A DNA stretch of 64,000 nt from Gemmatimonadaceae bacterium (GTDB lineage Bacteria; Gemmatimonadota; Gemmatimonadetes; Gemmatimonadales; Gemmatimonadaceae), in assembly GCA_020851035.1 (NCBI GenBank), contig JADZDM010000012.1:248001-312000 (forward strand). The letters are read 5' to 3'. Positions 1 through 64,000 of this stretch are shown here, in pieces. The translations under genes were made by a program, and so were the position numbers. The notes under the pieces are model-generated. The model was not told the origin of the DNA. It saw nothing but the letters and a program-made list of their open reading frames with translations, and made no database searches. The stretch's first letter is position 1, and every line of letters starts with the position of its first letter.

Positions 1-190
1 GGCCCCGGATATCCCGGCGGCGTGACGGGCGGGTGCGCGGTGCTGTGGCCTGCGGACCACCTCGCTCGTCTTCCTCCCGGGCGCATGTGGGCCTTATCCT
101 TGGGGCTCGACAGGCTGCCGGCGCAGCCGGCCGATGGCAGCGCCGCCCGCAGCCGACACACCCGTTTCCCGCGTCCCCGAGTTCGCGCAC

Positions 191-1018
191 ATGGTCAAGA
201 CCACCGTCAAGAAACTGCTGACCTCCGTCGGCATCTTCGACGCGCTGCGCTACGGGCCGGCTTACGAGATCTTCCTCACGGTGTTCCGGCCCGAACAGGT
301 GCGTGGCCGTGCCAGCGAGGTGGCCTTCTACCGGCGCATCCTCGGGACGATCCCGACCGGCGCGACGATCTTCGACGTCGGCGGGAACCGCGGGTTCAAG
401 AGCGAAGTCTTCGTGCAGCTGGTGCCGAAGGTGATCTGCGTGGAACCTGACCGCTCCAACGTCGAGATCCTCCGGAAGAAGTTCCGCGGCACACCGGCCG
501 TCACGGTGGTGGACTGCGCCGTCGGCGCGGCCGAGGGCGAGCTGATGTTCAACGTGATCGAGGCCGGCTCGGCCTACAACACGCTGAGCACGAAGTGGGT
601 GGAATCGCTGGGCCAGGCGGACGGGAGCTCGCGGCCGGTGCTGACGCTCTCCGACCAGTACCCGGTCACCGTCGTGACGCTCGACAGCCTGATCGCGAAG
701 TACGGCACGCCTCACTACATCAAGATCGACGTGGAAGGGTTCGAGCTCGAGGTGATGCGCGGCTTGTCGCGCCCGGTGCCGTTCATCTCGTTCGAGCTGA
801 ACCTGCCCGACTTCCGGGGCGAGGGGGTCGAGATCGCGGAACGGCTGGCGTCGATCATGCCGGGCGTGCGCTTCAACTACTGCTCCGAGGCCGCCGCGGA
901 CGCCTTCTCCTCGGCGCAGGACCTGAAGAGCGCCGCGTGGCTGGACGTGCGGGCGATGTGCGACCTGATCTCGACCACGTCCGCGCCGTACCTCGAGGTC
1001 TACGCACGCAATGCGTGA
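191..1018 (+). CDS. FkbM family SAM-dependent methyltransferase
   Basis: This is probably an O-methyltransferase acting on a sugar or glycan precursor in the cytoplasm, as FkbM enzymes often do in surface-polysaccharide clusters. The SAM-binding motif I reads IFDVGGNRGF at about residue 60, followed by an acidic motif (VEPDRSN). The family hallmark YIKIDVEGFELEVMRG lies at about residues 175-190. I chose the ATG at 191, which gives MVKTTVKKLL. An in-frame ATG at 134 would add 19 low-complexity residues that do not look like part of the fold. At 275 residues the length is normal. The next gene, a CysE-like transferase, starts 39 bp downstream, and the two probably form a small operon. The family is clear but the substrate is not. 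Confidence 0.88.
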   Translation: MVKTTVKKLLTSVGIFDALRYGPAYEIFLTVFRPEQVRGRASEVAFYRRILGTIPTGATIFDVGGNRGFKSEVFVQLVPKVICVEPDRSNVEILRKKFRGTPAVTVVDCAVGAAEGELMFNVIEAGSAYNTLSTKWVESLGQADGSSRPVLTLSDQYPVTVVTLDSLIAKYGTPHYIKIDVEGFELEVMRGLSRPVPFISFELNLPDFRGEGVEIAERLASIMPGVRFNYCSEAAADAFSSAQDLKSAAWLDVRAMCDLISTTSAPYLEVYARNA

Positions 1019-1057
1019 GCGCCGCCGCGCGCGTCGTGCGGCCCGTGCAGGCCTGCG

Positions 1058-1639
1058 GTGAGCGCACTCGGTGACCTGGTCCGCGGCGTGCGCGCGGATC
1101 ACGCGGCGCTGCTGCGGGGCGATGAGCGGTATGGCCATCGCGCGGGCGGCGGCTCGTCCCTGGTGCTGGATGCCGTCCGCCGAATCGGCTTCCAGATGAT
1201 GATCGCGTACCGCTGGATGCGGTTCTTCAGGGCGATCGGGCTGGTGCCGGTCGCGATGGTGATCTCGCGGCTCATCCGGCACCTGTACGCGGCCGAGATC
1301 CACTGGGGCGCGGACCTCGCACCCGGCGTGGCGATCGTGCATGGTACCGCGCTCGTGCTGAGCCGCGAGGCCCGCGTCGGCAGCGGCTGCATCCTCTTCC
1401 AGTCCGTGACGCTCGGCGTGAGCATCGATCCCGTGACGCGTGAGGTCGGTGGCCCGACGCTCGAGGACGACGTGCACGTGGGACCGGGGGCGGCACTCCT
1501 CGGGCCGATCACCATCGGGCGCGGCACCAAGATCATGGCGAACGCGGTGGTGATGAACTCGGTGCCGGCGAACAGTGTCGTGGAGATCGCGTCGGCGACG
1601 ATCCGGACCCGCGCGCGCATCGAGCCCGGCGCCGGCTGA
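1058..1639 (+). CDS. Serine O-acetyltransferase-like hexapeptide acyltransferase
   Basis: This is a left-handed beta-helix acetyltransferase of the CysE/SAT type, using acetyl-CoA as donor. The N-terminal third is helical and the hexapeptide repeats start near residue 66 (HWGADLAPGVAIVHG). They continue through the family-typical FQSVTLG stretch and a final GPITIG repeat. The short 193-residue length and the location among polysaccharide genes fit sugar acetylation better than cysteine synthesis, although true SAT activity cannot be excluded. The start is GTG at 1058. The gene converges on the glycosidase gene, with only 12 bp between the stops. Confidence 0.82.
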   Translation: MSALGDLVRGVRADHAALLRGDERYGHRAGGGSSLVLDAVRRIGFQMMIAYRWMRFFRAIGLVPVAMVISRLIRHLYAAEIHWGADLAPGVAIVHGTALVLSREARVGSGCILFQSVTLGVSIDPVTREVGGPTLEDDVHVGPGAALLGPITIGRGTKIMANAVVMNSVPANSVVEIASATIRTRARIEPGAG

Positions 1640-1651
1640 CGCGCTGGCGCG

Positions 1652-4111
1652 CTACGGGTCGAGCACCAGCGTCGATGCCGACATCGCCGGCATGCGGAAT
1701 CCGAGGGCGGTGCCCGGTGGGACGGTGAGGTCGGGAGCACGCTCCGGCACGGGGGCGCCGTGTCGCATGGTCCAGACCTGCGCCGTGGCGGGCTGTCCAC
1801 CGTGCACCACGGGAATCGTGGCCGGCAGCGTGGAGAGCGTGCGGTTGATCAGCACCAGCACCAGCCGTCCGTCGTCGCGCCGGCTGGCGTAGACGGAAGC
1901 CCGTTCGTCGTCCGACGACCACGCGCCGACTCCCGTGCGACCGAAACCATGGCCCGCCCCGTCGTAGTCGGTGAACAGCCGGAACGCACCGAACGCGTAG
2001 GCATACGCCCTGGCGCCGTCGTTGCCGTATGCCCCGGGGGCCGCCTGCGGCCAGAACGTCGCGGCGAACACCCCCTCGCGGCCGAAGATCCCGAGTGCGT
2101 CCGCCTGCGCCAGGCCGCCCGCGATGTCACCCGCACGGCCGTAGAAGTACTCGCTGATCGACAGCGCCGTGCCCGGATAGTGCCCGGCGATCATCCGCCG
2201 CAACCGCGGGATGAGCGCCACCGGACCGTTGGTCACGCCCGACACCCAGCTCCGTTCGTCCCACGTGGAATCCCAGAGTGACCGCGTCGCCTGGACACGG
2301 AGCGCGACGAGGTCGCTGTCCTGCGTCACCCACTCGTTCGAGACACCACCGCCACGCGCCGTCGCCATCTCCGGGTACCAGTGCACGTCGAGCACGTCCA
2401 GGAGCCGGCGGCCGCCCTGCTGCTCCGCCTTTCGGAAGTGGTCGAGGTAGACCTCGAGGAACGAGGCGCTGCCGTGGACGGGATCCGGATCGGGGGTCTG
2501 GCCAAGCGTGGCGATGCCCGCGTAGGTCGCGGTGGCCGGGCCGAAGATCACCGCGCGCGGCAGCACCGCCTTCACCGCGCTGGCGAACGCGATGCTGGTG
2601 GCCGAGAAGCCATCGTACGTCTGCAGTCGGCGGCGGCCTGCCGTGTCGCTCATGATCTCGCGGTGGGTGGCGTGCCAGATGTCCGGTTCGTTATCCAGTG
2701 ACCAGAAGAGCGGCAGCGTGTCGTGGCGGACGGTGACGGCGGAGTCGAGCCAGCGCACGAACTCCGACTGGTGGATGGTGCCGGCGGGATCGCCCGGCTG
2801 CGGTGCCGGACGGTTCGGCACGAAGTGCGCGGCCAGCCGCTGTGCGCGCGTCGCCCCCGCGGTGTCGAGCGGCACGCCCTCGTCGTCGTTCGCGACGAAC
2901 GGCAGCATCGGGATCGTCACGATCGTGCCCGCACCGCGCGCCTGCGCCTCCATGACGCGCCGCCGGATGGCCTCGCCGGGCTGTGTCGACGCATCGAGGT
3001 AGCGGTCGTTCTGGTGACGGTAGTCGGCACCCGCGTTCGACACGTTCGCGCGCCAGTTGTAGGCGGAGAAGCGATTCCCCCCGAGCCGGTTGAGCGTGAG
3101 CGTGCGCGGCACCGAGGCGCCGTACCACGGCGGCAGGCCGGCGGTCGCCGCGCCGTCGTCGGTGAGGAAGTTCGCGCCGTAGATGTAGCGCGAGATCGCG
3201 TGGCCGGCGCGAGGGTCGATGCTCAGCGTGACCCCGTCCTCGTCGGCAATCGCGACGTTCGCGGTGTCGGGCGTCGCGTCGCAGGGGTCCTCGCAGGTCG
3301 CCACGACCGTCACGAGCCCCGCCAGGCGCGCCTCGAGCTGTCCGGAGGGCGTGAGGCGGGCGCGTTCGGCCCCCCCGGCCAGGGTCCACTGCACGTCTGG
3401 CTGCAGCAGGGTGCGGCGGCCGATCGCGTCGAACTGCACGGCTTCGAGTTCCACGGTGCCACGCTCAGCGACGCGCACCGGCTGCACGCGCATCCAGCCG
3501 CGCGGGTACCTCACCGGCGCGGTCACCGTGATGCCGAAGACTGCCGTGCCGGCACCGGCCGGGATCCGCACGGAGAGGCGCGCGGGGGCCGTGGTCTCCC
3601 CGCTGTCGAGCATCGTGGCCACCGCCCATGCCGGCTGCGACGGGCGCACCGGCTCCGTGGCTGGCGCGGCCGTGCCGGCCAGCGAGTCCAGGTCGGCGAT
3701 GGCCTCCACCACCCGCAGGACGATGCCGCGCGGGTCTGGGGTGCGTCCGTCCCGGGTGCCGATCGGCTGTCCGGCGAGGTTCCGTATCGCCGCCGCGAAC
3801 GACACGTCATCCGCCACGAAGCGCACGTCATCGGTGCGCAGCTCCACGTCGCCATGCTGCGCGGTCAGCACGATCGCGGTGCCGGTGGCATCCTCCACCG
3901 GCTTTGCCGCCGCCGTCCCGCTGGAGCAGCTCACCGACTGCCGCGTGCGATCGGCCACGCAGCGGATATATGCGTCGGCAAAGCCGCTCCCCGGCCGCTC
4001 GCTGCCGCGACAGCCCGCCAGGGTCGCGCCAAGGATGGGGAGCATGGCGAGCGCGCGGATGGGGGAGCGCCACTCGGGGGACGGCTGCAGGCGTGGGGCG
4101 GGAAGGGACAT
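1652..4111 (-). CDS. Glycoside hydrolase family 44-like lipoprotein
   Basis: This is a secreted beta-glycanase-like protein, where GH44 members are endoglucanases, mannanases or xyloglucanases. A lipoprotein signal with lipobox LAGC (Cys34) predicts membrane anchoring. Residues 40-290 are an extra N-terminal region without recognised motifs. The catalytic barrel begins near residue 290. The LNRLGGNRFSAYNW stretch, the acid/base Glu475 in LDNEPDIW and the nucleophile Glu654 in ISEYFYG are all present. A C-terminal beta domain covers about residues 735-819. It is the last gene of a leftward group with three acyltransferases and may trim or edit the locus polysaccharide. A shorter paralogue lies at 27593-29320. 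Family assignment rests on motif memory, so GH30/GH51-like folds remain possible. Confidence 0.8.
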   Translation of the reverse strand: MSLPAPRLQPSPEWRSPIRALAMLPILGATLAGCRGSERPGSGFADAYIRCVADRTRQSVSCSSGTAAAKPVEDATGTAIVLTAQHGDVELRTDDVRFVADDVSFAAAIRNLAGQPIGTRDGRTPDPRGIVLRVVEAIADLDSLAGTAAPATEPVRPSQPAWAVATMLDSGETTAPARLSVRIPAGAGTAVFGITVTAPVRYPRGWMRVQPVRVAERGTVELEAVQFDAIGRRTLLQPDVQWTLAGGAERARLTPSGQLEARLAGLVTVVATCEDPCDATPDTANVAIADEDGVTLSIDPRAGHAISRYIYGANFLTDDGAATAGLPPWYGASVPRTLTLNRLGGNRFSAYNWRANVSNAGADYRHQNDRYLDASTQPGEAIRRRVMEAQARGAGTIVTIPMLPFVANDDEGVPLDTAGATRAQRLAAHFVPNRPAPQPGDPAGTIHQSEFVRWLDSAVTVRHDTLPLFWSLDNEPDIWHATHREIMSDTAGRRRLQTYDGFSATSIAFASAVKAVLPRAVIFGPATATYAGIATLGQTPDPDPVHGSASFLEVYLDHFRKAEQQGGRRLLDVLDVHWYPEMATARGGGVSNEWVTQDSDLVALRVQATRSLWDSTWDERSWVSGVTNGPVALIPRLRRMIAGHYPGTALSISEYFYGRAGDIAGGLAQADALGIFGREGVFAATFWPQAAPGAYGNDGARAYAYAFGAFRLFTDYDGAGHGFGRTGVGAWSSDDERASVYASRRDDGRLVLVLINRTLSTLPATIPVVHGGQPATAQVWTMRHGAPVPERAPDLTVPPGTALGFRMPAMSASTLVLDP

Positions 4112-4135
4112 CGGGCGTGGACTCGGGATGGCCGC

Positions 4136-5227
4136 TCAGCGCTTGCGCAGGCGCCGGGCGAGGGCGGTGCTGGGTCGTTCGACGCCCCACCAGAAGAGCT
4201 GCGCCACGGCTAGGTTGACGGCCAGCACCAGCACCATGGCGAGGAGCTCACGCGCCGCCGTGCCGGCGAGCAACGGCCGCAGGACGTGAAACGCTGCGCC
4301 ACTCACGGGCACGTGGAGCAGGTACAGGCTGTACGACACCCTGCCGAGAAACTGCAGCGGCGCGGTGTCGCACCAGTCGCCAAGGTGGCCGGCACGGCCG
4401 ACGAGCAGCATGCCCGTCGCCGTGAGGACGCACACGAGCGTGAAGCTGTCACCGGTCAGGACCCAGACACCGGTCATGGCTGCCGCGAACGCCGCGAACC
4501 AGCGCGTGCGCATCGTGCCACTGAGCGACCAGGCCACGAAGGCCCCGAGCAGGAAGCCGTGCCAGTTGGCCATCGCCAGGCCGCGGACGTGCAGCCATCG
4601 CACGAGCGGCCAGGCGACCGCCGCCACCGCGGCGAGGGCGAACAGCGCATGCTGCGACCGACGGTCCTCCGGCGCGCGCCGCAGGGTATGCGCAAGGCCG
4701 AGCAGGATGCAGAAGAGGAGGTAGAACTGGACCTCGTTCGTGAGCGTCCAGAAGACGGGGTTGATCCCCGGCAGGCCGAGGAACTCCTGCAGGTAGAACA
4801 TGTGGGCGACGACCTGCCCGACGGTGACCGTCGGCACGTTGGCGGCACCGGTGACGGCGCGCTTGAACTCCAGCGCGGCCACCCCGATCGCGATCGCCCC
4901 CCAGTAGGGCAGGTCGAGCCGGATCGCCCGCCGGAGGGCAAACCGGCCCACGTATCCTGCATCCACCGCATCGTCACCGATGGAGAGTGCGATGACGAAC
5001 CCGCTGAGCACGAAGAAGATCGGCACGCCGAAATGTCCGGCGCCGAAGATCGCACGGTCGAGGGCGTCGGGCAGCGCGGCCTGGAGTTGCGACAGCTGCC
5101 GACCCGCGCCGAAGTGAAAGAGCACCACCCACAGGGCCGCGAGGCCTCGCAGCGCGTCCGGGAACGCCAGCCGGCGCCCGCCGTGCGAGGGGGCGGGTGG
5201 GAGACCCGCCGTGCCGCCTGCCGTCAC
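4136..5227 (-). CDS. Acyltransferase 3 family membrane protein (OafA/YrhL-like)
   Basis: This is an integral membrane acyltransferase that likely O-acetylates a surface glycan. The N-terminal motif FPDALRGLAALWVVLFHFG carries the family R-G-hAA and conserved His. It is followed by about ten hydrophobic segments and the usual C-terminal TM block. I placed the start at a GTG 10 bp past the stop of the upstream acyltransferase. An upstream in-frame ATG at 5374 would overlap that gene by 137 bp and add arginine-rich, non-conserved sequence. The length of about 363 residues is typical. It sits in a leftward operon with two hexapeptide acyltransferases, so the locus product is probably heavily acylated. 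Confidence 0.87.
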   Translation of the reverse strand: MTAGGTAGLPPAPSHGGRRLAFPDALRGLAALWVVLFHFGAGRQLSQLQAALPDALDRAIFGAGHFGVPIFFVLSGFVIALSIGDDAVDAGYVGRFALRRAIRLDLPYWGAIAIGVAALEFKRAVTGAANVPTVTVGQVVAHMFYLQEFLGLPGINPVFWTLTNEVQFYLLFCILLGLAHTLRRAPEDRRSQHALFALAAVAAVAWPLVRWLHVRGLAMANWHGFLLGAFVAWSLSGTMRTRWFAAFAAAMTGVWVLTGDSFTLVCVLTATGMLLVGRAGHLGDWCDTAPLQFLGRVSYSLYLLHVPVSGAAFHVLRPLLAGTAARELLAMVLVLAVNLAVAQLFWWGVERPSTALARRLRKR

Positions 5228-5237
5228 ACCGGCGACG

Positions 5238-5855
5238 TCACGAGGCGTCGCCGGTGCGCCGGTCGCGCAGCGGCACCCAGGTGGCGGGGTTTCCCTGCGC
5301 GAGCGAGAATGGCGGCACGTCATCGCGCACCACGCTGCCCGCCGAGACCACGCTCCCCTCACCGATGGTGACACCGGGTTCGACGATCACGCCGTATGCG
5401 AGCCAGACATCGTCGCCGATGCGGACCGGCCCCGCGCTCAACTCGTTCTCGTCACGAATGAGCACCATCGAGGCAATCTGGCAGCGGCGGCCGACCTGCA
5501 CGTGATGCTTCGCACGGATCGAGACACCGTAGCTGAGGAACGTGAGCGCACCGATGTCGAGGGTGGCGCCCGGCCCGCAGTGCAGCGAGGTCGCGAACAT
5601 GCCGGCCGCGAGCTGCACCCGGTCGCCGACGCGGATCTCACCCTCGGCGCGCACGTCGATGTCGCCGAGCGCGACCACGAGCGCACCGCACCGGCAGCCA
5701 CGCAGCACGTGGCGGGCCCGGAGCACGCCGAGGTAGCGCTTGAAACGGCCCACGGCGGCGCGCGGGTTGACGACCAGCATGCGGAGGATGCCGAGGGCTT
5801 CGTGGGCCACGAGCCCACCGGTGAGCGCCGGCACCTCGGGATCGGCGCTGGTCAT
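5238..5855 (-). CDS. Hexapeptide-repeat acyltransferase (WbbJ/NodL-like)
   Basis: This is a predicted acetyltransferase with a left-handed beta-helix. Hexapeptide units run from about residue 65 to 185, with repeats of the GDIDVRAEGEIRVGDRVQ kind. The closing segment GVIVEPGVTIGEGSVVSAGSVV is the typical coil before the terminal loop (GNPATWV). The N-terminal 50 residues are helical. The ATG start overlaps the stop of the upstream acyltransferase in an ATGA junction, so the two are translationally coupled. The substrate is unknown. O-acetylation of the exopolysaccharide is inferred from context. Confidence 0.85.
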   Translation of the reverse strand: MTSADPEVPALTGGLVAHEALGILRMLVVNPRAAVGRFKRYLGVLRARHVLRGCRCGALVVALGDIDVRAEGEIRVGDRVQLAAGMFATSLHCGPGATLDIGALTFLSYGVSIRAKHHVQVGRRCQIASMVLIRDENELSAGPVRIGDDVWLAYGVIVEPGVTIGEGSVVSAGSVVRDDVPPFSLAQGNPATWVPLRDRRTGDAS

Positions 5856-6364
5856 GGCGTGCGCGTGGTGGCCGGTGCCTGCCGGCGGGACGGCCGCCGG
5901 ACCACCGTCGCGGCGGTGATCCGGGCACCGCAGGCGATCCGCGAGCCGGCGAGCACGACGCAGCGGGGGCCGAGCTGGACGTCGTCCTCGAGCACCACCG
6001 GTTGCGGTTCGGGGCGGACGTGCCGGTCACCCACCAGCGCGTGGAAATGGCTGTCCATGATGCGCGCAAAGCTCCCGATCCGCGCCCCGGAGCCGATGCG
6101 GATGGAACGGGTCGCCTCGATCGACGTCCCGCCTTCCAGGACGCAGTCGTCGCCGATCACGATCTCGGCGCCAGCCCACGGAAAGAGCTCGATCGGAGCC
6201 GCGCTGGCATCGAGGATCACGCGGTTGCCCAGAATCACGTGGCCGTCGCCGTGGATCCACAAGCGTCCGAAAACCTGCACCCCCCGACCGACGGCAGTGC
6301 AGTGGCGAAGGTGCCAGGCGGCGCGCACTCGACCGAGGGGGCCGACGGGCCGGGACGGCGTCAC
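5852..6364 (-). CDS. Hexapeptide-repeat acyltransferase, lead gene of leftward group
   Basis: This is a beta-helix acyltransferase of about 170 residues, related in style to the next gene. Repeats include FGRLWIHGDGHVILGNRV and IRIGSGARIGSFARI, and the typical D-S-H-F-H loop (MDSHFHALVGDRH) supplies the likely catalytic histidines. I placed the start at a GTG at 6364 because it forms a GTGA overlap with the stop of a 34-codon ORF upstream. A longer in-frame form from an ATG at 6565 would add 67 residues of non-conserved, Arg- and Cys-containing sequence. The product overlaps the next gene by 4 bp. Confidence 0.75.
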   Translation of the reverse strand: MTPSRPVGPLGRVRAAWHLRHCTAVGRGVQVFGRLWIHGDGHVILGNRVILDASAAPIELFPWAGAEIVIGDDCVLEGGTSIEATRSIRIGSGARIGSFARIMDSHFHALVGDRHVRPEPQPVVLEDDVQLGPRCVVLAGSRIACGARITAATVVRRPSRRQAPATTRTP

Positions 6365-6465
6365 AGGCGCACCGTCCCGCGGGCCACGCGGCACGGTGGC
6401 GCGCTCGCAACAGGGTGTTGCGGCAGAGTCCGTCTGGTCGGGGCAGGTGAAGCGGTCACGAGCAT
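6361..6465 (-). CDS. Possible 34-residue leader ORF
   Basis: This is a short ORF (MLVTASPAPTRRTLP...), rich in Pro, Arg and Ala, with no recognised domain. Its ATG lies 6 nt after a TAGGTT box (6472-6477, minus strand), so it could be read from a leaderless transcript. Its TGA overlaps the GTG start of the acyltransferase (GTGA), as a translational-coupling leader would. Nothing but position supports translation, and chance is a real alternative in GC-rich DNA. Confidence 0.3.
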   Translation of the reverse strand: MLVTASPAPTRRTLPQHPVASAPPCRVARGTVRL

Positions 6466-6471
6466 TCGCTG

Positions 6472-6477
6472 AACCTA
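6472..6477 (-). promoter_or_regulatory. Candidate -10 box of the leftward acyltransferase group
   Basis: The minus strand reads TAGGTT, followed by 6 nt and an ATG at 6465. This geometry places transcription initiation at or next to the start codon. No convincing -35 hexamer is visible at the usual spacing. The same TAnnTT-to-start geometry recurs at four other genes in this window. Confidence 0.35.
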
Positions 6478-6761
6478 GGGTATTGCCGCGGAAAAGGCAC
6501 CTTCCGTCACCAGCTCGCCGGTGCGCTCTGCGGAGGCTCGCCCGAAGGTGGCCGACCAGTGACACCGCGCGGGGCGTCTGCCCCCAGCGCCGCGAATCTT
6601 AGCCCCGGAAACGGATGTGGCCAAGAATTCCGGGCGGCGGCGGCCCGGGAGGCCACCGGCGCACGCGACCGTCCGAGGGCTCGCCAGGGGCTGACAGGCG
6701 GGGCAGGAACGGGGGCGGTGCCGTGGCGAACGGGGCCGGAAGCGAACTCGACAGTGAGTCC

Positions 6762-6776
6762 ATTCCGGGACGGAAT
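6762..6776. promoter_or_regulatory. Perfect inverted repeat, possible operator
   Basis: The sequence ATTCCGGGACGGAAT has perfect 6-bp arms (ATTCCG/CGGAAT) around a 3-bp centre. It lies in the divergent control region, about 240 bp upstream of the main operon start. The size and symmetry suit a dimeric DNA-binding protein, but the regulator is unknown. Confidence 0.4.
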
Positions 6777-6922
6777 CGAGTATCATGCGGTGGTTAGAAA
6801 TCTGCCACAACTGTTGTCCGCCACCGGCGCAGACGCCGGTTGGCAGAGCAGGGTGCCGTTACGAACCATACGGCGAAGCAGTCCCTGTTCGACACACGGG
6901 TACGTGCCGTGCTGTCGCAGCA

Positions 6923-6940
6923 TTCCGCATGCGCGCGGAA
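6923..6940. promoter_or_regulatory. Second inverted repeat with related half-sites
   Basis: The arms TTCCGC and GCGGAA flank a 6-bp centre, about 80 bp upstream of the first gene of the main operon. Its left half continues the ATTCCG half-site seen at 6762. It could be a second operator of the same regulator or a hairpin in the leader RNA. Confidence 0.3.
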
Positions 6941-7018
6941 CCGATGCAGGTTCGCGGCTGCGACAACACAACGCGCCTTGCTCGCTCTCTCGCTCCACAG
7001 GTGCCGACGTTGCCGTTC

Positions 7019-8230
7019 ATGCCGCTCGATCCGTTCGTTGCCACGCAGGAAGGGGGGCCCGCGCGCACCGACGCGCCTGCGACCCTTCCCGCGCGCGCGG
7101 ACGCGAGTGCGGCAGGCATCGCCGGAATCGTGCTCGCCGGCTCCCATCACTGGGGCGACGGCGTCTTCGAGCGGGTGCTCCGCGGTCCGCTCCTGCCGGT
7201 CGCCCATACCCCCCTCATCGAATACCCGCTCCAGTGGCTGCGGGATGCGGGCATCCGGTCGGCGATCCTCTGCGCCAACAGCGCTACCCGGTCGCTGAAA
7301 TCGGTGCTGGGTGAGACCAGTGGCGAGACGCTGCGCCTGGGGTATTTCGAGGACTCGGAGCCCCGCGGCCCCGCCGGCTGCGCCCGCGACGCGGCGCTGA
7401 TGACCGAGGCGGAGCGGTTCGTGGTGATCGAGGGCACGATCGTGCCGACCCTCGACTTCGACGCGATGCTGGCGGCACACCGCGCCTCGGGCGCCGCGGC
7501 CACCGTCGTGGTGGAGTTCGACCGGCGGCGGCGTGGCATGGCGAGCGGGATCCGTCGGCAGCCGGCCGGCATCTACGTCTTCGAGCGCAGCGCCCTGCTG
7601 TCGGTGGCGGAGCACGGCTACCAGGACATCAAGGAGGGCCTCCTCGGCCGTCTCAGTGCCTCGGGGGCCAACGCCGCGATGCACGAGGTGCGCGGCCTCT
7701 CGGCGAAGGTGCTGGACTACTCGAGTTATGCGGCCGTGAGCCGCTGGCTGGTCTCGCGTGCGATCGAGCGGCCGTCCTTCCTGGCGCACTACGACCGCGT
7801 CGGCGACGGGCTGCACCACCCGACGGCGGTGGTGCACCCGACGGCGCGGCTGGTGGGCCCGGTGCTGCTGGCCGCCGGGGCGCGCGTGGAGCAGCACGCG
7901 GTGATCGTCGGCCCGGCCTCGATCGGGCAGCGCTCCATCATCGGCGCCGGTGCGCTGGTCTCGCGCTCGTTCATCTGGGACGATTGCGTGGTGGGTGAGG
8001 AGTCGATCGTCGATTCGTCGGTGCTCGCCGACCGCTGCCACGTGCTCTCGGGAGAACGCGTGAAGAGTGCGACGCAGCTTCCCGAGCAGTTCGGGCACGT
8101 CGAGCCCGGCGGCGCGATGCGCGCGCCGGCGACTGAGTTGCTGCCCGATGTCGACACGAGCACGGAGCGCCTGCGTCGCGGCTTCGGCGGCACGGTCGCG
8201 GCCGACCGCGACCGGGCGTCCGCGCCATGA
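7019..8230 (+). CDS. Nucleotidyltransferase-like protein with hexapeptide tail
   Basis: This 403-residue protein resembles sugar-1-phosphate nucleotidyltransferases (mannose-1-P guanylyl- or glucose-1-P thymidylyltransferase type). It has an N-terminal Rossmann-like domain (residues 35-235) and a C-terminal beta-helix (about 265-345). The normal GxGTRL...PKPLLPV nucleotide loop is altered to [22 protein letters not shown], losing the signature Gly-Thr-Arg and the catalytic Lys. Activity is therefore uncertain, and a regulatory or scaffold role is possible. I started at ATG 7019 because the residues before it look non-coding. It overlaps the next gene by 4 bp (ATGA), and that protein carries a second, even weaker version of the same domain. 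Confidence 0.75.
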
Positions 8231-10002
8231 GCATCGTCCCGGTCCTCCTCGACCTGCACCCGCCATACGTCGGTCCCGATGCGAACGGCAGTTCGCTGCT
8301 GCTGCTCCCGGTGGCCGAGGACGTGCTCCTGCGCGAGATGCTGGCGAGCGTGCAGCGGGTGACGGCGCACCGGCCGATCGTGCTCGCGGCCTTCGAGCCC
8401 GACGACGAGTACGCGCGGCGCATCCGCGAGGCGTGTCCCGACGTCGACGCGATCACGAGTGTGTCGCGCTTCGCGGCGACCATCGACCGGTTCGCGCCCT
8501 CGGACTCGTTCCTCTTCGTGTCGCCGCTCTGCTACCCGGCCGACGGCATCGACCTCCGGCCGCTCTCGGGCGCGGTGGTGAACGACGCGCGCATGGTGCG
8601 CCACCTGGTGGCGTTCGAGGCGCCGACGCTGCACACGAAGGAGCTGGTGCAGGCCGACGACGACGGCCGCGTGCGGCGCATCCAGCGCTACTTCGAGCCG
8701 GTGACCTGGCCGTTCCCGTCGGGCGTGCTGGCCTCGATGGTCCCGGTGGCGTGCGCGCAGGTGGCGCTGCCGCTGACGCTGTCGTCGCTCGAGGACCTCC
8801 GGATGCAACTCTCGTCGAGCGGCATCCCGAACCAGGACGTGCCGTTCCACGGCGACTGCTTCGACCTGGCCGACGAAGCGGGTGCATTGGCCCTGAGCGA
8901 GCGGCGCGTGGGTGCACTCGCGCCGCAGCGCGATGCGGCCCGCGGCCGCCCGGCGACCAGCGCAGGATCGCGGCGCGCCGCCAGTGCGCTGGTCCATCCC
9001 GAGGCCCGCCTCGTGGGGCCGGTGGTGCTGGGTGAGGACGTGGAGATCGAGGCGGGGGCGCTCATCGTCGGGCCGTCGTGCATCGGCACCGGGGCGCGGA
9101 TCGCGGCGAACGCCGTCGTGGCGCAGTGCCTCGTGCTGCCCGGCGCGAGCGTGACGGCCGGCACGACGGTGCGCCACCGCGTGGTGAGCGGTGACTCGCG
9201 TCACGCGGCCGCGCGCAGCGGCCAGCGGCGCAACCACGCCCCGCACCTCGTCGCGGTGCCGGAGGGGTCGCGACGCACCGTGCCGACGTACGTGGCCGCC
9301 AAGGCCGCGGTGGAACCGGTCCTGGCACTGCTCGCCCTCGTCGCGCTGTCGCCGTTGCTGCTGCTGATGGCGCTGATGGTGAAGCTCACGTCGCGCGGTC
9401 CGGTGTTCTACGGCGACTCGCGCGAGGGCAAGGACGCGCGACCGTTCACCTGCTGGAAGTTCCGCAGCATGCTCACCAACGCCGACATGATGCAGCGCGC
9501 GCTGGCCGAGCAGCAGCAGATGGACGGCCCGCAGTTCAAGATGGACCACGACCCCCGCGTGACGCGGGCCGGCTACTGGCTGCGGCGCCTGAATGTCGAC
9601 GAGCTGCCCCAGCTCTGGAACGTGGTGCGGGGCGAGATGAGCCTCGTCGGGCCGCGGCCGTCGCCGTTCCGGGAGAACCAGATCTGCGTGCCGTGGCGCA
9701 ACGGCCGGCTGTCGGTGCGTCCGGGCATCACCGGCCTCTGGCAGGTGTGCCGGAAGGACCGCGCGACTGGCGACTTCCACCAGTGGATCCACTACGACCT
9801 GCTCTACGTGCGCAACGTGTCGTTCCGCCTGGACATGATGATCCTCGGCGCGACGCTGCTCACCCTCGGAGGCCGCAAGCCGGTGCCGCTGCGGCTCATG
9901 CTCGGAAAGCGGAAGCCGGTGCGCGGGCGCCGGTATCCGGTGCCGGAGCCGACGCGTTTCCGGTCCCCCGCGGACAGCCTCAGCGGCTCGGCGGCACGAT
10001 GA
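8227..10002 (+). CDS. Initiating sugar-phosphate transferase fused to nucleotidyltransferase-like and beta-helix domains
   Basis: The C-terminal 240 residues are a bacterial sugar transferase (WcaJ/WbaP/PglC superfamily) that loads a sugar phosphate onto undecaprenyl phosphate at the inner membrane. The evidence is a hydrophobic hairpin (about 359-388), the KFRSM motif (about 411), the [21 protein letters not shown] motif (about 460-480) and [10 protein letters not shown]. The N-terminus is unusual. Residues 1-230 resemble a degenerate nucleotidyltransferase domain, and residues 253-318 are hexapeptide repeats, where one normally finds TM helices or nothing. The protein is coupled by ATGA overlaps to genes on both sides. 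It is likely the first committed enzyme of the first polysaccharide locus. Confidence 0.85.
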
Positions 10003-11162
10003 CGCGGGTCACTCCTGTGCGGACGGCGCGGGGTGCACTCGCGCTGCTGGCCGTGGCCACGGCGGTGCCCTCGATCGGCGCCGCGCAGCGCAGCACCACG
10101 CCGTCGGCGATGTCGACGAGCGCGAAGCGCAGCGAGTGGCTGCTGGTGAACACGGTGGAGCAGGGGTGGGACAGCAACGTGCGGTATCTGAGCACCGCCG
10201 ACGCGGACTACATCAGCCAGGGGCGGAGCGCCCTGAGCGTGCTGCACATCCGGCCGCGCGGCCGCGTGGCCGTCCGCGCGGCCGGGGCCCTTGTGCGGTA
10301 CCGCGACCTGAAGGACTTCAACGCCTTCACGTACGACCTCGGGCTGGACGGGAACCGCCGTTTCTCCGCCGTGGTCACGGGATTCGCCGGTGTCGGGTAC
10401 CAGAAGCGACTCTCGACCGACGTGGTCGGCCTGGCCGGGCTTCCGCTGCTCGCGCTCTCCAACCAGACGACCTTCTCGGCGGCCACCGGCATCGAGCGCC
10501 GGATCTCGTCGACCACCACCGGCTCGGTGGAATTCGGCTACAGCAGCACCACGTTCGACACGCCAGCCCTGCGACCAGGGAACGCGCTCACCGGCAAGGG
10601 ACAGCTCCGGCACCTGTACGGCCGTCGCAGCGCGATCAGTCTGCTGACCGAGGTGCAGGACGGGGCGTCGCAGGGAATCCCGCTCGCCGCGCAGGGGCTG
10701 TCCGCCGGGTGGGAGCCGTCCCTCGGCCAGGCACAGGCGAAGTTCGTGGCCGGCGCGACCCGGATCTCGACCGGCGCGGCCGCGCGCGTGATTGCGACGG
10801 GCGCCGCGCAGCTCAGCGACTCGGTAGGCCGCGGCATCCTCGCTGCCGGGGTGTCGCGCGGCGTCTCGCAGGCCTTCGGGATCGGCCAGCTCCTCACCAA
10901 CGACGTGGCGACGCTCACCTACGACTTCCAGGCCCGTCGCGGGAACTTCGTGACCGTGGCGGCGGCGCTCGCGAGCAGCGCGCCGTCGGCCGGCGCCGGC
11001 ACCACCTTCCGGTCCAGTTCCGTGACGGCTGGCCTGCGTCGCGTGCTGCGGTCCGGCGTGACCGCAGGCGCCAGCGCATCGTATCGCCAGCGGAAGGACA
11101 TCGCCGTTGCCTCGGGGCTGGCCGCGAATCTCGCGCTCGGCTACACGCTCGGGTCCCGCTGA
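9999..11162 (+). CDS. Outer-membrane beta-barrel protein of the polysaccharide operon
   Basis: This 387-residue protein has a signal peptide (cleavage expected near GAAQR, about residue 30). It continues as alternating short amphipathic strands rich in Thr, Ser, Gly and aromatic ends, as in a beta-barrel. The early motif [11 protein letters not shown] resembles BBP2-type putative porins found in exopolysaccharide clusters. It starts at an ATGA overlap with the sugar transferase gene and precedes a Wza-like lipoprotein by 43 bp. A role in secreting or anchoring the polymer at the outer membrane is inferred. No enzyme motif is visible. Confidence 0.7.
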
Positions 11163-11205
11163 CGATCGCTGCGATGCCACGGCCCTCCACCCGACACTTT
11201 CTCCC

Positions 11206-11838
11206 ATGCTGACCCTGCCCGCTTCCGTCCTCCGGCGCTGCCGCCGCGCCACGCTCGGCGCGGCCGCCGCGCTGCTCGCCGCCTGTGCACCGCCGTCCGG
11301 CGCCCCGTTCGTGTGGGCGAACGACTACGTCGCCCGCGATCCCAGCGCCGCCGATGCCCAGTACGTCGTTGGTGTCGGCGACCTGCTGGCCGTGCAGGTG
11401 TTCGACAACGACAAGATCTCCGGGCGGGGGCGTGTGCGCAGCGACGGCAAGCTCTCGCTGCCGCTGGTCAGTGACGTCCTCGTGGCCGGGAAGACGCCGG
11501 CGCAGGTGGCGGCCGACGTCCAGAAGGCCCTGAAGGACGGCAACTTCGTGCTCAACCCCCGCGTGAACGTGGTGGTGGAGGACGTGCTGCCGGTGAAGGT
11601 CACCGTGCTCGGTGCCGTCTCGCGCGCGGGGAACTACGCCGTGGAACCCGGGAGTGGCGTCGCCGAGGCGCTGGCCGGTGCCGGCGGCCTGACCGAGTTC
11701 GCACACAAGGACCGGATCTTCGTGCTCCGCAAGGTGCCGACGGCGGTCCGGATCCGTTTCACGTTCGCGTCCCTGACCGAGATGGGCCCGGCGAGCCGAT
11801 TCCGGCTGCAGCAGGGTGACATCGTCGTGGTCGAGTAG
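11206..11838 (+). CDS. Polysaccharide export lipoprotein (Wza-like, short)
   Basis: This is a periplasmic/outer-membrane export component. A lipoprotein signal ends in LLAAC. Residues 50-130 form the Poly_export domain (YVVGVGDLLAVQVFDND, then RVRSDGKLSLPLVSDVLVAG). One SLBB domain follows (VKVTVLGAVSRAGNYAV...LAGAGGLTEFA). At 210 residues it lacks the extra SLBB domains and the C-terminal helix of E. coli Wza, so it may rely on the beta-barrel protein upstream to cross the membrane. ATG 11206 gives the complete lipoprotein signal. It belongs to the rightward operon. Confidence 0.88.
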   Translation: MLTLPASVLRRCRRATLGAAAALLAACAPPSGAPFVWANDYVARDPSAADAQYVVGVGDLLAVQVFDNDKISGRGRVRSDGKLSLPLVSDVLVAGKTPAQVAADVQKALKDGNFVLNPRVNVVVEDVLPVKVTVLGAVSRAGNYAVEPGSGVAEALAGAGGLTEFAHKDRIFVLRKVPTAVRIRFTFASLTEMGPASRFRLQQGDIVVVE

Positions 11839-11856
11839 CCGCCGCCCGCCGGGCCG

Positions 11857-12030
11857 ATGCAGAAGTTCCTCCTCCTCTCGATCCTGCTGGCCACCGTCAT
11901 CATCCCGATGCGGACCGCCTCGGATCGCTCGGCACGACGCGGCCTGCGCCGCACACTGCTCTGGATGGCGGCCTTCAACGCGGTCTACCTGTTCTCGATC
12001 ATCTACGTGCTGCCGCGCCTTCCCTCCTGA
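11857..12030 (+). CDS. Small two-helix membrane protein (57 aa)
   Basis: The sequence starts MQKFLLLSILLATVIIPM and ends in YVLPRLPS. A first hydrophobic segment covers residues 3-18 and a second covers about 33-53. A basic loop (DRSARRGLRRT) between them should lie in the cytoplasm. It sits 18 bp after the export lipoprotein gene and 23 bp before the Wzz gene, in the same direction. I recognise no family. It may be an accessory of the export or chain-length machinery, by position only. Confidence 0.65.
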   Translation: MQKFLLLSILLATVIIPMRTASDRSARRGLRRTLLWMAAFNAVYLFSIIYVLPRLPS

Positions 12031-12053
12031 CTGTCGTACCGAAGAGTGACCCG

Positions 12054-13583
12054 ATGAACCTGCCCGCCCGTTCCAACACCCCTGACGGCGACCCGACACC
12101 GGCGCCGCGCACCGGGAACTCGTACGCGATCCAGCGTCCGGGCTCCGGTGGGCTTGGTGACTACCGGCCGCCGATCTACCAGGATGACGGGCCGGTGTTC
12201 GTGCTCGCGAACCTTCGCGTGGCCGCCGGCTTCCCGTTCCGCGCCTTCATGCGGCACCGGAAGCTCGGCACGCTGCTGCTGGGCGGGCTGCTCGCGATGG
12301 TGGCGCTCGCGATCGCGGTGACGCCGCGCCACTACATCATCAAGACACGGTTCTTCGCCGAAAAGAACTTCGTGATGCCGGGGCTGAGCAACCCGGAGCG
12401 CGCACTGCCGACCGAGGCCGACTCGCCGACGCGCCTCGCCGCCGAGGCGGTGATGAAGCGTTCCAACCTGCTGGAGATCATCCGGCAGACGAAGCTGATG
12501 GACAACTGGGACCAGCTCCGGTCGCCGCTCGGCAAGGTCAAGGATGCCGTGATGGAGGTGGTGCGCGGCCCGCTCACGGAATCCGACCGCCTCGAGGCGA
12601 TGCTCGGCCTGGTGGAGAAGCGCCTCTGGGTGGAGGCCGAGGATGGCACGGTCCTGATCGGCATCGACTGGGCGGACCCGGCGCTGGGCTTCCGCATCGT
12701 CCAGACGGCCCAGCAGAACTTCTTCGAGCAGCGTCACGCCTCCGAGATCTCGCTGATCGGGGAATCGATCGGGATCATCGAGGGACACGTGGCGTCGTCG
12801 CAGAAGTCGATCCAGGAGGCGCTGGGGCAGATCAATGCCGCGCTGTCGAGTCGCGCGGCGGCCACGGTCGCGGCACCCGCGCCGGTGGCGTCGGGACCGG
12901 CGCCGCTGTCGGCGGCCGTCGTCACCCTGCAGTCCGAGCTCCGCACGACGCAGCAGACCATCACCGACATCGCCACCTCGCGGTCGCAGCGGCTCGCGGC
13001 GGCACAGGCGCGGCTGGCGGAACTGCGGGGGAGCTACGGCTCCGCGCACCCCGACGTGGCCGCCGCGGAGGAGAACATCCGTGCCCTGGAGCAACCGTCG
13101 ACGCAGCTCGCCGAGCTGAAGGCGAAGGAAGCCTCGCTGCTGCAGAAGCTCGGCAGCAACGCCTCCCGTGTCGCTGGTGCCGCGGCGGATCCGTCGTACT
13201 CGCGCGTGGCACTCGAACGCTACACGCGCCCGGTCGCGGATTCGCAGGAGGCCCCGGAGGTCTCCCTCGCGAGGTCGCGCCTGAAGATCGCGACCAACGA
13301 CTACGAGGTGATGATGGACCGCCTCGTGGGGGCGAAGATCGAGCTCGAGACGGCGCGCGCCGCGTTCAAGTACCGCTACAGCATCATCACGCCGGCCCGC
13401 ATCCCGAAGGAAGCCGAGAAGCCGCGTGTCCCCCTGCTGGTGATCGGCGGGATCATCCTCTCAGTGCTGGCGACGCTGTTCACCGTGGTGATGCTCGACT
13501 TCGGCAGCGGACGCGTGATCGAGCCGTGGCAGGTGGACCGGCAGCTCGGCCTGCCCGTGCTGGCTGAAGTGCAGCGACGGTGA
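12054..13583 (+). CDS. Chain-length determinant (Wzz/GumC-type) without kinase domain
   Basis: This is an inner-membrane polysaccharide co-polymerase that sets polymer length and bridges to the export pore. It has a TM helix at about residues 70-92. A periplasmic Wzz domain follows, with long coiled-coil stretches (about 225-365) containing the typical YGSAHPDVAAAEENI segment. A second TM helix is at about 468-490, preceded by ARIPKEAEKPRVP, the usual P-rich entry to TM2. The cytoplasmic tail ends after about 20 residues, so no BY-kinase is fused. A degenerate kinase-like protein is encoded later in the operon at 16431-16979. The stop overlaps the next start by 4 bp. Confidence 0.88.
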   Translation: MNLPARSNTPDGDPTPAPRTGNSYAIQRPGSGGLGDYRPPIYQDDGPVFVLANLRVAAGFPFRAFMRHRKLGTLLLGGLLAMVALAIAVTPRHYIIKTRFFAEKNFVMPGLSNPERALPTEADSPTRLAAEAVMKRSNLLEIIRQTKLMDNWDQLRSPLGKVKDAVMEVVRGPLTESDRLEAMLGLVEKRLWVEAEDGTVLIGIDWADPALGFRIVQTAQQNFFEQRHASEISLIGESIGIIEGHVASSQKSIQEALGQINAALSSRAAATVAAPAPVASGPAPLSAAVVTLQSELRTTQQTITDIATSRSQRLAAAQARLAELRGSYGSAHPDVAAAEENIRALEQPSTQLAELKAKEASLLQKLGSNASRVAGAAADPSYSRVALERYTRPVADSQEAPEVSLARSRLKIATNDYEVMMDRLVGAKIELETARAAFKYRYSIITPARIPKEAEKPRVPLLVIGGIILSVLATLFTVVMLDFGSGRVIEPWQVDRQLGLPVLAEVQRR

Positions 13584-15247
13584 GTGCACCGACGGTGGGC
13601 CCGGTGCCGATGGCTGCACCTTCGGCATCCGAACGCCCGGCGGCACCACTCGCCGGGCCCTGGCTCATCGCGTTCATCGCGTCGGTCGTGCTGTCGCTGG
13701 TGCTGCTGCTGCTGACCTCGGGCAACCCGATCCTCGCGGCCACCCCGCTGATCATCGTGGCGGTGGTGTACCTGTTCACGGCGCTGCCGCTGCGGGTGCC
13801 GCTGCTCGTGCTGCTCTTCCTCGCCAGCCTGGCCGACTCCCTGCCGATCGCCGTGCCGATCAAGGCCAGTGGCGGCGTCGAGATCATCGGTGTCTCCACG
13901 GAGCTCTTCAACGCCGTGTCGTGGGCGCCGCCGCTGTACCCGTTGTACGCGGTCCTGTTCGAGAACCTGAACAAGGTGCTGCCGATCGAGGCGCTGCGCT
14001 TCTCGGCCGTCGACCTGCTCTACATCCTGTCACTGCTGCTGGTGCTGGTGCGGGTGGCCTTCCGGATCCGGGTCGACCGGCTCGACCGCCAGCCGGCGAC
14101 GACGGCGCTGCATCTCGTGATGGGCGGGGTGCTGCTCGGCGCCGTGTGGCTGGAGGTGTGGGGCGTGGGCCTGCGCGGTGGCGACTTCCGCCAGTCGCTC
14201 TGGCAGTTCCGGCAGCTCTTCTGGCTGCCCACCGTCACGATGCTCTTCGCGTATGCCTTCCGGGACATCCGCGACTTCAACCGCGCGATCAACCTCCTCA
14301 TCACGGCCGTCTGCATCAAGCTGGTGTTCGTGGTCTGGTTCTACTTCACCGTCGCGCGCCCGGGCCACTTCGAGCCCGCCACGATCACCAGCCATTACGA
14401 CTCGATCCTGTTCACGGTGACGATCGTGGCGCTGGTGGCACGCTACCTCCATGCCCCGGGCACGAAGAACCTCGTGCTCCTGGGCACGATCGGGACGTGG
14501 GTGCTGCTCGGCATCGTGCTCAACAACCGGCGGCTGGCGTTCGTGAGCCTCGGGGCGAGCCTGTTCGTGGTGTTCATCATGCTGCGTGGCCCGATGAAGA
14601 AGATGCTGCTGCGCGTGATGCTCTATGCCTCACCGCTGGTGGTGGCGTACGTGGTGGTCGGGCAGGCGGGCAACAGCCGCATCTTCAAGCCCGCCAAGCT
14701 GGTGACGTCGGTCATCAGGCAGGACGACCGGTCCAGCTCCACCCGTGACGTCGAGAACTACAACCTCCTCGTCACCCTCAAGCGCGTGAAGCTGCTGGGC
14801 AACGGGTGGGGGCACGAGTACATCGAGGCGGTGCGGGGCGACGACATCTCGGAGGCGTTCCCGCAGTACAAGTACCAGGCGCACAACAGCGTGCTCTGGC
14901 TCTGGACCGTCGGCGGACTGGTCGGGTTCTCTCTGCTCTGGATGCCGCTCTGCCTCGGCATCTTCCTCGCGCGCCGGGCGTACATCTTCGCCCGCGCGCC
15001 GGCCGATCGCGCGGCGGCGGCGATCGCGGTGTCGATGGTGATCACGTACATGATCCAGGCCTGGGGTGACCTTGGCACGCAGCACCTCAACTCCACGCTC
15101 GTCCTCGGCATCGCGCTCGCGACCGCGGCCAAGCTGGCGGTGAGCACGGGGGCCATGCCGGCGAAACTGCGCTTCGTCGGCGTGCGGCGCCCGGAGTCGC
15201 GTGTCCAGGCGCAGGCCCACGTGGCGTTCACGCCGGGCCAGGAGTGA
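13580..15247 (+). CDS. O-antigen ligase/polymerase family (Wzy-like) membrane protein
   Basis: This 555-residue polytopic membrane protein probably polymerises the repeat units at the periplasmic face. It has around twelve hydrophobic segments and a long hydrophilic loop before the last helices. That loop contains the conserved-type stretch LLGNGWGHEY followed by YQAHNSVLWLWTVGGLVGF, as in the Wzy_C/O-antigen ligase family. It starts at GTG 13580 in a GTGA overlap with the Wzz gene and ends in a GTGA overlap with the glycosyltransferase gene. Ligase and polymerase activities cannot be told apart by eye, but the position next to wzz favours polymerase. Confidence 0.8.
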   Translation: MSAPTVGPVPMAAPSASERPAAPLAGPWLIAFIASVVLSLVLLLLTSGNPILAATPLIIVAVVYLFTALPLRVPLLVLLFLASLADSLPIAVPIKASGGVEIIGVSTELFNAVSWAPPLYPLYAVLFENLNKVLPIEALRFSAVDLLYILSLLLVLVRVAFRIRVDRLDRQPATTALHLVMGGVLLGAVWLEVWGVGLRGGDFRQSLWQFRQLFWLPTVTMLFAYAFRDIRDFNRAINLLITAVCIKLVFVVWFYFTVARPGHFEPATITSHYDSILFTVTIVALVARYLHAPGTKNLVLLGTIGTWVLLGIVLNNRRLAFVSLGASLFVVFIMLRGPMKKMLLRVMLYASPLVVAYVVVGQAGNSRIFKPAKLVTSVIRQDDRSSSTRDVENYNLLVTLKRVKLLGNGWGHEYIEAVRGDDISEAFPQYKYQAHNSVLWLWTVGGLVGFSLLWMPLCLGIFLARRAYIFARAPADRAAAAIAVSMVITYMIQAWGDLGTQHLNSTLVLGIALATAAKLAVSTGAMPAKLRFVGVRRPESRVQAQAHVAFTPGQE

Positions 15248-16434
15248 CCGTGCCGACCGCTGCCGACGTCATCCTGCTGCTGCTGGCGCTGCCGGTGCTG
15301 CTCGCGACGGGGTACCTCGCCTGCCTCACGCTGCTCTCCGCGCGCGGGACGCCGCCGGCGCCGGACGAGTCGACCGTCTTCGACGTGATCGTGCCGGCGC
15401 ACAACGAGGCGGCCGGGATCGCCGCCACGGTCGCGAGCCTGCGGGCACTGTCGTACCCGGCGGAACGGTTCCGCATCCTGGTCATCGCCGACAACTGCAC
15501 CGACGACACGGCTGAGCGGGCCCGCGCGGCGGGAGCCACCGTGCTCGAGCGCCGCCACGCGACGGAGCGGGGCAAGGGCTATGCCCTGGCCCATGCGTAT
15601 GCCGCGTCCGCCGCCCACGGCCAGGCCTCTGCCGTGGTCGTGGTGGACGCCGACACGAGCGTCTCGCCGAACCTGCTCACCGCCTTCAGTGCGCGATTCG
15701 TGGCGGGTGCCGAGGCGGTGCAGGCCGAGTACGGCGTGCGCAATGCCAACGCGTCGTGGCGCACGCGGCTGATGGTCATCGCGCTCACGATGTTCCACAC
15801 TGTCCGCTCGCTCGGCCGCGAACGCCTCGGCCTGTCGTGCGGGCTGCGTGGCAACGGAATGGGATTCACCGCCGCGCTCCTCCAGCGGGTGCCGCCGCGC
15901 GCGTTCTCGATCGTCGAGGACGTGGAGTACGGCATCGCACTCGGACTGGCCGGCACCCGGGTCGTCCACGTGCCGGAGGCGGAGGTGCGCGGGGACATGC
16001 CCGCGTCGGCAGCCGCCTCCCGGTCGCAACGCGAGCGCTGGGAAGGGGGCCGGCTGGCGCTGATCCGGGAACATGTGCCGAGGCTGGTCGCCGCTGCGCG
16101 TGAGGCCGGTCGCGTGCCGCTGGACCTGGCCGCCGACCTGCTGGTCCCCCCGCTGACGACCCTCGGCGCGATCACCGGTGCCGGCCTGCTGGCGGCGCTC
16201 GTCGCGCTGTCCCGTGGCGCGGCAGGGGGGATGGCCGTCATTCCCTGGATGCTGGCCACGGCGGCCCTCGCCGCCTACGTGGTCCGCGGTGCGGTGTTGT
16301 CCGGAACCGGCCCGCGGGCCGTGCTCGACCTGCTGTGGGCACCGGTCTTCGCCGTCTGGAAGCTCACCTTGCTCCTCAAGCCCACCCGTCGCTCCGGCGA
16401 ATGGGTGCGCACCACGCGTTCGGACGAGATATGA
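15244..16434 (+). CDS. Processive-type family 2 glycosyltransferase
   Basis: This 396-residue membrane GT-A enzyme has an N-terminal TM helix (about 6-28). It shows the classic D, DxD, D, QxxRW pattern: VFDVIVPAHNE, VVVDADTSV, IVEDVEYGIAL and QRERW. Two or three TM helices follow at about 310-380. That arrangement is shared with cellulose- and hyaluronan-synthase-like enzymes. No PilZ domain is present. GTG 15244 overlaps the preceding stop, and a second GTG at 15250 is also usable. It likely adds sugars to the lipid-linked unit or elongates a chain directly. Confidence 0.87.
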   Translation: MTVPTAADVILLLLALPVLLATGYLACLTLLSARGTPPAPDESTVFDVIVPAHNEAAGIAATVASLRALSYPAERFRILVIADNCTDDTAERARAAGATVLERRHATERGKGYALAHAYAASAAHGQASAVVVVDADTSVSPNLLTAFSARFVAGAEAVQAEYGVRNANASWRTRLMVIALTMFHTVRSLGRERLGLSCGLRGNGMGFTAALLQRVPPRAFSIVEDVEYGIALGLAGTRVVHVPEAEVRGDMPASAAASRSQRERWEGGRLALIREHVPRLVAAAREAGRVPLDLAADLLVPPLTTLGAITGAGLLAALVALSRGAAGGMAVIPWMLATAALAAYVVRGAVLSGTGPRAVLDLLWAPVFAVWKLTLLLKPTRRSGEWVRTTRSDEI

Positions 16435-16979
16435 TCGGAATCGACATGAAGAAGAAACAGCCGCAGGAATCTGCCGAGGTCCATTCGTCGCCGTTCCGGG
16501 AGGACGAGTGGCCGGAGGAGATCGATGGCATCCGTCTCATCGCGCGCCCGGACATCGTTGCCGGGCCGGAAGACTGGCCCCCGGTCTGGTTCGCATTCGC
16601 GCAGCACCGCTGGTACTCGATGGTGCTGGTGCCGGCCCACGCCGGTGTGTCGGTGCTCGCCGTCTCGCGCGCACTGGCGAATGCCGGCCGCGCCTATGAT
16701 GAGCCGTCCCTCGGCCTCATCGAGGCGGAGCGCGTCGCGCCGGCACGCGTGCAGGGCATCGTCAACGACCTCCGCTCCCGGGGCACCCTCGAGCAGCGGA
16801 CGATCGTCGCCGTCGCCTCGCCGCTCGAGGACAACAGCGCGGTGCCGATCATCCGCGGGTGTGATGTCGCCGTCCTGGTCGTACCGCTTGGCGAGACCAG
16901 CCTCGAAGATGCTCGCCGGACCATGGCCGTCGTGGGTCGTGGTTCGTTCCTCGGTGCCATCACCGTATCGGCTCACTAA
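16431..16979 (+). CDS. Degenerate BY-kinase/CpsD-like protein (no P-loop)
   Basis: This is a 182-residue protein of uncertain function. The core lines up with bacterial tyrosine kinases of the CpsD/CapB type. MVLVPAHAGVSVLAVSRALANAG sits where the Walker A region and following helix belong, and CDVAVLVVPLGETSLEDARRTM plus the tail FLGAITVS match the end of that fold. The P-loop Gly-Lys-Ser/Thr, Walker A' and Walker B Asp-rich segments are absent, and there is no C-terminal Tyr cluster. It follows the glycosyltransferase in an ATGA overlap, and another ATG lies at 16446. A non-catalytic partner of the kinase-less Wzz is my inference. Confidence 0.6.
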   Translation: MIGIDMKKKQPQESAEVHSSPFREDEWPEEIDGIRLIARPDIVAGPEDWPPVWFAFAQHRWYSMVLVPAHAGVSVLAVSRALANAGRAYDEPSLGLIEAERVAPARVQGIVNDLRSRGTLEQRTIVAVASPLEDNSAVPIIRGCDVAVLVVPLGETSLEDARRTMAVVGRGSFLGAITVSAH

Positions 16980-16988
16980 GGCGGGTCC

Positions 16989-17822
16989 GTGCGTCATCGG
17001 GTACGGTTCGGCCGCCTCTGGGTGGATGCGCTGGGTTTCGACGAGGCGCTGCTGGCCGTGCGCGACCTGGTGAACCGGCGGCAGGGCGGGGCGATCTTCA
17101 CGCCGAACGTGGACCATGTCGTGATGGCCGACCAGCATGCCGGGCTGCGTCGCGCCTATCGCCGTGCCAGCCTCTCGTTCGCGGACGGCATGCCGCTGGT
17201 GTGGACGTCGCGACTGCTCGGCCGGAAGATTCCCGAGAAGCTCTCCGGCTCCGACATGCTGGTGCCGATCATCCAGCTCGCCGCGGCACAGGACTGGGGC
17301 GTCTACTTCCTTGGCGGCATGCCGGGGGTGCCGGGGGCCGCGGAGCTCGCGGCCGAGCGGCTGCACACCGAGTTCGGGGTGCGGATCGTGGGGGTCGATC
17401 CCGCGTTCGTGTCGATGAACGGGGATGGGCCGGATGACGCCGCGGTGGTGGAGCGGGTCCGTGCGGCCCGACCGGACCTCGTGTTCGTCGCCCTGGGCGC
17501 CCCGAAGCAGGAACTCTGGATCGCGCGCTCGCTGGACCAGATCCGGCCGGCGGTCGCGATCGGGTGCGGCGCCAGCCTGGACTTCATCTCCGGCCATGTC
17601 AGCCGTGCACCCGCCTGGGTGTCGAACGCGGGGTTCGAGTGGGCGTATCGACTGGCACAGGATCCTCGTCGTCTGTGGAAGCGATACCTCATCCGTGGAC
17701 CACGGTTCATCGGGATCCTCTTCCGGACGGCGCGACTCCTGAAGGCGCAGCGTGTGCGCACGGTGGCCCGCCGCGGGGTGGAACTCCCCGCGATCGTGGA
17801 GGCGGAGCGCGTACGACCATGA
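16989..17822 (+). CDS. WecG/TagA/CpsF family glycosyltransferase
   Basis: This enzyme likely adds N-acetylmannosamine(-uronate) or a similar sugar to a lipid-linked acceptor at the inner membrane. Family motifs are all visible: FTPNVDHVVMA (about 37-47), FADGMPLVW (about 65), GVYFLGGMPG (about 103), PDLVFVALGAPKQELWI (about 160-177) and GCGASLDFISG. The length of 277 residues is typical. The start is GTG at 16989, 9 bp after the previous stop. Its TGA overlaps the ATG of an 8-codon ORF that leads into the synthetase gene. Confidence 0.9.
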   Translation: MRHRVRFGRLWVDALGFDEALLAVRDLVNRRQGGAIFTPNVDHVVMADQHAGLRRAYRRASLSFADGMPLVWTSRLLGRKIPEKLSGSDMLVPIIQLAAAQDWGVYFLGGMPGVPGAAELAAERLHTEFGVRIVGVDPAFVSMNGDGPDDAAVVERVRAARPDLVFVALGAPKQELWIARSLDQIRPAVAIGCGASLDFISGHVSRAPAWVSNAGFEWAYRLAQDPRRLWKRYLIRGPRFIGILFRTARLLKAQRVRTVARRGVELPAIVEAERVRP

Positions 17823-17845
17823 CCGACAGACCCCACCTGCGTTGA
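17819..17845 (+). CDS. Eight-codon mini-ORF linking wecG-type gene and NRPS
   Basis: The peptide MTDRPHLR starts in an ATGA overlap with the stop of the glycosyltransferase gene. It ends in a TTGA overlap with the likely TTG start of the synthetase. That double junction could relay ribosomes from one gene to the next. It is not known to be translated, and a longer synthetase start at GTG 17752 would make it irrelevant. Confidence 0.3.
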   Translation: MTDRPHLR

Positions 17846-20800
17846 TCTCCGCTGACACCACCGCCGACTTCGATCCGTTCGCCGGACCCGCCATCACGCT
17901 GGGCGTGCCGTCCACCGAACCGCAGCGCGAGGTGTGGACGGCGTGCCAGATGGGGCGCGAGGGGTCGCTGGCCTTCAACGAGGCCGCGACGCTCCGCCTG
18001 CGGGGCGCGGTGCAGGTGGATGCGCTGTGCGCAGCGGTCGGCGCGCTGGTGGCGCGCCACGAGGCGCTGCGGTCCACGTTCAGCCGCGATGGCCTGACGA
18101 TGCTCGTGGGCGAGGCGCGACGGGATGTCGTCACGGTGCTGGACCTGTCCACCCTGGACTCCGCGATCCGGCATGAGCGGCGCGTAGCGCTGCTGAAGAA
18201 CGTGGTGACGGAGGAGTTCGACCTCGAGCTCGGGCCACTCGCGCGCTTCGTCGTGGTGCGCCTCTCCGATGTCGACGTCGAGCTGGTGATCGCGGCACAC
18301 CACATCGTCTGCGACGGCTGGTCGTTCGGCGTGCTCGCCTCGGACCTGGCGGCGCTCTACAACGCGCAGCGGTCCGGCGCGCCCGCGTGCCTACCAGCGG
18401 CCGAAGCGTTCAGCGCGCATGCCCGCGACGCCGCGGCCGCCGCGGTGTCCGGCGCGCGCCGCGAGGACGAGGCGTACTGGCTGGCGCGGTTCAGCGGAAC
18501 GCTCCCGGTGCTCGACCTCCCGGCCGATCGCGTGCATCCTGCCATGCGCACCTTCGGAGCCGGTCGCGAGGATCGCCTGATCCCCGCCGAGGTCGCGGGT
18601 GCGGTGCGTGCGGCCGGTGCGAGGGCCGGCAGCAGCGTGTTCGTCACGCTCCTCACTGCGTTCGCAACGCTCGTGCACCGGTTCAGCGGGCAGGACGACA
18701 TCGTGATCGGCGTGCCGGCGGCAGGTCAGTCGGCCATGGCGAAACCCGGGCTCGTCGGGCACTGCGTCAACATGCTGCCGATCCGCATCGCTGCCGACCC
18801 GGCGCGACCTTTCGACCGGATGCTCGCCGAGGTGCGCAGCACCACGCTCGACGCCTTCGAGCACCAGGCGATGGGTTTCGGCAGCCTCCTTGCACGGCTG
18901 CCCATCCCGCGCGATCCGAGCCGGTCGCCACTGGTGTCGGTCATCTTCAACCTCGACCGCTCGCTCCCACCGTCCGCGATGCCCTTCGACGGGCTCGAGG
19001 CCGACCTGCGCACCGTGCCGCGCGCGTTCGAGAACTTCGAGCTGTTCCTGAACGCCATCGAGACCGACGGCGGCATTGCGCTGGAGTGCCAGTACAACAC
19101 GGCGCTGTTCGACGCCACGACGATCCGGCGGTGGCTGGAAAGCTACGAGGTGCTGCTGCGCGGTGCGGCTGCGGCGCCGTCGTCTCCGACCGGCGACCTG
19201 CCGGTGCTCACGGCATCGGATGCGGCGATCCTCGATCGCTGCAACGACACCGCCATGGCGCTGCCCCCGGTCCGGCTGGTGCACCGGCTGGTCGAGGCGC
19301 AGGTCATGCAGACCCCGGCAGCCGTCGCCGTGACGTTCGAGGGGCAGTCGCTCTCGTATGCGGAACTCGACCGGCGCGCGAACCGCCTCGCCCATCACCT
19401 GCGCGCCGCCGGTGCCGGTCGCGACAGGCTCGTCGGCCTCTGCCTGGACCGGTCGCCCGACCTGCTCGTGGGACTGCTGGCGATCCTCAAGTGCGGCGCG
19501 GGCTATGTGCCACTCGACCCGAACTATCCGTCCGACCGCCTGCAGTTCATGGCGACCGACGCGGCCCTGTCGGCACTCGTGACCGAGACACACCTCGCCG
19601 GCGACCTGCACCGCCTGGCACCCGTCGTCGTGCGGATCGACGCCGATGCCGATGCGATCGCAGCGCGTCCCGCGACGCCGCTCGAGCCGTCGCCGTCCGA
19701 TGCTGGCCCCGATGACACGGCCTATGTGATCTACACCTCCGGGTCGACCGGCCGGCCGAAGGGAGTGCTCGTTCCGCATCGTGCAGTGGTCAACCTGCTC
19801 GCCAGTGTGCGGCGCGAACCGGGGCTCAGCGCCAGCGACGTGATGCTGGCGATCACCACCCTGTCGTTCGACATCGCGGTGTCCGAGGTGCTGCTGCCGC
19901 TCACGGTCGGGGCGCGGATCGTGCTTGCGTCCCGCGAGACAGCCACCGACGGGAGCGCACTGCTGCAGCTCATCGAGGCCAGCGGCGTGACGGTGATCGA
20001 CGCCACACCGGCCACCTACCGACTGCTCCTGGCCGACGGGTGGCGGGGGAGCGGGTCGCTGCGGCTGATCTGCACCGGCGAGGCGATGCCGCGCGACCTC
20101 GCGCAGGTGCTCACCGGCTGTGCCCGGGAAGTGTGGAACGGCTACGGTCCCACCGAGACCACCGTCTGGTCGACGTTCGCGAGGATCACGGCGCCGGTGG
20201 ACCGCGTGCTGATCGGCCGGCCGGTTGCGAACACGCAGGTGCGCATCCTCGACGCACGGGGGCACCAGGTGCCCGTCGGCGTGCCGGGCGAGTTGCTCAT
20301 CGCGGGGGAGGGGGTGAGCAGGGGGTACCTCAACCGCCCCGACCTGACGCGTGAGCGCTTCATCGCGATGCCGGAGACACCGGGTCGCTGCCGCTACCGG
20401 ACGGGCGACCTGGTGCGACTGCTCGCCACCGGGGAACTGGAGTGCCTCGGGCGCAACGACAACCAGGTGAAGGTGCGCGGGTTCCGGATCGAACCCGGCG
20501 AGATCGAGAGCGTGATTGCCCAGTGGCCCGGCGTGGAGTCGGCGGTGGTCGTGGCACGTGAGGATCGCGAGGGTGACGTGCGCCTCGTCGCCTACGTCGT
20601 CGCGGCGGCGGAGCAGGTGGTCGCCGACGGCCTTCGCGCACACGTGCGCGCGGCGCTCCCCGAGTACATGATCCCGAACCTCTTCATCACCCTGCCGTCA
20701 CTGCCGCTCACGCCGAGCGGCAAGGTGGACCGCAAGTCCCTGCCGGCGCCCGACGCCGCGGCGGACGTGGGGCACGAGCGCGCCTTCGTCGAGCCGCGCA

Positions 20801-23800
20801 CGGCGTCGGAGGCCATCGTCGCGTCGCTCTGGGCGGATGCGCTCGGGCTCGACCGTGTGAGCGTGCACGACGACTTCTTCGCACTGGGGGGGCATTCGCT
20901 CCTCGCCTCGCAGGTGTTGTCACGCCTCCGCCGCGACCACGGCGTGCTGGTGCCCTTCCGGCAGGTGTTCGAGTCACCGACCGTGGAGGCATTCGCCGCC
21001 ACGGTCGACGCGGTGCAGGCCACCGGCGACACGGCGTCGTCGCCTGCACACGACGCGATCCCGCATCGCGCGGGCGCGCAGGATGCGCCGCTCTCGGTGC
21101 TCCAGGAGCGGCTCTGGATGCTGGAGGAGTTGCAGCCGGGTCAGCGCGCGGCGCACGCGCACAGCGCGGCCTGGATACTCACCGGTGCACTCGACCTGGA
21201 CCGGCTGCAGCGCGCGCTCTCCGCGCTGGCGCAGCGCCACGCGGTGTTGCGCACCAGCTTCCGGCTGGTGAACGGTGAGCGCCGGCAGGTGGTCGCCGCG
21301 ACGGGTCGCCTCGTGCTCGGCATCCGCGACCTGTCGCACCTCGACGCAGCGACGCAGGACGCCGCGCTGCAGGCCTTCTTCCACGAGCAGCAGCACGCGC
21401 CGTTCGACGTGGGAACGGACCCGCTCTTCCGCGCCGTCGTCCTCCGCCTCGGGCCGTCGTCGCACATGCTCTACACGCTGCAGCACGGCATGATCTGGGA
21501 TGGGTGGAGTTTCGACCTTTTCCTGCAGGACCTTGCCGGGTTGTACGCCGCCGACGAGGCGGGGCGCGCCACGGCGCTGGCACCGCTGCCGGTGACCTAC
21601 GGAGACTTTGCCGCGTGGCAGTCGGGCTGGATGGACGGGGCGGAGGCGGCGCGGCAGGCTGCGTGGTGGCGAAGCCGGCTCGGTGGTGAGCTGCACGAGC
21701 TGGCACTGGCGACCGACCATGCACGACCGGCCGTGTCATCACACGGCGGCGCACAGGCCACCCTGGCGTTCACCGCCGGCGAGGCGGAACAGCTTCGTGC
21801 GCTGGCGCGGCGGCACGATGCCACTCTCTTCATGGTGGTGTTCGCGGCGTACAACGTGCTGCTGCATCGCTACTCGGGCCAGCGCGACCTGCTGGTCGGT
21901 TCGCCGGTGCGGGCGCGCACCCGGCCGGAGCTCGAGCCGGTGATCGGACCCTTTGTCAACACGGTGCTGCTCCGCACGCAGCTCGACCCGGCACAGCGGT
22001 TCACGGACGTGCTGGCAGCGGTGCGTGACGTCACGCTCGATGCGTTCAGCAACCAGGAGTTGCCGTTCGAGCGGCTCGACACGCGCGTGCCGCCGCTGCG
22101 GGTGCTGTTCTCCATGCAGGATGCCCGGGAACGGCCGGTGCGGATGGGCACGCTGGGGCTCGAGCAGTACCATGTCCCGCAGCACTTCGCGATGAACGAC
22201 ATGATGCTGTGGATGATGGAATCCCGGGAGAAGCTCATCGCGGTGCTGAACTACAGCACGGAGCTCTTCGAGCCGGCCAGCGCCGACCTGTTCCTGGCAC
22301 AACTGCAGGCGTTGCTGCGCGGCATCATCGCGGCCCCCGATGCCACGATCCTCAGCTTCGACCTCTCATCGCCGGCACAGTCCGGCGAAGCCAGCGTGCC
22401 TGCGGTGCCCGCGCCGGCAGCGCGATCCGTCGTCGCGGCGATCCGCTGGTGGGCCAGCCAGGATCCGGCGCGTGTGGCAGTGCGCGATGGGCGGGAGTTC
22501 TGCACGTACGGTGAGCTCGTCGCGAGGGCGCAGCGGGTGGCCAGCCACCTCGCACACCGCGGGTACGGACCGGGCCGTGCCGTGGCGATCGCGGTCTCGC
22601 GGGGTATCGATCGCAGCGCCCTGCTCATCGGCGCGCTGTGGGCCGGATGCCCGGTGTTGTGCCTCGACGGCGACGACGCGTCGGAGAGCAGTGCAGCGGC
22701 CATGCAGCGCAGTGATGCGGTCGCCTGTATCGCCGAGGGAGAGCGGAGCGCCGGAGCGGGTGTCGCGGTCCTGCGTGCAGAGACGCTGCTGCATGCCGAT
22801 GCGACGCCGGGCGAGCCCGATGATCGATCGGCGTGCGCCTCGGTGATCTCCGGTGCGCCGGACGACGACGGCACGGCCTACCCGGCACGCCGCACCCAGC
22901 ACGACCTGGCACTGGCAGTGGCGGCTGCAGGTGAGGTGATGGGGCTGCAGCGCGACGACGTCGTGCTCGCGATGCTGCCGGCAGCAGCACCACTCGCGAC
23001 GGTCGAGGTGTTCCTGCCGCTGGTGCACGGTGGTGCCCTCGTGTTCGCGTCGGACGACGCACGCGAGGAACCGCTCGACCTGGGTGACGAACTCGCTGAG
23101 GTGGCGGCGACGGTGATGTTCGCGACGGAAGACACCTGGCGGGGACTGCTCGAGACGACCTGGCAGGCGCCCGACCGCTTCGCCGCGCTGCTCGTTTCCG
23201 GTGGCCCAGCGGATGCGGCGCAGTTGCGTACGCTGGCCTCGCGAGCGAGCAGCGCATGGACCCTCCTCGCCGACGGCTCTGCGATGGGCCGGATCCTGCC
23301 CGGCGATGACACCAGCGTCGTCGAGCATGGGCTCGGCGGCGCGTTCCGTGTGGTCGATGGCTCGGGCGTCGCGGTGCCACGTGGCGTCCCTGGTGTGCTG
23401 CAGGGCACCGGCGGCGCGGCAGAGGCGCAGCCCTCGTGGCGCGCCCGCCACACGGCGGGTGGCCGCGTGCATCTGCTCGCGGCTGACGCCGACTGGATCT
23501 GGATGGAGGGTGTGCAAGTCCGCGCCGCAGCCGTCGAGCGAGCGATCGCGGGCCATGCCGCCGTGGCCGACGCGGCGGTGGCGGTCCACCGTGATGCCCG
23601 CGGCAACCGACGCCTCGTGGGGTACGTCGTCCCGGTGCCGGGCAGGCACGTCACCGAGACCGAGCTCCGGGCTGCGGTTCGTGCGCGACTCCCGCGCCGC
23701 TGCATCCCGCACCGGTTCGCCGAGGTCGCGGCGATCCCGCGCCGCGTCGACGGACGGGTGATCCGTGACGCGCTCGGCTCACCGTTCGCACCATCGGCGA

Positions 23801-24123
23801 CGGATCATGCGTCGGGCGCCCCACGTACCGCCACCGAGGTGCTGCTCGCGTCGCAGTGGCGCGCCGTGCTCGAGCTGGAGCAGGTCGCGGTCGGTGACAA
23901 CTTCTTTCACCTGGGTGGCACGTCGCTGCTCTGCTTCCGTGTGATCGAGCAGGTGCGCAGGGCCACGGGGCGGGTGCTCAATCCGCGTTCGCTCCTCGTC
24001 GGCACGCTCGGGCAGGTGGCCGCCGAACTCGATCGCGACGCACCCACGCCTGCCGACGCACCTGCCCCCGTCGGTGGCGTGCTCTCACGGATCCGGGAGC
24101 TGGCCCGCGGCATCGGCGACTGA
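17842..24123 (+). CDS. Nonribosomal peptide synthetase, C-A-PCP-C-A(degenerate)-PCP
   Basis: This protein of about 2090 residues has two modules. Module 1 looks intact: condensation motif HHIVCDG (18298), adenylation motifs YTSGSTGRPKG (19732), GYGPTET (20140), YRTGDL (20395) and GKVDRK, and carrier motif LGGHSLLA (20884). Module 2 is degraded. The condensation motif is HGMIWDG (21484), with the catalytic second His replaced by Gly. The A domain lacks the phosphate-loop, GYGPTE and YRTGD motifs, and ends in DGRVIRD without the catalytic Lys. The final carrier motif LGGTSLL (23908) is kept. There is no thioesterase. By eye the module-1 pocket reads D-I-S-A-I-T-G-V-W-K, which I cannot assign. 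I use TTG 17842; in-frame GTG 17752 is the alternative. Confidence 0.88.
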   Translation: MISADTTADFDPFAGPAITLGVPSTEPQREVWTACQMGREGSLAFNEAATLRLRGAVQVDALCAAVGALVARHEALRSTFSRDGLTMLVGEARRDVVTVLDLSTLDSAIRHERRVALLKNVVTEEFDLELGPLARFVVVRLSDVDVELVIAAHHIVCDGWSFGVLASDLAALYNAQRSGAPACLPAAEAFSAHARDAAAAAVSGARREDEAYWLARFSGTLPVLDLPADRVHPAMRTFGAGREDRLIPAEVAGAVRAAGARAGSSVFVTLLTAFATLVHRFSGQDDIVIGVPAAGQSAMAKPGLVGHCVNMLPIRIAADPARPFDRMLAEVRSTTLDAFEHQAMGFGSLLARLPIPRDPSRSPLVSVIFNLDRSLPPSAMPFDGLEADLRTVPRAFENFELFLNAIETDGGIALECQYNTALFDATTIRRWLESYEVLLRGAAAAPSSPTGDLPVLTASDAAILDRCNDTAMALPPVRLVHRLVEAQVMQTPAAVAVTFEGQSLSYAELDRRANRLAHHLRAAGAGRDRLVGLCLDRSPDLLVGLLAILKCGAGYVPLDPNYPSDRLQFMATDAALSALVTETHLAGDLHRLAPVVVRIDADADAIAARPATPLEPSPSDAGPDDTAYVIYTSGSTGRPKGVLVPHRAVVNLLASVRREPGLSASDVMLAITTLSFDIAVSEVLLPLTVGARIVLASRETATDGSALLQLIEASGVTVIDATPATYRLLLADGWRGSGSLRLICTGEAMPRDLAQVLTGCAREVWNGYGPTETTVWSTFARITAPVDRVLIGRPVANTQVRILDARGHQVPVGVPGELLIAGEGVSRGYLNRPDLTRERFIAMPETPGRCRYRTGDLVRLLATGELECLGRNDNQVKVRGFRIEPGEIESVIAQWPGVESAVVVAREDREGDVRLVAYVVAAAEQVVADGLRAHVRAALPEYMIPNLFITLPSLPLTPSGKVDRKSLPAPDAAADVGHERAFVEPRTASEAIVASLWADALGLDRVSVHDDFFALGGHSLLASQVLSRLRRDHGVLVPFRQVFESPTVEAFAATVDAVQATGDTASSPAHDAIPHRAGAQDAPLSVLQERLWMLEELQPGQRAAHAHSAAWILTGALDLDRLQRALSALAQRHAVLRTSFRLVNGERRQVVAATGRLVLGIRDLSHLDAATQDAALQAFFHEQQHAPFDVGTDPLFRAVVLRLGPSSHMLYTLQHGMIWDGWSFDLFLQDLAGLYAADEAGRATALAPLPVTYGDFAAWQSGWMDGAEAARQAAWWRSRLGGELHELALATDHARPAVSSHGGAQATLAFTAGEAEQLRALARRHDATLFMVVFAAYNVLLHRYSGQRDLLVGSPVRARTRPELEPVIGPFVNTVLLRTQLDPAQRFTDVLAAVRDVTLDAFSNQELPFERLDTRVPPLRVLFSMQDARERPVRMGTLGLEQYHVPQHFAMNDMMLWMMESREKLIAVLNYSTELFEPASADLFLAQLQALLRGIIAAPDATILSFDLSSPAQSGEASVPAVPAPAARSVVAAIRWWASQDPARVAVRDGREFCTYGELVARAQRVASHLAHRGYGPGRAVAIAVSRGIDRSALLIGALWAGCPVLCLDGDDASESSAAAMQRSDAVACIAEGERSAGAGVAVLRAETLLHADATPGEPDDRSACASVISGAPDDDGTAYPARRTQHDLALAVAAAGEVMGLQRDDVVLAMLPAAAPLATVEVFLPLVHGGALVFASDDAREEPLDLGDELAEVAATVMFATEDTWRGLLETTWQAPDRFAALLVSGGPADAAQLRTLASRASSAWTLLADGSAMGRILPGDDTSVVEHGLGGAFRVVDGSGVAVPRGVPGVLQGTGGAAEAQPSWRARHTAGGRVHLLAADADWIWMEGVQVRAAAVERAIAGHAAVADAAVAVHRDARGNRRLVGYVVPVPGRHVTETELRAAVRARLPRRCIPHRFAEVAAIPRRVDGRVIRDALGSPFAPSATDHASGAPRTATEVLLASQWRAVLELEQVAVGDNFFHLGGTSLLCFRVIEQVRRATGRVLNPRSLLVGTLGQVAAELDRDAPTPADAPAPVGGVLSRIRELARGIGD

Positions 24124-24142
24124 CCGCGGCTGCGTTCGCGCG

Positions 24143-25024
24143 TCAGGGCACCGGTGGCGCGAGCGTTTCCAGGAAGAAGGCTCGGAGTCGCGATGCGACG
24201 CTGGTGTCGGCCGCGATGTAGCCGCCGTGACTGGCCGCCGGCACCACCCAGAGCTGCTTGGGCTCCCCGGCAGCGGCGTGCACGGCGCGCGTCAGCGGCG
24301 GGGGAACGGTGACATCCCGGAGGCCGGTGATGAAGACGATCGGGCGGGGGGCGATCCCGGCGACGATGTCCACCACGCGGTCCGGCCGGCGCGCGAGGCC
24401 GGCGAGCCTGGCGCCGAGCACCGCCCCCCACTGCGCGGCGAGCCCGGAGCGCTGGTACTCGGCCAGCGTCTGTGACCGGGGCTCGTCGAACGCACCTTCC
24501 ACCACGAAACCCGCGACACGCATATCGCTGGCCCCTTCCAGCAGCGACGCCCAACTGCCGAGCGAGAATCCCAGGATCCCGATGCGGCCCGGGCGTACAT
24601 CCGGGCGACTCGCGACGAAATCGACGGCGCCACGGACGGCAGCGCGCTCCGCGTCGCCCACGCCGATCGTGCCGTCGCTCTCGCCGCAGCCCGGCCAATC
24701 GAAGACCAGCACACCAAGGCCGCCAGCCACGAGCGCACGGGCCTCGTTCAGCATGCCGGTCCTGTCCGTGCCGCTCCCCCCCGCGAGGATCACGGCTGCC
24801 CCGGTGCGCGACGGCACGTACCAGCCCCGCAGCGTGGTCCCGCTCGCGCCGGCGAACTGCACGTCCTGCACCCCGGGAAGCGACCCGTCCCGCGGCCGTT
24901 GCGGGCGCGAGCGTGGTGCATGGAAGTTATTGTACTCGTATCGCGCGCTATGGACCCCGCGCGCGAGTTGCCAGCTCACGAGCAGGACGACGATGACGAG
25001 TACGAGACGCCCCAGGAGCTTCAT
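24143..25024 (-). CDS. Membrane-anchored alpha/beta-hydrolase
   Basis: This 293-residue hydrolase has an N-terminal signal anchor (MKLLGRLVLVIVVLLVSW) and should act outside the cytoplasmic face. The nucleophile elbow GFSLGS supplies Ser, an acidic residue lies in GLRDVTVP, and the His is in ASHGGY, so the triad is complete. The oxyanion region is GGSGTDRTG. It converges on the synthetase gene with 19 bp between the stops. It diverges from the phosphopantetheinyl transferase gene. It could release or trim the synthetase product, since the synthetase lacks a thioesterase, but only position suggests that. ATG 25024 was chosen because sequence upstream of it is not protein-like. Confidence 0.83.
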   Translation of the reverse strand: MKLLGRLVLVIVVLLVSWQLARGVHSARYEYNNFHAPRSRPQRPRDGSLPGVQDVQFAGASGTTLRGWYVPSRTGAAVILAGGSGTDRTGMLNEARALVAGGLGVLVFDWPGCGESDGTIGVGDAERAAVRGAVDFVASRPDVRPGRIGILGFSLGSWASLLEGASDMRVAGFVVEGAFDEPRSQTLAEYQRSGLAAQWGAVLGARLAGLARRPDRVVDIVAGIAPRPIVFITGLRDVTVPPPLTRAVHAAAGEPKQLWVVPAASHGGYIAADTSVASRLRAFFLETLAPPVP

Positions 25025-25134
25025 GCCGGGAATCGCGGTGCGGTGGTGCGGTCGCGCGACGACGTGGCGCGCGCGGGTCGCGTGACCACGGCTGGAAGAT
25101 ACGGCGCGGTGCGGCGGGTGTCCGGCGGGGAGCG

Positions 25135-25917
25135 ATGACCAGCCCGGCCGCCCTCGCGGATGACGTGCGTCGGTTTCGCCGGCTCCCGGTGCCGGCGCCG
25201 TTCGCGGAGTACGGCGCTGCGGCGTGTGTCGCGCTGGCCGAGGTGTCCGCGGCGGCCAGCGGCACGGGCGAGGTGGAGATGTCCCACGCCGTCCTCGCGG
25301 CCTCGTTGGACAGGGCGGTGCGGTCCCGGATCCGGTCGCACCTGGCCGGCCGCCACTGCGCAGGCACGGCCATCGCGGCACTCACCGGTGCCGACGCCGC
25401 TGTCACGATTCCGATCGGACCGCTCGGCGCTCCGGTGTGGCCGGCGGGGCTGGTCGGGTCGATCACGCATGGGGGCCCACTTGCCGCCGCGGTGGTGGCG
25501 CCGGACAGCAGGTGGCGGGGAATCGGCATCGACTGCGAGCGACTCCTGCCCGACGCCGAGTCGGACGACATCGTCGGGCTCGTGTTCCCCGAAGCGGCAG
25601 CCACGCGCGTCCTGAGCGCGGGTGTGCCCGCGAGTCGTGGCAGACTCGTCTCGGTGGCCTTCTCCGCGAAGGAGAGCCTCTACAAGTGCCTCGCACCGCT
25701 GGCGGGGCAGTTCTTCGACTTCACGGCGGCACGGGTCGAGGAGATCGACTTCGAGCGCGGCACGGTGCGGCTGCTGGTGACGGAGCCGGTCGGCGGACCC
25801 ATCGCACCCGGGCTGTTGCTCACGGCGCGCTTCCGCGTCGATCAGGATCATGTCTACTCGGCCGTCGGTCTCCCCGTCCTCGACCACACTCCCGGCGCCA
25901 GCGCGCCACCCGGGTGA
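25135..25917 (+). CDS. Sfp/EntD-type 4'-phosphopantetheinyl transferase
   Basis: This enzyme attaches phosphopantetheine from CoA to the serine of carrier domains, here most likely the two on the adjacent synthetase. The family signatures are GIGIDCERL (about residue 126) with the Mg-binding Asp and Glu, and FSAKESLYKCL (about 180) with the conserved Lys-Glu-Ser...Lys. The GSITHGG segment matches the EntD-like CoA-binding motif. The length of 260 residues suits the Sfp/EntD group rather than AcpS. It heads a rightward trio with two hydrolase genes that follow closely. Confidence 0.92.
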   Translation: MTSPAALADDVRRFRRLPVPAPFAEYGAAACVALAEVSAAASGTGEVEMSHAVLAASLDRAVRSRIRSHLAGRHCAGTAIAALTGADAAVTIPIGPLGAPVWPAGLVGSITHGGPLAAAVVAPDSRWRGIGIDCERLLPDAESDDIVGLVFPEAAATRVLSAGVPASRGRLVSVAFSAKESLYKCLAPLAGQFFDFTAARVEEIDFERGTVRLLVTEPVGGPIAPGLLLTARFRVDQDHVYSAVGLPVLDHTPGASAPPG

Positions 25918-25936
25918 GTGGCAGCCACGCCCCGTG

Positions 25937-26752
25937 ATGATTCCCGCCCGGGCCGTCCCGCACACCGTCCCGACGTTCTTCGGCAGTGCGGAGCGTCGGC
26001 TCTTCGGCCTGTATCACGCGCCATCCGGCGACACGGTCCGCGCAGCTGGTGTCGTGTTGTGCCATCCGGCGCCGCAGGAGTACAGCCAGACCTACTGGGC
26101 GTTCAACAAGCTGGCGGGTATGTTGGCGTCCGCCGGCTTCCACGTGTTGCGCTTCGACTACGGCGGCACCGGTGACTCGTCGGGTGAGTCGGCCGACGCG
26201 CGGCTGGCCCAGTGGGTGGGTGACATCGGTACCGCGGTGCAGGAGCTGCGTGACCTCGCGGGCGTCCGGCGCATCTCACTCGTCGGCATGCGCGTCGGTG
26301 CGGCACTGGCGGCGCGTGCGACGGCTGCAGGCGTGCGCGTTCGTGACCTTGTGCTGTGGGAGCCGGTGGTCTCGGGCCCGGCGTACCTGGCGGAGCTGGA
26401 CGCCGTCGAGGATCGCCGTCTGGGGCTGCTCAACTATCCCGAACCCGACACGCGCCTGGACGATGAGCTGATGGGCTATGCGTTCCCCCACGCCATGCGT
26501 CGCGAGACCGCTGCCATCGACCTCACGACGGAGTCGGTCGGTCGTGCCGACCGGCTGCTCATCGTCGGCGCGCTCGACGTCCCGTCGTGGGCCACGATCG
26601 CGGCCCGGTCGGCGGCGGCGGGCATCGCTGCCACCGTGACCCGTGTCCCGGATCCCGTGCTCTATGCAGGTGTCGGCCATCCGTCGGACACGATCCTGCC
26701 ACACGAGGCGCCGCTGGCGATCACGGCGTTCCTTGCCCGGGCGAACGCATGA
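25937..26752 (+). CDS. Alpha/beta-hydrolase-fold protein lacking the nucleophile serine
   Basis: This 271-residue protein has an alpha/beta-hydrolase fold, with VVLCHPAPQEYSQTYWAF near the N-terminus and LRFDYGGTGDSSGE as the typical strand-loop. The nucleophile elbow, normally GxSxG, reads LVGMRVGAALA, so Arg occupies the Ser position. This resembles the GLRxG form I recall from exosortase-A-associated hydrolase 2 proteins, though no exosortase is visible here. It may be a non-hydrolytic acyl carrier or binder. The start is ATG 25937, 19 bp after the transferase gene, and the stop overlaps the next ATG by 4 bp. Confidence 0.75.
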   Translation: MIPARAVPHTVPTFFGSAERRLFGLYHAPSGDTVRAAGVVLCHPAPQEYSQTYWAFNKLAGMLASAGFHVLRFDYGGTGDSSGESADARLAQWVGDIGTAVQELRDLAGVRRISLVGMRVGAALAARATAAGVRVRDLVLWEPVVSGPAYLAELDAVEDRRLGLLNYPEPDTRLDDELMGYAFPHAMRRETAAIDLTTESVGRADRLLIVGALDVPSWATIAARSAAAGIAATVTRVPDPVLYAGVGHPSDTILPHEAPLAITAFLARANA

Positions 26753-27570
26753 CCGAACGTGCGGTGGCGTTCGGGCCGCGCAATGGGCTCATCGGAGTGC
26801 TCACGGAACCACAGGTGCCGGCGGCCGGCGTGCGGCGTGCGGTGATCATGTCGAACATCGGCATGCATCACCGGGTCGGGCCGTTCCGCCTGTACGTCGA
26901 GCTGGCACGACGGCTGGCGGCCAGCGGGCTGCATGTGCTGCGCTTCGACCTGTCCGGCATGGGCGACAGCCTGCTGCGCACGGATGTCGTGACCACGGCC
27001 GAGCGCGCCGCGGCTGACCTGGCGGATGCGATGGACTGGCTGCAGCGGGAATGTGGGGTGGGGGAGTTCCTGCTGGTGGGCCTGTGCTCGGGCGTGGACA
27101 GTACGCACGCTGCCGCGGCCCGGGACGAGCGCGTGGTGGGGGCGGTGTTCATCGACGGGTATTCGTATCCCACGCCCGGCTATCGCATCCGCCACCTGAC
27201 ACGCCGACCCCTGCAGGCCGGCCGCTGGGTGCGATTCGGGCAGCGCCTGCTCCGGGGCGAGCGCCGCACGGCGCGCGCGTCGGACAACGCGACGGTCTTC
27301 GCGCGCGAGACACCGGACCGGCCGCAGTTCGCACGCGATGTCGGCGCCATGACGGCGCGCGGTGCGCGGCTGCTCTTCATCTACACTGGTGGCGTGTACC
27401 ACCGCTTCAACTCCCCGCGCCAGGTGCACGAGATGCTCGCCGGCGCGGTCCGCCTCGATCGCATCGAGGTGGACCTCATGCGCGACGCCGATCACGTGTT
27501 CTCGCGCACGGAGCAGCGTCGCGCGCTCTACGACCGGGTGGTCGGCTGGGCGGCGTCGATCGGGGGCTGA
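26749..27570 (+). CDS. Alpha/beta-hydrolase with cysteine nucleophile elbow
   Basis: This 273-residue hydrolase has the fold landmarks HVLRFDLSGMGDS and a C-terminal histidine region (MRDADHVF). The elbow reads LVGLCSGVDS, placing Cys where Ser is usual (G-L-C-S-G). That form is seen in exosortase-associated hydrolase 1 and in some thioesterase-like enzymes. The start overlaps the previous stop (ATGA). The pair of unlike hydrolases behind a phosphopantetheinyl transferase suggests transfer or release of a carrier-bound acyl or aminoacyl group, which is inferred. Confidence 0.8.
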   Translation: MTERAVAFGPRNGLIGVLTEPQVPAAGVRRAVIMSNIGMHHRVGPFRLYVELARRLAASGLHVLRFDLSGMGDSLLRTDVVTTAERAAADLADAMDWLQRECGVGEFLLVGLCSGVDSTHAAAARDERVVGAVFIDGYSYPTPGYRIRHLTRRPLQAGRWVRFGQRLLRGERRTARASDNATVFARETPDRPQFARDVGAMTARGARLLFIYTGGVYHRFNSPRQVHEMLAGAVRLDRIEVDLMRDADHVFSRTEQRRALYDRVVGWAASIGG

Positions 27571-27592
27571 GCGCCCGCGGGGATCCGGCCGG

Positions 27593-29320
27593 TCAGGGCG
27601 TGATGACGAGCGTGCTCACGCTCATCGACGGCATGCTGTAGTCCACCGTCGAGCCGGTGATCGTGGGCGCCGCTGCCGCGCGCGTCGGGGAAGGCGAACC
27701 GTGCATCATCACCCACGCGCCGGCGGAGCCGGGCGTGAAGCCGCCGGCGATGCCGATGTGCGCGACGCGCGTCGTGGAGGTCTTGTTGATCGCCACCACC
27801 ACCAGCCGCCCGCTCGCATCGCGGCTTGCGTAGACCGAGCTCGCCGCCACGTCCGATGACCGTGCTTGCACCCCCGTGTCGCCGAACCGGCCGCCGGAGC
27901 CGTCGTAGTTCAGGAACATGCGGAAGGCGCCGAAGACGTACGCGTACGCCTTGCGCCCATCGCCATTCCACGGTGCCGCCCAGACCTGAGCCTGCGGCCA
28001 GAGTGCCGCGGCGAACAGCCCCTCGCGCCCGAACACGCCCAGCGCGTCGGCCTGCGCCACGCCGCCGGAGATGTCGCCCCCGCGGCCGTAGTAGTACTCC
28101 GTGATGGCCAGCTTCGTCCCGGGATAGTGCGCCGCCACCTGCGCCCGCAGCCGCGGGAGGAGGCGGATCGGTCCGCCCGTCACGCCGGACACCCAGCTCC
28201 CCTCGTCGTACGTCGGGTCCCAGAGCGAACGCGGCGCCTGCACACGCTTCTGGATCATCGCCGCATCCTGCACGGCGTAGTCGTTCCCGATCTCGCCGTT
28301 GCTGGTGCCGCTCGCCCCGTACCAGTGCAGGTCGAGCACGTCCAGCAGTCGCCTGCCGCCCGCAGTGTGGGCGGCGCGCATGCGGTCCAGGTACACGTCG
28401 AAGAAGTTCTGCGCGCCGAACTGCGGATCGGGCGAGGGATACCGGCCGGCCGTCACGACGCCGGCGTAGGTGGCGACGGCGGGGCCGAACACCAGCGCCT
28501 CCGGCAGCACGGCCTTGATGGCGCGGGCATAGGCAATGCTCGTGTCGCTCAGGCCGGCGAACGACTGCAGTCGCGGCGAGGCGGCGCGATCGCCGCTGTC
28601 ACTCTGGATCTGCTTGTGCGTGGAGTGCCAGATGTCCGGTTCGTTGTCCAGGGTGAAGAAGACCGGTGCCGTGGCATGCGTCTCGCGCCCGGGAAACGTC
28701 CGGCTGAACCAGTGCACGAACTCGTCCTGGTACACCACGCCATCGCGCGTGTCCGGTGCCACGGAGAACGCGGCCCCCTTCGCCGCGCGGCTCGGCAGGA
28801 AGTGGCGGGAGAGCCGTGTGGCACGTGTCGCGTCGGCGGTGTCGAGTGGCTCCCCGTTGGCGTTGCCTGCGACGTGGCCGAGCATCGGCACCGTCGCCAT
28901 GAAGGCCTGCCCACGCGCGAACGAGGGTGCGGCGCGCGTCCGGACGGCCTCACCGGGCGTGCCGCTCGCGCTCAGGAACTCGTCATTCTGGAAGCGGTAG
29001 TCACGGCCGGCGTTGCTGTGGTTCGTCTCCCAGTTCCAGGCCGTGAGCCGGTTGCCGCCGAACCGGTTCAGCGTCATCTCGGGCGGCGGCGTCGCGCCTC
29101 CATAGGCGCTGGGGTCGTCGATGAAGTTGCCACCGTAGATGAACCGGGAGATCGCGAACGTCACCGCGGGATCGATCGTGAAGGTGACATCGGCGCCGAC
29201 GGGCTCACCGACGCCGGTGCTCCGGTCGGGTGACGCGCCGCCACAACCGATCAGCAGCGCGATCGAGAACCCGAGTGCGCGGCGGATCAACTTGCCGGAC
29301 GAAGAGGCGAACTGGAGCAT
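27593..29320 (-). CDS. Glycoside hydrolase family 44-like lipoprotein, short paralogue
   Basis: This 575-residue secreted glycanase has a lipobox LLIGC (Cys26). It keeps the GH44-like core with LNRFGGNRLTAWNW, acid/base Glu227 in LDNEPDIW and nucleophile Glu408 in ITEYYYG, followed by a C-terminal beta domain. It is colinear and clearly similar with the C-terminal 530 residues of the protein at 1652-4111, but lacks that protein's roughly 250-residue N-terminal region. Its ATG lies 6 nt after a TAAATT box, so the mRNA may be leaderless. It is divergent from a secreted DUF1996 gene. It likely degrades or edits a beta-glycan, own or foreign. Confidence 0.82.
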   Translation of the reverse strand: MLQFASSSGKLIRRALGFSIALLIGCGGASPDRSTGVGEPVGADVTFTIDPAVTFAISRFIYGGNFIDDPSAYGGATPPPEMTLNRFGGNRLTAWNWETNHSNAGRDYRFQNDEFLSASGTPGEAVRTRAAPSFARGQAFMATVPMLGHVAGNANGEPLDTADATRATRLSRHFLPSRAAKGAAFSVAPDTRDGVVYQDEFVHWFSRTFPGRETHATAPVFFTLDNEPDIWHSTHKQIQSDSGDRAASPRLQSFAGLSDTSIAYARAIKAVLPEALVFGPAVATYAGVVTAGRYPSPDPQFGAQNFFDVYLDRMRAAHTAGGRRLLDVLDLHWYGASGTSNGEIGNDYAVQDAAMIQKRVQAPRSLWDPTYDEGSWVSGVTGGPIRLLPRLRAQVAAHYPGTKLAITEYYYGRGGDISGGVAQADALGVFGREGLFAAALWPQAQVWAAPWNGDGRKAYAYVFGAFRMFLNYDGSGGRFGDTGVQARSSDVAASSVYASRDASGRLVVVAINKTSTTRVAHIGIAGGFTPGSAGAWVMMHGSPSPTRAAAAPTITGSTVDYSMPSMSVSTLVITP

Positions 29321-29326
29321 GTCGTG

Positions 29327-29332
29327 AATTTA
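29327..29332 (-). promoter_or_regulatory. Candidate -10 box of the short GH44 gene
   Basis: The minus strand reads TAAATT, then 6 nt, then the ATG at 29320. In this GC-rich DNA an A/T hexamer at that distance stands out. No clear -35 is seen. Transcription would begin at or within a base or two of the start codon. Confidence 0.45.
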
Positions 29333-29377
29333 GTGTCGGGAGGGCCAGGAAAGATCCGGTACCCGGGCCCACGCATG

Positions 29378-29383
29378 TACCTT
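29378..29383 (+). promoter_or_regulatory. Candidate -10 box of the DUF1996 gene
   Basis: TACCTT (followed by GG) lies 9 nt before the ATG at 29393. The same hexamer precedes recJ at 62906. The short distance leaves only a 2-4 nt leader. An in-frame ATG at 29375 overlaps the box, which argues against that earlier start. Confidence 0.4.
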
Positions 29384-29392
29384 GGATCGATC

Positions 29393-30724
29393 ATGTCGGC
29401 AATCCGCGCACTGACGCTTGGGCTCGCGCTGCATGCCCTCACCGCCGCCGCTGCAGCGCAGGGCAGCCGGACGGCAGCGTCCGTTCCCATTCGTACGGCA
29501 GCATCGGTGCCAGCGATGCCGGCCCGGGCCGCCGCCGAGACGGTGGGCCGCGATGCGCGCCGTATGAACTCGCTCACCGGTACAGGGCCATGGACGTTCT
29601 GTGGCGCGCTGGGCGCAAGCTGCCAGTTCGCCGGCCGCCGGGACGTCCGCCTGGTGAGCGGTGAAACCGTCGTGCTGCGCGGGGAGGTATTCGGACAGCT
29701 GCGGTGCGCCGTCGACGCCTTCGGTGCCCCGGACATGACTCCACCGGCTGGCGCCAGATGCGAGTACGGCCCACTCGCGCTCCGCACGCTCGCCAACCCG
29801 CGTCCCGCCGGCTCACCGCTGCCGGCGACCGTCCAGGTGGCGCTCGGCGCGACCGGGTGGGGCAGTGGCCGGTCGCGCCGCGGAGACACCGACTCACCGC
29901 TCAGCGTCGGCGAAGGCATCTTCCGGACGAGCTGCCAGCTCGCGGGGATCCAGTTCAGTGATCCCGTCGGCAATCCGGCGCGCGTCGGTCCGGTTCCGCT
30001 GTCGGTCTTCTTCGGCAACACGGCGTTCGCCGCAGCCACCGTCACCCCTGCGGCCAGGACGACCGGGAACTCCACCTGTCGCGGCGGCACGCTGGATCGC
30101 TCGGCGTACTACCTGCCGGCGGTGGTGGACACACAGTCCGGGGAAGTGCAGGTGCCGGGAGACGGCGTGTTCCACCTCGGCACCGGGCTCAACGTCGATC
30201 CGGCGTCCCTGCATGCCGTCCCGCGAGGCCTGGTGATGCTCGCGGGGGACATGACGGCGCGCCGCCTGCAGCGCTACATCACCGAGTGGACCTGCCGCAC
30301 CCGGTGGGTGCAGAACGACGGGACGATTCCCGCCTGTCCGGTGGGTGATGCCGTGCGCCTCTCGGTCCATTTCCCGCAGTGCTGGGACGGCGTGCACCTG
30401 GACTCCCCCAACCATCGCAGCCACATGGCGTATGCGGTGTATCTCGGCGGGCCGCAGCGCAGCAGCTGTCCTTCCACGCACCCGGTGGTGCTGCCCCAGC
30501 TCACGCAGGTCGTGGAATACGAGGTGCGCGCCGGGGCATCGCCACACAACTGGCGCCTCGCCACCGACAACTACCCGCGAAGCACCCGCGGCGGCCTGTC
30601 CGCGCACGCGTACTGGGTGAACGGCTGGGATCCGGCCACGATGAACGCGATCGTCTCCGAGTGCCTCGTCCGCGGCGTGGATTGCGGACTGGGGCTCATC
30701 GGGCGCGGCGTCGAACTGTTCTGA
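29393..30724 (+). CDS. Secreted DUF1996 domain protein
   Basis: This 443-residue exported protein has signal peptide MSAIRALTLGLALHALTAAAAAQ, with cleavage expected at AAAQG. DUF1996 landmarks appear across it: VPLSVFFGN, DRSAYYLPAVVD, VHFPQCWDGVHLDSPNHRSHMAY and CPSTHPVVLPQL. Eight or more cysteines suggest disulfides in the periplasm or outside. The domain is known mostly from fungi and actinobacteria, often near carbohydrate-active enzymes, and its function is unknown. Here it is divergent from a GH44 gene with 72 bp between the starts. It converges on a glycosyltransferase gene. Confidence 0.85.
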   Translation: MSAIRALTLGLALHALTAAAAAQGSRTAASVPIRTAASVPAMPARAAAETVGRDARRMNSLTGTGPWTFCGALGASCQFAGRRDVRLVSGETVVLRGEVFGQLRCAVDAFGAPDMTPPAGARCEYGPLALRTLANPRPAGSPLPATVQVALGATGWGSGRSRRGDTDSPLSVGEGIFRTSCQLAGIQFSDPVGNPARVGPVPLSVFFGNTAFAAATVTPAARTTGNSTCRGGTLDRSAYYLPAVVDTQSGEVQVPGDGVFHLGTGLNVDPASLHAVPRGLVMLAGDMTARRLQRYITEWTCRTRWVQNDGTIPACPVGDAVRLSVHFPQCWDGVHLDSPNHRSHMAYAVYLGGPQRSSCPSTHPVVLPQLTQVVEYEVRAGASPHNWRLATDNYPRSTRGGLSAHAYWVNGWDPATMNAIVSECLVRGVDCGLGLIGRGVELF

Positions 30725-30756
30725 CCAGCGTGGCCGGGGCACAGACGCCGCGGCAC

Positions 30757-31902
30757 TCAGTCAGCGGCCAGCCCGTCCTCGTGCACGCGCCGTTCCTCGG
30801 CCAGTCCCAGCACGCGCCGCATCCCGTTGTCGAACCGGGGCGTGGAGAATCGCTGGGCATTGCTCCGGCAGGCCTCGGCGGTGATCTCACGCTCGTGGGC
30901 GTAGAAGTCGTCCAGCGCACGCACGATCGCGTTCGGGGTCTGCGCCCCGAAGAAGACGCCGGTGGGTCGCTCGTGGTCGAGGCCCCGGATCGTCTCGGTG
31001 GCCGCACCGCGCCCGAACGCGATCACCGGCGTGCCGCACGACTGCGCCTCCAGCGGCGTGATCCCGAAGTCCTCCTCGGCCGCGAAGAGGAACGCGCGCG
31101 ATGACTGCAGGTGGCGGCGCAGCTCGGGCAGCGGCAGCCGGCCGGTGAAGTGCACGTTCGGTGGCGCGCCGGCGGCGATGGCCGCGCGCCCCGGGCCGTC
31201 GCCGATCACGATCAGGCGCTCGTTCGGGCGCAGCCGGAAGGCCTCCACCAGCAGGTCGATGCGCTTGTACTGCACGATGCGGCCGGCGGTGACGAAGTTC
31301 GTCGAGCGCGGCTCGGCATTCAGCGTGAACCCCTCGGTGTCCACGGGCGGGTGCACGACGACGCTCTCGCGACCGTAGCATCGCTTGATCCGGGCCGAGA
31401 TGTAGGCGGAATTCGCGACGAACTCCGTCACGCCGGCGGCGCTGCGCCGGTCCCAGTCCCGCAGCTGCGACAGCACCTGCCGCGCCGCCCATGCCTTCGG
31501 GCCGCGGAAGCCGCTGGTGTCGAGGTAGGCACTCTCCAGGTCCCACGCGTACCGCATCGGCGTATGGCAGTAGCAGACGTGTCGCGTGCCCTTCGGCACC
31601 GTGATGCCCTTCGCCACCGCATGCGAGCTCGAGACGATCAGGTCGTAGCCGGTGAAGTCCCACGCCTTGATGGCCATCGGCATCAGCGGCAGCAGCATCC
31701 GGTACTTCTCGGCCAGCCGCGGCATGTGTTGCAGCGCGGTGGTGTGCGGCTTCCGGCCGAGCAGCCCGCCGCGGTACTCCTCGGGCAGCACGTCGATGGT
31801 CGAGAAGAGCTCCGCCTCCGGCAGCAGCGTGAGGAGCCGCTCCAGCACGCACTCGGCGCCGGCCCACGTCGTCAGCCAGTCATGGATGATGGCAACGCGC
31901 AT
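30757..31902 (-). CDS. Family 4 glycosyltransferase
   Basis: This 381-residue GT-B enzyme has the N-terminal acceptor domain MRVAIIHDWLTTWAGAE, the inter-domain start FVTAGRIVQYKRIDLLVEAF (about residue 205) and the EX7E-type nucleotide-sugar motif EEDFGITPLEAQSCG (about 290). The sequence CYCHTPMRYAWD is typical of mannosyl/rhamnosyl GT4 enzymes of capsule loci. Its ATG overlaps the stop of the upstream heptosyltransferase-like gene. It is the last gene of the second polysaccharide locus. The donor sugar cannot be read from sequence. Confidence 0.9.
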   Translation of the reverse strand: MRVAIIHDWLTTWAGAECVLERLLTLLPEAELFSTIDVLPEEYRGGLLGRKPHTTALQHMPRLAEKYRMLLPLMPMAIKAWDFTGYDLIVSSSHAVAKGITVPKGTRHVCYCHTPMRYAWDLESAYLDTSGFRGPKAWAARQVLSQLRDWDRRSAAGVTEFVANSAYISARIKRCYGRESVVVHPPVDTEGFTLNAEPRSTNFVTAGRIVQYKRIDLLVEAFRLRPNERLIVIGDGPGRAAIAAGAPPNVHFTGRLPLPELRRHLQSSRAFLFAAEEDFGITPLEAQSCGTPVIAFGRGAATETIRGLDHERPTGVFFGAQTPNAIVRALDDFYAHEREITAEACRSNAQRFSTPRFDNGMRRVLGLAEERRVHEDGLAAD

Positions 31903-33020
31903 CAGGCGAGGCACCGGTCGAGGTGCGCGAGCACCTGCGCGGCGGCGCGCTGTGGAGCGTGGGTCATGTCGACAAAGGTCAAAGACGGCAGGCCGTCGGG
32001 AAAGGCCGCGATTCCGGAGGCATCCGGGTTGTTGAGCACCACGGTCGGACGGCCGTGGCCCAGGGCGAGGTGGGCGACCACCGACTCGACTCCGATGGCC
32101 GCCCGCGCCTGGCCGGCCAGCGTGACGAGCTCCGCGAACGACGTCCGCCCCATCGCGTCGATGACGCGATCGCCCGGCAGCAGCGCCCGCAGCCAGGCGA
32201 ACCGTTCGCGGTCGCCCGCGCTGCCGGCCAGCACCACTGGCGCGCGCTCCGCCAGTGCCGGCAGCAAGGCGCTCCACAGCGCGGGCGGCGCCTCCTTCAC
32301 CGTGCTGCGGCTGCCAGGCTGCACGATGATCGGCGCGTCGCTGGTGAGGGTACCGCCGGCGGGAAGCACCGGCCCCGCATACGTCGCCGGCGGCAGGCCC
32401 AGCACGTCGAGCACATGCAGCCAGTTCTGCCCCAGCGATGCGCCGGGCGCATACGGAATCAGCGCATGGTACTGCCAGCTCCGGCCGCGCAGGCCGAAGC
32501 CCACGCGCAGCGGTGCGCCGCTGTCGATGGCGAGGCCGATGGTGTTCGGCGACGTACAACGGATATCGAGGTACACTGCCGGCTGCAGGGCCCGGAGGGC
32601 GGCGGCGGCGCTGGCGTGTGTCTCCTGTTCCAGGCGGAGCCGCGCGGGCCACGAGCGGCCGGACGGCTGCAGCCAGGCCGCGTCGTACGTCACGAGCTCG
32701 TGCACGTATCCGTGCGCCACCAGCCAGCGCGCGACGTCGTTCGCCCACGAGCCGTGCACCAGCACCAACCGCGCATCCGGCAGGCGGTCACGCAGCGCGC
32801 GGAAGAGTGCGGTCGCCTGCACCAGGTCACCGAAATGGTCCGGCTTGGCGATGACGATCGTGGCCTGGGAGAGGTCGGGCACGGCGCGGGGACCCGCCGG
32901 CGCGCTCACCAGTCGCCGTCCCTGGTCCACCAGGGCCAGTCCCGTCACCAGCGGCGCAGGGTACCACGTCGGGAGCAGGTACTGGCGGCCGAGAATCTCG
33001 ACCAGCTGTGGCCGGCTCAT
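31902..33020 (-). CDS. Family 9 glycosyltransferase (ADP-heptose transferase-like)
   Basis: This 372-residue enzyme has the GT9 pattern. The N-terminal VIAKPDHFGDLVQATALFRALR motif carries the conserved Gly-Asp, and the C-terminal half has IVQPGSRSTVKEAPPALW and IGVESVVAHLALGHGRPTVVL. The family transfers heptose onto LPS core or polysaccharide. A heptose kinase gene at the head of the same locus supports a heptose donor. I began at ATG 33020, because the in-frame extension upstream is Arg/Pro-rich and unlike coding sequence. The stop overlaps the GT4 start. Confidence 0.87.
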   Translation of the reverse strand: MSRPQLVEILGRQYLLPTWYPAPLVTGLALVDQGRRLVSAPAGPRAVPDLSQATIVIAKPDHFGDLVQATALFRALRDRLPDARLVLVHGSWANDVARWLVAHGYVHELVTYDAAWLQPSGRSWPARLRLEQETHASAAAALRALQPAVYLDIRCTSPNTIGLAIDSGAPLRVGFGLRGRSWQYHALIPYAPGASLGQNWLHVLDVLGLPPATYAGPVLPAGGTLTSDAPIIVQPGSRSTVKEAPPALWSALLPALAERAPVVLAGSAGDRERFAWLRALLPGDRVIDAMGRTSFAELVTLAGQARAAIGVESVVAHLALGHGRPTVVLNNPDASGIAAFPDGLPSLTFVDMTHAPQRAAAQVLAHLDRCLA

Positions 33021-33148
33021 CGACACCACTGCGCCAGGACAGGCGCAGCAGGGAAGGACAGATGAGGTCGGTGCTCCGTGAACATCCAGAAAACTACTGG
33101 GTTCGGGATGGTGCATCCAGCGCCCGCGGCACGGGAACGCCGCCTGGG

Positions 33149-33955
33149 TCAGCCGCCACGGTTCGAGACCGCGCCGGCGGGCGTGAGGATGAAGTGCGCC
33201 GTGCAGGGCAGCAGCCGGGTCAGGACCGGCAGCGCGCCGAGCACCGTGAAGTAGAGGGTCGCCCCGCGGCCACGGTGCCGGATGCTGGTCGAGTAGCGGA
33301 CCTCGCAGTGCAGCCCCTGCCGTGCCGCCGCGGCACGCACGTCGCCAGGCTTCAGCACATGCTCGGGCACGTCCACGCGCTTGCGGTTCACGCGTCGCTC
33401 GGCCGCGCGGTGAAGCCATCGCGGCGCCGTCGGTTCATACAGCCAGAGGCAGTGGCCGCGCGGCGTCAGGACCCGGCCGACCTCACGCAGCGCGGCATCG
33501 TGGTCCACGAAATGGTGCGCAGCGGCGAAGCAGAACAGCAGGTCCACGCTGGCATCGTCGAACGGCAGGGCCTGTGCGGGCGCCGCATGCGCCGCGTCGA
33601 GGCGGCAGGCGAACACACGCTCCCAGATGCCGCGGCCAGCGATCGCCTCCGGCACGGCGTCAGTGAGCGCCACGCTGGCGGCCGGGAATCGGCGCTTCAC
33701 CAGGCATGACGCCCACCCCTGGCCGCCTCCCACTTCCACGATCCGGCGCGCCCCGGCGAAGAGTGGCGTGAACTCGTGCACGAGGTCGAAGAAGATGGCC
33801 GCATCCTGCGTCTTGTTGACGAGGTTCTCGAGCGTGTCCGCGCCAGGCTTCTCGAACGGGTCGGCGCCCCAGAACGTCGCCTCGCTCGCGATCTGGGCCC
33901 GCACGTCGTCACGCACCGGCGGCGTTTTCCGGGGATCGGCCGTGCCGGCCTCCAT
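33149..33955 (-). CDS. Class I SAM-dependent methyltransferase
   Basis: This is a roughly 268-residue methyltransferase-11-type protein. SAM motif I reads IVEVGGGQGWASCLV (about residue 72), the acidic post-I loop is ALTDAVPE, and motif IV is ASVDLLFCFAAAHHFVDHDAALREVGRVLTPRGHCLW-like. It probably modifies a sugar or lipid-linked intermediate of the locus. ATG 33955 was used. A GTG at 33964 forms a GTGA overlap with the upstream ligase-type gene and may be the true start. It lies 128 bp upstream of the GT9 gene. Confidence 0.85.
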   Translation of the reverse strand: MEAGTADPRKTPPVRDDVRAQIASEATFWGADPFEKPGADTLENLVNKTQDAAIFFDLVHEFTPLFAGARRIVEVGGGQGWASCLVKRRFPAASVALTDAVPEAIAGRGIWERVFACRLDAAHAAPAQALPFDDASVDLLFCFAAAHHFVDHDAALREVGRVLTPRGHCLWLYEPTAPRWLHRAAERRVNRKRVDVPEHVLKPGDVRAAAARQGLHCEVRYSTSIRHRGRGATLYFTVLGALPVLTRLLPCTAHFILTPAGAVSNRGG

Positions 33956-33960
33956 CGCCG

Positions 33961-35274
33961 TCACGCCATCGCCGCCGCAGTCGCGGCATCGCGTTCCTCG
34001 CGCAGCCGCACCCCGACGACCATCCCGCAGAACGCCCAGATGAACAGCACCGTCATGCTCGGGAAGGTGAAGAGTCCCAGCGCCACTGCGGCGAGCCCGG
34101 CCCGGAAGGCCAGGCCCGGGGCGCCGGCGGCTTGCGTCCATACCCGCTTCGCGAAGGTCAGCACCAGGGCCAGCCCCACCACCCCGGTCTCGGCGAGGAT
34201 CTCGACCCAGGGGTTGTTCGCGATCGGCTTCACCGGCCGCGCACGGTCGAAGAAGTCGGTGAGCTGGTATGGACGGTAATTGAAGCCGTAGTGGGACAAT
34301 CCAACGCCCATCAGGGGATGGTCCGCCGACATCCGCAGTCCCGCGACCGCGAGGTCGAGCCGGTCCAGCTTCGACCCGAACTCCTCGGTGGACAGCTTCG
34401 CGATGAAGAACTCCGAGACGTATCCCGTCGCCACCAGGATCGCCACGACGATGCCCGCTGCCGCGAGGAAGAGCGCGAGGGCATAGAACTTCCCGCGCGG
34501 GTCGCGGTCCTGCGCGCCGACGCCCATCGCGTAGATGCACCCGAACAGCGCCAGCGCAACCACGTTGGCAGTGGAGAAGGTGATGAACACCGTCGTGGCC
34601 AGGAACACCGCCGTCCAGCGCCAGCGCATCCAGAGTGCCACGGCCAGCGAGGTCAGGAGGTACATCGCGAAGTAGTTCCCCTCCTCGAACGTCCCGCCGC
34701 GGAACAGTTCACGCCCGGCGATGTTGATGATCTGCGGACTCACCATCCCCGGCAGGAGCGGTGCCGGCAGCCCGAACACCGACGACAGCAGCAGCAACCA
34801 GCCGTAGATGGCGGCCGTGATCGCGCCCACGCACCACCAGCGCCCCACCCGCCGCGCGTCCTCGTAGGTCGCCGTCGCGACGAGGGCGAAGGCGAAGAGC
34901 GCCACCAGCCAGTACGCCACCTTGATCACCGCGTCACCCACCGGGCCGACGCGCGCCTCGAACCCCTCGGTCGTGAACGAGTCGAGCGGGACCGCGAGAC
35001 GGATCGCCAGCACTGCCGTGGCCCACGCCAGCATCGCGAGGACCGGCCGGGCGTACCGTGCCAGCCCCGGCGCCAGCACCGCGCGCCCCTCCCACAACAT
35101 CAGCGCACCGCAGATGCACAGCACCAGTTCGTAGATCTTCACCGGGAACACGATGCGCAGCGTCATCGCGTAGGTGAACGGCAGTGTGCCCACCACCAGC
35201 AGCGTGGCAAGGTGGCGCACCGATGCCGTGCTCGGCGAGGCCAGCCGGCGCTCCTGGATGGCGATCGCCGACAT
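33961..35274 (-). CDS. O-antigen ligase/polymerase family (Wzy-like) membrane protein
   Basis: This 437-residue polytopic protein has about eleven hydrophobic segments. A large periplasmic loop (about 300-355) contains DHPLMGVGLSHYGFNYRPYQ and a following NNPWVEILAETGVVGL stretch, the Wzy_C/ligase family pattern with its conserved Arg and His. It is the second such protein in the window; the other is at 13580-15247. Position between wzz and glycosyltransferase genes favours repeat-unit polymerase. The ATG at 35274 is 8 bp after the Wzz gene stop. Confidence 0.83.
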   Translation of the reverse strand: MSAIAIQERRLASPSTASVRHLATLLVVGTLPFTYAMTLRIVFPVKIYELVLCICGALMLWEGRAVLAPGLARYARPVLAMLAWATAVLAIRLAVPLDSFTTEGFEARVGPVGDAVIKVAYWLVALFAFALVATATYEDARRVGRWWCVGAITAAIYGWLLLLSSVFGLPAPLLPGMVSPQIINIAGRELFRGGTFEEGNYFAMYLLTSLAVALWMRWRWTAVFLATTVFITFSTANVVALALFGCIYAMGVGAQDRDPRGKFYALALFLAAAGIVVAILVATGYVSEFFIAKLSTEEFGSKLDRLDLAVAGLRMSADHPLMGVGLSHYGFNYRPYQLTDFFDRARPVKPIANNPWVEILAETGVVGLALVLTFAKRVWTQAAGAPGLAFRAGLAAVALGLFTFPSMTVLFIWAFCGMVVGVRLREERDAATAAAMA

Positions 35275-35282
35275 GGGCGCGC

Positions 35283-36347
35283 TCAGGAAACGGCGCGGAT
35301 CGGCGTGTCGGTCAGCACGTAACGCGCGGATTGCGCCGGTGCCCGCCGGTCCGCCAGCGCCGCCAGCACTGCCACGACGAACCCGAGCATCAGCCCCACT
35401 CCTGCTGCGAGTCCGCCCCAGAGCAGCGGGCGCTGGAGAGGCCGGTCAGGGGGCGTGGCGACATCGACGGTGGTCAGCAGCGGCGTGTCGCGGACTTCCG
35501 CCACGCGGCTCTCCTCGAACGTCTTCGTGAGGCCGACCAGGATCCCCTCCTTCACGCGCACCATCCGGTCGAGCTGGTCGTACATCGCCAGCAGCCGCGG
35601 CGACTCGTAGTAGTTCCGGTTGGCATCGAGGAACGACTGGCGCGCATGCTCCGCGGAATCGAGTTCCGCCTGCGCCGTCACCAGGCGCGCCTCGGCGAAC
35701 CGGCGCTGCTCGGTCGAGGCGCGCTGCCGCCGCTCGAGGTTGAAGCGGTTGAGCAACTGGAGCATGTGGTTCGCCACCGCCGCCGAGAGCACGGGGTCGC
35801 GCAGCGTCACGCTCAGGTTCACGATGCTGCTCTTGCGGCTGATGACGACCAGCACCTTGCGCTTGAACTTCCGCATTCCGTTGCCGAAGCGGCGCTCGGG
35901 CGTGCTGCCCGACACGTCGAGCAGTTCCAGCAGGGGCTTCTTCACCGCCGGCTGCGCCGGATCCGCGAACGGGGTGCGCAGCGTGGTGGCAAGGAGTTCG
36001 CTGCTGGTGAGCACGTCGGCGAAGAACTCGGTGGACGGGCCGTCCTTGAGCCGCGCCAGCGCACTGGCCCCGCCGGCGTCCCCGAGCAGCGAGCCGATGC
36101 CGCCGAGCGCGCCGAGCAGGCTGGTGTTGTTGGAGCCGAGCGCCTGCTCGGGCACGAAGGTGGTGGTGGCGGTCCAGGTCTTCGGCCAGAGCAGCGCCGC
36201 TGCCGCACCCAGGCCGGCCGCGAGGAACGGGGCCACCACGATCCAGCTCCAGCGGCGCAGCAGGCCGCGGCGCAGCTCGACGATCGAGAACTCCTCGACC
36301 GGCAAGGACGTCGCACTGGTGCTGGCTGGCGCGGGCTCAGGAGTCAC
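35283..36347 (-). CDS. Chain-length determinant protein (Wzz/GNVR type)
   Basis: This 354-residue inner-membrane co-polymerase has TM1 at about residues 38-58 (WSWIVVAPFLAAGLGAAAALLW). A Gly-rich loop follows (LLGALGGIGSLLGDAGG), then a periplasmic coiled-coil part and TM2 at about 308-332. PPDRPLQRP lies just before TM2, as is typical. No kinase domain follows. GTG 36347 overlaps the stop of the GT2 gene (GTGA); a longer form from 36557 would add Arg-rich sequence. It is the second Wzz in the window and is shorter than the first. Confidence 0.87.
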   Translation of the reverse strand: MTPEPAPASTSATSLPVEEFSIVELRRGLLRRWSWIVVAPFLAAGLGAAAALLWPKTWTATTTFVPEQALGSNNTSLLGALGGIGSLLGDAGGASALARLKDGPSTEFFADVLTSSELLATTLRTPFADPAQPAVKKPLLELLDVSGSTPERRFGNGMRKFKRKVLVVISRKSSIVNLSVTLRDPVLSAAVANHMLQLLNRFNLERRQRASTEQRRFAEARLVTAQAELDSAEHARQSFLDANRNYYESPRLLAMYDQLDRMVRVKEGILVGLTKTFEESRVAEVRDTPLLTTVDVATPPDRPLQRPLLWGGLAAGVGLMLGFVVAVLAALADRRAPAQSARYVLTDTPIRAVS

Positions 36348-37417
36348 GGCGGGGAAGACGATGGGTGATCGGTCGCGGCCGTCGGCCGTGGCGCCGGCAG
36401 GCCACCGGCGAGCACGAGCCGCGCCACTGCGGCCGCCCTTCGGCGGTCGCCGCGCCGCAGACGATTGAGCGCGGCTCCGAACAGGCTCGAATATACGGCG
36501 GGCAGCCGCCCGGGGAAAAAGCGTCGCGTGAGCCGAAGCCTGGCCGAGATGCCGCACAGGTCCGCCAGCTCGCTCCGGGCCTGCACCGCACGCACGCCGG
36601 CGCCGATGGTCGCCCCCTCACGGTGCCAGACCACCGCCTCGGCCACCAGCCGCGTCGACCAGCCACGGGCCCGGCAGCTCCAGTCGAGCTCCTCGCCATA
36701 GAGGAAACTCTCCTCGTTCAGCAGCCCCACCGTGCGCAGCGCCGCGGCGCGGATGACCCAGCTCGCGCCGTACACATAGCCCGGCGGAGTGGGGATCCGG
36801 CTCAGCGGCTGGGCCAGGCTCGCGCCGTCGTGCAGCCGCTGGCTGGTGGCCAGCCAGGCGTTCCAGCGGCACCAGCCCACCGACTGCACGATCGTGGGAC
36901 GGTCGTAGTAGCAGACCGTGGTGCCGAACTGCCCGACCGTGGCCGGCGCCGCGTCCAGGGCGGCACGGATGGCCTGGACACAGGGGCCGTCGACCACGGT
37001 GTCGTTGTTGAGCAGCCAGACGGCATCCACTCGTGCGTCGGAGAGCGCCACCCGGATCCCGGTGTTCATCCCGGCGGCGAAACCGCGGTTGTCACCGCTC
37101 GTGACGAAAGCCCACGGCGCGGCGCGCGGCGGGGCCTCCTGGTCGTCGTCGAGGAGCTGCCACGTGGCGTCCGGATCGCCGTCGAGCGGCCACCAATGCG
37201 AGGCGACGGTGTCATGCACCGGACGGGCCGTCCCGGTGCACCCGCCGTGTATCCATCCCCGCACGCGCGCGGCACTGTCGTCGGGTGAGGCGTTGTCCAC
37301 CACGATCACGCGCGCGAGGCCCGCGCGCACCGCCGGCACGAGGCTCTGCAGGCAGGTCACGGTGTCGCGCCAGCGGCCGTACTGCAGCACCACCACGGCG
37401 AGCACAGGCGCACTCAC
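36344..37417 (-). CDS. Family 2 glycosyltransferase (rhamnosyltransferase-like)
   Basis: This 357-residue soluble GT-A enzyme has VVVLQYGRWRDTVTCLQSL at the N-terminus, VIVVDNASPDDS as the nucleotide-binding strand-loop, and NDT (LLNNDTVVDG) as the DxD equivalent. The GYVYGASWVIRAAAL and EELDWSCRARGW stretches are typical of rhamnosyltransferase-like GT2 enzymes. GTG 37417 overlaps the flippase stop (GTGA), and the gene in turn overlaps wzz. It acts on the cytoplasmic face, building the repeat unit. Confidence 0.89.
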   Translation of the reverse strand: MSAPVLAVVVLQYGRWRDTVTCLQSLVPAVRAGLARVIVVDNASPDDSAARVRGWIHGGCTGTARPVHDTVASHWWPLDGDPDATWQLLDDDQEAPPRAAPWAFVTSGDNRGFAAGMNTGIRVALSDARVDAVWLLNNDTVVDGPCVQAIRAALDAAPATVGQFGTTVCYYDRPTIVQSVGWCRWNAWLATSQRLHDGASLAQPLSRIPTPPGYVYGASWVIRAAALRTVGLLNEESFLYGEELDWSCRARGWSTRLVAEAVVWHREGATIGAGVRAVQARSELADLCGISARLRLTRRFFPGRLPAVYSSLFGAALNRLRRGDRRRAAAVARLVLAGGLPAPRPTAATDHPSSSPP

Positions 37418-38925
37418 GGGGCACCACCCAGTGGGCCCAGGACCAGTCGTTCAGACGCCGGACGCTGCATCCAGAGCACCACCGGTGCCAGCAGCGTGAC
37501 CGCCAGCGCGCCGGCCAGGGGGAGACGTGCCGACGGGGCGATGAGCGCGGATCCGAGCCAGGCACAGAGCGCCACCGACGCGACGCCGCCGGCGGAGAGC
37601 AGCATGCTGCGCACCGGCAGGGCAGCGACGCGCTGTGAGAGGGCGGCCAGCAGCAGCGCGTCACACACCGCGCGGATCGACCACGCGGCAGCCACGCCGA
37701 CGATCCCGGCGCGCTGCACGCCCACCCACAGCAGAAGCGCGAAGGGCACCACCTCGAGCAGGTGCAGCGTCGCGGTCCATTTCGCGCGCCCGCTGGCCTG
37801 CAGGATGGTGATCGGGGCGGCCGCGATGCAGTTGGCCGCGAGTCCGATGGCGAGGATGCGCAGCACCGTCACGCTGTCGCCGGAGTACTGCGCCCCACCG
37901 GCCAGTTGCAGCAGCCACGGCGCGAGGAGGCAGGCCACGCAGCAGGCGGGCACCACGAGCGCAGTGAGCAGGCGCACCGCGGCAGCGTACAACGGCGCCA
38001 TGCGTCCGGGCTCCGATTCCGCCGCCGCAGCGACTGCGGGGAAGACGACCATCATCAGGGCGCCGGGCACGATCCAGAGCTTCGTGATCGCTTCCCACGG
38101 CACGGCATAGAGCGCCACCGCACTCACGGAGATGAACGAGCCGATCAGGAACCGGTCGGCCACGGTCATCAGCGGGCTGAGGACGTTGCTGACGGTCATC
38201 CATGCGCCGGCGCGCAGCAGCGGCCGCAGGTAGGCGGTCGCCGCGCCATCACCGGGGCTCCGCGTGAGTTCGGCGCGCGCGAGGCTCGCATAGCGCCACC
38301 ACGCCCACAGTCGCACGCCGGCCAGTGTCGCGGCGATCACCGTGAGCGAGGCCGTGAACGGCAGCAGCAGCAACGGCACCAGGAAGGTGCCCACGCTCAC
38401 CGGGAGCCGCACGAAGTTGATCGCCGTGAACCGCTGCCGGGCCTCGAGCACGGCCCGTGGCGCACTGGCACCGGTCACGGCCGGCACCGAGAGCGCGAAC
38501 AACACGGAGCTCATCACCGCGTCCGATCGAAGCACCGCGCTCACCTGCAGCACGTGGGTGACGTACCACGGCGCGACCACGGCGCCGAGCAGGCCCACCA
38601 GGAGCCCGACGATCGTCAGGGTGACATGTGCCGTGGCGACGTACGCGCGGATCGGTGAGGCAATTGCGGATCCGGCATCGTTCGCCGCGACCATCCGCGT
38701 CAGCGCGCGGCCGAGGCCGAAGTCGAGCAGCGTGGCATAGCCGAGCCAGGCCCAGGCCAGCGCGAGGAGACCGAGCCGCTCGGTGCCGAGGTGGCGCGTG
38801 AGCAACGGCAGCGCGATCAGCGCCACCGGGATCGGTGCCGCGCTGGTGACGAGGCTGAAGGCCCCGTTCCGCATCAGCGACGGCGCGCGCGGCGTGCCGG
38901 CTGCGGACGAGGCCTCGTCTGCCAT
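37414..38925 (-). CDS. Wzx-type oligosaccharide flippase
   Basis: This 503-residue MATE-like/PST-family membrane protein with about 12-14 TM segments should flip lipid-linked repeat units to the periplasm. The N-terminal NGAFSLVTSAAPIPVALIALPLLTRHLGTERLGLLALAW pattern (GTERLG) and the internal ADRFLIGSFISVSAVALYAV motif are typical for the family. It is the only flippase visible in the window, although two sets of Wza/Wzz/Wzy-like genes are present. The ATG lies 14 bp after the stop of the large wza-like gene. Confidence 0.9.
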   Translation of the reverse strand: MADEASSAAGTPRAPSLMRNGAFSLVTSAAPIPVALIALPLLTRHLGTERLGLLALAWAWLGYATLLDFGLGRALTRMVAANDAGSAIASPIRAYVATAHVTLTIVGLLVGLLGAVVAPWYVTHVLQVSAVLRSDAVMSSVLFALSVPAVTGASAPRAVLEARQRFTAINFVRLPVSVGTFLVPLLLLPFTASLTVIAATLAGVRLWAWWRYASLARAELTRSPGDGAATAYLRPLLRAGAWMTVSNVLSPLMTVADRFLIGSFISVSAVALYAVPWEAITKLWIVPGALMMVVFPAVAAAAESEPGRMAPLYAAAVRLLTALVVPACCVACLLAPWLLQLAGGAQYSGDSVTVLRILAIGLAANCIAAAPITILQASGRAKWTATLHLLEVVPFALLLWVGVQRAGIVGVAAAWSIRAVCDALLLAALSQRVAALPVRSMLLSAGGVASVALCAWLGSALIAPSARLPLAGALAVTLLAPVVLWMQRPASERLVLGPLGGAP

Positions 38926-38939
38926 GGGGCCCGTGATGA

Positions 38940-41591
38940 CTAACGGGTCTGGATGATGATCGTCGCCAGCGACGCGAGCACCGCCGCGAAGGTGCCGATG
39001 ATGGACGCGATCTGTGTGCGGGAGGCGAGGGTGTCCTGGCGTTCGGTGCGATCCCGCTTCGGCACCGTCACCACCGCACCCGGCCGGGGCGTGGGCTGGC
39101 CGTCGGGCAGGAACAGGCGGCGCGACACGGCATCCACGCGGCCGTTGGGCTGCGTGACGTAGGTGCGTGGCAGGTCGGCGTCCAGGCGCCCGCCGCCGGC
39201 GGCGCGGATGTAGTACTGCATGTCCTTCCCGCGCACGTAGGGCAGGGCGGTCGGCGAGTTCACCGCGCCGTCCACGCGCACCACGGCGTCATACCGGGGG
39301 ATCGTGATGGAGTCGCCGTCGAAGAGGATGATGTTGTCCTGCGCCTGCCCATCCTTGAGCACCGCCGGCAGATCGACGCCGATGCGGCCGATGCGGTTGC
39401 GCCGGCGCGAGAAATTCACGCCGTCGGCGTACGCTTCCTTCGTCAGCCCGCCGGCGCGCTGCAGCACGTCACTCAGCCGCTCCGACTTCTTCACCAGCGT
39501 GTAGCTGCCAGGGAAGCGCACCTCGCCACCGACGAACACCGTCCGCTGGAGCTCCCAGTCGGGCTGGCGCAGGATCAGCACGTTGTCATACGGGTCGAGC
39601 ACGACTTCCGAGGTGCCGGAGGCGGCGCCGGCCATGCCGGGCGGGCCGGCGTACCGGCCGTCGGGACCGCGCTCGAAGAGGTAGCTCGAGTCCATCGGCA
39701 CGCGCATGGTGGTCGCCGTCAGGCCATCGACGCGTGAGCGCGGCATGCGCGCCACTTCCGCCTCGTTCAGCATCGCGCTCTCCTGCAGGCCACCAGCCAG
39801 CAGCACGAGGTCGCGCATCGTCATGCCGTCCTGGTACGGATATCGTCCACTCCGCCGCACGGCGCCGGTGATCGCGACGTAGCGGATGGGGCGGAACTCG
39901 CTCCGGCCGAACACGCGGATCTCGTCCTCTTCCTGCAGCACGGGATCGCCGACCACGGTGCCGAGGGTGTCCGCGAGCGTGGCGCGCAGCTGGCTGCGGG
40001 TGGAGTCGGAATTGAGGCGCGAGATGAGCACCTGGCCGAGGTAGGTGTCCGGCTTCAGGCCCCCCGCCTTCCGGATCGCCTCGCTCAGTCGCATGCCGGG
40101 GGTGAGGCCGACGGTGCCGGGGGTGAACACGTTGCCGCGCAGCACCACGCGATTCCGCACGCGGTCCGCCACCTTCAGCACACGAATGACGTCGCCATCG
40201 ACGAGTGCCAGCGCAGGGACATCTCCGGTGCCGCCGCTCACGTCGAGCACGGCGCGGTCGCTGCCGGGGCGGGTGCGGTCGCGGGCGGCGGTGAGCCGTT
40301 CGACCTGGATCCGCGAGCGCGCTGCCGTCGGCAGCAGGCCACCGGCCGCGCGGACGATGTCGGCCAGCGACCCGTCCCGACCGACTTCATACGTGCCCGG
40401 ACGGCTCACCTCACCCACCACCCGCACCCGTCCGGTGTGGATCGGCACGAAGACGATGTCGCCGTTGAGCAGCCGCTGGTCGCGCGACGCGTCGCCGCGC
40501 ACGAGGTAGTCGTAGAGGTCGATCGTGCCGACGACACGGCCGTTCCGCCGGACCTGCACCGCACGCAGCGACCCGTTCATGGTCGGGCCACCGGCCGCAT
40601 ACAGCGCGGTCAGTGCGGTGCCCGCGGCCGACACGCGATAGCTGCCCGGGCGCGCCACGTCGCCGACCACGAAGATCTGGTTCGTCCGGAGCCGCGCCAT
40701 GCTCACGCTGAAGCGCGTGGTGGCGCCGGGCCCGCGGCGCACGCCGGAGTACGAGCGGCTCAGGCGCGAGTACAGCAGGTCCTCGAGCTGCGCCATGGTC
40801 AGGTTGGCCACGCTGAGCTGCCCGACCTGCGGAATGACGACGAAGCCCTCGCGGGTCACTTCCAGCGAGTGTGCCTGCTCCACGTCGCCGGTGAGGATCA
40901 GCACCAGCCGGTCGCCGGGGCCCAGGCGGTAGCTCGCGTCCACCGGCCCGGCGAGGTTGGCGTCGAACTGCGAGGCGTTGCGCGCCGAGAAGAGATCGAG
41001 GCCGAACACCTTCAGGCCGCTGTCACGCTGGATGGAATCGGTGCGCAGCCAGAGGTACTGCTCGTACGACGTCAGCTTCCGGCCGTCCCGCCCGCGGACG
41101 TCGGTGGGGATGCGGGGATCCAGCGTGCTGTCGAACGGTGTCTGCAGCGAGTCACCGAGAATGCGCTTGGTGCGGTTCGTGTCGCCCGGAAAGTCGAAGT
41201 CGCTCGAGTCGGCGATGCCGAGCTCGCGCAGCGCCGAGAACACGTCCGGTGTCGGCATCATTCCGCTGGTGGAACCCGCCTGGCCCGGCATGCCCGGCAG
41301 CGCCGGTGTGCCCTGGGCGCTGCTGGTGGGGTCGGTGCTGGATCGGCCTTCGCCCTGCAGGTACGAGTCGAGCAGGTTGTCGGGGTATCCCTGCGCGCGC
41401 AGGCGGGCCCGGATCTGGTCGGGGGTCAGCCCGCTCCCGCCGATCCGCTGGCGGAGCTGGTTGAGCAGGTCGGGCCGGTTCTGCAGGAGCTGTTGTGCCT
41501 GCTGCGGCGAGACCGTCTGGGCGTGCACACCCGACGCCAAATACAAAAAGACCCCGACCGCGAGCAGCGGCCGAAGGAGAAGGCGATTCAT
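38940..41591 (-). CDS. Large polysaccharide export protein with six SLBB repeats (Wza-like)
   Basis: This 883-residue outer-membrane/periplasmic export protein has a signal peptide (LASGVHAQ) and a low-complexity 190-residue N-terminal part rich in Gln, Gly, Pro and Ser. A Poly_export domain (VDASYRLGPGDRLVLILTG) follows at about residue 215. I count six SLBB-type repeats, each ending in a (R)AGG motif. A C-terminal TM helix (IASIIGTFAAVLASLATII) closes the protein. E. coli Wza is under half this length. It probably forms the pore for the second locus. It lies immediately downstream of a tRNA-Val gene, 39 bp away. Confidence 0.9.
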   Translation of the reverse strand: MNRLLLRPLLAVGVFLYLASGVHAQTVSPQQAQQLLQNRPDLLNQLRQRIGGSGLTPDQIRARLRAQGYPDNLLDSYLQGEGRSSTDPTSSAQGTPALPGMPGQAGSTSGMMPTPDVFSALRELGIADSSDFDFPGDTNRTKRILGDSLQTPFDSTLDPRIPTDVRGRDGRKLTSYEQYLWLRTDSIQRDSGLKVFGLDLFSARNASQFDANLAGPVDASYRLGPGDRLVLILTGDVEQAHSLEVTREGFVVIPQVGQLSVANLTMAQLEDLLYSRLSRSYSGVRRGPGATTRFSVSMARLRTNQIFVVGDVARPGSYRVSAAGTALTALYAAGGPTMNGSLRAVQVRRNGRVVGTIDLYDYLVRGDASRDQRLLNGDIVFVPIHTGRVRVVGEVSRPGTYEVGRDGSLADIVRAAGGLLPTAARSRIQVERLTAARDRTRPGSDRAVLDVSGGTGDVPALALVDGDVIRVLKVADRVRNRVVLRGNVFTPGTVGLTPGMRLSEAIRKAGGLKPDTYLGQVLISRLNSDSTRSQLRATLADTLGTVVGDPVLQEEDEIRVFGRSEFRPIRYVAITGAVRRSGRYPYQDGMTMRDLVLLAGGLQESAMLNEAEVARMPRSRVDGLTATTMRVPMDSSYLFERGPDGRYAGPPGMAGAASGTSEVVLDPYDNVLILRQPDWELQRTVFVGGEVRFPGSYTLVKKSERLSDVLQRAGGLTKEAYADGVNFSRRRNRIGRIGVDLPAVLKDGQAQDNIILFDGDSITIPRYDAVVRVDGAVNSPTALPYVRGKDMQYYIRAAGGGRLDADLPRTYVTQPNGRVDAVSRRLFLPDGQPTPRPGAVVTVPKRDRTERQDTLASRTQIASIIGTFAAVLASLATIIIQTR

Positions 41592-41630
41592 CGCTGTCTG
41601 TATGGCTGAGAGACCACGAGCGGGGGGATA

Positions 41631-41704
41631 TGGACGCGCAGGGACTCGAACCCCGGACCTCTGCTGTGTGAAAGCAGCGCTCTAACCAGCTGAGCTACGC
41701 GTCC
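41631..41704 (-). tRNA. tRNA-Val (anticodon CAC)
   Basis: The minus strand folds into a full 74-nt cloverleaf. The acceptor stem is GGACGCG/CGCGTCC with discriminator A, and the D-arm is GCTC...GAGC. The anticodon stem CTGCT/AGCAG has loop TTCACAC, giving anticodon CAC, and the T-arm is CGGGG-TTCGAGT-CCCTG. CCA is not encoded. It reads GUG, the commonest valine codon in these genes. It sits between wza-like and wzi-like genes. Confidence 0.95.
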
Positions 41705-41760
41705 TTCAAATCAAGCTGCAACCCCTCTTCCGAACCCCGGATTGACGAGGACTCGAAGCA

Positions 41761-41772
41761 CGCAAGTCTAAC
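41761..41772 (-). promoter_or_regulatory. Shared 12-mer upstream of tRNA-Val
   Basis: The minus strand reads GTTAGACTTGCG, ending 56 nt before the tRNA-Val gene. An identical copy precedes the tRNA-Met gene. The TAGACT core is a plausible -10 element. No strong -35 is visible. Confidence 0.4.
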
Positions 41773-41856
41773 CGTAACATCGGGTTCGGGGAAGGGGGAG
41801 GGTACCGGCCGCTCTCGCACCGCCACCCGGCGCCCCATGTCCCGTCCCGGACGCAA

Positions 41857-41929
41857 TAGGCCAGGTAGGATTCGAACCTACGACCTGTCGGATTATGAGT
41901 CCGCTGCTCTACCGCTGAGCTACTGGCCC
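41857..41929 (-). tRNA. tRNA-Met (anticodon CAT, elongator type)
   Basis: This is a 73-nt cloverleaf on the minus strand. The acceptor GGGCCAG pairs with CTGGCCT, with a G-U first pair and discriminator A. The D-arm is GCTC...GAGC. The anticodon arm GCGGA-CTCATAA-TCCGA gives anticodon CAT, and the T-arm is GTAGG-TTCGAAT-CCTAC. The three G-C anticodon-stem pairs and unpaired first base of initiator tRNA are absent, so it is probably elongator Met. Ile2 with modified C34 is possible. CCA is not encoded. Confidence 0.93.
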
Positions 41930-41950
41930 GGCCTCCTGCACCTGCACCCG

Positions 41951-41962
41951 CGCAAGTCTAAC
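41951..41962 (-). promoter_or_regulatory. Shared 12-mer upstream of tRNA-Met
   Basis: This is a perfect copy of the GTTAGACTTGCG element at 41761-41772, here ending 21 nt before the tRNA-Met 5' end. The distance fits a -10 box with a short 5' leader for RNase P removal. Confidence 0.45.
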
Positions 41963-41989
41963 AGGGCTCGGGCGGGAGAACGCACGCCG

Positions 41990-43540
41990 TCACGGGAACA
42001 GGCTCGTGCGCAACGTCGCCCACGACGGCTCGAGAGCCACACGCAGCCGCGCCTCCGCTCGCGTCCGGCTCGCGCCCGGGACGCGCAGGTCGTTCGCGGT
42101 TCGGTTCAGCCCCGCGTCAGCGGAAATCTCGGCAGCCGAGCCCAGCCGTGCAGCGCCGCTCACCGCGATGCGGAAGGTTTTCACCACCACCCCTTCGAAG
42201 ATCTCCGGCCAGGTGCTGCGGTCGCCCACCGCAGGATACGGTTCGCGATAGTCGCCGGCGCCCTGGCGCCGGTACGCCACGTATAGCCGCACCGGCATCG
42301 GCAGCACCGGGCCGACATCGATCCCGGCCCGCACCTCGTCGAAATCGCTGTTCCGCTGGCCGAGCCCGACCGTCCGGCTGGTGTATCGCTCGAACCGGTC
42401 CGGTGCCCGGTAGGTCAGCGCCGTCACCCGGGTGTAACTCGCGAAGCCGCGCATCCCCGACCCCAGGGGCAGGCCATCGGCGGTGAGCGCCGTCGCGATG
42501 CCCGGCGGCTCGCCGCACAGGTCGCAGCGATCGATCTGGAAGTCGTCGGCGAAGACCTGCGCACCCAGCATCACGCCGCGGCGGGACTTCCAGAGCACGT
42601 CGGCACCGAAGCCGACGTTGATGGGATCGCCGTCGCTGTACTGTGCCAGGAACACCGGCGCGGCCGGGTTGGACAGCGACGGCTGGAAGCCACGCGCCAC
42701 CCCGCCGTAGAGCACACTCTCGCTCACACCGAACTCGAACCTGCCCAGCTGCAGGCCCAGGCGGTGCGCGGCGAAGTAGCGCTGCGCCATGGTATCAGTC
42801 GTGAAATTGAGGCGCTCGTCATCGAGTCGCGCCACCACCGACGACAGGTGTGCGCGGTCGGTGCCCAGGCGCACGTAGAGGTGGTCGTAGCTGTACGCGC
42901 CGTTGCTCAGCATCAGGCCGAGCTGACCCGGCAGCGCCCACGACCGGCCCACACGACCCACCTGCAGCGTGGCGAAACGGGACGACGCACCGATGTAGGC
43001 ATCCTCGGTGCGGGCACTGATCACGCGGTCGCGCCGGCCGAGGAATTCGGGATCGACCTTCATCCGCTGGTCGGCCAGCACCCGCATCGCGCCGGTGAAC
43101 GGGCCCGAGGCCAGCAGCGCGCGCACCGTGAATCCCGGCGCGAGCGTGTTCACCCGGTCGGACTGCATCAGGTCGCGCGTGCCACTGGTCTGCGCGAACG
43201 CATACCCGGCGAGCCCCACGGCCAGCACGCCGCTGTCGGCGTCCGTGATCCCGGGAGCGTACTTCGCCACCGCGGCCTCGATCGCGGACAGCCAGCGCCG
43301 CGCCCCCGCGTCGTGCAGGGCGCCACGCGCGTCGGCGATGGCCGCGCGCACGGCACCGACGGTGTACGGGCGCTCGATCACCGGCAGGGTGCGGAGCTGT
43401 CCGCGCGCCTGCAGCGCGTCGATGTACGTGTAGGCGATGTCGTCCATCGGCAGCAGTGCCTGCTGCGCGTGGAGCGGCGCCACTGCCGCGAGCGAGAGCG
43501 TCACCGTGCATGCCAGCCGCCGGACCGTCACCGATGCCAT
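41990..43540 (-). CDS. Capsule-assembly Wzi-like outer-membrane protein
   Basis: This 516-residue protein has a signal peptide (MASVTVRRLACTVTLSLAAVAPLHAQ). A short helical region with LLPMDDIAYTYIDAL follows, then a long beta-rich barrel. The order of a helical bundle before an OM barrel, and sequence such as FEFGVSESVLYGG near the middle, fit the Wzi capsule-anchoring family. Wzi binds capsule polymer at the cell surface. The ATG at 43540 overlaps the end of the DUF2279 gene by 13 bp. Two tRNA genes separate it from the wza-like gene of the same strand. Confidence 0.8.
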   Translation of the reverse strand: MASVTVRRLACTVTLSLAAVAPLHAQQALLPMDDIAYTYIDALQARGQLRTLPVIERPYTVGAVRAAIADARGALHDAGARRWLSAIEAAVAKYAPGITDADSGVLAVGLAGYAFAQTSGTRDLMQSDRVNTLAPGFTVRALLASGPFTGAMRVLADQRMKVDPEFLGRRDRVISARTEDAYIGASSRFATLQVGRVGRSWALPGQLGLMLSNGAYSYDHLYVRLGTDRAHLSSVVARLDDERLNFTTDTMAQRYFAAHRLGLQLGRFEFGVSESVLYGGVARGFQPSLSNPAAPVFLAQYSDGDPINVGFGADVLWKSRRGVMLGAQVFADDFQIDRCDLCGEPPGIATALTADGLPLGSGMRGFASYTRVTALTYRAPDRFERYTSRTVGLGQRNSDFDEVRAGIDVGPVLPMPVRLYVAYRRQGAGDYREPYPAVGDRSTWPEIFEGVVVKTFRIAVSGAARLGSAAEISADAGLNRTANDLRVPGASRTRAEARLRVALEPSWATLRTSLFP

Positions 43541-44571
43541 GCCACACCTCGCACACCACCGTTGCGGAACTCGAGCGCCGGTGACGGAAAATGGTAGTGT
43601 CGCAGTCCCTTCTTCACCGTCACCCACCAGGCGGCCTGACCTGGCAGCTTCAGCGGGTCGATGTCGAGCGTGACGAGGATCCGGCGTTGCGCGCGGATGA
43701 ACGCTCCGGTGGACGGGTCCACCCAGTCGGTGATGGAATGCCCGATCGACAGCCGCAGCAGCGAGGGCCAGGCGCGCCGTGCGGCGCGCGGCAGCAGCGT
43801 GTCCACATCCACCGACAGCCAGTAGGTCTGGCCGCTGTAGTCCACCGTCGGTCGCAGGTCGCCCGGAATCAGCCCTGCCCGCACGTTGCGCAGCGCCTGC
43901 GTGCCGCTGTACGAGAAGGTCGGCATCACCGCACGCATCGCCGGCACGTACGCATGCGACAGCGACAGCGCCTGGCCCATCGTGTTGAACAGCAGGTCGG
44001 GTGGGGAGAATCCGTACTTCGCCTGCTTCCCGTCCCAGATCTCGATCTGCAGCTGGAACGCCGCCGCATAGGCCACCGCCCACAGCGTCGCGCGCTTCTC
44101 TGACATGCACGCGGCCTGCAGGAGTTCCCGGCCGCCCTCGCTGAGCAGGTACCCCCCCAGCAGGTGCCCGAGCTTGTCCTGGTCGCGGAAGTGCCCATCC
44201 CAGTCGTAGATGACACGGAACGGCGCACCTTCGCCCGACCACCACGCACGGCGGAAGTACTCGTAGAGCGCGAGGTTCCCACCCACGAACGTCGCCGCGA
44301 CGGCGGTCTGCGCCGTGCGCCGACCGCGCACCCCGCCGGCACACCAATGCGGCGTGCCCTCGGCGCCATCGGTGCCGCCGCCGCGGGCCACCCGCGCCGT
44401 GTCGGACCGCACCGGCGATGCGAGCGCGGCGATGCCCTCGGCGAAGGCGTCCGCCGGCGGCAGGCGCAGGCCGAGCGCCGGGTCGCTGCCGGTCCGCGTC
44501 AACTCCTGCGCACCGAGCGCGCCGTGCAGGCCGCACAGCAGCGCCAGCACCCGCCCTGCGCGTCGCCTCAC
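43528..44571 (-). CDS. DUF2279 family envelope protein
   Basis: This 347-residue protein begins with a signal peptide ending near LGAQE. The central part carries YEYFRRAWW, DWDGHFRDQDKLGHLLGGYL and EIWDGKQAKYGFSPPDLLFNTMG, the conserved DKxGH and SxxDxxxNxxG-like pattern of DUF2279. The two Cys pairs (WCAGG, AACMSE) may form a disulfide. Its role is unknown. The GTG at 44571 overlaps the heptose kinase stop (GTGA) and the end overlaps wzi, so the three are co-translated. A link to capsule or LPS assembly is inferred from that context. Confidence 0.75.
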   Translation of the reverse strand: MRRRAGRVLALLCGLHGALGAQELTRTGSDPALGLRLPPADAFAEGIAALASPVRSDTARVARGGGTDGAEGTPHWCAGGVRGRRTAQTAVAATFVGGNLALYEYFRRAWWSGEGAPFRVIYDWDGHFRDQDKLGHLLGGYLLSEGGRELLQAACMSEKRATLWAVAYAAAFQLQIEIWDGKQAKYGFSPPDLLFNTMGQALSLSHAYVPAMRAVMPTFSYSGTQALRNVRAGLIPGDLRPTVDYSGQTYWLSVDVDTLLPRAARRAWPSLLRLSIGHSITDWVDPSTGAFIRAQRRILVTLDIDPLKLPGQAAWWVTVKKGLRHYHFPSPALEFRNGGVRGVAWHR

Positions 44572-45563
44572 GCGACGGCGTGCAGGGAATCGTACGCCGC
44601 CAGCACCTCGGCCGGCGTGACCGTGGCGGCGCCGAGCTTGCCGACCTCGATGCCCGCCGCGTAGTTCGCGATCACCGCGGCCTCGCGCGCATCGGCGCCG
44701 GCGGCCAGCATGAGGGCCAGGTACGCCGTGACGGTGTCACCGGCACCGACCACGTCGTAGACCTCGCGCGCCGTCGTCGGGATCCGCGTGATCTCCCCCC
44801 CGCGTGACACCAGCGCCATCCCGTGTTCGCTCAGCGTGAGCAGCAGGTGCGCGACATCGAGCCGGTCGAGCGTGGCGGGAAGCGCGGCCGGGTGTGCAAG
44901 GTCCACCGAGGCGCCGAGCGCCTGCTCCAGCTCGCGGCGGTTCGGCTTGAAGACCGTCGCCCCGCGATAACTGAAGAAGTTGCGGAACTTCGGGTCCACG
45001 ATCACGGGGACGTCGCGGGCCCGCGCCATGGCGATCGTGCGCTCGATCACCTCGGGCACCAGCACGCCCTTGTTGTAGTCCTCGAGGATCACCGCATCCG
45101 CCGTGTCCAGCGCGGTGGTGACGGACGCCAGCACGCGGGCCACGTCGTCGCCGGCGAGGTCGGCATCCTCCTCTTCGTCGAACCGGAGCAGCTGCTGGGA
45201 GCGCGCGACGAGGCGCGTCTTGGTCGTCGTCGGACGGGTGACGGTGACGAGCGCGTCGGTGGCCCCACCGAGTCCGTCGAGCAGGTCCCGGAGTCGCTCG
45301 CCGGCACGGTCACTGCCCACCGCGGAGACCAGCGCGCAGTGTGCCTCGACCGCGAGCACGTTCTGCGCGACGTTGGCCGCCCCGCCCAGGGCATCGCGCC
45401 GTTCGCGCACCCGGACCACCGGCACCGGCGCCTCGGGCGAGATCCGCTCCACGTCGCCGCGGAGGTAGACGTCCAGCATGGCGTCGCCCACCACCACGAT
45501 GCGGCGGCCACGTGCGGCCGCGAGCAACGTCGCGAGGCGGTCGCGTGAGATCGGTGCTAGCAT
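44568..45563 (-). CDS. rfaE1: D-glycero-beta-D-manno-heptose-7-phosphate kinase
   Basis: This 331-residue PfkB-family kinase makes heptose 1,7-bisphosphate for ADP-heptose synthesis. Visible motifs are VVGDAMLDVYLRGDVERISPEAPVPVV at the N-terminus, the GGAANVAQN substrate motif, and the GAGDTVTAYLAL catalytic Asp motif near residue 265. It lacks the C-terminal nucleotidyltransferase half found in enterobacterial HldE, so a separate enzyme must supply that step. It heads the second leftward locus. The ATG lies only 27 bp from the divergent Mla permease gene, and a TAGGTT box precedes it by 9 nt. Confidence 0.9.
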   Translation of the reverse strand: MLAPISRDRLATLLAAARGRRIVVVGDAMLDVYLRGDVERISPEAPVPVVRVRERRDALGGAANVAQNVLAVEAHCALVSAVGSDRAGERLRDLLDGLGGATDALVTVTRPTTTKTRLVARSQQLLRFDEEEDADLAGDDVARVLASVTTALDTADAVILEDYNKGVLVPEVIERTIAMARARDVPVIVDPKFRNFFSYRGATVFKPNRRELEQALGASVDLAHPAALPATLDRLDVAHLLLTLSEHGMALVSRGGEITRIPTTAREVYDVVGAGDTVTAYLALMLAAGADAREAAVIANYAAGIEVGKLGAATVTPAEVLAAYDSLHAVA

Positions 45564-45572
45564 ATCGCGCGG

Positions 45573-45578
45573 AACCTA
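45573..45578 (-). promoter_or_regulatory. Candidate -10 box of the heptose kinase gene
   Basis: The minus strand has TAGGTT 9 nt before the ATG at 45563, inside the 27-bp gap to the divergent Mla operon. The transcript would carry a leader of only a few bases. Confidence 0.35.
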
Positions 45579-45590
45579 CTGCCGCATCGC

Positions 45591-46418
45591 GTGTCGTCCA
45601 ACGCGAACCGACCGCCCCCGTCACCCCCCGTCGTGCGCCGATTCCTCCAGTCCGCAGTCCTCACCGTGCAGGAAGTGCTGCTGCTGGCCTGGAACGCCGT
45701 GCGGGCCCTGCCCGGGGGGCGCGGGGCGTCCGGCCGCCTGCTGGCCCAGCTCGACGCCATCGGGGTGCGCTCGGTCCCGATCGTCCTGCTCACCGGCCTC
45801 TTCACGGGGATGGTGCTCGCGCTGCAGGCGTCGGTGCAGCTCGCGCCGTTCGGCGCGACCCTCTTCGTGGGCCGGTTCGTGGCCGCGTCCATGCTGCGCG
45901 AGCTGGGCCCGGTGCTCTCAGGCATCATGGTGGCCGGACGCGTCGGCGCCGGCATCGCGGCCGAGCTCGGCGCAATGAAGGTCACGGAACAGCTCGACGC
46001 GCTCGAGACTCTCGGCGCCGAACCCGTCCGGGTGCTCGTGCTGCCTCGCGTCCTGGCTGCGGCGATCGCGGTGCCCGCCCTGGCGCTCATCGCAGACGTC
46101 GCCGGCCTGATCGGCGCATCGATCGTCTCCGCCGCGTACCTGGGGGTCCCGTTCCGCGCCTTCTGGGGCGCGGCACAGGACCAGGTCGCGATCGACGGCT
46201 TCATCGCAGGGATCATCCCGGCCGATCTCGTGCAGGGACTCGTCAAGCCACTCGTCTTCGGCATCATCCTCTCGGTGCTCGCCTGCCACCATGGGCTGCG
46301 GGCGACGGGGGGCACCGCCGGCGTCGGCACGGCCACCACGCGGGCGGTGGTCAGTGCGAGCATCACCATCCTGATCGCGGACTACTTTCTGACCCAGCTC
46401 CTGCTGGCGCTCGTCTGA
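45591..46418 (+). CDS. mlaE: MlaE/YrbE-type ABC transporter permease
   Basis: This 275-residue inner-membrane permease belongs to the Mla lipid-transport system. It has an N-terminal amphipathic helix and five to six TM helices. The hallmark stretch ALQASVQLAPFGATLFVGRFVAASMLRELGPVLSGIMVAGRVGAGIAAELGAMKVTEQLDALE carries the MlaE signature (ELGPVL...GR.GA.IAAELG.M..TEQ.DAL). The start is GTG 45591. The next two genes encode the matching ATPase and MCE protein. MlaB and MlaC partners are not present in the window. Confidence 0.93.
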   Translation: MSSNANRPPPSPPVVRRFLQSAVLTVQEVLLLAWNAVRALPGGRGASGRLLAQLDAIGVRSVPIVLLTGLFTGMVLALQASVQLAPFGATLFVGRFVAASMLRELGPVLSGIMVAGRVGAGIAAELGAMKVTEQLDALETLGAEPVRVLVLPRVLAAAIAVPALALIADVAGLIGASIVSAAYLGVPFRAFWGAAQDQVAIDGFIAGIIPADLVQGLVKPLVFGIILSVLACHHGLRATGGTAGVGTATTRAVVSASITILIADYFLTQLLLALV

Positions 46419-46441
46419 CCGGCATTCCCTTCCGCCCCGGT

Positions 46442-47182
46442 ATGGCCACCACCCCCGCCGTCGAACTGCAGCACGTCTCGGTCGCGTTCGCGCGCCCGAT
46501 CCTCAGCGACCTCTCGCTGGACGTCGCACACGGCGAGACCGTCGCCGTGGTGGGCGAGTCCGGCACCGGGAAGTCGACGCTGCTCCGGCTGGTGCTCGGG
46601 CTCCAGCTGCCCGATCGCGGCACCGTGCGGGTGATGGGGCGTGACATCGCCACCCTCGATGCCGCTGAGCGCCGTGCCCTGCGCGCGCAGGTAGGCATGG
46701 TGTTCCAGGGCGCCGCGTTGTTCGACTCGCTGTCGACGTTCGAGAACGTCGCCTTCGCGCTCCGCGAGCGCGGCGACATGCCGGAGCGCGACGTCCGCGC
46801 GCGCGTGAACGAGACGCTCACGCTGGTGGATCTCGACCCGGCCGAGGTGTCGCAGGTGCTCCCCGCGCAGTTGTCGGGCGGGATGCGGAAGCGGGTCGGC
46901 ATCGCCCGCGCCCTCGCAGCGCGACCCGCACTCCTGCTGTACGACGAACCGACCGCCGGCCTCGATCCACTCACCAGCGAGACCGTCACCGCGCTCATGC
47001 AGCGCCTGCAGCAGGAGCTCCGCGTCACGAGCATCGTCGTCTCGCATGACGTGCGGGCCATGCTGCGCATCGCGGACCGCATCGCGCTGCTCCACGACGC
47101 GCGCTTTGCCTTCCTCGGTGCGCCGGACGCGATGCGCGCGAGTGAGGAGTCGTACACGCAATCCTTCCTGGCGGTGGCATGA
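46442..47182 (+). CDS. mlaF: MlaF-type ABC transporter ATP-binding protein
   Basis: This 246-residue ATPase energises the MlaE permease. The Walker A motif is GESGTGKST (about residue 39), the Q-loop is GMVFQGAALFDSLSTFENV, the signature is LSGGMRKRVGIARAL, Walker B is LLLYDEPTAGLDP, and the H-loop is VVSHD. The LSGGM variant and FQ-x-ALFDS pattern match the MlaF/Mkl subgroup. The ATG lies 23 bp after mlaE, and the TGA overlaps the mlaD start (ATGA). Confidence 0.94.
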   Translation: MATTPAVELQHVSVAFARPILSDLSLDVAHGETVAVVGESGTGKSTLLRLVLGLQLPDRGTVRVMGRDIATLDAAERRALRAQVGMVFQGAALFDSLSTFENVAFALRERGDMPERDVRARVNETLTLVDLDPAEVSQVLPAQLSGGMRKRVGIARALAARPALLLYDEPTAGLDPLTSETVTALMQRLQQELRVTSIVVSHDVRAMLRIADRIALLHDARFAFLGAPDAMRASEESYTQSFLAVA

Positions 47183-48165
47183 CGCTGCGCCCCGAACCGG
47201 GACAGATGCGCTGGATGCAGTTGCGCGTGGGCCTGCTGGCACTCGCCGTCCTGGCGGTGGTGGCGGTCGCGATCCTGCGCCTCGACACGGTCGGCTCGAT
47301 CTTCAGCCGTCCCGTCGAGTTCACAGTCCACCTGCAGGACGGGCTGGGTCTTCGCGCGGGCAGCCAGGTCACCGTGGCCGGGCTGCCCGCGGGCGTGGTC
47401 TCCGCACTGACGGTCACACCGGTCCGCGGGAATTCCGGCACCGTGGTGGCCGCGCGCGTGCGCATGAAGGCCGAGCAGTTCGCGCTGCTCCACGATGATT
47501 CGCGGAGCCGGGTCCGTGCGCTCGGCATGCTGGGTGATCGCCTGCTCGACTTCTCGCCGGGCACGCCCAGCCGGCGGGCGCTGCGTGAGACGGACACACT
47601 GGTGGTCGAGTCGTTCGCCGAGCTGGGCGACCTGTTCGCGGCCGCCGACACCGCGATGCGCGCCGTCGCCGCCGTCAGCGCCGACATCCGCCAGGTGTCG
47701 GCCGGGCTCACGCGCGGCACCGGCACGATGAGCCGCCTCTTCAACGATGCCGCACTCTACGACAGCCTGGTGCGCACCGTGCGACGCGCCGACCAGGTGC
47801 TGGCGCTGGTGCAGGGGGGAAGGGGCACCCTCGGCCGGATGCTGCGCGACACGACACTGTACGGCAGCGTGACGCGCGCGGCCGAGGCGCTCGACAGCGC
47901 GGCCTCGCTGCTCAACGACCGCGATGGCGTCATCGCACGCCTGCAGCGCGACACCACGTTCTACGCGCGCCTCCGCCATGCCACCACCGGCGTCGACTCG
48001 CTGGTGCGCAACCTCAACGCCGGCCGGGGCACCGCGGGCCAGCTGCTCGTGGAACGCGAGCTCTACGACCGGTTGCTTCGTGCGACCGCGGCACTCGACA
48101 GCCTGGCCGCCGACGTGAAGCGCAACCCGTCGCGATACACGAAGGGCGCCGTCCGGCTCTTCTGA
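47179..48165 (+). CDS. mlaD: MCE-domain (MlaD-type) lipid-binding protein
   Basis: This 328-residue protein has an N-terminal TM anchor (about residues 14-31, LRVGLLALAVLAVVAVAIL). The MCE domain (about 37-115) contains LQDGLGLRAGSQVTVAGLPAGVVSAL. A long helical C-terminal part follows, with repeated segments of the type GTMSRLFNDAALYDSL, GTLGRMLRDTTLYGSV and GTAGQLLVERELYDRL, about 60-75 residues apart. It forms the periplasmic ring that receives phospholipid. The repeats extend it beyond E. coli MlaD (183 residues), possibly building a longer tunnel. Confidence 0.92.
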   Translation: MTLRPEPGQMRWMQLRVGLLALAVLAVVAVAILRLDTVGSIFSRPVEFTVHLQDGLGLRAGSQVTVAGLPAGVVSALTVTPVRGNSGTVVAARVRMKAEQFALLHDDSRSRVRALGMLGDRLLDFSPGTPSRRALRETDTLVVESFAELGDLFAAADTAMRAVAAVSADIRQVSAGLTRGTGTMSRLFNDAALYDSLVRTVRRADQVLALVQGGRGTLGRMLRDTTLYGSVTRAAEALDSAASLLNDRDGVIARLQRDTTFYARLRHATTGVDSLVRNLNAGRGTAGQLLVERELYDRLLRATAALDSLAADVKRNPSRYTKGAVRLF

Positions 48166-48178
48166 CGGGAACGGCACC

Positions 48179-49150
48179 ATGACCACGTTGCCGCCACGAC
48201 GCACCGACGCCAGCCCCCGCATGCACGCGGGTGTGGTGCTGGCTTTGTCGGTGTTCGGCATCTCCTGGGCGGCGCCCCTCATCCGGCTGTCGAGCGCGCC
48301 CGCACTCGTCATCGCAGGCTGGCGCCTGGTGATCGCGGAGTCGCTCTTGCTGGCGCTGCTGCTCGCACGCGGCGACTGGCGGAGCTGGCGCCGGCTCTCG
48401 CGTGGCGACCACCTGATCGCCGGCGGCGCCGGCTTCATGCTGGCGCTGCATTTCTGGAGCTGGAACGCCTCACTGGCGTACACGACCGTCGCGGCCTCCG
48501 TGGTGCTCGTGAACCTCCAGCCGGCCCTGGTGGCCCTCGGTTCGCTGGTGTTCCTGCGCGAATCCGCGACGCGTCGGCAGCTGACCGGGCTGGCGGTCGG
48601 CATGCTCGGCGCGCTGCTGGTGGCAGCACCGGCCCTGCTCGGCGAAGCGAGCGCAACCGGACTCGCCACCAGAGCACCACTCGGACTGCCGCCGCGGCTT
48701 TTCGGCGACCTGCTGGCCCTCGTCGGCGCCGTCACCGCCGCGCTCTACTACCTCGCGGGCCGTCGGCTCCGCGCCACGCTCGACCTCGTGCCATATGTGT
48801 CGCTCGTCTACGGCTGGTGCACGCTGGCCGTGTTCGTCCTCGCCCTCCTCAACGGCGACCGACTCGGTCCGTACCCGCCGCGCGACTGGGCGATCTTCGC
48901 CGGGCTTGCCGCCGGCCCCATGCTGATTGGGCACACGGGAATGAACTGGGCCCTGAAGCACCTGCCGGCCCACGTGGTCAATCTCACGGTGCTCGGCGAA
49001 CCGGTCGGTGCGTCGCTGCTGGCCATGCTCATTCCTGCCATCGGCGAATGGCCTGACGCGTGGACCCTGGCGGGTGGGGCACTCATCCTCGGCGGCGCCC
49101 TTTGGGCCCTCGGCCAGAGCGCGGGCCGGAGGCATGTGGCCGAGGAGTAG
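48179..49150 (+). CDS. EamA/DMT family transporter
   Basis: This 323-residue membrane protein has ten predicted TM segments in two EamA repeats. The first half includes ISWAAPLIRLSSAPALVIAGWR and WNASLAYTTVAASVVLVNLQPALVALGS, and the second includes WALKHLPAHVVNLTVLGEPVGASLLAMLI. These are the usual drug/metabolite transporter landmarks. The substrate is unknown. The ATG is 13 bp after mlaD, so it may be co-transcribed with the lipid operon, but no functional link is evident. Confidence 0.9.
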   Translation: MTTLPPRRTDASPRMHAGVVLALSVFGISWAAPLIRLSSAPALVIAGWRLVIAESLLLALLLARGDWRSWRRLSRGDHLIAGGAGFMLALHFWSWNASLAYTTVAASVVLVNLQPALVALGSLVFLRESATRRQLTGLAVGMLGALLVAAPALLGEASATGLATRAPLGLPPRLFGDLLALVGAVTAALYYLAGRRLRATLDLVPYVSLVYGWCTLAVFVLALLNGDRLGPYPPRDWAIFAGLAAGPMLIGHTGMNWALKHLPAHVVNLTVLGEPVGASLLAMLIPAIGEWPDAWTLAGGALILGGALWALGQSAGRRHVAEE

Positions 49151-49316
49151 GTTTCACCTGACACGCCAGCCCCCGGGGCCGGGTTCATGCGGCGCCCGAC
49201 GGTGCGTTCCCGGTCTCCGTCACCGCCCGCAGGGTGCCCGCCAGCGGGGCACCGGGCGCACCGTCCGGGTCAGCGCCCCTCCGTCGCACGCTTTCGCACC
49301 GCTCGACACTTTCTTG

Positions 49317-49994
49317 ATGACACACGCCGAACCGCACCCGGATACACTCGAACCACTCGACGACGATACGCGGCGGCTCGTCCGCCTGGCGGCCGTCATC
49401 GGTGCCGGTACCGAACGGCAGGTGCGCGCGTTCCTCGTCGAGGCCCGCGCGCTGCCCGCCTCCTGGGTGGAGGAAGTGATTCTGCAGTCATACCTGTTCG
49501 CGGGGTTCCCCCGAACCCTCAACGCCGCCCGCGAATGGCGCCGGCTCTCGGGCACCGCCGCACCAGCCACGGATCCCGACTCCGATGCAACCGTCCCCGG
49601 CACCGCAGCCGCCTGGCGCGCCCGCGGTGAACACACCTGCGCCACCGTCTACGGCGACATGTACGAGAAATTGCGCGTGAACATCGCACGCCTCCACCCG
49701 GCGCTCGACCACTGGATGGTCACCGACGGCTACGGCAAGGTGCTCAGCCGCACCGGGCTCGATCTCGTCCGCCGGGAGCTCTGCGTCGTCGCCATCTGCG
49801 CCCTCGCCGCTCAGGACCGGCAGCTCCACTCGCACTTCCACGGTGCGCTCAACGTCGGCGCCACGCCGTCCCAGGTCGTCGGCACGCTCGACGCCATCGC
49901 GGACCTGCTCGACGATGACGCACTCCGACGCTACCGCATCCTGTGGGGACACGTCCGCTCGGCACACTCTGAACAGGCCAGGACCACGTCGTGA
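49317..49994 (+). CDS. Carboxymuconolactone decarboxylase family protein
   Basis: This 225-residue protein resembles the CMD/AhpD helical fold. The C-terminal half has MVTDGYGKVLSRTGLDLVRRELCVVAICALAAQDRQLHSHFHGALNVGATPSQV. There the Glu-x-Cys...His arrangement is close to the AhpD active-site helix, although the second Cys of a CxxC is not in place. Peroxidase-type activity is therefore doubtful. The ATG at 49317 follows a 166-bp gap that holds only a GGTGCCC/GGGCACC hairpin (49233-49253). The stop overlaps obgE in a GTGA junction, so the two are coupled. Confidence 0.8.
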   Translation: MTHAEPHPDTLEPLDDDTRRLVRLAAVIGAGTERQVRAFLVEARALPASWVEEVILQSYLFAGFPRTLNAAREWRRLSGTAAPATDPDSDATVPGTAAAWRARGEHTCATVYGDMYEKLRVNIARLHPALDHWMVTDGYGKVLSRTGLDLVRRELCVVAICALAAQDRQLHSHFHGALNVGATPSQVVGTLDAIADLLDDDALRRYRILWGHVRSAHSEQARTTS

Positions 49995-51034
49995 GCACGC
50001 ACAACGATTTCATCGATCGCGTCGTCGTCCGCATCCTCGCCGGCACCGGCGGCTCGGGCAACACGTCGTTCCGCCGCGAGAAGTTCGTCCCGCAGGGCGG
50101 CCCCGATGGCGGTGACGGTGGCAAGGGCGGGGACGTGTACCTGCGGGCAGATGCCAACCTCACCACCCTCCTCGACTACACCTACCGCGATCGCTGGGCC
50201 GCCGAACGGGGCCAGCACGGGGAAGGCAACAACAAGACCGGACGGAGCGGCGCCGACATCGTGATGCCCGTGCCGCCCGGCACCGTCATCCTCGACGCCG
50301 AAACGCAGGAGCAGATCGGCGAGGTGCTGCAGCATGGCCAGCAGATCCTCGTCGCGAAGGGCGGTCGCGGCGGCAAGGGCAACGCCTTCTTCGCCACCGC
50401 CACCCACCAGTCGCCGCGTGAATGGCAGCCCGGCGAGGAAGGCGAGGAACGGCAGGTCATCCTCGAGCTGAAGCTGATCGCCGACGTGGGACTCGTCGGC
50501 ACCCCGAACGCCGGCAAGTCGACCCTCCTCTCCGTCATCTCCGCCGCCCGGCCGAAGATCGCTGCCTACCCGTTCACGACGCTGTCACCGAACCTCGGCG
50601 TCGTGCCGATGAGCGACCACCGCAGCTTCGTCGTCGCCGATATCCCTGGCATCATCGAAGGCGCCTCGGAAGGGAAGGGACTCGGCCTCCAGTTCCTGCG
50701 CCACATCGAGCGGACACGAATCCTCAGTTTCATCATCCCCATCGATGCCATGGACTGGCAGGCGGAGTACGACCAGCTCCGGACCGAGATCAGGAACTAC
50801 TCGAACGAACTGGCCGCAACTCCGCACTGCGTCGTGTTTTCCAAGCTCGACCTGATGGGTGAGGACGACTACGTGCCGGAGATCGAGGCCCCGGAAGCCT
50901 TCGCGATCCTCGCGCTCAGCGCCGCCAACCGGACCCACCTCGACCGGTTCCTCGATGCCTGCTGGCGGAAGCTCCTCTCCATGCGCCACGAGAACGAAGC
51001 CGCAGTCCGCGCCACCGAACAGGTCCTGCCATGA
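49991..51034 (+). CDS. obgE: GTPase ObgE/CgtA
   Basis: This is an essential ribosome-assembly GTPase. The N-terminal glycine-rich Obg domain (residues 1-160) includes GGPDGGDGGKGGDVYL and GRGGKGNAFFATATHQSP. The G domain follows with P-loop GTPNAGKST (about 173), the switch region FTTLSPNLG, G3 DIPGIIEGA and the G4-like FSKLDLM. At 347 residues it lacks the extra C-terminal OCT domain of some species, as is common. The start is GTG in the GTGA overlap. Confidence 0.96.
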   Translation: MSTHNDFIDRVVVRILAGTGGSGNTSFRREKFVPQGGPDGGDGGKGGDVYLRADANLTTLLDYTYRDRWAAERGQHGEGNNKTGRSGADIVMPVPPGTVILDAETQEQIGEVLQHGQQILVAKGGRGGKGNAFFATATHQSPREWQPGEEGEERQVILELKLIADVGLVGTPNAGKSTLLSVISAARPKIAAYPFTTLSPNLGVVPMSDHRSFVVADIPGIIEGASEGKGLGLQFLRHIERTRILSFIIPIDAMDWQAEYDQLRTEIRNYSNELAATPHCVVFSKLDLMGEDDYVPEIEAPEAFAILALSAANRTHLDRFLDACWRKLLSMRHENEAAVRATEQVLP

Positions 51035-51043
51035 CCACTGCCG

Positions 51044-52120
51044 ATGCGCGGTGACACCGCCGAGTCGCCGGTGCGCGACGCGCTGGCGCTGCTCGCCGTC
51101 CCGCGCATCGGTCTCCGCGAATGGCACCGACGTGTCGCCAGCATGGGATCGGTAACCGCCGCGCTCGCGCAGCTCGCGCCGGATGTGCGCGACTGCGCCT
51201 GCGCGCACGCGGCGGAGACGCTCGATCGCGCCGCCGCGCTCGGGGCCACCGTCCTCTGCGCGACCGCACCCGGGTACCCGGAGAAGCTCTTCGACCTGAC
51301 GCAGGTCGAGGACGCCAGCCTGTCACCAGCGCCACCCGTGCTCTTCGCCCTCGGCGACCTCGGCCGACTCGGCCAGCCCGCGGTCGCGATCGTCGGGACG
51401 CGCCACGCCACCGCGACGGGTCTGCGCGCCGCCGAACGCATCGCCCGCGAGTGCTCGGCCGCGGGGGCGCTGGTCATCAGCGGCCTGGCTCGCGGCATCG
51501 ACGCCGCTGCGCACACCGGCGCACTCGATGCCGCGGGAGGCACCGCCGCCGTCATCGGCACGGGTCTCGACCTGGCGTATCCCGCCGATCACCGGGCTCT
51601 CCAGCGGCGCATCGCCATCGACGGACTGCTGCTCTCGGAACAGCCCCCCGGCTCACGCGCCACCCGCGGTTCCTTCCCTGAGCGGAACCGCCTCATCGCC
51701 GCACTCGCCGACGTCACCGTCGTCGTCGAGGCCGGACACCGCAGCGGCGCCTTGCTCACCGCCGCCGCCGCACAGACACTCGGTCGCACCTGCGCGGCCG
51801 TTCCCGGTGCATTCGACGCCGCCGCGACACTCGGCTCCAACGCACTGCTGCGCGACGGCGCCCAGGTCATCGCCAGCACCGACGACGTCCTCACCCTCCT
51901 CCGCCTCGCGCGCGCGGATGACCCCCGCGCCACACCACCCCCGCGCCTCTCCGACGCGGAACGCGCCATCTGGGACGTCCTTGGTACCGCGCCACTCGAC
52001 CTCGACCTCGTGGTGCAGCGAGCCGGCTGGGCGGCGGACGCCTGCCTGGCCGCCGTCACGACGCTCGAGCTGAAGGGACTCGTGCGCGCCACGCATGATG
52101 GCGCCCTCCTGCGCGCATGA
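51044..52120 (+). CDS. dprA: DNA-processing protein DprA
   Basis: This 358-residue protein loads RecA onto incoming single-stranded DNA during transformation. An N-terminal helical region precedes the Rossmann core with VAIVGTRHATATG (about 112), ISGLARGIDAAAHTGAL (about 145) and SFPERNRLIAALADVTVVVEA (about 206). A C-terminal winged helix (about 305-358, LSDAERAIWDVLG...) is the DprA_WH domain. The ATG is 9 bp after obgE and the stop overlaps hemW. The cell is therefore potentially competent. Confidence 0.94.
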   Translation: MRGDTAESPVRDALALLAVPRIGLREWHRRVASMGSVTAALAQLAPDVRDCACAHAAETLDRAAALGATVLCATAPGYPEKLFDLTQVEDASLSPAPPVLFALGDLGRLGQPAVAIVGTRHATATGLRAAERIARECSAAGALVISGLARGIDAAAHTGALDAAGGTAAVIGTGLDLAYPADHRALQRRIAIDGLLLSEQPPGSRATRGSFPERNRLIAALADVTVVVEAGHRSGALLTAAAAQTLGRTCAAVPGAFDAAATLGSNALLRDGAQVIASTDDVLTLLRLARADDPRATPPPRLSDAERAIWDVLGTAPLDLDLVVQRAGWAADACLAAVTTLELKGLVRATHDGALLRA

Positions 52121-53241
52121 CCGCACCGTCGAGGCACGTCTACGTCCACGTGCCATTCTGCGCGCGCCGCTGCAGCTACTGCGACTTCAACATCGCGGTG
52201 CGGCGCGAGGTCCCCGTGCGCGAGTACCTCGACGCCCTCGAGGCTGAACTCACGGCGCGACTTCCGGACCACCGGCACCACCGGATCGAGACCCTGTATT
52301 TTGGCGGCGGAACCCCGTCTCACCTCGGGAAGGACGGACTCGCCGCCGCCGTCGGCCTGCTCGGGGAATTCTTCCAGTGGGACGCTGACGCCGAAGTCAC
52401 CGTCGAGGCCAATCCCGACGACATCACGCCGCTCGCCCTCGCCACGTGGAAAGCCGGCGGCGTCACACGTCTCTCCCTCGGCGCCCAGAGCTTCGATCCG
52501 CACGTGCTCGCGTGGATGCATCGCTCGCATACGGCGGAGCAGGTGCTCACCGCCGTCGACCACATCCGGGAAGTCGGCTTCACCAGCTGGAGCTTCGACC
52601 TGATCTTCGCGCTGCCCGCATCGCTCCAGCGAGACTGGGCTCGCGACCTCGACCTCGCACTCGGCACCGACCCACCGCACCTCTCCCTGTACGGGCTCAC
52701 CATCGAACCCGGGACACCGCTCGGCCGCTGGGCCGAGCGCGGCGAGGTCGCTGCCGCCGATGAGGGGACCTACGAACATCAGTTCCTGAGCGCGCACGCC
52801 GCTGCCACTGCCGCCGGCCTCGAGCACTACGAGGTGTCGAACTTCGGACGGCCGGGGCACCAGGCCCGCCACAATCGCTGCTACTGGAGCGGTGCGCCAT
52901 ATCTCGCCTTCGGGCCCGGGGCGCACGGCTTCGACGGCACGACGCGGCGCTGGAACCATGGCCCGTATGCGCGCTGGCGAGACACCGCCATGCGCGGCGT
53001 GGATCCCGTCGCGGGACAGGAGACCATCGGCTCGGAGGCGCGAGGCCTCGAAGCCGCCTACCTCGGGCTCCGCACCACCGACGGCCTGCGACTGGACGCG
53101 GCCGGCCGCGCCGTCGCCGCCCCTTGGATCGCGGCTGGCTGGGCGGTTCTTTCCGGTGATCGCCTCGTGCTGACCCCCACCGGCTGGCTCCGGCTCGACA
53201 CACTCGCGAACGCCATCACTCCCGCCAGCGCCCACACCTAG
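52117..53241 (+). CDS. hemW: Radical SAM heme chaperone HemW
   Basis: This 374-residue HemN-like radical SAM protein has the cluster motif CARRCSYCDF (CxxxCxxC) near residue 12, then TLYFGGGTPSHL and EANPDDITP. The characteristic LSLGAQSFDPHVLAWMHRSH follows, with a C-terminal HemN domain including HYEVSNFGRPGHQARHN and YWSGAPYLAFGPGAHGF. The single fourth Cys of true HemN (CxxxCxxCxC) is replaced by Phe, as in HemW, which inserts heme rather than making protoporphyrinogen. It overlaps dprA by 4 bp. Confidence 0.93.
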   Translation: MTAPSRHVYVHVPFCARRCSYCDFNIAVRREVPVREYLDALEAELTARLPDHRHHRIETLYFGGGTPSHLGKDGLAAAVGLLGEFFQWDADAEVTVEANPDDITPLALATWKAGGVTRLSLGAQSFDPHVLAWMHRSHTAEQVLTAVDHIREVGFTSWSFDLIFALPASLQRDWARDLDLALGTDPPHLSLYGLTIEPGTPLGRWAERGEVAAADEGTYEHQFLSAHAAATAAGLEHYEVSNFGRPGHQARHNRCYWSGAPYLAFGPGAHGFDGTTRRWNHGPYARWRDTAMRGVDPVAGQETIGSEARGLEAAYLGLRTTDGLRLDAAGRAVAAPWIAAGWAVLSGDRLVLTPTGWLRLDTLANAITPASAHT

Positions 53242-53254
53242 CTAGCTGTTCAGT

Positions 53255-54301
53255 ATGTCGACGCAGCCCGAACTCACGGAACGCGAGCGTCAGGTGCTCG
53301 AGGCGGTCATCCAGTCGTACGTGGAGACCGCCGAACCCGCGGCGTCCCGCACCCTCTCGAGACGGTTCGGGCTCGGGGTGTCGCCGGCGACGATCCGCAA
53401 CACCATGAGTGACCTCGAGGAGAAGGGGTTCCTCTTTCATCCGCACACCTCTGCGGGACGCGTGCCGACCGACCTCGCGTATCGCGTGTATGTCGATTCG
53501 CTGCTGCGTGTACCCGTCATCAAGACCGCCGAGGAGGTCGTCCTCGGCGAGGAGATCCACGGCGCCAGCACCGCGATCGAGTCGATCCTCCGCCGCGCCG
53601 CGCAGTCGCTCGGCGTCCTCACGCAGGAGCTCGGCGTCGCCCTCGGGCCCCAGCTCGACGCCGCGATCCTGCGCCGGGTGGAGCTCGTCCGCCTCGCCAG
53701 CGACCGCCTCCTGATGGTGCTCGCCCTCGAGCGGGGCGTCGCGCGCTCGATCTACATCGAGCTCCCGATCGAGATCGCCGACGACGCCATCGGGGCCGTC
53801 GGGCTCGTGCTCAACGAACGACTGGCCGGGCTGACGCTGCGCGAGATCCGCTCATCGCTCGCCGTCCGGCTGCGGGATGCACAGGCGTCGCTGACGGCGG
53901 CCGAGCTGCTCAACATCTTCGTCGAGGAAGGGGAGCAGTACTTCGCCACCGCCGCACGCTCCGATGACGCCGCCGTCGTGCTCGGCCAGCCGTCGCTCCT
54001 CGCCGAACATCCCGAGTTCGCCACCGGCGACAGCATGCGTCAGCTCCTCGCCTTCACCGAGGCGCCGGCCCACATCGCCGACGTGCTGCGCCGCCGCTCC
54101 CCGCAGCCGGCCGGCATCACGATCACCATCGGCAACGAGCACGGCGACCCCATGCTCGACCGGTTCACCATCGTGACAGCCGAGTACCACTTCGGCTCGC
54201 TGAGCGGGGTGATCGGGGTCATCGGGCCGACCCGGATGCCGTACCGGAAGGTCATCTCGCTGGTCGGGCACGCCTCCCGGCTCGTCTCCGACATGCTCTG
54301 A
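53255..54301 (+). CDS. hrcA: Heat-inducible transcription repressor HrcA
   Basis: This 348-residue repressor of chaperone genes has an N-terminal winged helix with the HrcA landmark SPATIRNTMSDLEEKGFL followed by HPHTSAGRVPTDLAYRVYVD. A GAF-like core then runs to the conserved end IGVIGPTRMPYRKVISLVGH. The ATG lies 13 bp after hemW, preceded by a TAGCTAGC palindrome. I found no CIRCE element (TTAGCACTC-N9-GAGTGCTAA) in the window. The usual neighbours grpE and dnaK are also absent here. dnaJ follows after 167 bp. Confidence 0.95.
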   Translation: MSTQPELTERERQVLEAVIQSYVETAEPAASRTLSRRFGLGVSPATIRNTMSDLEEKGFLFHPHTSAGRVPTDLAYRVYVDSLLRVPVIKTAEEVVLGEEIHGASTAIESILRRAAQSLGVLTQELGVALGPQLDAAILRRVELVRLASDRLLMVLALERGVARSIYIELPIEIADDAIGAVGLVLNERLAGLTLREIRSSLAVRLRDAQASLTAAELLNIFVEEGEQYFATAARSDDAAVVLGQPSLLAEHPEFATGDSMRQLLAFTEAPAHIADVLRRRSPQPAGITITIGNEHGDPMLDRFTIVTAEYHFGSLSGVIGVIGPTRMPYRKVISLVGHASRLVSDML

Positions 54302-54322
54302 GCTGGCCCCGGCCAGTCCGGA

Positions 54323-54353
54323 CGCCACCACCTGACCGTCGGGCCGGGTGGCG
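54323..54353. other. Hairpin between hrcA and dnaJ
   Basis: Arms CGCCACC and GGTGGCG (7 bp, perfect) enclose a 17-nt loop, just after a smaller CTGGCC/GGCCAG hairpin at 54303-54316. There is no T-run, so termination is uncertain. The rest of the 167-bp gap shows nothing recognisable. Confidence 0.35.
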
Positions 54354-54468
54354 GTGCCATCCCGTTCCGGCGATCTTTCCCGGCTGCGCCCGCCGGCCTC
54401 GGCTGGCCCACCACGGGTGTCGCACCAGGCCGGTGCCGGATCCCCGTTTTCCTCCCGTGACGTGACCG

Positions 54469-55602
54469 ATGGCTGATTACTACGCGACCCTGGGTGTCGA
54501 GAAGTCGGCATCCGAGGACGAGCTCAAGAAGGCGTACCGTCGCCTGGCCATGCAGTACCACCCTGACAAGAACGGGGGGGCCAAGGAGGCGGAGGAGAAG
54601 TTCAAGGAGATCACCGAGGCGTATGACGTCCTGCGTGATCCGCAGAAGCGCGCCGCCTATGACCGGTACGGCGAGGCCGGACTGCGTGGCAGCGGGCCGT
54701 CCGGCGGGTACCAGCACGTGGACCTCACCGAGGCGCTGAACATCTTCATGCGCGACTTCGGCTTCGGCACCTCCGACATGTTCGGCGGGCGCGGGGGCTC
54801 GGGCGGCGCACGACAGGGTGGCGACATCAAGGTCGCCGTGCCGCTGACCCTCGCCGAGGTGGCGACGGGCGTGGACAAGGCGCTCACGATCAAGGTGCTG
54901 GACACCTGTGAGACCTGCACCGGCAGCGGCGCGGAGGCGGGCTCCACGCCACAGCGCTGCGCCACCTGCGGCGGCACGGGTGAGGTGCGCCGCGCCCAGC
55001 GCAGCTTCTTCGGACAGTTCGTCAGCGTCGCGGCCTGTCCCACCTGCCAGGGTGAGGGCACGGTCGTCGCATCGCCCTGCCGCAAGTGCAAGGGTGACGG
55101 CAGGGTGCGCGTGGACCGCACGATCAACGTCCGGATCCCCGGCGGCGTCGCGACCGGCCAGTACATGACGCTGCGCGGTGTCGGCAACGTTGGCTCGCGC
55201 GGAGGCGGGAAGGGCGATGTGCTGGTCGTGTTCGAGGTGGAGGACAACCCACGCTTCGAACGCGACGAGGAAGACCTCTTCACCGAGGTGCTCGTGACCT
55301 ACCCGCAACTCGTGCTCGGCAGCGAGGTCACGGTCACCGGTGTCACCGGCACGGAGTACAAGGTGAAGGTCCCCGCCGGCACGCAGAGCGGCCACCTCTT
55401 CCACCTCCGCGGCAAGGGCCTCCCGCGCGTGAACGCCAGTGGCACCGGCGACCTCCACGTGCGGGTGCAGGTGTGGACCCCGGAGTCCATTGGTGACGAC
55501 GAGCGGCGCCTGCTCCGCCAGCTCGCGGAACTGCAGGGCAGTGCCCCGTCCGAACGCAACAAGAGCTTCTGGTCACGGATGAAGGAAGCGTTGGGCGCAT
55601 GA
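54469..55602 (+). CDS. dnaJ: Chaperone DnaJ
   Basis: This 377-residue type I Hsp40 activates DnaK ATP hydrolysis. The J domain (residues 1-70) has [13 protein letters not shown] with the HPD motif. A short Gly/Phe region ([13 protein letters not shown]) follows. The zinc domain has four CxxCxGxG units: [24 protein letters not shown] and CRKCKGDG. The C-terminal substrate domains complete it. ATG 54469 lies in a context without a clear Shine-Dalgarno sequence. The stop overlaps prmA (ATGA). Confidence 0.97.
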
Positions 55603-56435
55603 CGCCCGCGCAGTGGCAGACGATCCGCGTGACGCCCTCAGCTGACGGCACGCGCGATGCGGTGGCCGCCGCCATGTTCACGGGTGGCGCCGAGGGCTTG
55701 ATGGAGGACGGCGCGAGCTTCGTGACGCACGTGCCCGGGGATCACGACCTGCAGCACTTCCGCAGCGAGGTGTCCGGCGCCGACGCGGCGGCGGAGGTCG
55801 TGGTGACGCCGCTCGACCCGGCCGTGGCGGAGCCGGAGCTGCACGGCACGGTGCAGGCACACGACCTTGGCCGCTTCGTGATCGCCCCGCCCTGGCTGGC
55901 CGGCGACTACGATGCCGACCGGGTGATCATCGTCGAACCCGGGATGGCCTTCGGCACCGGCGAGCACGCCACCACGCGCGGCGTGCTGCGGTTGCTCCCG
56001 CAGGTGCTGCGCGCCGGCGACGTGGTGGCCGACCTCGGCGCCGGCAGCGCGGTGCTCGCCATCGCCGCCGCCAAGGGTGGTGCCTCGAAGGTCATCGCGA
56101 TCGAGCTGGACGAGGACGCGATGTCGAACGCCGAGGAGAACCTGGAGCGCAACGGCGTCACGGATCGCGTGCACCTGCTGTGTGGTGATGCGTCCGTGCT
56201 GCTCCCATTCTTCGCGCCCGTCCGCGTGGTGCTCGCGAACATCATCTCGAGCGTGCATGTGGAGATGCTGCCGGTGGTGGCGACCTGCCTGGGTGCCGAT
56301 GGCGTCGTGATCATCAGCGGCATCCTGCAGTCCGAGCGGGACGCGATGCTGCGGCACGTCGAGTCGACGGGATGGCGCATGCTGGCTGACGACAGCGAGG
56401 GGGAGTGGTGGAGCGCGACCATCGTCCGGGCGTAG
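55599..56435 (+). CDS. prmA: Ribosomal protein L11 methyltransferase
   Basis: This 278-residue enzyme trimethylates L11. The C-terminal SAM domain shows [24 protein letters not shown] (the PrmA/HemK-like GTGxHxTT hallmark, about residue 112), [32 protein letters not shown] as motif I and post-I, and [10 protein letters not shown] (NI in place of NPP). The order dnaJ-prmA-rsmE is conserved in many bacteria. It overlaps dnaJ by 4 bp and rsmE by 31 bp. Confidence 0.93.
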
Positions 56436-57163
56436 CCCACTTCTTTTCCGCCGAACCGCTGCTGTCACCCGGGGCGCTGATCCTGGGTGAGGACGCTGCG
56501 CATCACGCACGCGTGCGCCGGCTCGCCGTCGGGGCGCCGGTGACGGTGCGCGACGGCGCCGGCACGGCGGCCAGCGGGACGCTGGTGCGCATGTCGAAGC
56601 AGCATCTCGAGCTGTCGATCGAGCGGCCGCACTGCCCGCCGCCCCTCGCCCCGGTGCACCTGCTGGTGCCGGTGGCCGACAAGGAGCGGATGTTGCTGCT
56701 GGCCGAGAAGGCGACGGAGCTGGGCGTGACGACGTGGCGCCCCGTGCTGTGGCGCCGGTCCCGGAGCGTGGCGGGGCGGGGTGAGGGGCCGATGTTCGCG
56801 CAGAAGGTGGAAGCGCGCATGATCGGGGCGCTGCTGCAGAGCGAGGGGGCCTGGCTGCCGCAGCGCTTCACCGAATCGAACGCCGAGCGGGCGATCGCGG
56901 CCCTGCCGGCCGAGGGGACGCGCCTGCTGCTGGATCCGACGGGGGTGCCGCTGGCCGGGGTGCCGCTGGCGGGACCGGTCACGATCGCGGTGGGCCCCGA
57001 GGGTGGCTTCGAGGTCGATGAGGTGGAACGGCTGGTGGCAACCGGCTTCCAGCGAGTCGCCCTCGCCGGCGGTATCCTGCGGATGGAGACGGCGGCGATC
57101 GTCGCTCTCGGCGTCGTCCGGACGCTGCTGGCCCTGCCTGAACCGAGAGCGGACAATGCCTGA
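56405..57163 (+). CDS. rsmE: 16S rRNA (uracil-1498-N3)-methyltransferase
   Basis: This 252-residue SPOUT methyltransferase starts with the RNA-binding part [10 protein letters not shown]...DAAHHARVRRLAVGAPVTVRDG. The knotted SAM site follows, with KATELGVTTWRPVLWRRS and the strong motif IAVGPEGGFEVDEVERL...RVALAGGILRMETAAIVAL (GPEGG and LR.ETA). The GTG start at 56405 lies within the end of prmA. No other in-frame start gives the conserved N-terminus. It overlaps the HIT gene by 8 bp. Confidence 0.93.
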   Translation: MVERDHRPGVAHFFSAEPLLSPGALILGEDAAHHARVRRLAVGAPVTVRDGAGTAASGTLVRMSKQHLELSIERPHCPPPLAPVHLLVPVADKERMLLLAEKATELGVTTWRPVLWRRSRSVAGRGEGPMFAQKVEARMIGALLQSEGAWLPQRFTESNAERAIAALPAEGTRLLLDPTGVPLAGVPLAGPVTIAVGPEGGFEVDEVERLVATGFQRVALAGGILRMETAAIVALGVVRTLLALPEPRADNA

Positions 57164-57494
57164 CTGCCTGTTCTGTCGCATCGCGCGGAAGGAGATCCCG
57201 GCCCAGGTGGTGGCCGAAACGGATGATTGTCTCGCATTCCGGGACATCAACCCTCAGGCGCCAACGCATGTGCTCGTCATCCCGAAACAGCACTTCGACT
57301 CGCTCTCGTCGCCGGGTGCTCCGATCGTGCTGGCACTGATGGCGGCATTGGCGGTTGAGGTCGCCAGAAACCTGGGTGTGGCCGAGCCCGGGTACCGGGT
57401 GGTCGTGAACACCGGAAACGACGGGGGGCAGAGTGTGCATCACCTCCATGCCCACCTCCTCGCGGGTCGCCAACTCAGCTGGCCTCCGGGCTGA
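57156..57494 (+). CDS. HIT family nucleotide-binding protein
   Basis: This 112-residue HINT-type hydrolase/transferase opens with DCLFCRIARKEIPAQVVAETDDCLAFRDINPQAPTHVLVIPKQH. That stretch carries the CxxC zinc pair and the typical I-PxxxH segment. It ends in the HIT motif VHHLHAHLLAGR. The family hydrolyses nucleoside phosphoramidates or related adducts. ATG 57156 overlaps the rsmE stop. About 46 bp downstream lies the candidate rpsU promoter, so this gene probably ends its operon. Confidence 0.93.
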   Translation: MPDCLFCRIARKEIPAQVVAETDDCLAFRDINPQAPTHVLVIPKQHFDSLSSPGAPIVLALMAALAVEVARNLGVAEPGYRVVVNTGNDGGQSVHHLHAHLLAGRQLSWPPG

Positions 57495-57540
57495 CCGGCT
57501 GGCCCACGAATGCCGGCTGGCCGCGCCGGGGCCCAAGTCA

Positions 57541-57570
57541 TTGACGCAATGTGCCTTACGGGGCTAGCTT
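57541..57570 (+). promoter_or_regulatory. Candidate rpsU promoter
   Basis: TTGACG (57541-57546), an 18-bp spacer and TAGCTT (57565-57570, followed by G) form the best conventional promoter in the window, 63 bp upstream of the rpsU start. The spacer contains a run of lower GC. The -10 resembles the TAnnTT boxes seen at other genes here. Confidence 0.6.
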
Positions 57571-57633
57571 GCACGGCTTACCTCACAGAACTCCAGCCGG
57601 CGCAACCAACGCCACGAAGGGGGGAAGAAGCTT

Positions 57634-57822
57634 TTGGCAGAAGTCGTCATCCACGAAGACGAGAACTTCGAGCGCGCGCTCAAGCGGTTCAAGAAGAAGT
57701 GCGAGAAGGCCGGGATCCTGTCGGATCTCCGCAAGCATCGTCACTACGAGAAGCCGTCTGAGAAGCGCAAGCGCAAGATGAATGCGGCCACCCGCAAGAA
57801 CCGTCGCACCCGGTCGTTCTGA
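57634..57822 (+). CDS. rpsU: Ribosomal protein bS21
   Basis: This 62-residue basic small-subunit protein needed near the anti-Shine-Dalgarno end of 16S rRNA has the family core [35 protein letters not shown] and RKNRRTRSF. The TTG start at 57634 is the only one giving the conserved [14 protein letters not shown] beginning. The purine-rich AAGGGGGGAAGAAG just upstream is an exceptionally strong ribosome-binding region. The weak start codon with a strong purine tract may be regulatory. A YqeY gene follows after 5 bp. Confidence 0.96.
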
Positions 57823-57827
57823 CCACC

Positions 57828-58286
57828 GTGCCGACTGAGACGCACACCCGACTGAACGGCGACCTGATGGTCGCCCGGAAGGCGCAGGACAAGCCGCTGT
57901 TGCTCCTCCTCAGCACGGTCATCGCCGAGGTGAAGGAACGCGTCCGCGTGATCGAGAACGAAGAGAAGCGCGACGTGCAGGATGCGGATGTCGTCGAAGT
58001 GCTGCGCAAGGGCATCAAGAAGCGCCGGGACTCGGTGGAGCAGTACACCGCCGCGAACCGTCCGGAGCTGGCACAGAAGGAGAGCGATGAAATCGTGATC
58101 CTCGAGCGCTATCTCCCCGCTGCGGTCGATCCCGCAGTGATCCGCAGTGCCGTCGTGGAAGTCATCGCCAGTGGCGTGACGGCCATGGGCCAGGTCATGG
58201 GCAAGGTGCTGCCGCGCTTCAAGGGGCAGGTCGAGGGCAGTGTCGTCAACGCGATCGTTCGCGAGGAACTGGCGAAGCTCGTCTAG
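57828..58286 (+). CDS. GatB/YqeY domain-containing protein
   Basis: This 152-residue protein is of the YqeY type, related to the tail domain of GatB amidotransferase and thought to interact with tRNA. Recognisable parts are LNGDLMVARKAQDKPLLLLLSTVIAEVKERV at the N-terminus, EKESDEIVILERYLP-like text in the middle (QKESDEIVILERYLP), and GQVMGKVLPRFKGQVEGSVVNAIVREEL at the end. The rpsU-yqeY-dnaG neighbourhood is conserved across bacteria, here with mutS2 inserted. The start is GTG at 57828. Confidence 0.92.
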   Translation: MPTETHTRLNGDLMVARKAQDKPLLLLLSTVIAEVKERVRVIENEEKRDVQDADVVEVLRKGIKKRRDSVEQYTAANRPELAQKESDEIVILERYLPAAVDPAVIRSAVVEVIASGVTAMGQVMGKVLPRFKGQVEGSVVNAIVREELAKLV

Positions 58287-58313
58287 CGTCAAAGCTTCTT
58301 CACGCAGGTTGCG

Positions 58314-58351
58314 CCGGCCCGCCAGCTCAGAGTCCAGAGCTCGCGGGCCGG
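58314..58351. terminator. Strong hairpin after the yqeY-type gene
   Basis: Arms CCGGCCCGC and GCGGGCCGG pair perfectly over 9 bp. Inside them, past one C-C mismatch, AGCTC pairs with GAGCT around an 8-nt loop. No T-run follows, so it may be a factor-dependent terminator, a processing site or a stabiliser. It sits in the 148-bp gap before mutS2. Confidence 0.45.
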
Positions 58352-58434
58352 TCTGCGTCGCCACCCAGGGGGCACGTGTGGCCCGGCCCGCCGGGGTCCT
58401 GCGGCCGCCGCCCCTGTCCCGCATCTTTCAGGCT

Positions 58435-60846
58435 GTGAATCCCCACGCCCTTTCCGTCCTCGAGTTCCCGCGGGTGCTCGATGTCATCGCCGATCGCGCG
58501 TCGTCATCGCTCGGCGCGGGTGCCGTGCGCGCGTTGCGCCCGAGCACCGATCGAGACTGGCTGGCGGAGGAACTGGCGCGTGTGCAGGCGATGCGCGCCC
58601 TGCTCGCGTCCGAGGGCGGATGGCAGCCGCACCCGATTCCGGATGTGAAGCAGGCGCTCGCCAGGCTGCGGCTGGAGGGCGCGACCCTCGATGGCACGCA
58701 GCTCACCGGCATCGCCACCCTGCTGCGGTCCAGCCGACTCACGCAGTCGGCGCTGCGCGATCCACGCCGGCCGGCGATGGCCACGGCGTACCTGCTGCCG
58801 TTCGCGTCACGCCTGATCGCCGCACAGCGGGACGAGGACGCGATCGACCGCGCCATCGATGGCGACGGCACCGTGCGGGACGATGCCTCACCTGCACTGC
58901 GCCGACTGCGCCGTGAGCTGATGGGCGCGCAGGGCGAGCTGGTGCGGCTGCTCGAACGCATCATGGCGCAGCTCGAGCCGAACCACCAGGTCACCGACAT
59001 GTCGGTCACGGTGCGCAACGGACGATACGTGATCCCGGTGAAGTCACACGCCCGGGCGGCACTCGGCGGCATCGTGCACGACTCGTCCGGCACCGGCGCG
59101 ACCGTGTTCATCGAGCCGCCGGCGGCGGTGGAATTCGGCAACCGCATCCGCGAGCTCGAGGCCGACGAGCAGCGGGAGGTGGAGCGGATCCTGCGCGAAC
59201 TCAGTGACGGCGTGCGGCCGCTGCAGCCAGCGATGCTCGAGGCCTTCGCGGCGCTGGTGGAGCTGGACGTGCTCTACGCCCGCGCCAGGTACGCCAACGA
59301 GTTCGCCTGCGAACCGGCCGAGCTGGGGGAGCCGTCCGACGGCCTGCAGGTGCATGGCGGGCGGCACCCGCTGCTGCTCGCCAGGGATGCGCCGGTGGTG
59401 CCGTTCGACCTCGTCCTGCTGCCCGACGAACGCACGCTGCTCATCTCGGGCCCCAACACCGGTGGCAAGACGGTGCTGCTGAAGGCCCTGGGCCTGTTCT
59501 GTGCCATGCTCCAGAGTGGGATCCCCGCGCCGGTCGGAGCGGGGAGCCGGCTTCCGATCGTGGATGACTGCTTCGCGGACGTCGGTGACGAGCAGTCGCT
59601 GGAGGCCAACCTCTCGACCTTCAGTGCCCACCTGGTGCACCAGCGCGAGATCCTCCGTGGTGCCTCCGCACGGTCACTGGTGCTGATCGACGAGCTGGGC
59701 TCGGGCACCGATCCGCTCGAGGGCGCCGCGCTGGGCGGCGCGATCCTCGAGGCACTGACACAGCGCGGCACGCTCACTGTCGCCACCACCCACCTCGGCG
59801 CGCTCAAGGAACTCGCCACCGAGGTGTCCGGCGTCGTGAACGCGTCGCTGCAGTTCGACGCGATCCGGCTCGCGCCGACGTATCGCCTGCTGAAGGGCAT
59901 ACCGGGGCGCTCGTACGGCCTGAGCATCGCGCGGCGCCTGGACTTGCCCCCCGCGATCATCGACCGCGCCGAGCAGCGTGTGCCGCAGGTGGAGCGCGAC
60001 GTGCATCGCCTCCTCGCGGACCTCGAGGCCCGCGACGACGTGCTGGCGCAGCGCGAGGTGCAGCTCGACCGGCTCGTCACCGACGCGGAGCTCCAGGCTG
60101 GCGCCCTGGCGGCGCGGGAGCGCACGCTCCGGGAGCAGGAGCGCGAACTCGAGCGCGAATCGCGGAAGGCGGCGCGTGCGCACCTGCTGGAGGCACGGCA
60201 GACGGTCGAGACGGTGATCGCCCAGCTGAAGGCGAAAGGGGCGACGGAGCTCGAGGAGGCCGCGAAGGCGGCACGGCGCGTGGTGGAACAGGAAGCGCAG
60301 GGGCAGGGGCGTGCGCTCGAGCGCCTGCTCGAGGAACAGCGTGCGAAAGAGGCGGAACGTGCGCGGGTGCGCCGCGGTGACCTCGCGCGGCTGCCCGAGG
60401 TGGGTGAACTGGTGGAGGCGAGTGCGTTCGGGAATCGCGTCGGGACGCTGCTCGAGGTGAAGAACGGGCTCGGCACCGTGGCGATCGGCGCGCTCAAGAT
60501 GAGTTTTCCGGTGGCCACGCTGCTGCCCACCGGGAAGAAGCCGGAGCGCGCCGCGGTGAGCGTCGCGATCAGCAACCTCGACGAGGAGACCGGCCCGCCG
60601 ATGGGCGCAGGCGAGGTGGACCTGCGGGGCATGCGCGTGAGCGAGGTCGACGACTTCGTGTCGCGGGCGATCGACACCGCGGTGCGGGCCGACCTGAAGG
60701 CGCTGCGCATCATCCACGGCAAGGGCACCGGGGCACTGCGCGAGCGTGTCACGACGATGCTGCGCCGGGAGTCGCGGGTGGCCTCGCACCGCATGGGGTT
60801 GTGGAACGAGGGCGGAGCCGGCGTGACGATCGCCGAGCTGCGCTGA
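58435..60846 (+). CDS. mutS2: Endonuclease/ATPase MutS2
   Basis: This 803-residue protein suppresses recombination or rescues collided ribosomes. The MutS core domain runs to about residue 320. The ATPase has Walker A GPNTGGKTVLLK (about 340) and Walker B/D-loop LVLIDELGSGTDPLEGAALGGAIL (about 417), and a long charged coiled coil (about 520-650) follows. The C-terminal Smr nuclease domain is VDLRGMRVSEVDDFV...LRIIHGKGTGALRERV. The GTG at 58435 gives NPHALSVLEFPRVLD, the normal N-terminus. An earlier ATG at 58240 overlaps yqeY and encodes unrelated Arg/Ser-rich residues. Confidence 0.95.
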   Translation: MNPHALSVLEFPRVLDVIADRASSSLGAGAVRALRPSTDRDWLAEELARVQAMRALLASEGGWQPHPIPDVKQALARLRLEGATLDGTQLTGIATLLRSSRLTQSALRDPRRPAMATAYLLPFASRLIAAQRDEDAIDRAIDGDGTVRDDASPALRRLRRELMGAQGELVRLLERIMAQLEPNHQVTDMSVTVRNGRYVIPVKSHARAALGGIVHDSSGTGATVFIEPPAAVEFGNRIRELEADEQREVERILRELSDGVRPLQPAMLEAFAALVELDVLYARARYANEFACEPAELGEPSDGLQVHGGRHPLLLARDAPVVPFDLVLLPDERTLLISGPNTGGKTVLLKALGLFCAMLQSGIPAPVGAGSRLPIVDDCFADVGDEQSLEANLSTFSAHLVHQREILRGASARSLVLIDELGSGTDPLEGAALGGAILEALTQRGTLTVATTHLGALKELATEVSGVVNASLQFDAIRLAPTYRLLKGIPGRSYGLSIARRLDLPPAIIDRAEQRVPQVERDVHRLLADLEARDDVLAQREVQLDRLVTDAELQAGALAARERTLREQERELERESRKAARAHLLEARQTVETVIAQLKAKGATELEEAAKAARRVVEQEAQGQGRALERLLEEQRAKEAERARVRRGDLARLPEVGELVEASAFGNRVGTLLEVKNGLGTVAIGALKMSFPVATLLPTGKKPERAAVSVAISNLDEETGPPMGAGEVDLRGMRVSEVDDFVSRAIDTAVRADLKALRIIHGKGTGALRERVTTMLRRESRVASHRMGLWNEGGAGVTIAELR

Positions 60847-60865
60847 GCCCCGGCCCGCGACGCCG

Positions 60866-62848
60866 ATGATCCCACAGGAGACGATCGAGCGCATCCGCGA
60901 TGCGGCCGACCTGGTCGCGATCATCGGCGAGTCGGTGAAGTTGCGGAAGGTGGGTGCCGACTTCCGCGGGCCCTGCCCGTTCCACGGCGGCAAGAACCCG
61001 AACTTCAGCGTCTCGACCCGCAACAACACCTATCACTGCTTCAAGTGCGGCGAAAGCGGTGACGTGTTCACCTACTTCCAGAAGCAGGGTGGCATGGACT
61101 GGCCGACGGCGGTGCGCGCGGCGGCTGACCGCGCCGGCATCGTGATCGTCGAGAAGCGCGGGTCGCGGGACGAGATGCGCGACGCGCGGGAGCCCGTGTG
61201 GTCGCTGCTGGGTGCGGCGGCGGCGCTGTTCACGGAGACGCTGTGGTCGCAGGACGGTGCCGCGGCGCAGGCGTACCTCGCCTCGCGCGGGCTGGACAAG
61301 GCAGCCTGTGAACGGTTCGAGCTCGGCTTCGCGCCGGCGGACGCCGACCTGCTGCGCACGAAGCTTGGCGCGCTGGGGTACAGCGAGCTGCAGCTCCTCG
61401 ACGCGGGGCTGCTCGTGCGGCGCGACGAGGACGGCAAGGTGCGGGCGCGCTTCCGGAACCGGGTGATGTTCCCGATCCACGACGCCGCCGGCCACCCGGT
61501 GGGGTTCGGCGGCCGGCTGATGGGACCAGGTGAGCCGAAGTACCTCAACTCCTCCGACTCGCCGGTCTTCAGCAAGGGCCAGCTGCTGTACGGGCTGCAC
61601 TGGGCGAAGAACTCGATGCGCAAGGAGGAGCAGGCGCTGGTGGTGGAAGGGTACATGGACGTGATCCGCTGCCACCTGGCCGGCGCAACGCATGCCGTGG
61701 CTGGCCTCGGCACCGCGCTGACGGAGGGACAGGCGCAGCTGCTGGCGCGCTACACCACGAACGTCTACCTCCTCTACGACAGCGACGAGGCTGGACAGAA
61801 GGCGACGTTCAAGGCGGGGATGGCGCTGCTGCAGCAGAAGGCGGCGGTGCGCGTCGTCACGCTCCCCGACGGTGACGACCCGGACACCTTCGTGCGGCAG
61901 CACGGGCGCCAGGGCCTGGACCGTGCGCTGCATGCCTCGGTGGACATCTTCGGGCGCCAGCTCCAGCTCATGGAGCAGCGCGGCTGGTTCAACGACATCG
62001 CGAAGTCGCGCATCGCGATCGACAAGGTGCTGCCGACGCTGCGGGCCACGGCGGACCACGTCACGCGCGCGATCTACGTCAAGGAGCTGGCCGCGAAGGC
62101 CGGCATCCCGGTGAGCGTGATCGAGGAGGAACTCGCCGCCGCGCCGAAGGCCCGTGCGTCGGCCGGGCCGGCTCCGGCGCGGCGTGCCACGCCGCGCGGT
62201 GAATCCTCGCCATCGCGCATGGCCGCGCCCGACCCCTTCGACCCGCACATCTACGAGGACCCGCCGCACACGCACGAGCCGGTCTACGAGACGCCGAAGG
62301 TCCAGCCGCCGCCGCTGGATGCGCCGCCGCGGGGAAAGTGGCAGAAGAAGCGTCAGGAGACGGGCTGGAAGATGGATCCGGCGCGGCCGCGCCCGGGCAC
62401 AAACGGCCTCGCCGCCGGTCCGGAACTGAGCGTGGTGGCACTGCTGATCCAGGACCGGCGCTGGACGCGTGATGCCTCCGAGCAGGTCGATGCGGCCCTC
62501 TTCGAGGATGAGCGCCTCCGTGTGATCTACGAGGTGCTCCTGCGCCTGGGCAGCGACGAACCGCTCGACGCCGTGGAGCTGCAGCTCGGGAACGAGGCGC
62601 CGTACGCACGCGACGTGTTCCTCGACGTGGTGGCGCGCACGGCGGAACTCGCACCGTCGTCCGGCCCGCAGGTGCTGGCGGGTGCCGTGCGCCAGTTCCG
62701 GGTGCGTCAGCTGGAGCGCACGTTGCGCGAGCTCGACCAGGGCATCCGCGACGAGTCCGAGCCGGCCGCGCGGCGGGCACTGGAACTGGAGCGCGAGGCC
62801 CTCCGGATCGAGCGGCGCGGATTGCTCGCGGAGCGGTTCCGCAACTGA
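60866..62848 (+). CDS. dnaG: DNA primase DnaG
   Basis: This 660-residue primase synthesises RNA primers at the fork. The N-terminal zinc ribbon has CPFHGGKNPNFSV with YHCFKCGESGD (CHCC ligands, residues about 37-64). The RNA polymerase core follows, including GFGGRLMGPGEPKYLNSSDSPVFSKG. The Toprim domain has LVVEGYMDVI (catalytic Glu) and LLYDSDEAG (metal Asps). A Pro-rich linker (about 435-500) precedes a C-terminal helicase-binding region. The ATG lies 19 bp after mutS2. Confidence 0.96.
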   Translation: MIPQETIERIRDAADLVAIIGESVKLRKVGADFRGPCPFHGGKNPNFSVSTRNNTYHCFKCGESGDVFTYFQKQGGMDWPTAVRAAADRAGIVIVEKRGSRDEMRDAREPVWSLLGAAAALFTETLWSQDGAAAQAYLASRGLDKAACERFELGFAPADADLLRTKLGALGYSELQLLDAGLLVRRDEDGKVRARFRNRVMFPIHDAAGHPVGFGGRLMGPGEPKYLNSSDSPVFSKGQLLYGLHWAKNSMRKEEQALVVEGYMDVIRCHLAGATHAVAGLGTALTEGQAQLLARYTTNVYLLYDSDEAGQKATFKAGMALLQQKAAVRVVTLPDGDDPDTFVRQHGRQGLDRALHASVDIFGRQLQLMEQRGWFNDIAKSRIAIDKVLPTLRATADHVTRAIYVKELAAKAGIPVSVIEEELAAAPKARASAGPAPARRATPRGESSPSRMAAPDPFDPHIYEDPPHTHEPVYETPKVQPPPLDAPPRGKWQKKRQETGWKMDPARPRPGTNGLAAGPELSVVALLIQDRRWTRDASEQVDAALFEDERLRVIYEVLLRLGSDEPLDAVELQLGNEAPYARDVFLDVVARTAELAPSSGPQVLAGAVRQFRVRQLERTLRELDQGIRDESEPAARRALELEREALRIERRGLLAERFRN

Positions 62849-62882
62849 TGCAGCGCTTCGCTGCGGTGCGCATCGTCTCGCA

Positions 62883-62911
62883 TTGTTGCGCCTCCGTTTC
62901 ATCCCTACCTT
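62883..62911 (+). promoter_or_regulatory. Candidate recJ promoter, leaderless geometry
   Basis: TTGTTG (62883-62888), a 17-bp spacer and TACCTT (62906-62911) stand 6 nt before the ATG of recJ. Initiation about 7 nt past the -10 would start at the ATG itself. The region between dnaG and recJ is visibly richer in T than its surroundings. Confidence 0.55.
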
Positions 62912-62917
62912 GAACGC

Positions 62918-64000
62918 ATGACTGTCGCACCTGCGCGCACCCGCCCGACCTCGAGCTGGATCACGCCGCCGGCCGCCGATCCGGCGACGGTGGAGGCGCT
63001 CGTGCTGGCGCTGAACCTGCCACGCGAGATCTGCACCCTGCTTGCACACCGCGGGCATGCCAGCGCCGACGCCGCCAAGCAGTTCCTCCGCCCGCGCATG
63101 GACCAGGTGCGTGACCCGTACGAGCTGCGCGGCATGGACCGCGCCGTCGAGCGGCTGGTGGCCGCCATCCGCGCCGGCGAGACGATCCTGGTCCATGGCG
63201 ACTACGACGTCGACGGCATGTGCAGCACCGCGCTGCTCACGCGAGTGCTGCGCCACCTCGGCGGCACGGTGGTGCCGTTCATCCCGCACCGCCTGACCGA
63301 TGGCTACGACCTCACCGATGCCGGCGTGGACGCCGCCGTGGCGCACGGCGCACGGGTCGTGCTCACTGCGGATTGCGGCACCAGCGCCCTGCCGGCCGTC
63401 GCGCGGCTGTGCGGGCTGGGCATCGACGTGATCGTGAGCGACCACCACCTGCCCGGCGGCCCGCTGCCGGCGTGCGTGGCGATCCTCAACCCGAAGCAGC
63501 CGGAGTGCGCATCGGTGGACAAGGACGCCGCCGCCGTCGGCATCGCCTACAAGCTCGGCCTCGCACTCACGCGGGCGATGGGGCAGGGCGAGGAGTTCGT
63601 CGCCACGCTGCTGGACCTCGTCGCCCTCGCCACCGTGGCCGACCTGGCCCCGCTGCGCGGCGAGAACCGCGTGCTCGTGAAGTACGGCCTGAAGGTGATG
63701 GAGCAGTCACGCTGGCCGGGACTGCGCGCGCTCATCCGCGCCAGTGGGCTCGAGGGCAAGCCGCTCACGGCCGGCCGCATCGGCTTCATCCTGGCGCCCC
63801 GGCTGAACGCCGTCGGCCGCCTTGGCCATGCGCTCCGCGGCGTGGAGTTGCTGCTCACCGACGACCAGGGCGAGGCGAACGCCATCGCGCGCGACCTCGA
63901 GGAACTGAACCAGCACCGCCAGTCGCTGGACCGCCGCACCCTCGACGAGGCGATGCGGATGGTCGACGACGTGGACCTGGACGAGACCTACGGGTTGGTG
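62918..64000 (+). CDS. recJ: Single-stranded-DNA exonuclease RecJ, N-terminal part
   Basis: The first 361 residues are present, and the frame is open to the window edge. RecJ degrades ssDNA 5'-3' in recombination and mismatch repair. DHH-family motifs are intact: VHGDYDVDGMC (motif I, about residue 90), VLTADCGTS (II), VIVSDHHLPGG (III, about 172), ATVADLAPLRGENR (IV) and the DHHA-linked APRLNAVGRLGHA (about 290). The ATG at 62918 sits just after a promoter-like sequence, suggesting its own, possibly leaderless, transcript. Confidence 0.94.
   Translation, partial: MTVAPARTRPTSSWITPPAADPATVEALVLALNLPREICTLLAHRGHASADAAKQFLRPRMDQVRDPYELRGMDRAVERLVAAIRAGETILVHGDYDVDGMCSTALLTRVLRHLGGTVVPFIPHRLTDGYDLTDAGVDAAVAHGARVVLTADCGTSALPAVARLCGLGIDVIVSDHHLPGGPLPACVAILNPKQPECASVDKDAAAVGIAYKLGLALTRAMGQGEEFVATLLDLVALATVADLAPLRGENRVLVKYGLKVMEQSRWPGLRALIRASGLEGKPLTAGRIGFILAPRLNAVGRLGHALRGVELLLTDDQGEANAIARDLEELNQHRQSLDRRTLDEAMRMVDDVDLDETYGLV

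Follow-up and report, generated by a model that had tools for sequence, protein, structure and literature searches.

A candidate two-protein release unit for a thioesterase-less nonribosomal peptide synthetase within a Gemmatimonadaceae exopolysaccharide gene cluster

Introduction

The proteins named exosortase A hydrolases 1 and 2 (TIGR03100 and TIGR03101) are encoded by a tandem pair of genes, and we know of no function for either family. They are also found in exopolysaccharide (EPS) loci, including three loci of the XrtA type (L062, L067 and L109). The Burkholderia cenocepacia EPS cluster Bcam1330-1341 likewise contains a TIGR03100 hydrolase, Bcam1334, beside an Acyl_transf_3 gene; the paper on this cluster describes no nonribosomal peptide synthetase (NRPS) and does not mention exosortase (PMC3584217).

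Enzymes that act on the products of NRPS and polyketide synthase (PKS) assembly lines offer a second comparison. Discrete hydrolases encoded beside synthetases, the type II thioesterases, often edit. GrgF, a trans-acting polyketide synthase releaser, has a cysteine nucleophile. It joins two polyketide chains (PMC8902786).

We analyzed a 64,000-nucleotide stretch of DNA (the window) from a Gemmatimonadaceae bacterium, in which an NRPS and two unusual hydrolases, H1 and H2, are encoded inside an EPS gene cluster. The genomic comparisons described below support well a role for H1 and H2 in product release; transfer of the product to a polymer is putative.

Results

Three core genes in an exopolysaccharide cluster

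A sequence-only reading of the window had described five genes at 17842-27570 as one cassette between two polysaccharide loci, and we found all of them present and correctly placed. The left EPS locus (8227..17822, + strand) was assigned with Pfam and NCBIfam and encodes a sugar transferase (PF02397), a porin-like protein, Poly_export, a chain-length protein, Wzy, an EpsU-like GT2, an unknown protein and an EpsA-like WecG. The right polysaccharide locus (30757..41591, - strand) encodes GT4, GT9, a methyltransferase, Wzy, a Wzz-like protein, GT2, Wzx and an SLBB export protein, and was assigned by comparison with a congener (G036), in which the two loci are contiguous. There were no flanking repeats and no tRNA at the ends of the cassette. 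Its GC content (0.715-0.72, compared to 0.70-0.715 in the flanks) and its GC3 were unremarkable, and we rejected a recent foreign island on composition. The congener lacks the cassette, although composition gives no foreign-island signal.

The core consists of three genes rather than five: the NRPS gene (17842-24123), H1 (25937-26752) and H2 (26749-27570). The membrane-anchored serine hydrolase (24143..25024, - strand) has an N-terminal hydrophobic anchor, in line with the earlier reading, and a GFSLGS elbow. It is found, together with the EpsB-like GH44 glycoside hydrolase (27593..29320, - strand; Pfam and NCBIfam), in a related EPS locus (G016) that has no NRPS, and both are EPS-locus genes outside the core. 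The Sfp-type phosphopantetheinyl transferase (25135..25917, + strand) matched PF17837 (56.3 bits) and PF01648 (40.9 bits), both above the Pfam cut-offs. We found no other 4PPT_N phosphopantetheinyl transferase in the genome, a point that the earlier reading had not made; the enzyme is therefore probably not specific to the cassette and probably acts on all carrier proteins that the genome encodes. On these grounds we rejected the five-gene cassette as a unit.

A synthetase with a degenerate second adenylation domain

The NRPS (+ strand, TTG start) is dimodular, with the domain order C-A-T-C-A(degenerate)-T as determined from Pfam, NCBIfam and full-length relatives; PF00668, PF00501 and PF00550 each match two stretches. 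It ends in a carrier domain and Pfam detects no thioesterase, as the earlier reading had it. The first adenylation domain (A1) is intact, and its substrate code, read from motifs as DISD(I/V)T-GVW-K, is common to the window and to two relatives, G031 (which has the same cassette arrangement) and L058; the code matched no assignable one. In most relatives the last intact A domain looks Gly-like, with DILQ..(M/L)(V/I)W. We found no upstream donor for the first C domain within the window, such as the PKS/aminotransferase of Corallococcus.

The second A domain (A2; 22384..23740, + strand) has lost motifs A3, A5, A7 and A10, as judged by alignment, a degeneration that the earlier reading had overlooked, and the HHxxxDG motif of the second C domain has Gln in place of the first His. 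Both losses would fit a decaying cassette whose NRPS makes nothing. We consider this quite improbable, given that G031 and L058 share the A2 loss at 41-49% identity with the reading frame and second carrier domain (T2) intact, and that the key residues of A1, T1, T2, H1 and H2 are intact. When A2 was used as a phylum-wide probe, it matched mostly ordinary A/T parts.

An Arg-type and a Cys-type hydrolase

H1 (+ strand) and H2 (+ strand) are alpha/beta hydrolases whose genes overlap by ATGA; they were characterized with NCBIfam and by the residues of their homologues. The nucleophile elbows, GMRVG in H1 (Arg119) and GLCSG in H2 (Cys113, with Asp136 and His249), are exactly those that had been noted. 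Using a homologue scan that made no use of the elbow motif, we found the Cys of H2 in 90 of 90 homologues, the His in 89 and the Asp or Glu in 88, and the Arg of H1 in 83 of 84. Because the two residues are near-invariant, the elbows are neither chance nor sequencing error; they are family traits. There was no Pfam Thioesterase match, and H2 carries Cys rather than Ser at the nucleophile elbow.

The resemblance to the exosortase A hydrolases, also proposed from the sequence, was borne out at low scores. The best NCBIfam match of H1 was hydr2_PEP (TIGR03101; 96.7 bits, cut-off 202.75) and that of H2 was hydr1_PEP (TIGR03100; 86.1 bits, cut-off 168.45), and no TIGR03100 member above the cut-off was found in the 12 genomes searched. 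The Cys/Arg elbow is shared by members in XrtA-type EPS loci. The pair could be read as part of an exosortase/PEP-CTERM system of this genome, as the family names suggest. The statement that no exosortase is visible holds for the window and fails for the genome, which has one exosortase on contig C20, and an exosortase lies within 45 kb of H2 in 8 of 49 genomes. However, the exosortase here is on a different contig with no second H1 near it, both proteins score about half of the cut-off, and 22 of the 49 genomes with H2 have no exosortase match. On linkage and scores we rejected membership in the exosortase system, which we regard as very improbable.

H1 and H2 occupy the release position

We fetched 80 loci from many phyla, containing 83 H2 genes. 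In 61 of the 83, H2 directly follows a carrier-domain gene through H1, the position that a thioesterase would take directly after the terminal carrier domain. All 54 synthetases that were scored lack a C-terminal thioesterase and end within 60 amino acids of a carrier domain. There are also natural fusions at this position: one single chain has the order A-T-H1-H2 (L104), and H1 is fused behind the last carrier domain in five loci (L080, L093, L101, L108 and L115) and behind a C domain in another (L066), with H2 as the next gene in all six. H1 and H2 are fused to each other in L036 and L037. Among 11 divergent cassettes, identities of NRPS, H1 and H2 were correlated (0.73-0.84; none of 5000 permutations was as high), indicating co-inheritance. 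A hydrophobic-cationic C-terminal tail was found in 27 of 43 terminal synthetases compared to 2 of 33 non-terminal carrier-ending ones (P = 2e-7), by a criterion picked after the tails had been seen, an earlier hydrophobic-moment test having been too crude; the tail of the window NRPS fails this criterion.

These results suggest that H1 and H2 are probably a two-protein release unit for thioesterase-less NRPSs. None of the papers covered by our literature searches connects these hydrolases with NRPSs. Since editing is common among discrete hydrolases next to synthetases, H1 and H2 might instead clear mis-primed carriers in the manner of type II thioesterases, with true release occurring elsewhere. 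The cis fusions at the release position, the consistent absence of a thioesterase from the end of the synthetase and the two-protein make-up all speak against editing, which we consider improbable.

Association with exopolysaccharide loci

The proposed link to polysaccharide loci held up. In 19 of 49 genomes, H2 and a sugar transferase gene (PF02397) lay no more than 45 kb apart, compared to 2.5 genomes expected under uniform placement with genomes assumed independent. A sugar transferase was near 5 of 16 NRPS clusters with H2 and none of 45 without it. In the congener G036, both flanks are kept and one Acyl_transf_3 gene stands where the cassette would be; in L112 and L121 an Acyl_transf_3 gene directly follows H2.

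Several observations fit another reading, in which H1 and H2 release an ordinary free (lipo)peptide and the proximity to EPS genes comes from a shared biofilm setting, co-regulation or co-inheritance. In most loci, reading the 10 kb flanks turned up no polysaccharide gene. Many NRPS-H1-H2 clusters, including those of Corallococcus, Bradyrhizobium and several PKS hybrids, have no EPS genes in view, and multimodular lines next to H1-H2 (>3000 amino acids in, for example, L063, L095, L097 and L102) resemble natural-product pathways. The earlier reading would have been undermined by a cassette found routinely away from polysaccharide genes and making a known free peptide; the first part is often the case, as in Corallococcus, and no free product is known. 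A free peptide is a possible but doubtful outcome, given the sugar transferase counts, the acyltransferase in the same slot of the congener, and the presence of the pair in XrtA-type EPS loci with no visible NRPS (L062 and L067).

Discussion

We propose that H2, through its Cys-His-Asp residues, would take the acyl or peptidyl chain off the terminal carrier domain onto Cys113, and that H1, a sister protein with a conserved Arg and no catalytic nucleophile, may contribute the part of an H1-H2 heterodimer that binds the carrier. Once released, the group would decorate the polymer or its lipid-linked precursor, directly or via an Acyl_transf_3-type enzyme. Because the proposed release unit sits in an EPS modification slot, the released group would most likely decorate the polymer rather than become an unrelated metabolite. 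We infer the heterodimer, the acyl-Cys intermediate and the acceptor; an EPS-bound acceptor is a tentative assignment that we hold with less than even confidence. On the explanation as a whole, which joins a thioesterase-less NRPS, the H1-H2 release unit and decoration of a polymer and names no acceptor atom, we are evenly divided.

Counting against it is the degenerate A2, which bears on the charging of T2 and on the activity of this copy. Further points against it are the lack of a polysaccharide gene in the flanks of most loci, the lack of an upstream donor and the tail of the window NRPS. In addition, of the four EPS loci of this type that could be read in Gemmatimonadaceae, only two contain the cassette.

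If correct, our explanation would assign a role to a pair of orphan protein families that numerous EPS loci encode, would account for product release by a large set of thioesterase-less NRPS/PKS lines across many phyla, and would make the Cys/Arg pair a genomic mark for synthetases whose product may sit on polysaccharide. A broader and rather unlikely version is that a general two-protein (Arg plus Cys) unit moves acyl or peptidyl chains from NRPS/PKS carriers onto exopolysaccharide, so that bacterial polymers are decorated by assembly lines. The orphan exosortase A hydrolases 1 and 2 would then be this same unit, served by a free-standing ligase and carrier.

The system resembles several known ones in part. 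The exosortase A hydrolases are the closest families, but H1 and H2 are paired with an NRPS, with the exosortase unlinked. Type I and II thioesterases of NRPSs and PKSs share the alpha/beta-hydrolase fold and the place after the last carrier domain, whereas H1-H2 has a second, altered subunit. The trans-acting polyketide synthase releasers DcsB and GrgF, both among the PDB relatives, share the fold class and act as discrete proteins on assembly-line products; they are fungal single proteins of low identity, whereas the bacterial unit is built from a pair of subunits, one of them Arg-type. If the acceptor is indeed EPS, the cassette would resemble Dlt (D-alanylation of teichoic acids) in combining an adenylation domain, a carrier and transfer to an envelope polymer; unlike Dlt, it has no DltD and no MBOAT (DltB) match among the cassette genes scanned, and its synthetase is multimodular with condensation domains. 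Finally, the genes on either side of the cassette include ones that resemble EpsA, EpsB and EpsU of the Myxococcus xanthus EPS locus (NCBIfam models), but they score below the equivalog cut-offs, and those models include no NRPS with H1-H2 inside the locus.

The cassette and its setting

Gene calls over 17842-27570 of the window, which spans C12:248001-312000 of the 4.97-Mb genome G000, recovered the genes that the sequence-only reading had placed there: an NRPS (17842-24123, +), an anchored serine hydrolase (24143-25024, -), Sfp (25135-25917, +), and the alpha/beta hydrolases H1 (Arg-type; 25937-26752, +) and H2 (Cys-type; 26749-27570, +), whose genes are joined by an ATGA overlap. As that reading also held, the cassette lies between two polysaccharide loci. 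On the left is an exopolysaccharide (EPS) locus, in which a sugar transferase, Poly_export, a chain-length protein and Wzy are encoded together with EpsU-like and EpsA-like proteins; on the right are GH44 and a DUF1996 protein, then the second polysaccharide locus. Genes outside the window were predicted with a home-made caller. A small protein at 16431-16979, with no Pfam or NCBIfam match, recurs near EpsU/Wzz in genomes G016, G031, G036 and G392.

A synthetase family with a degenerate adenylation domain

The NRPS has the domain order C-A-T-C-A*-T and no thioesterase (TE) in its architecture, and the earlier description of a thioesterase-less synthetase therefore stands. The first adenylation domain (A1) aligned over its full length with solved A domains; motifs A3, A5, A7 and A10 are gone from the second (A2). 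The NRPSs of G031 (48% identical over 2132 aa) and of Sorangiineae locus L058 (46% over 1643 aa) show the same loss. By contrast, A2 is intact in full-length relatives from Corallococcus (42% identity), Bradyrhizobium (30%) and a gammaproteobacterium (34%). The second carrier domain (T2) is intact in the window NRPS and all relatives compared. These alignments define a family of ~2100-aa dimodular NRPSs in which one sublineage has lost A2. In this sublineage, T2 would have to receive its substrate from A1 or in trans. The pseudo-A domain (22384-23740) stays in frame across three distant lineages, which suggests that A1 charges both carriers or that the pseudo-A domain has a structural role.

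A conserved Corallococcus cluster (L043, L047-L054, L057) encodes an AT-ACP-class III aminotransferase protein and a C-A-T-C-A-T NRPS whose two codes are Gly-like, together with H1 and H2, and looks like a beta-amino-acyl-Gly-Gly pathway; substrate codes were taken from motifs, not from a trained predictor.

H1 and H2 in the place of a thioesterase

We scanned the H2 alignment against 84,980 species genomes, using patterns that excluded the nucleophile elbow, and read the best 80 of 262 relatives. Among these, H2 Cys113 was kept in 90/90, His249 in 89/90 and Asp/Glu136 in 88/90. Arg119 of H1 was kept in 83/84, and no conserved catalytic His was found among 84 H1 homologues. Genome sampling was uneven and the loci include MAG contigs; near-identical loci L044 and L045, from one project, are filed under two phyla, probably through a binning error.

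In the same best 80 relatives, H1 adjoins H2 in 76 of the 83 H2 genes, and a carrier-domain gene lies immediately upstream in 61. All 54 scored synthetases (54/54) have ≤60 aa between carrier domain and C-terminus. Natural fusions include a single-chain A-T-H1-H2 protein in Rhodopirellula maiorica (L104). In five further loci H1 is fused behind the last carrier domain, in L066 it is fused behind a C domain, and two relatives from the window's own family have H1 and H2 joined in one chain. H1 therefore occupies the site where a TE would stand. NRPS, H1 and H2 also diverge in parallel, with correlations of 0.73-0.84 in less redundant cassettes (n = 11) and 0.97-0.99 in the redundant set (n = 20).

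By a criterion set after the tails had been inspected, a C-terminal linker with a short hydrophobic-cationic tail is present after the last carrier domain in 27/43 terminal synthetases (for example L050:2741-9196, L103:2685-9128 and L112:2539-9036) versus 2/33 non-terminal ones. We read this tail as a putative docking or membrane-contact element; that of the window NRPS is a weak case. At L119:10001-17563, H2 forms the N-terminus of an A-T-KS protein, preceded by C-A-T-C-A-T and H1; here the chain may possibly be passed to another module rather than released.

Association with polysaccharide genes

A PF02397 sugar transferase lies no more than 45 kb from H2 in 19 of 49 genomes (2.5 expected; P ~3e-13 under a uniform null that ignores phylogeny) and no more than 12 kb away in 7 of 49 (0.7 expected under this null). 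Among the matches listed, of which Corallococcus and Aliikangiella make up a large share, 5/16 NRPS clusters with H2 were near a sugar transferase versus 0/45 without H2. EPS core genes directly adjoin the synthetase and the H1-H2 pair in Kangiellaceae (L080, L115), HTCC2143 (L109) and PMG_192 (L112).

The EpsU-type locus occurs in 7 of 179 genomes of the window's family. In G031 the cassette occupies the equivalent position, and an additional A-T-KS-T protein precedes H1-H2. The congener G036 keeps both flanks (EpsA 80%, GT4 87%, GT9 76%), with one Acyl_transf_3 gene replacing the entire 13-kb stretch. The G016 EPS locus has Acyl_transf_3, a GNAT protein and a serine-hydrolase homologue, and no NRPS. 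The gene content of G036 and G016 indicates that the cassette stands where related clusters hold polymer-modifying acyltransferases. An Acyl_transf_3 gene also lies directly 3' of H2 in L112 and L121.

Exosortase and other carrier-based systems

The earlier remark that no exosortase is visible is true of the locus but not of the genome: G000 has one, on contig C20, adjoining a DUF3485 (EpsI-like) gene, with no H1 near it. This locus (L038, G000:C20:130700-150662) also has an MBOAT gene and one small ACP-like gene less than 10 kb away. Elsewhere, exosortase and sugar transferase flank the pair in two Marinobacter genomes (G344, G346), and XrtA-type (exosortase A) EPS loci L062 and L067 contain the pair with no NRPS visible.

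Upstream of the window, in the same polysaccharide region, is a second carrier-based system (G000:C12:229870-235913; L161/L160). Its consecutive genes encode a small ACP-like protein that matches no Pfam family, an SDR, an A-domain-like ligase, LuxE, LuxC, a PglD-like protein and a PglC-type sugar transferase. Further NRPS/PKS genes lie at C12:322889-331138 (L158) and C21:569761-571557, namely an A-T-KS protein and a 5061-aa open frame. The single Sfp found in G000 would have to serve these as well.

Proposed mechanism and relation to known enzymes

Sfp would prime both carriers, T1 and T2, and A1 would activate an amino acid. The first condensation domain (C1) would accept an acyl or peptidyl donor from a source outside the window, and C2 would extend the chain or transfer it to T2. 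Priming, activation and condensation follow established NRPS enzymology. T2 would then serve as docking site for H1-H2, and we infer that the chain moves to H2 Cys113 as an acyl-enzyme, which would hand it to water, an EPS precursor or another carrier.

We found no prior report in the open-access literature linking these hydrolases with NRPSs. Both were predicted with confidence to be alpha/beta hydrolases (pLDDT 89.5 and 92.7). The PDB structures nearest to the models are feruloyl-esterase and PETase-like enzymes, and their PDB relatives include the polyketide releasers DcsB and GrgF.
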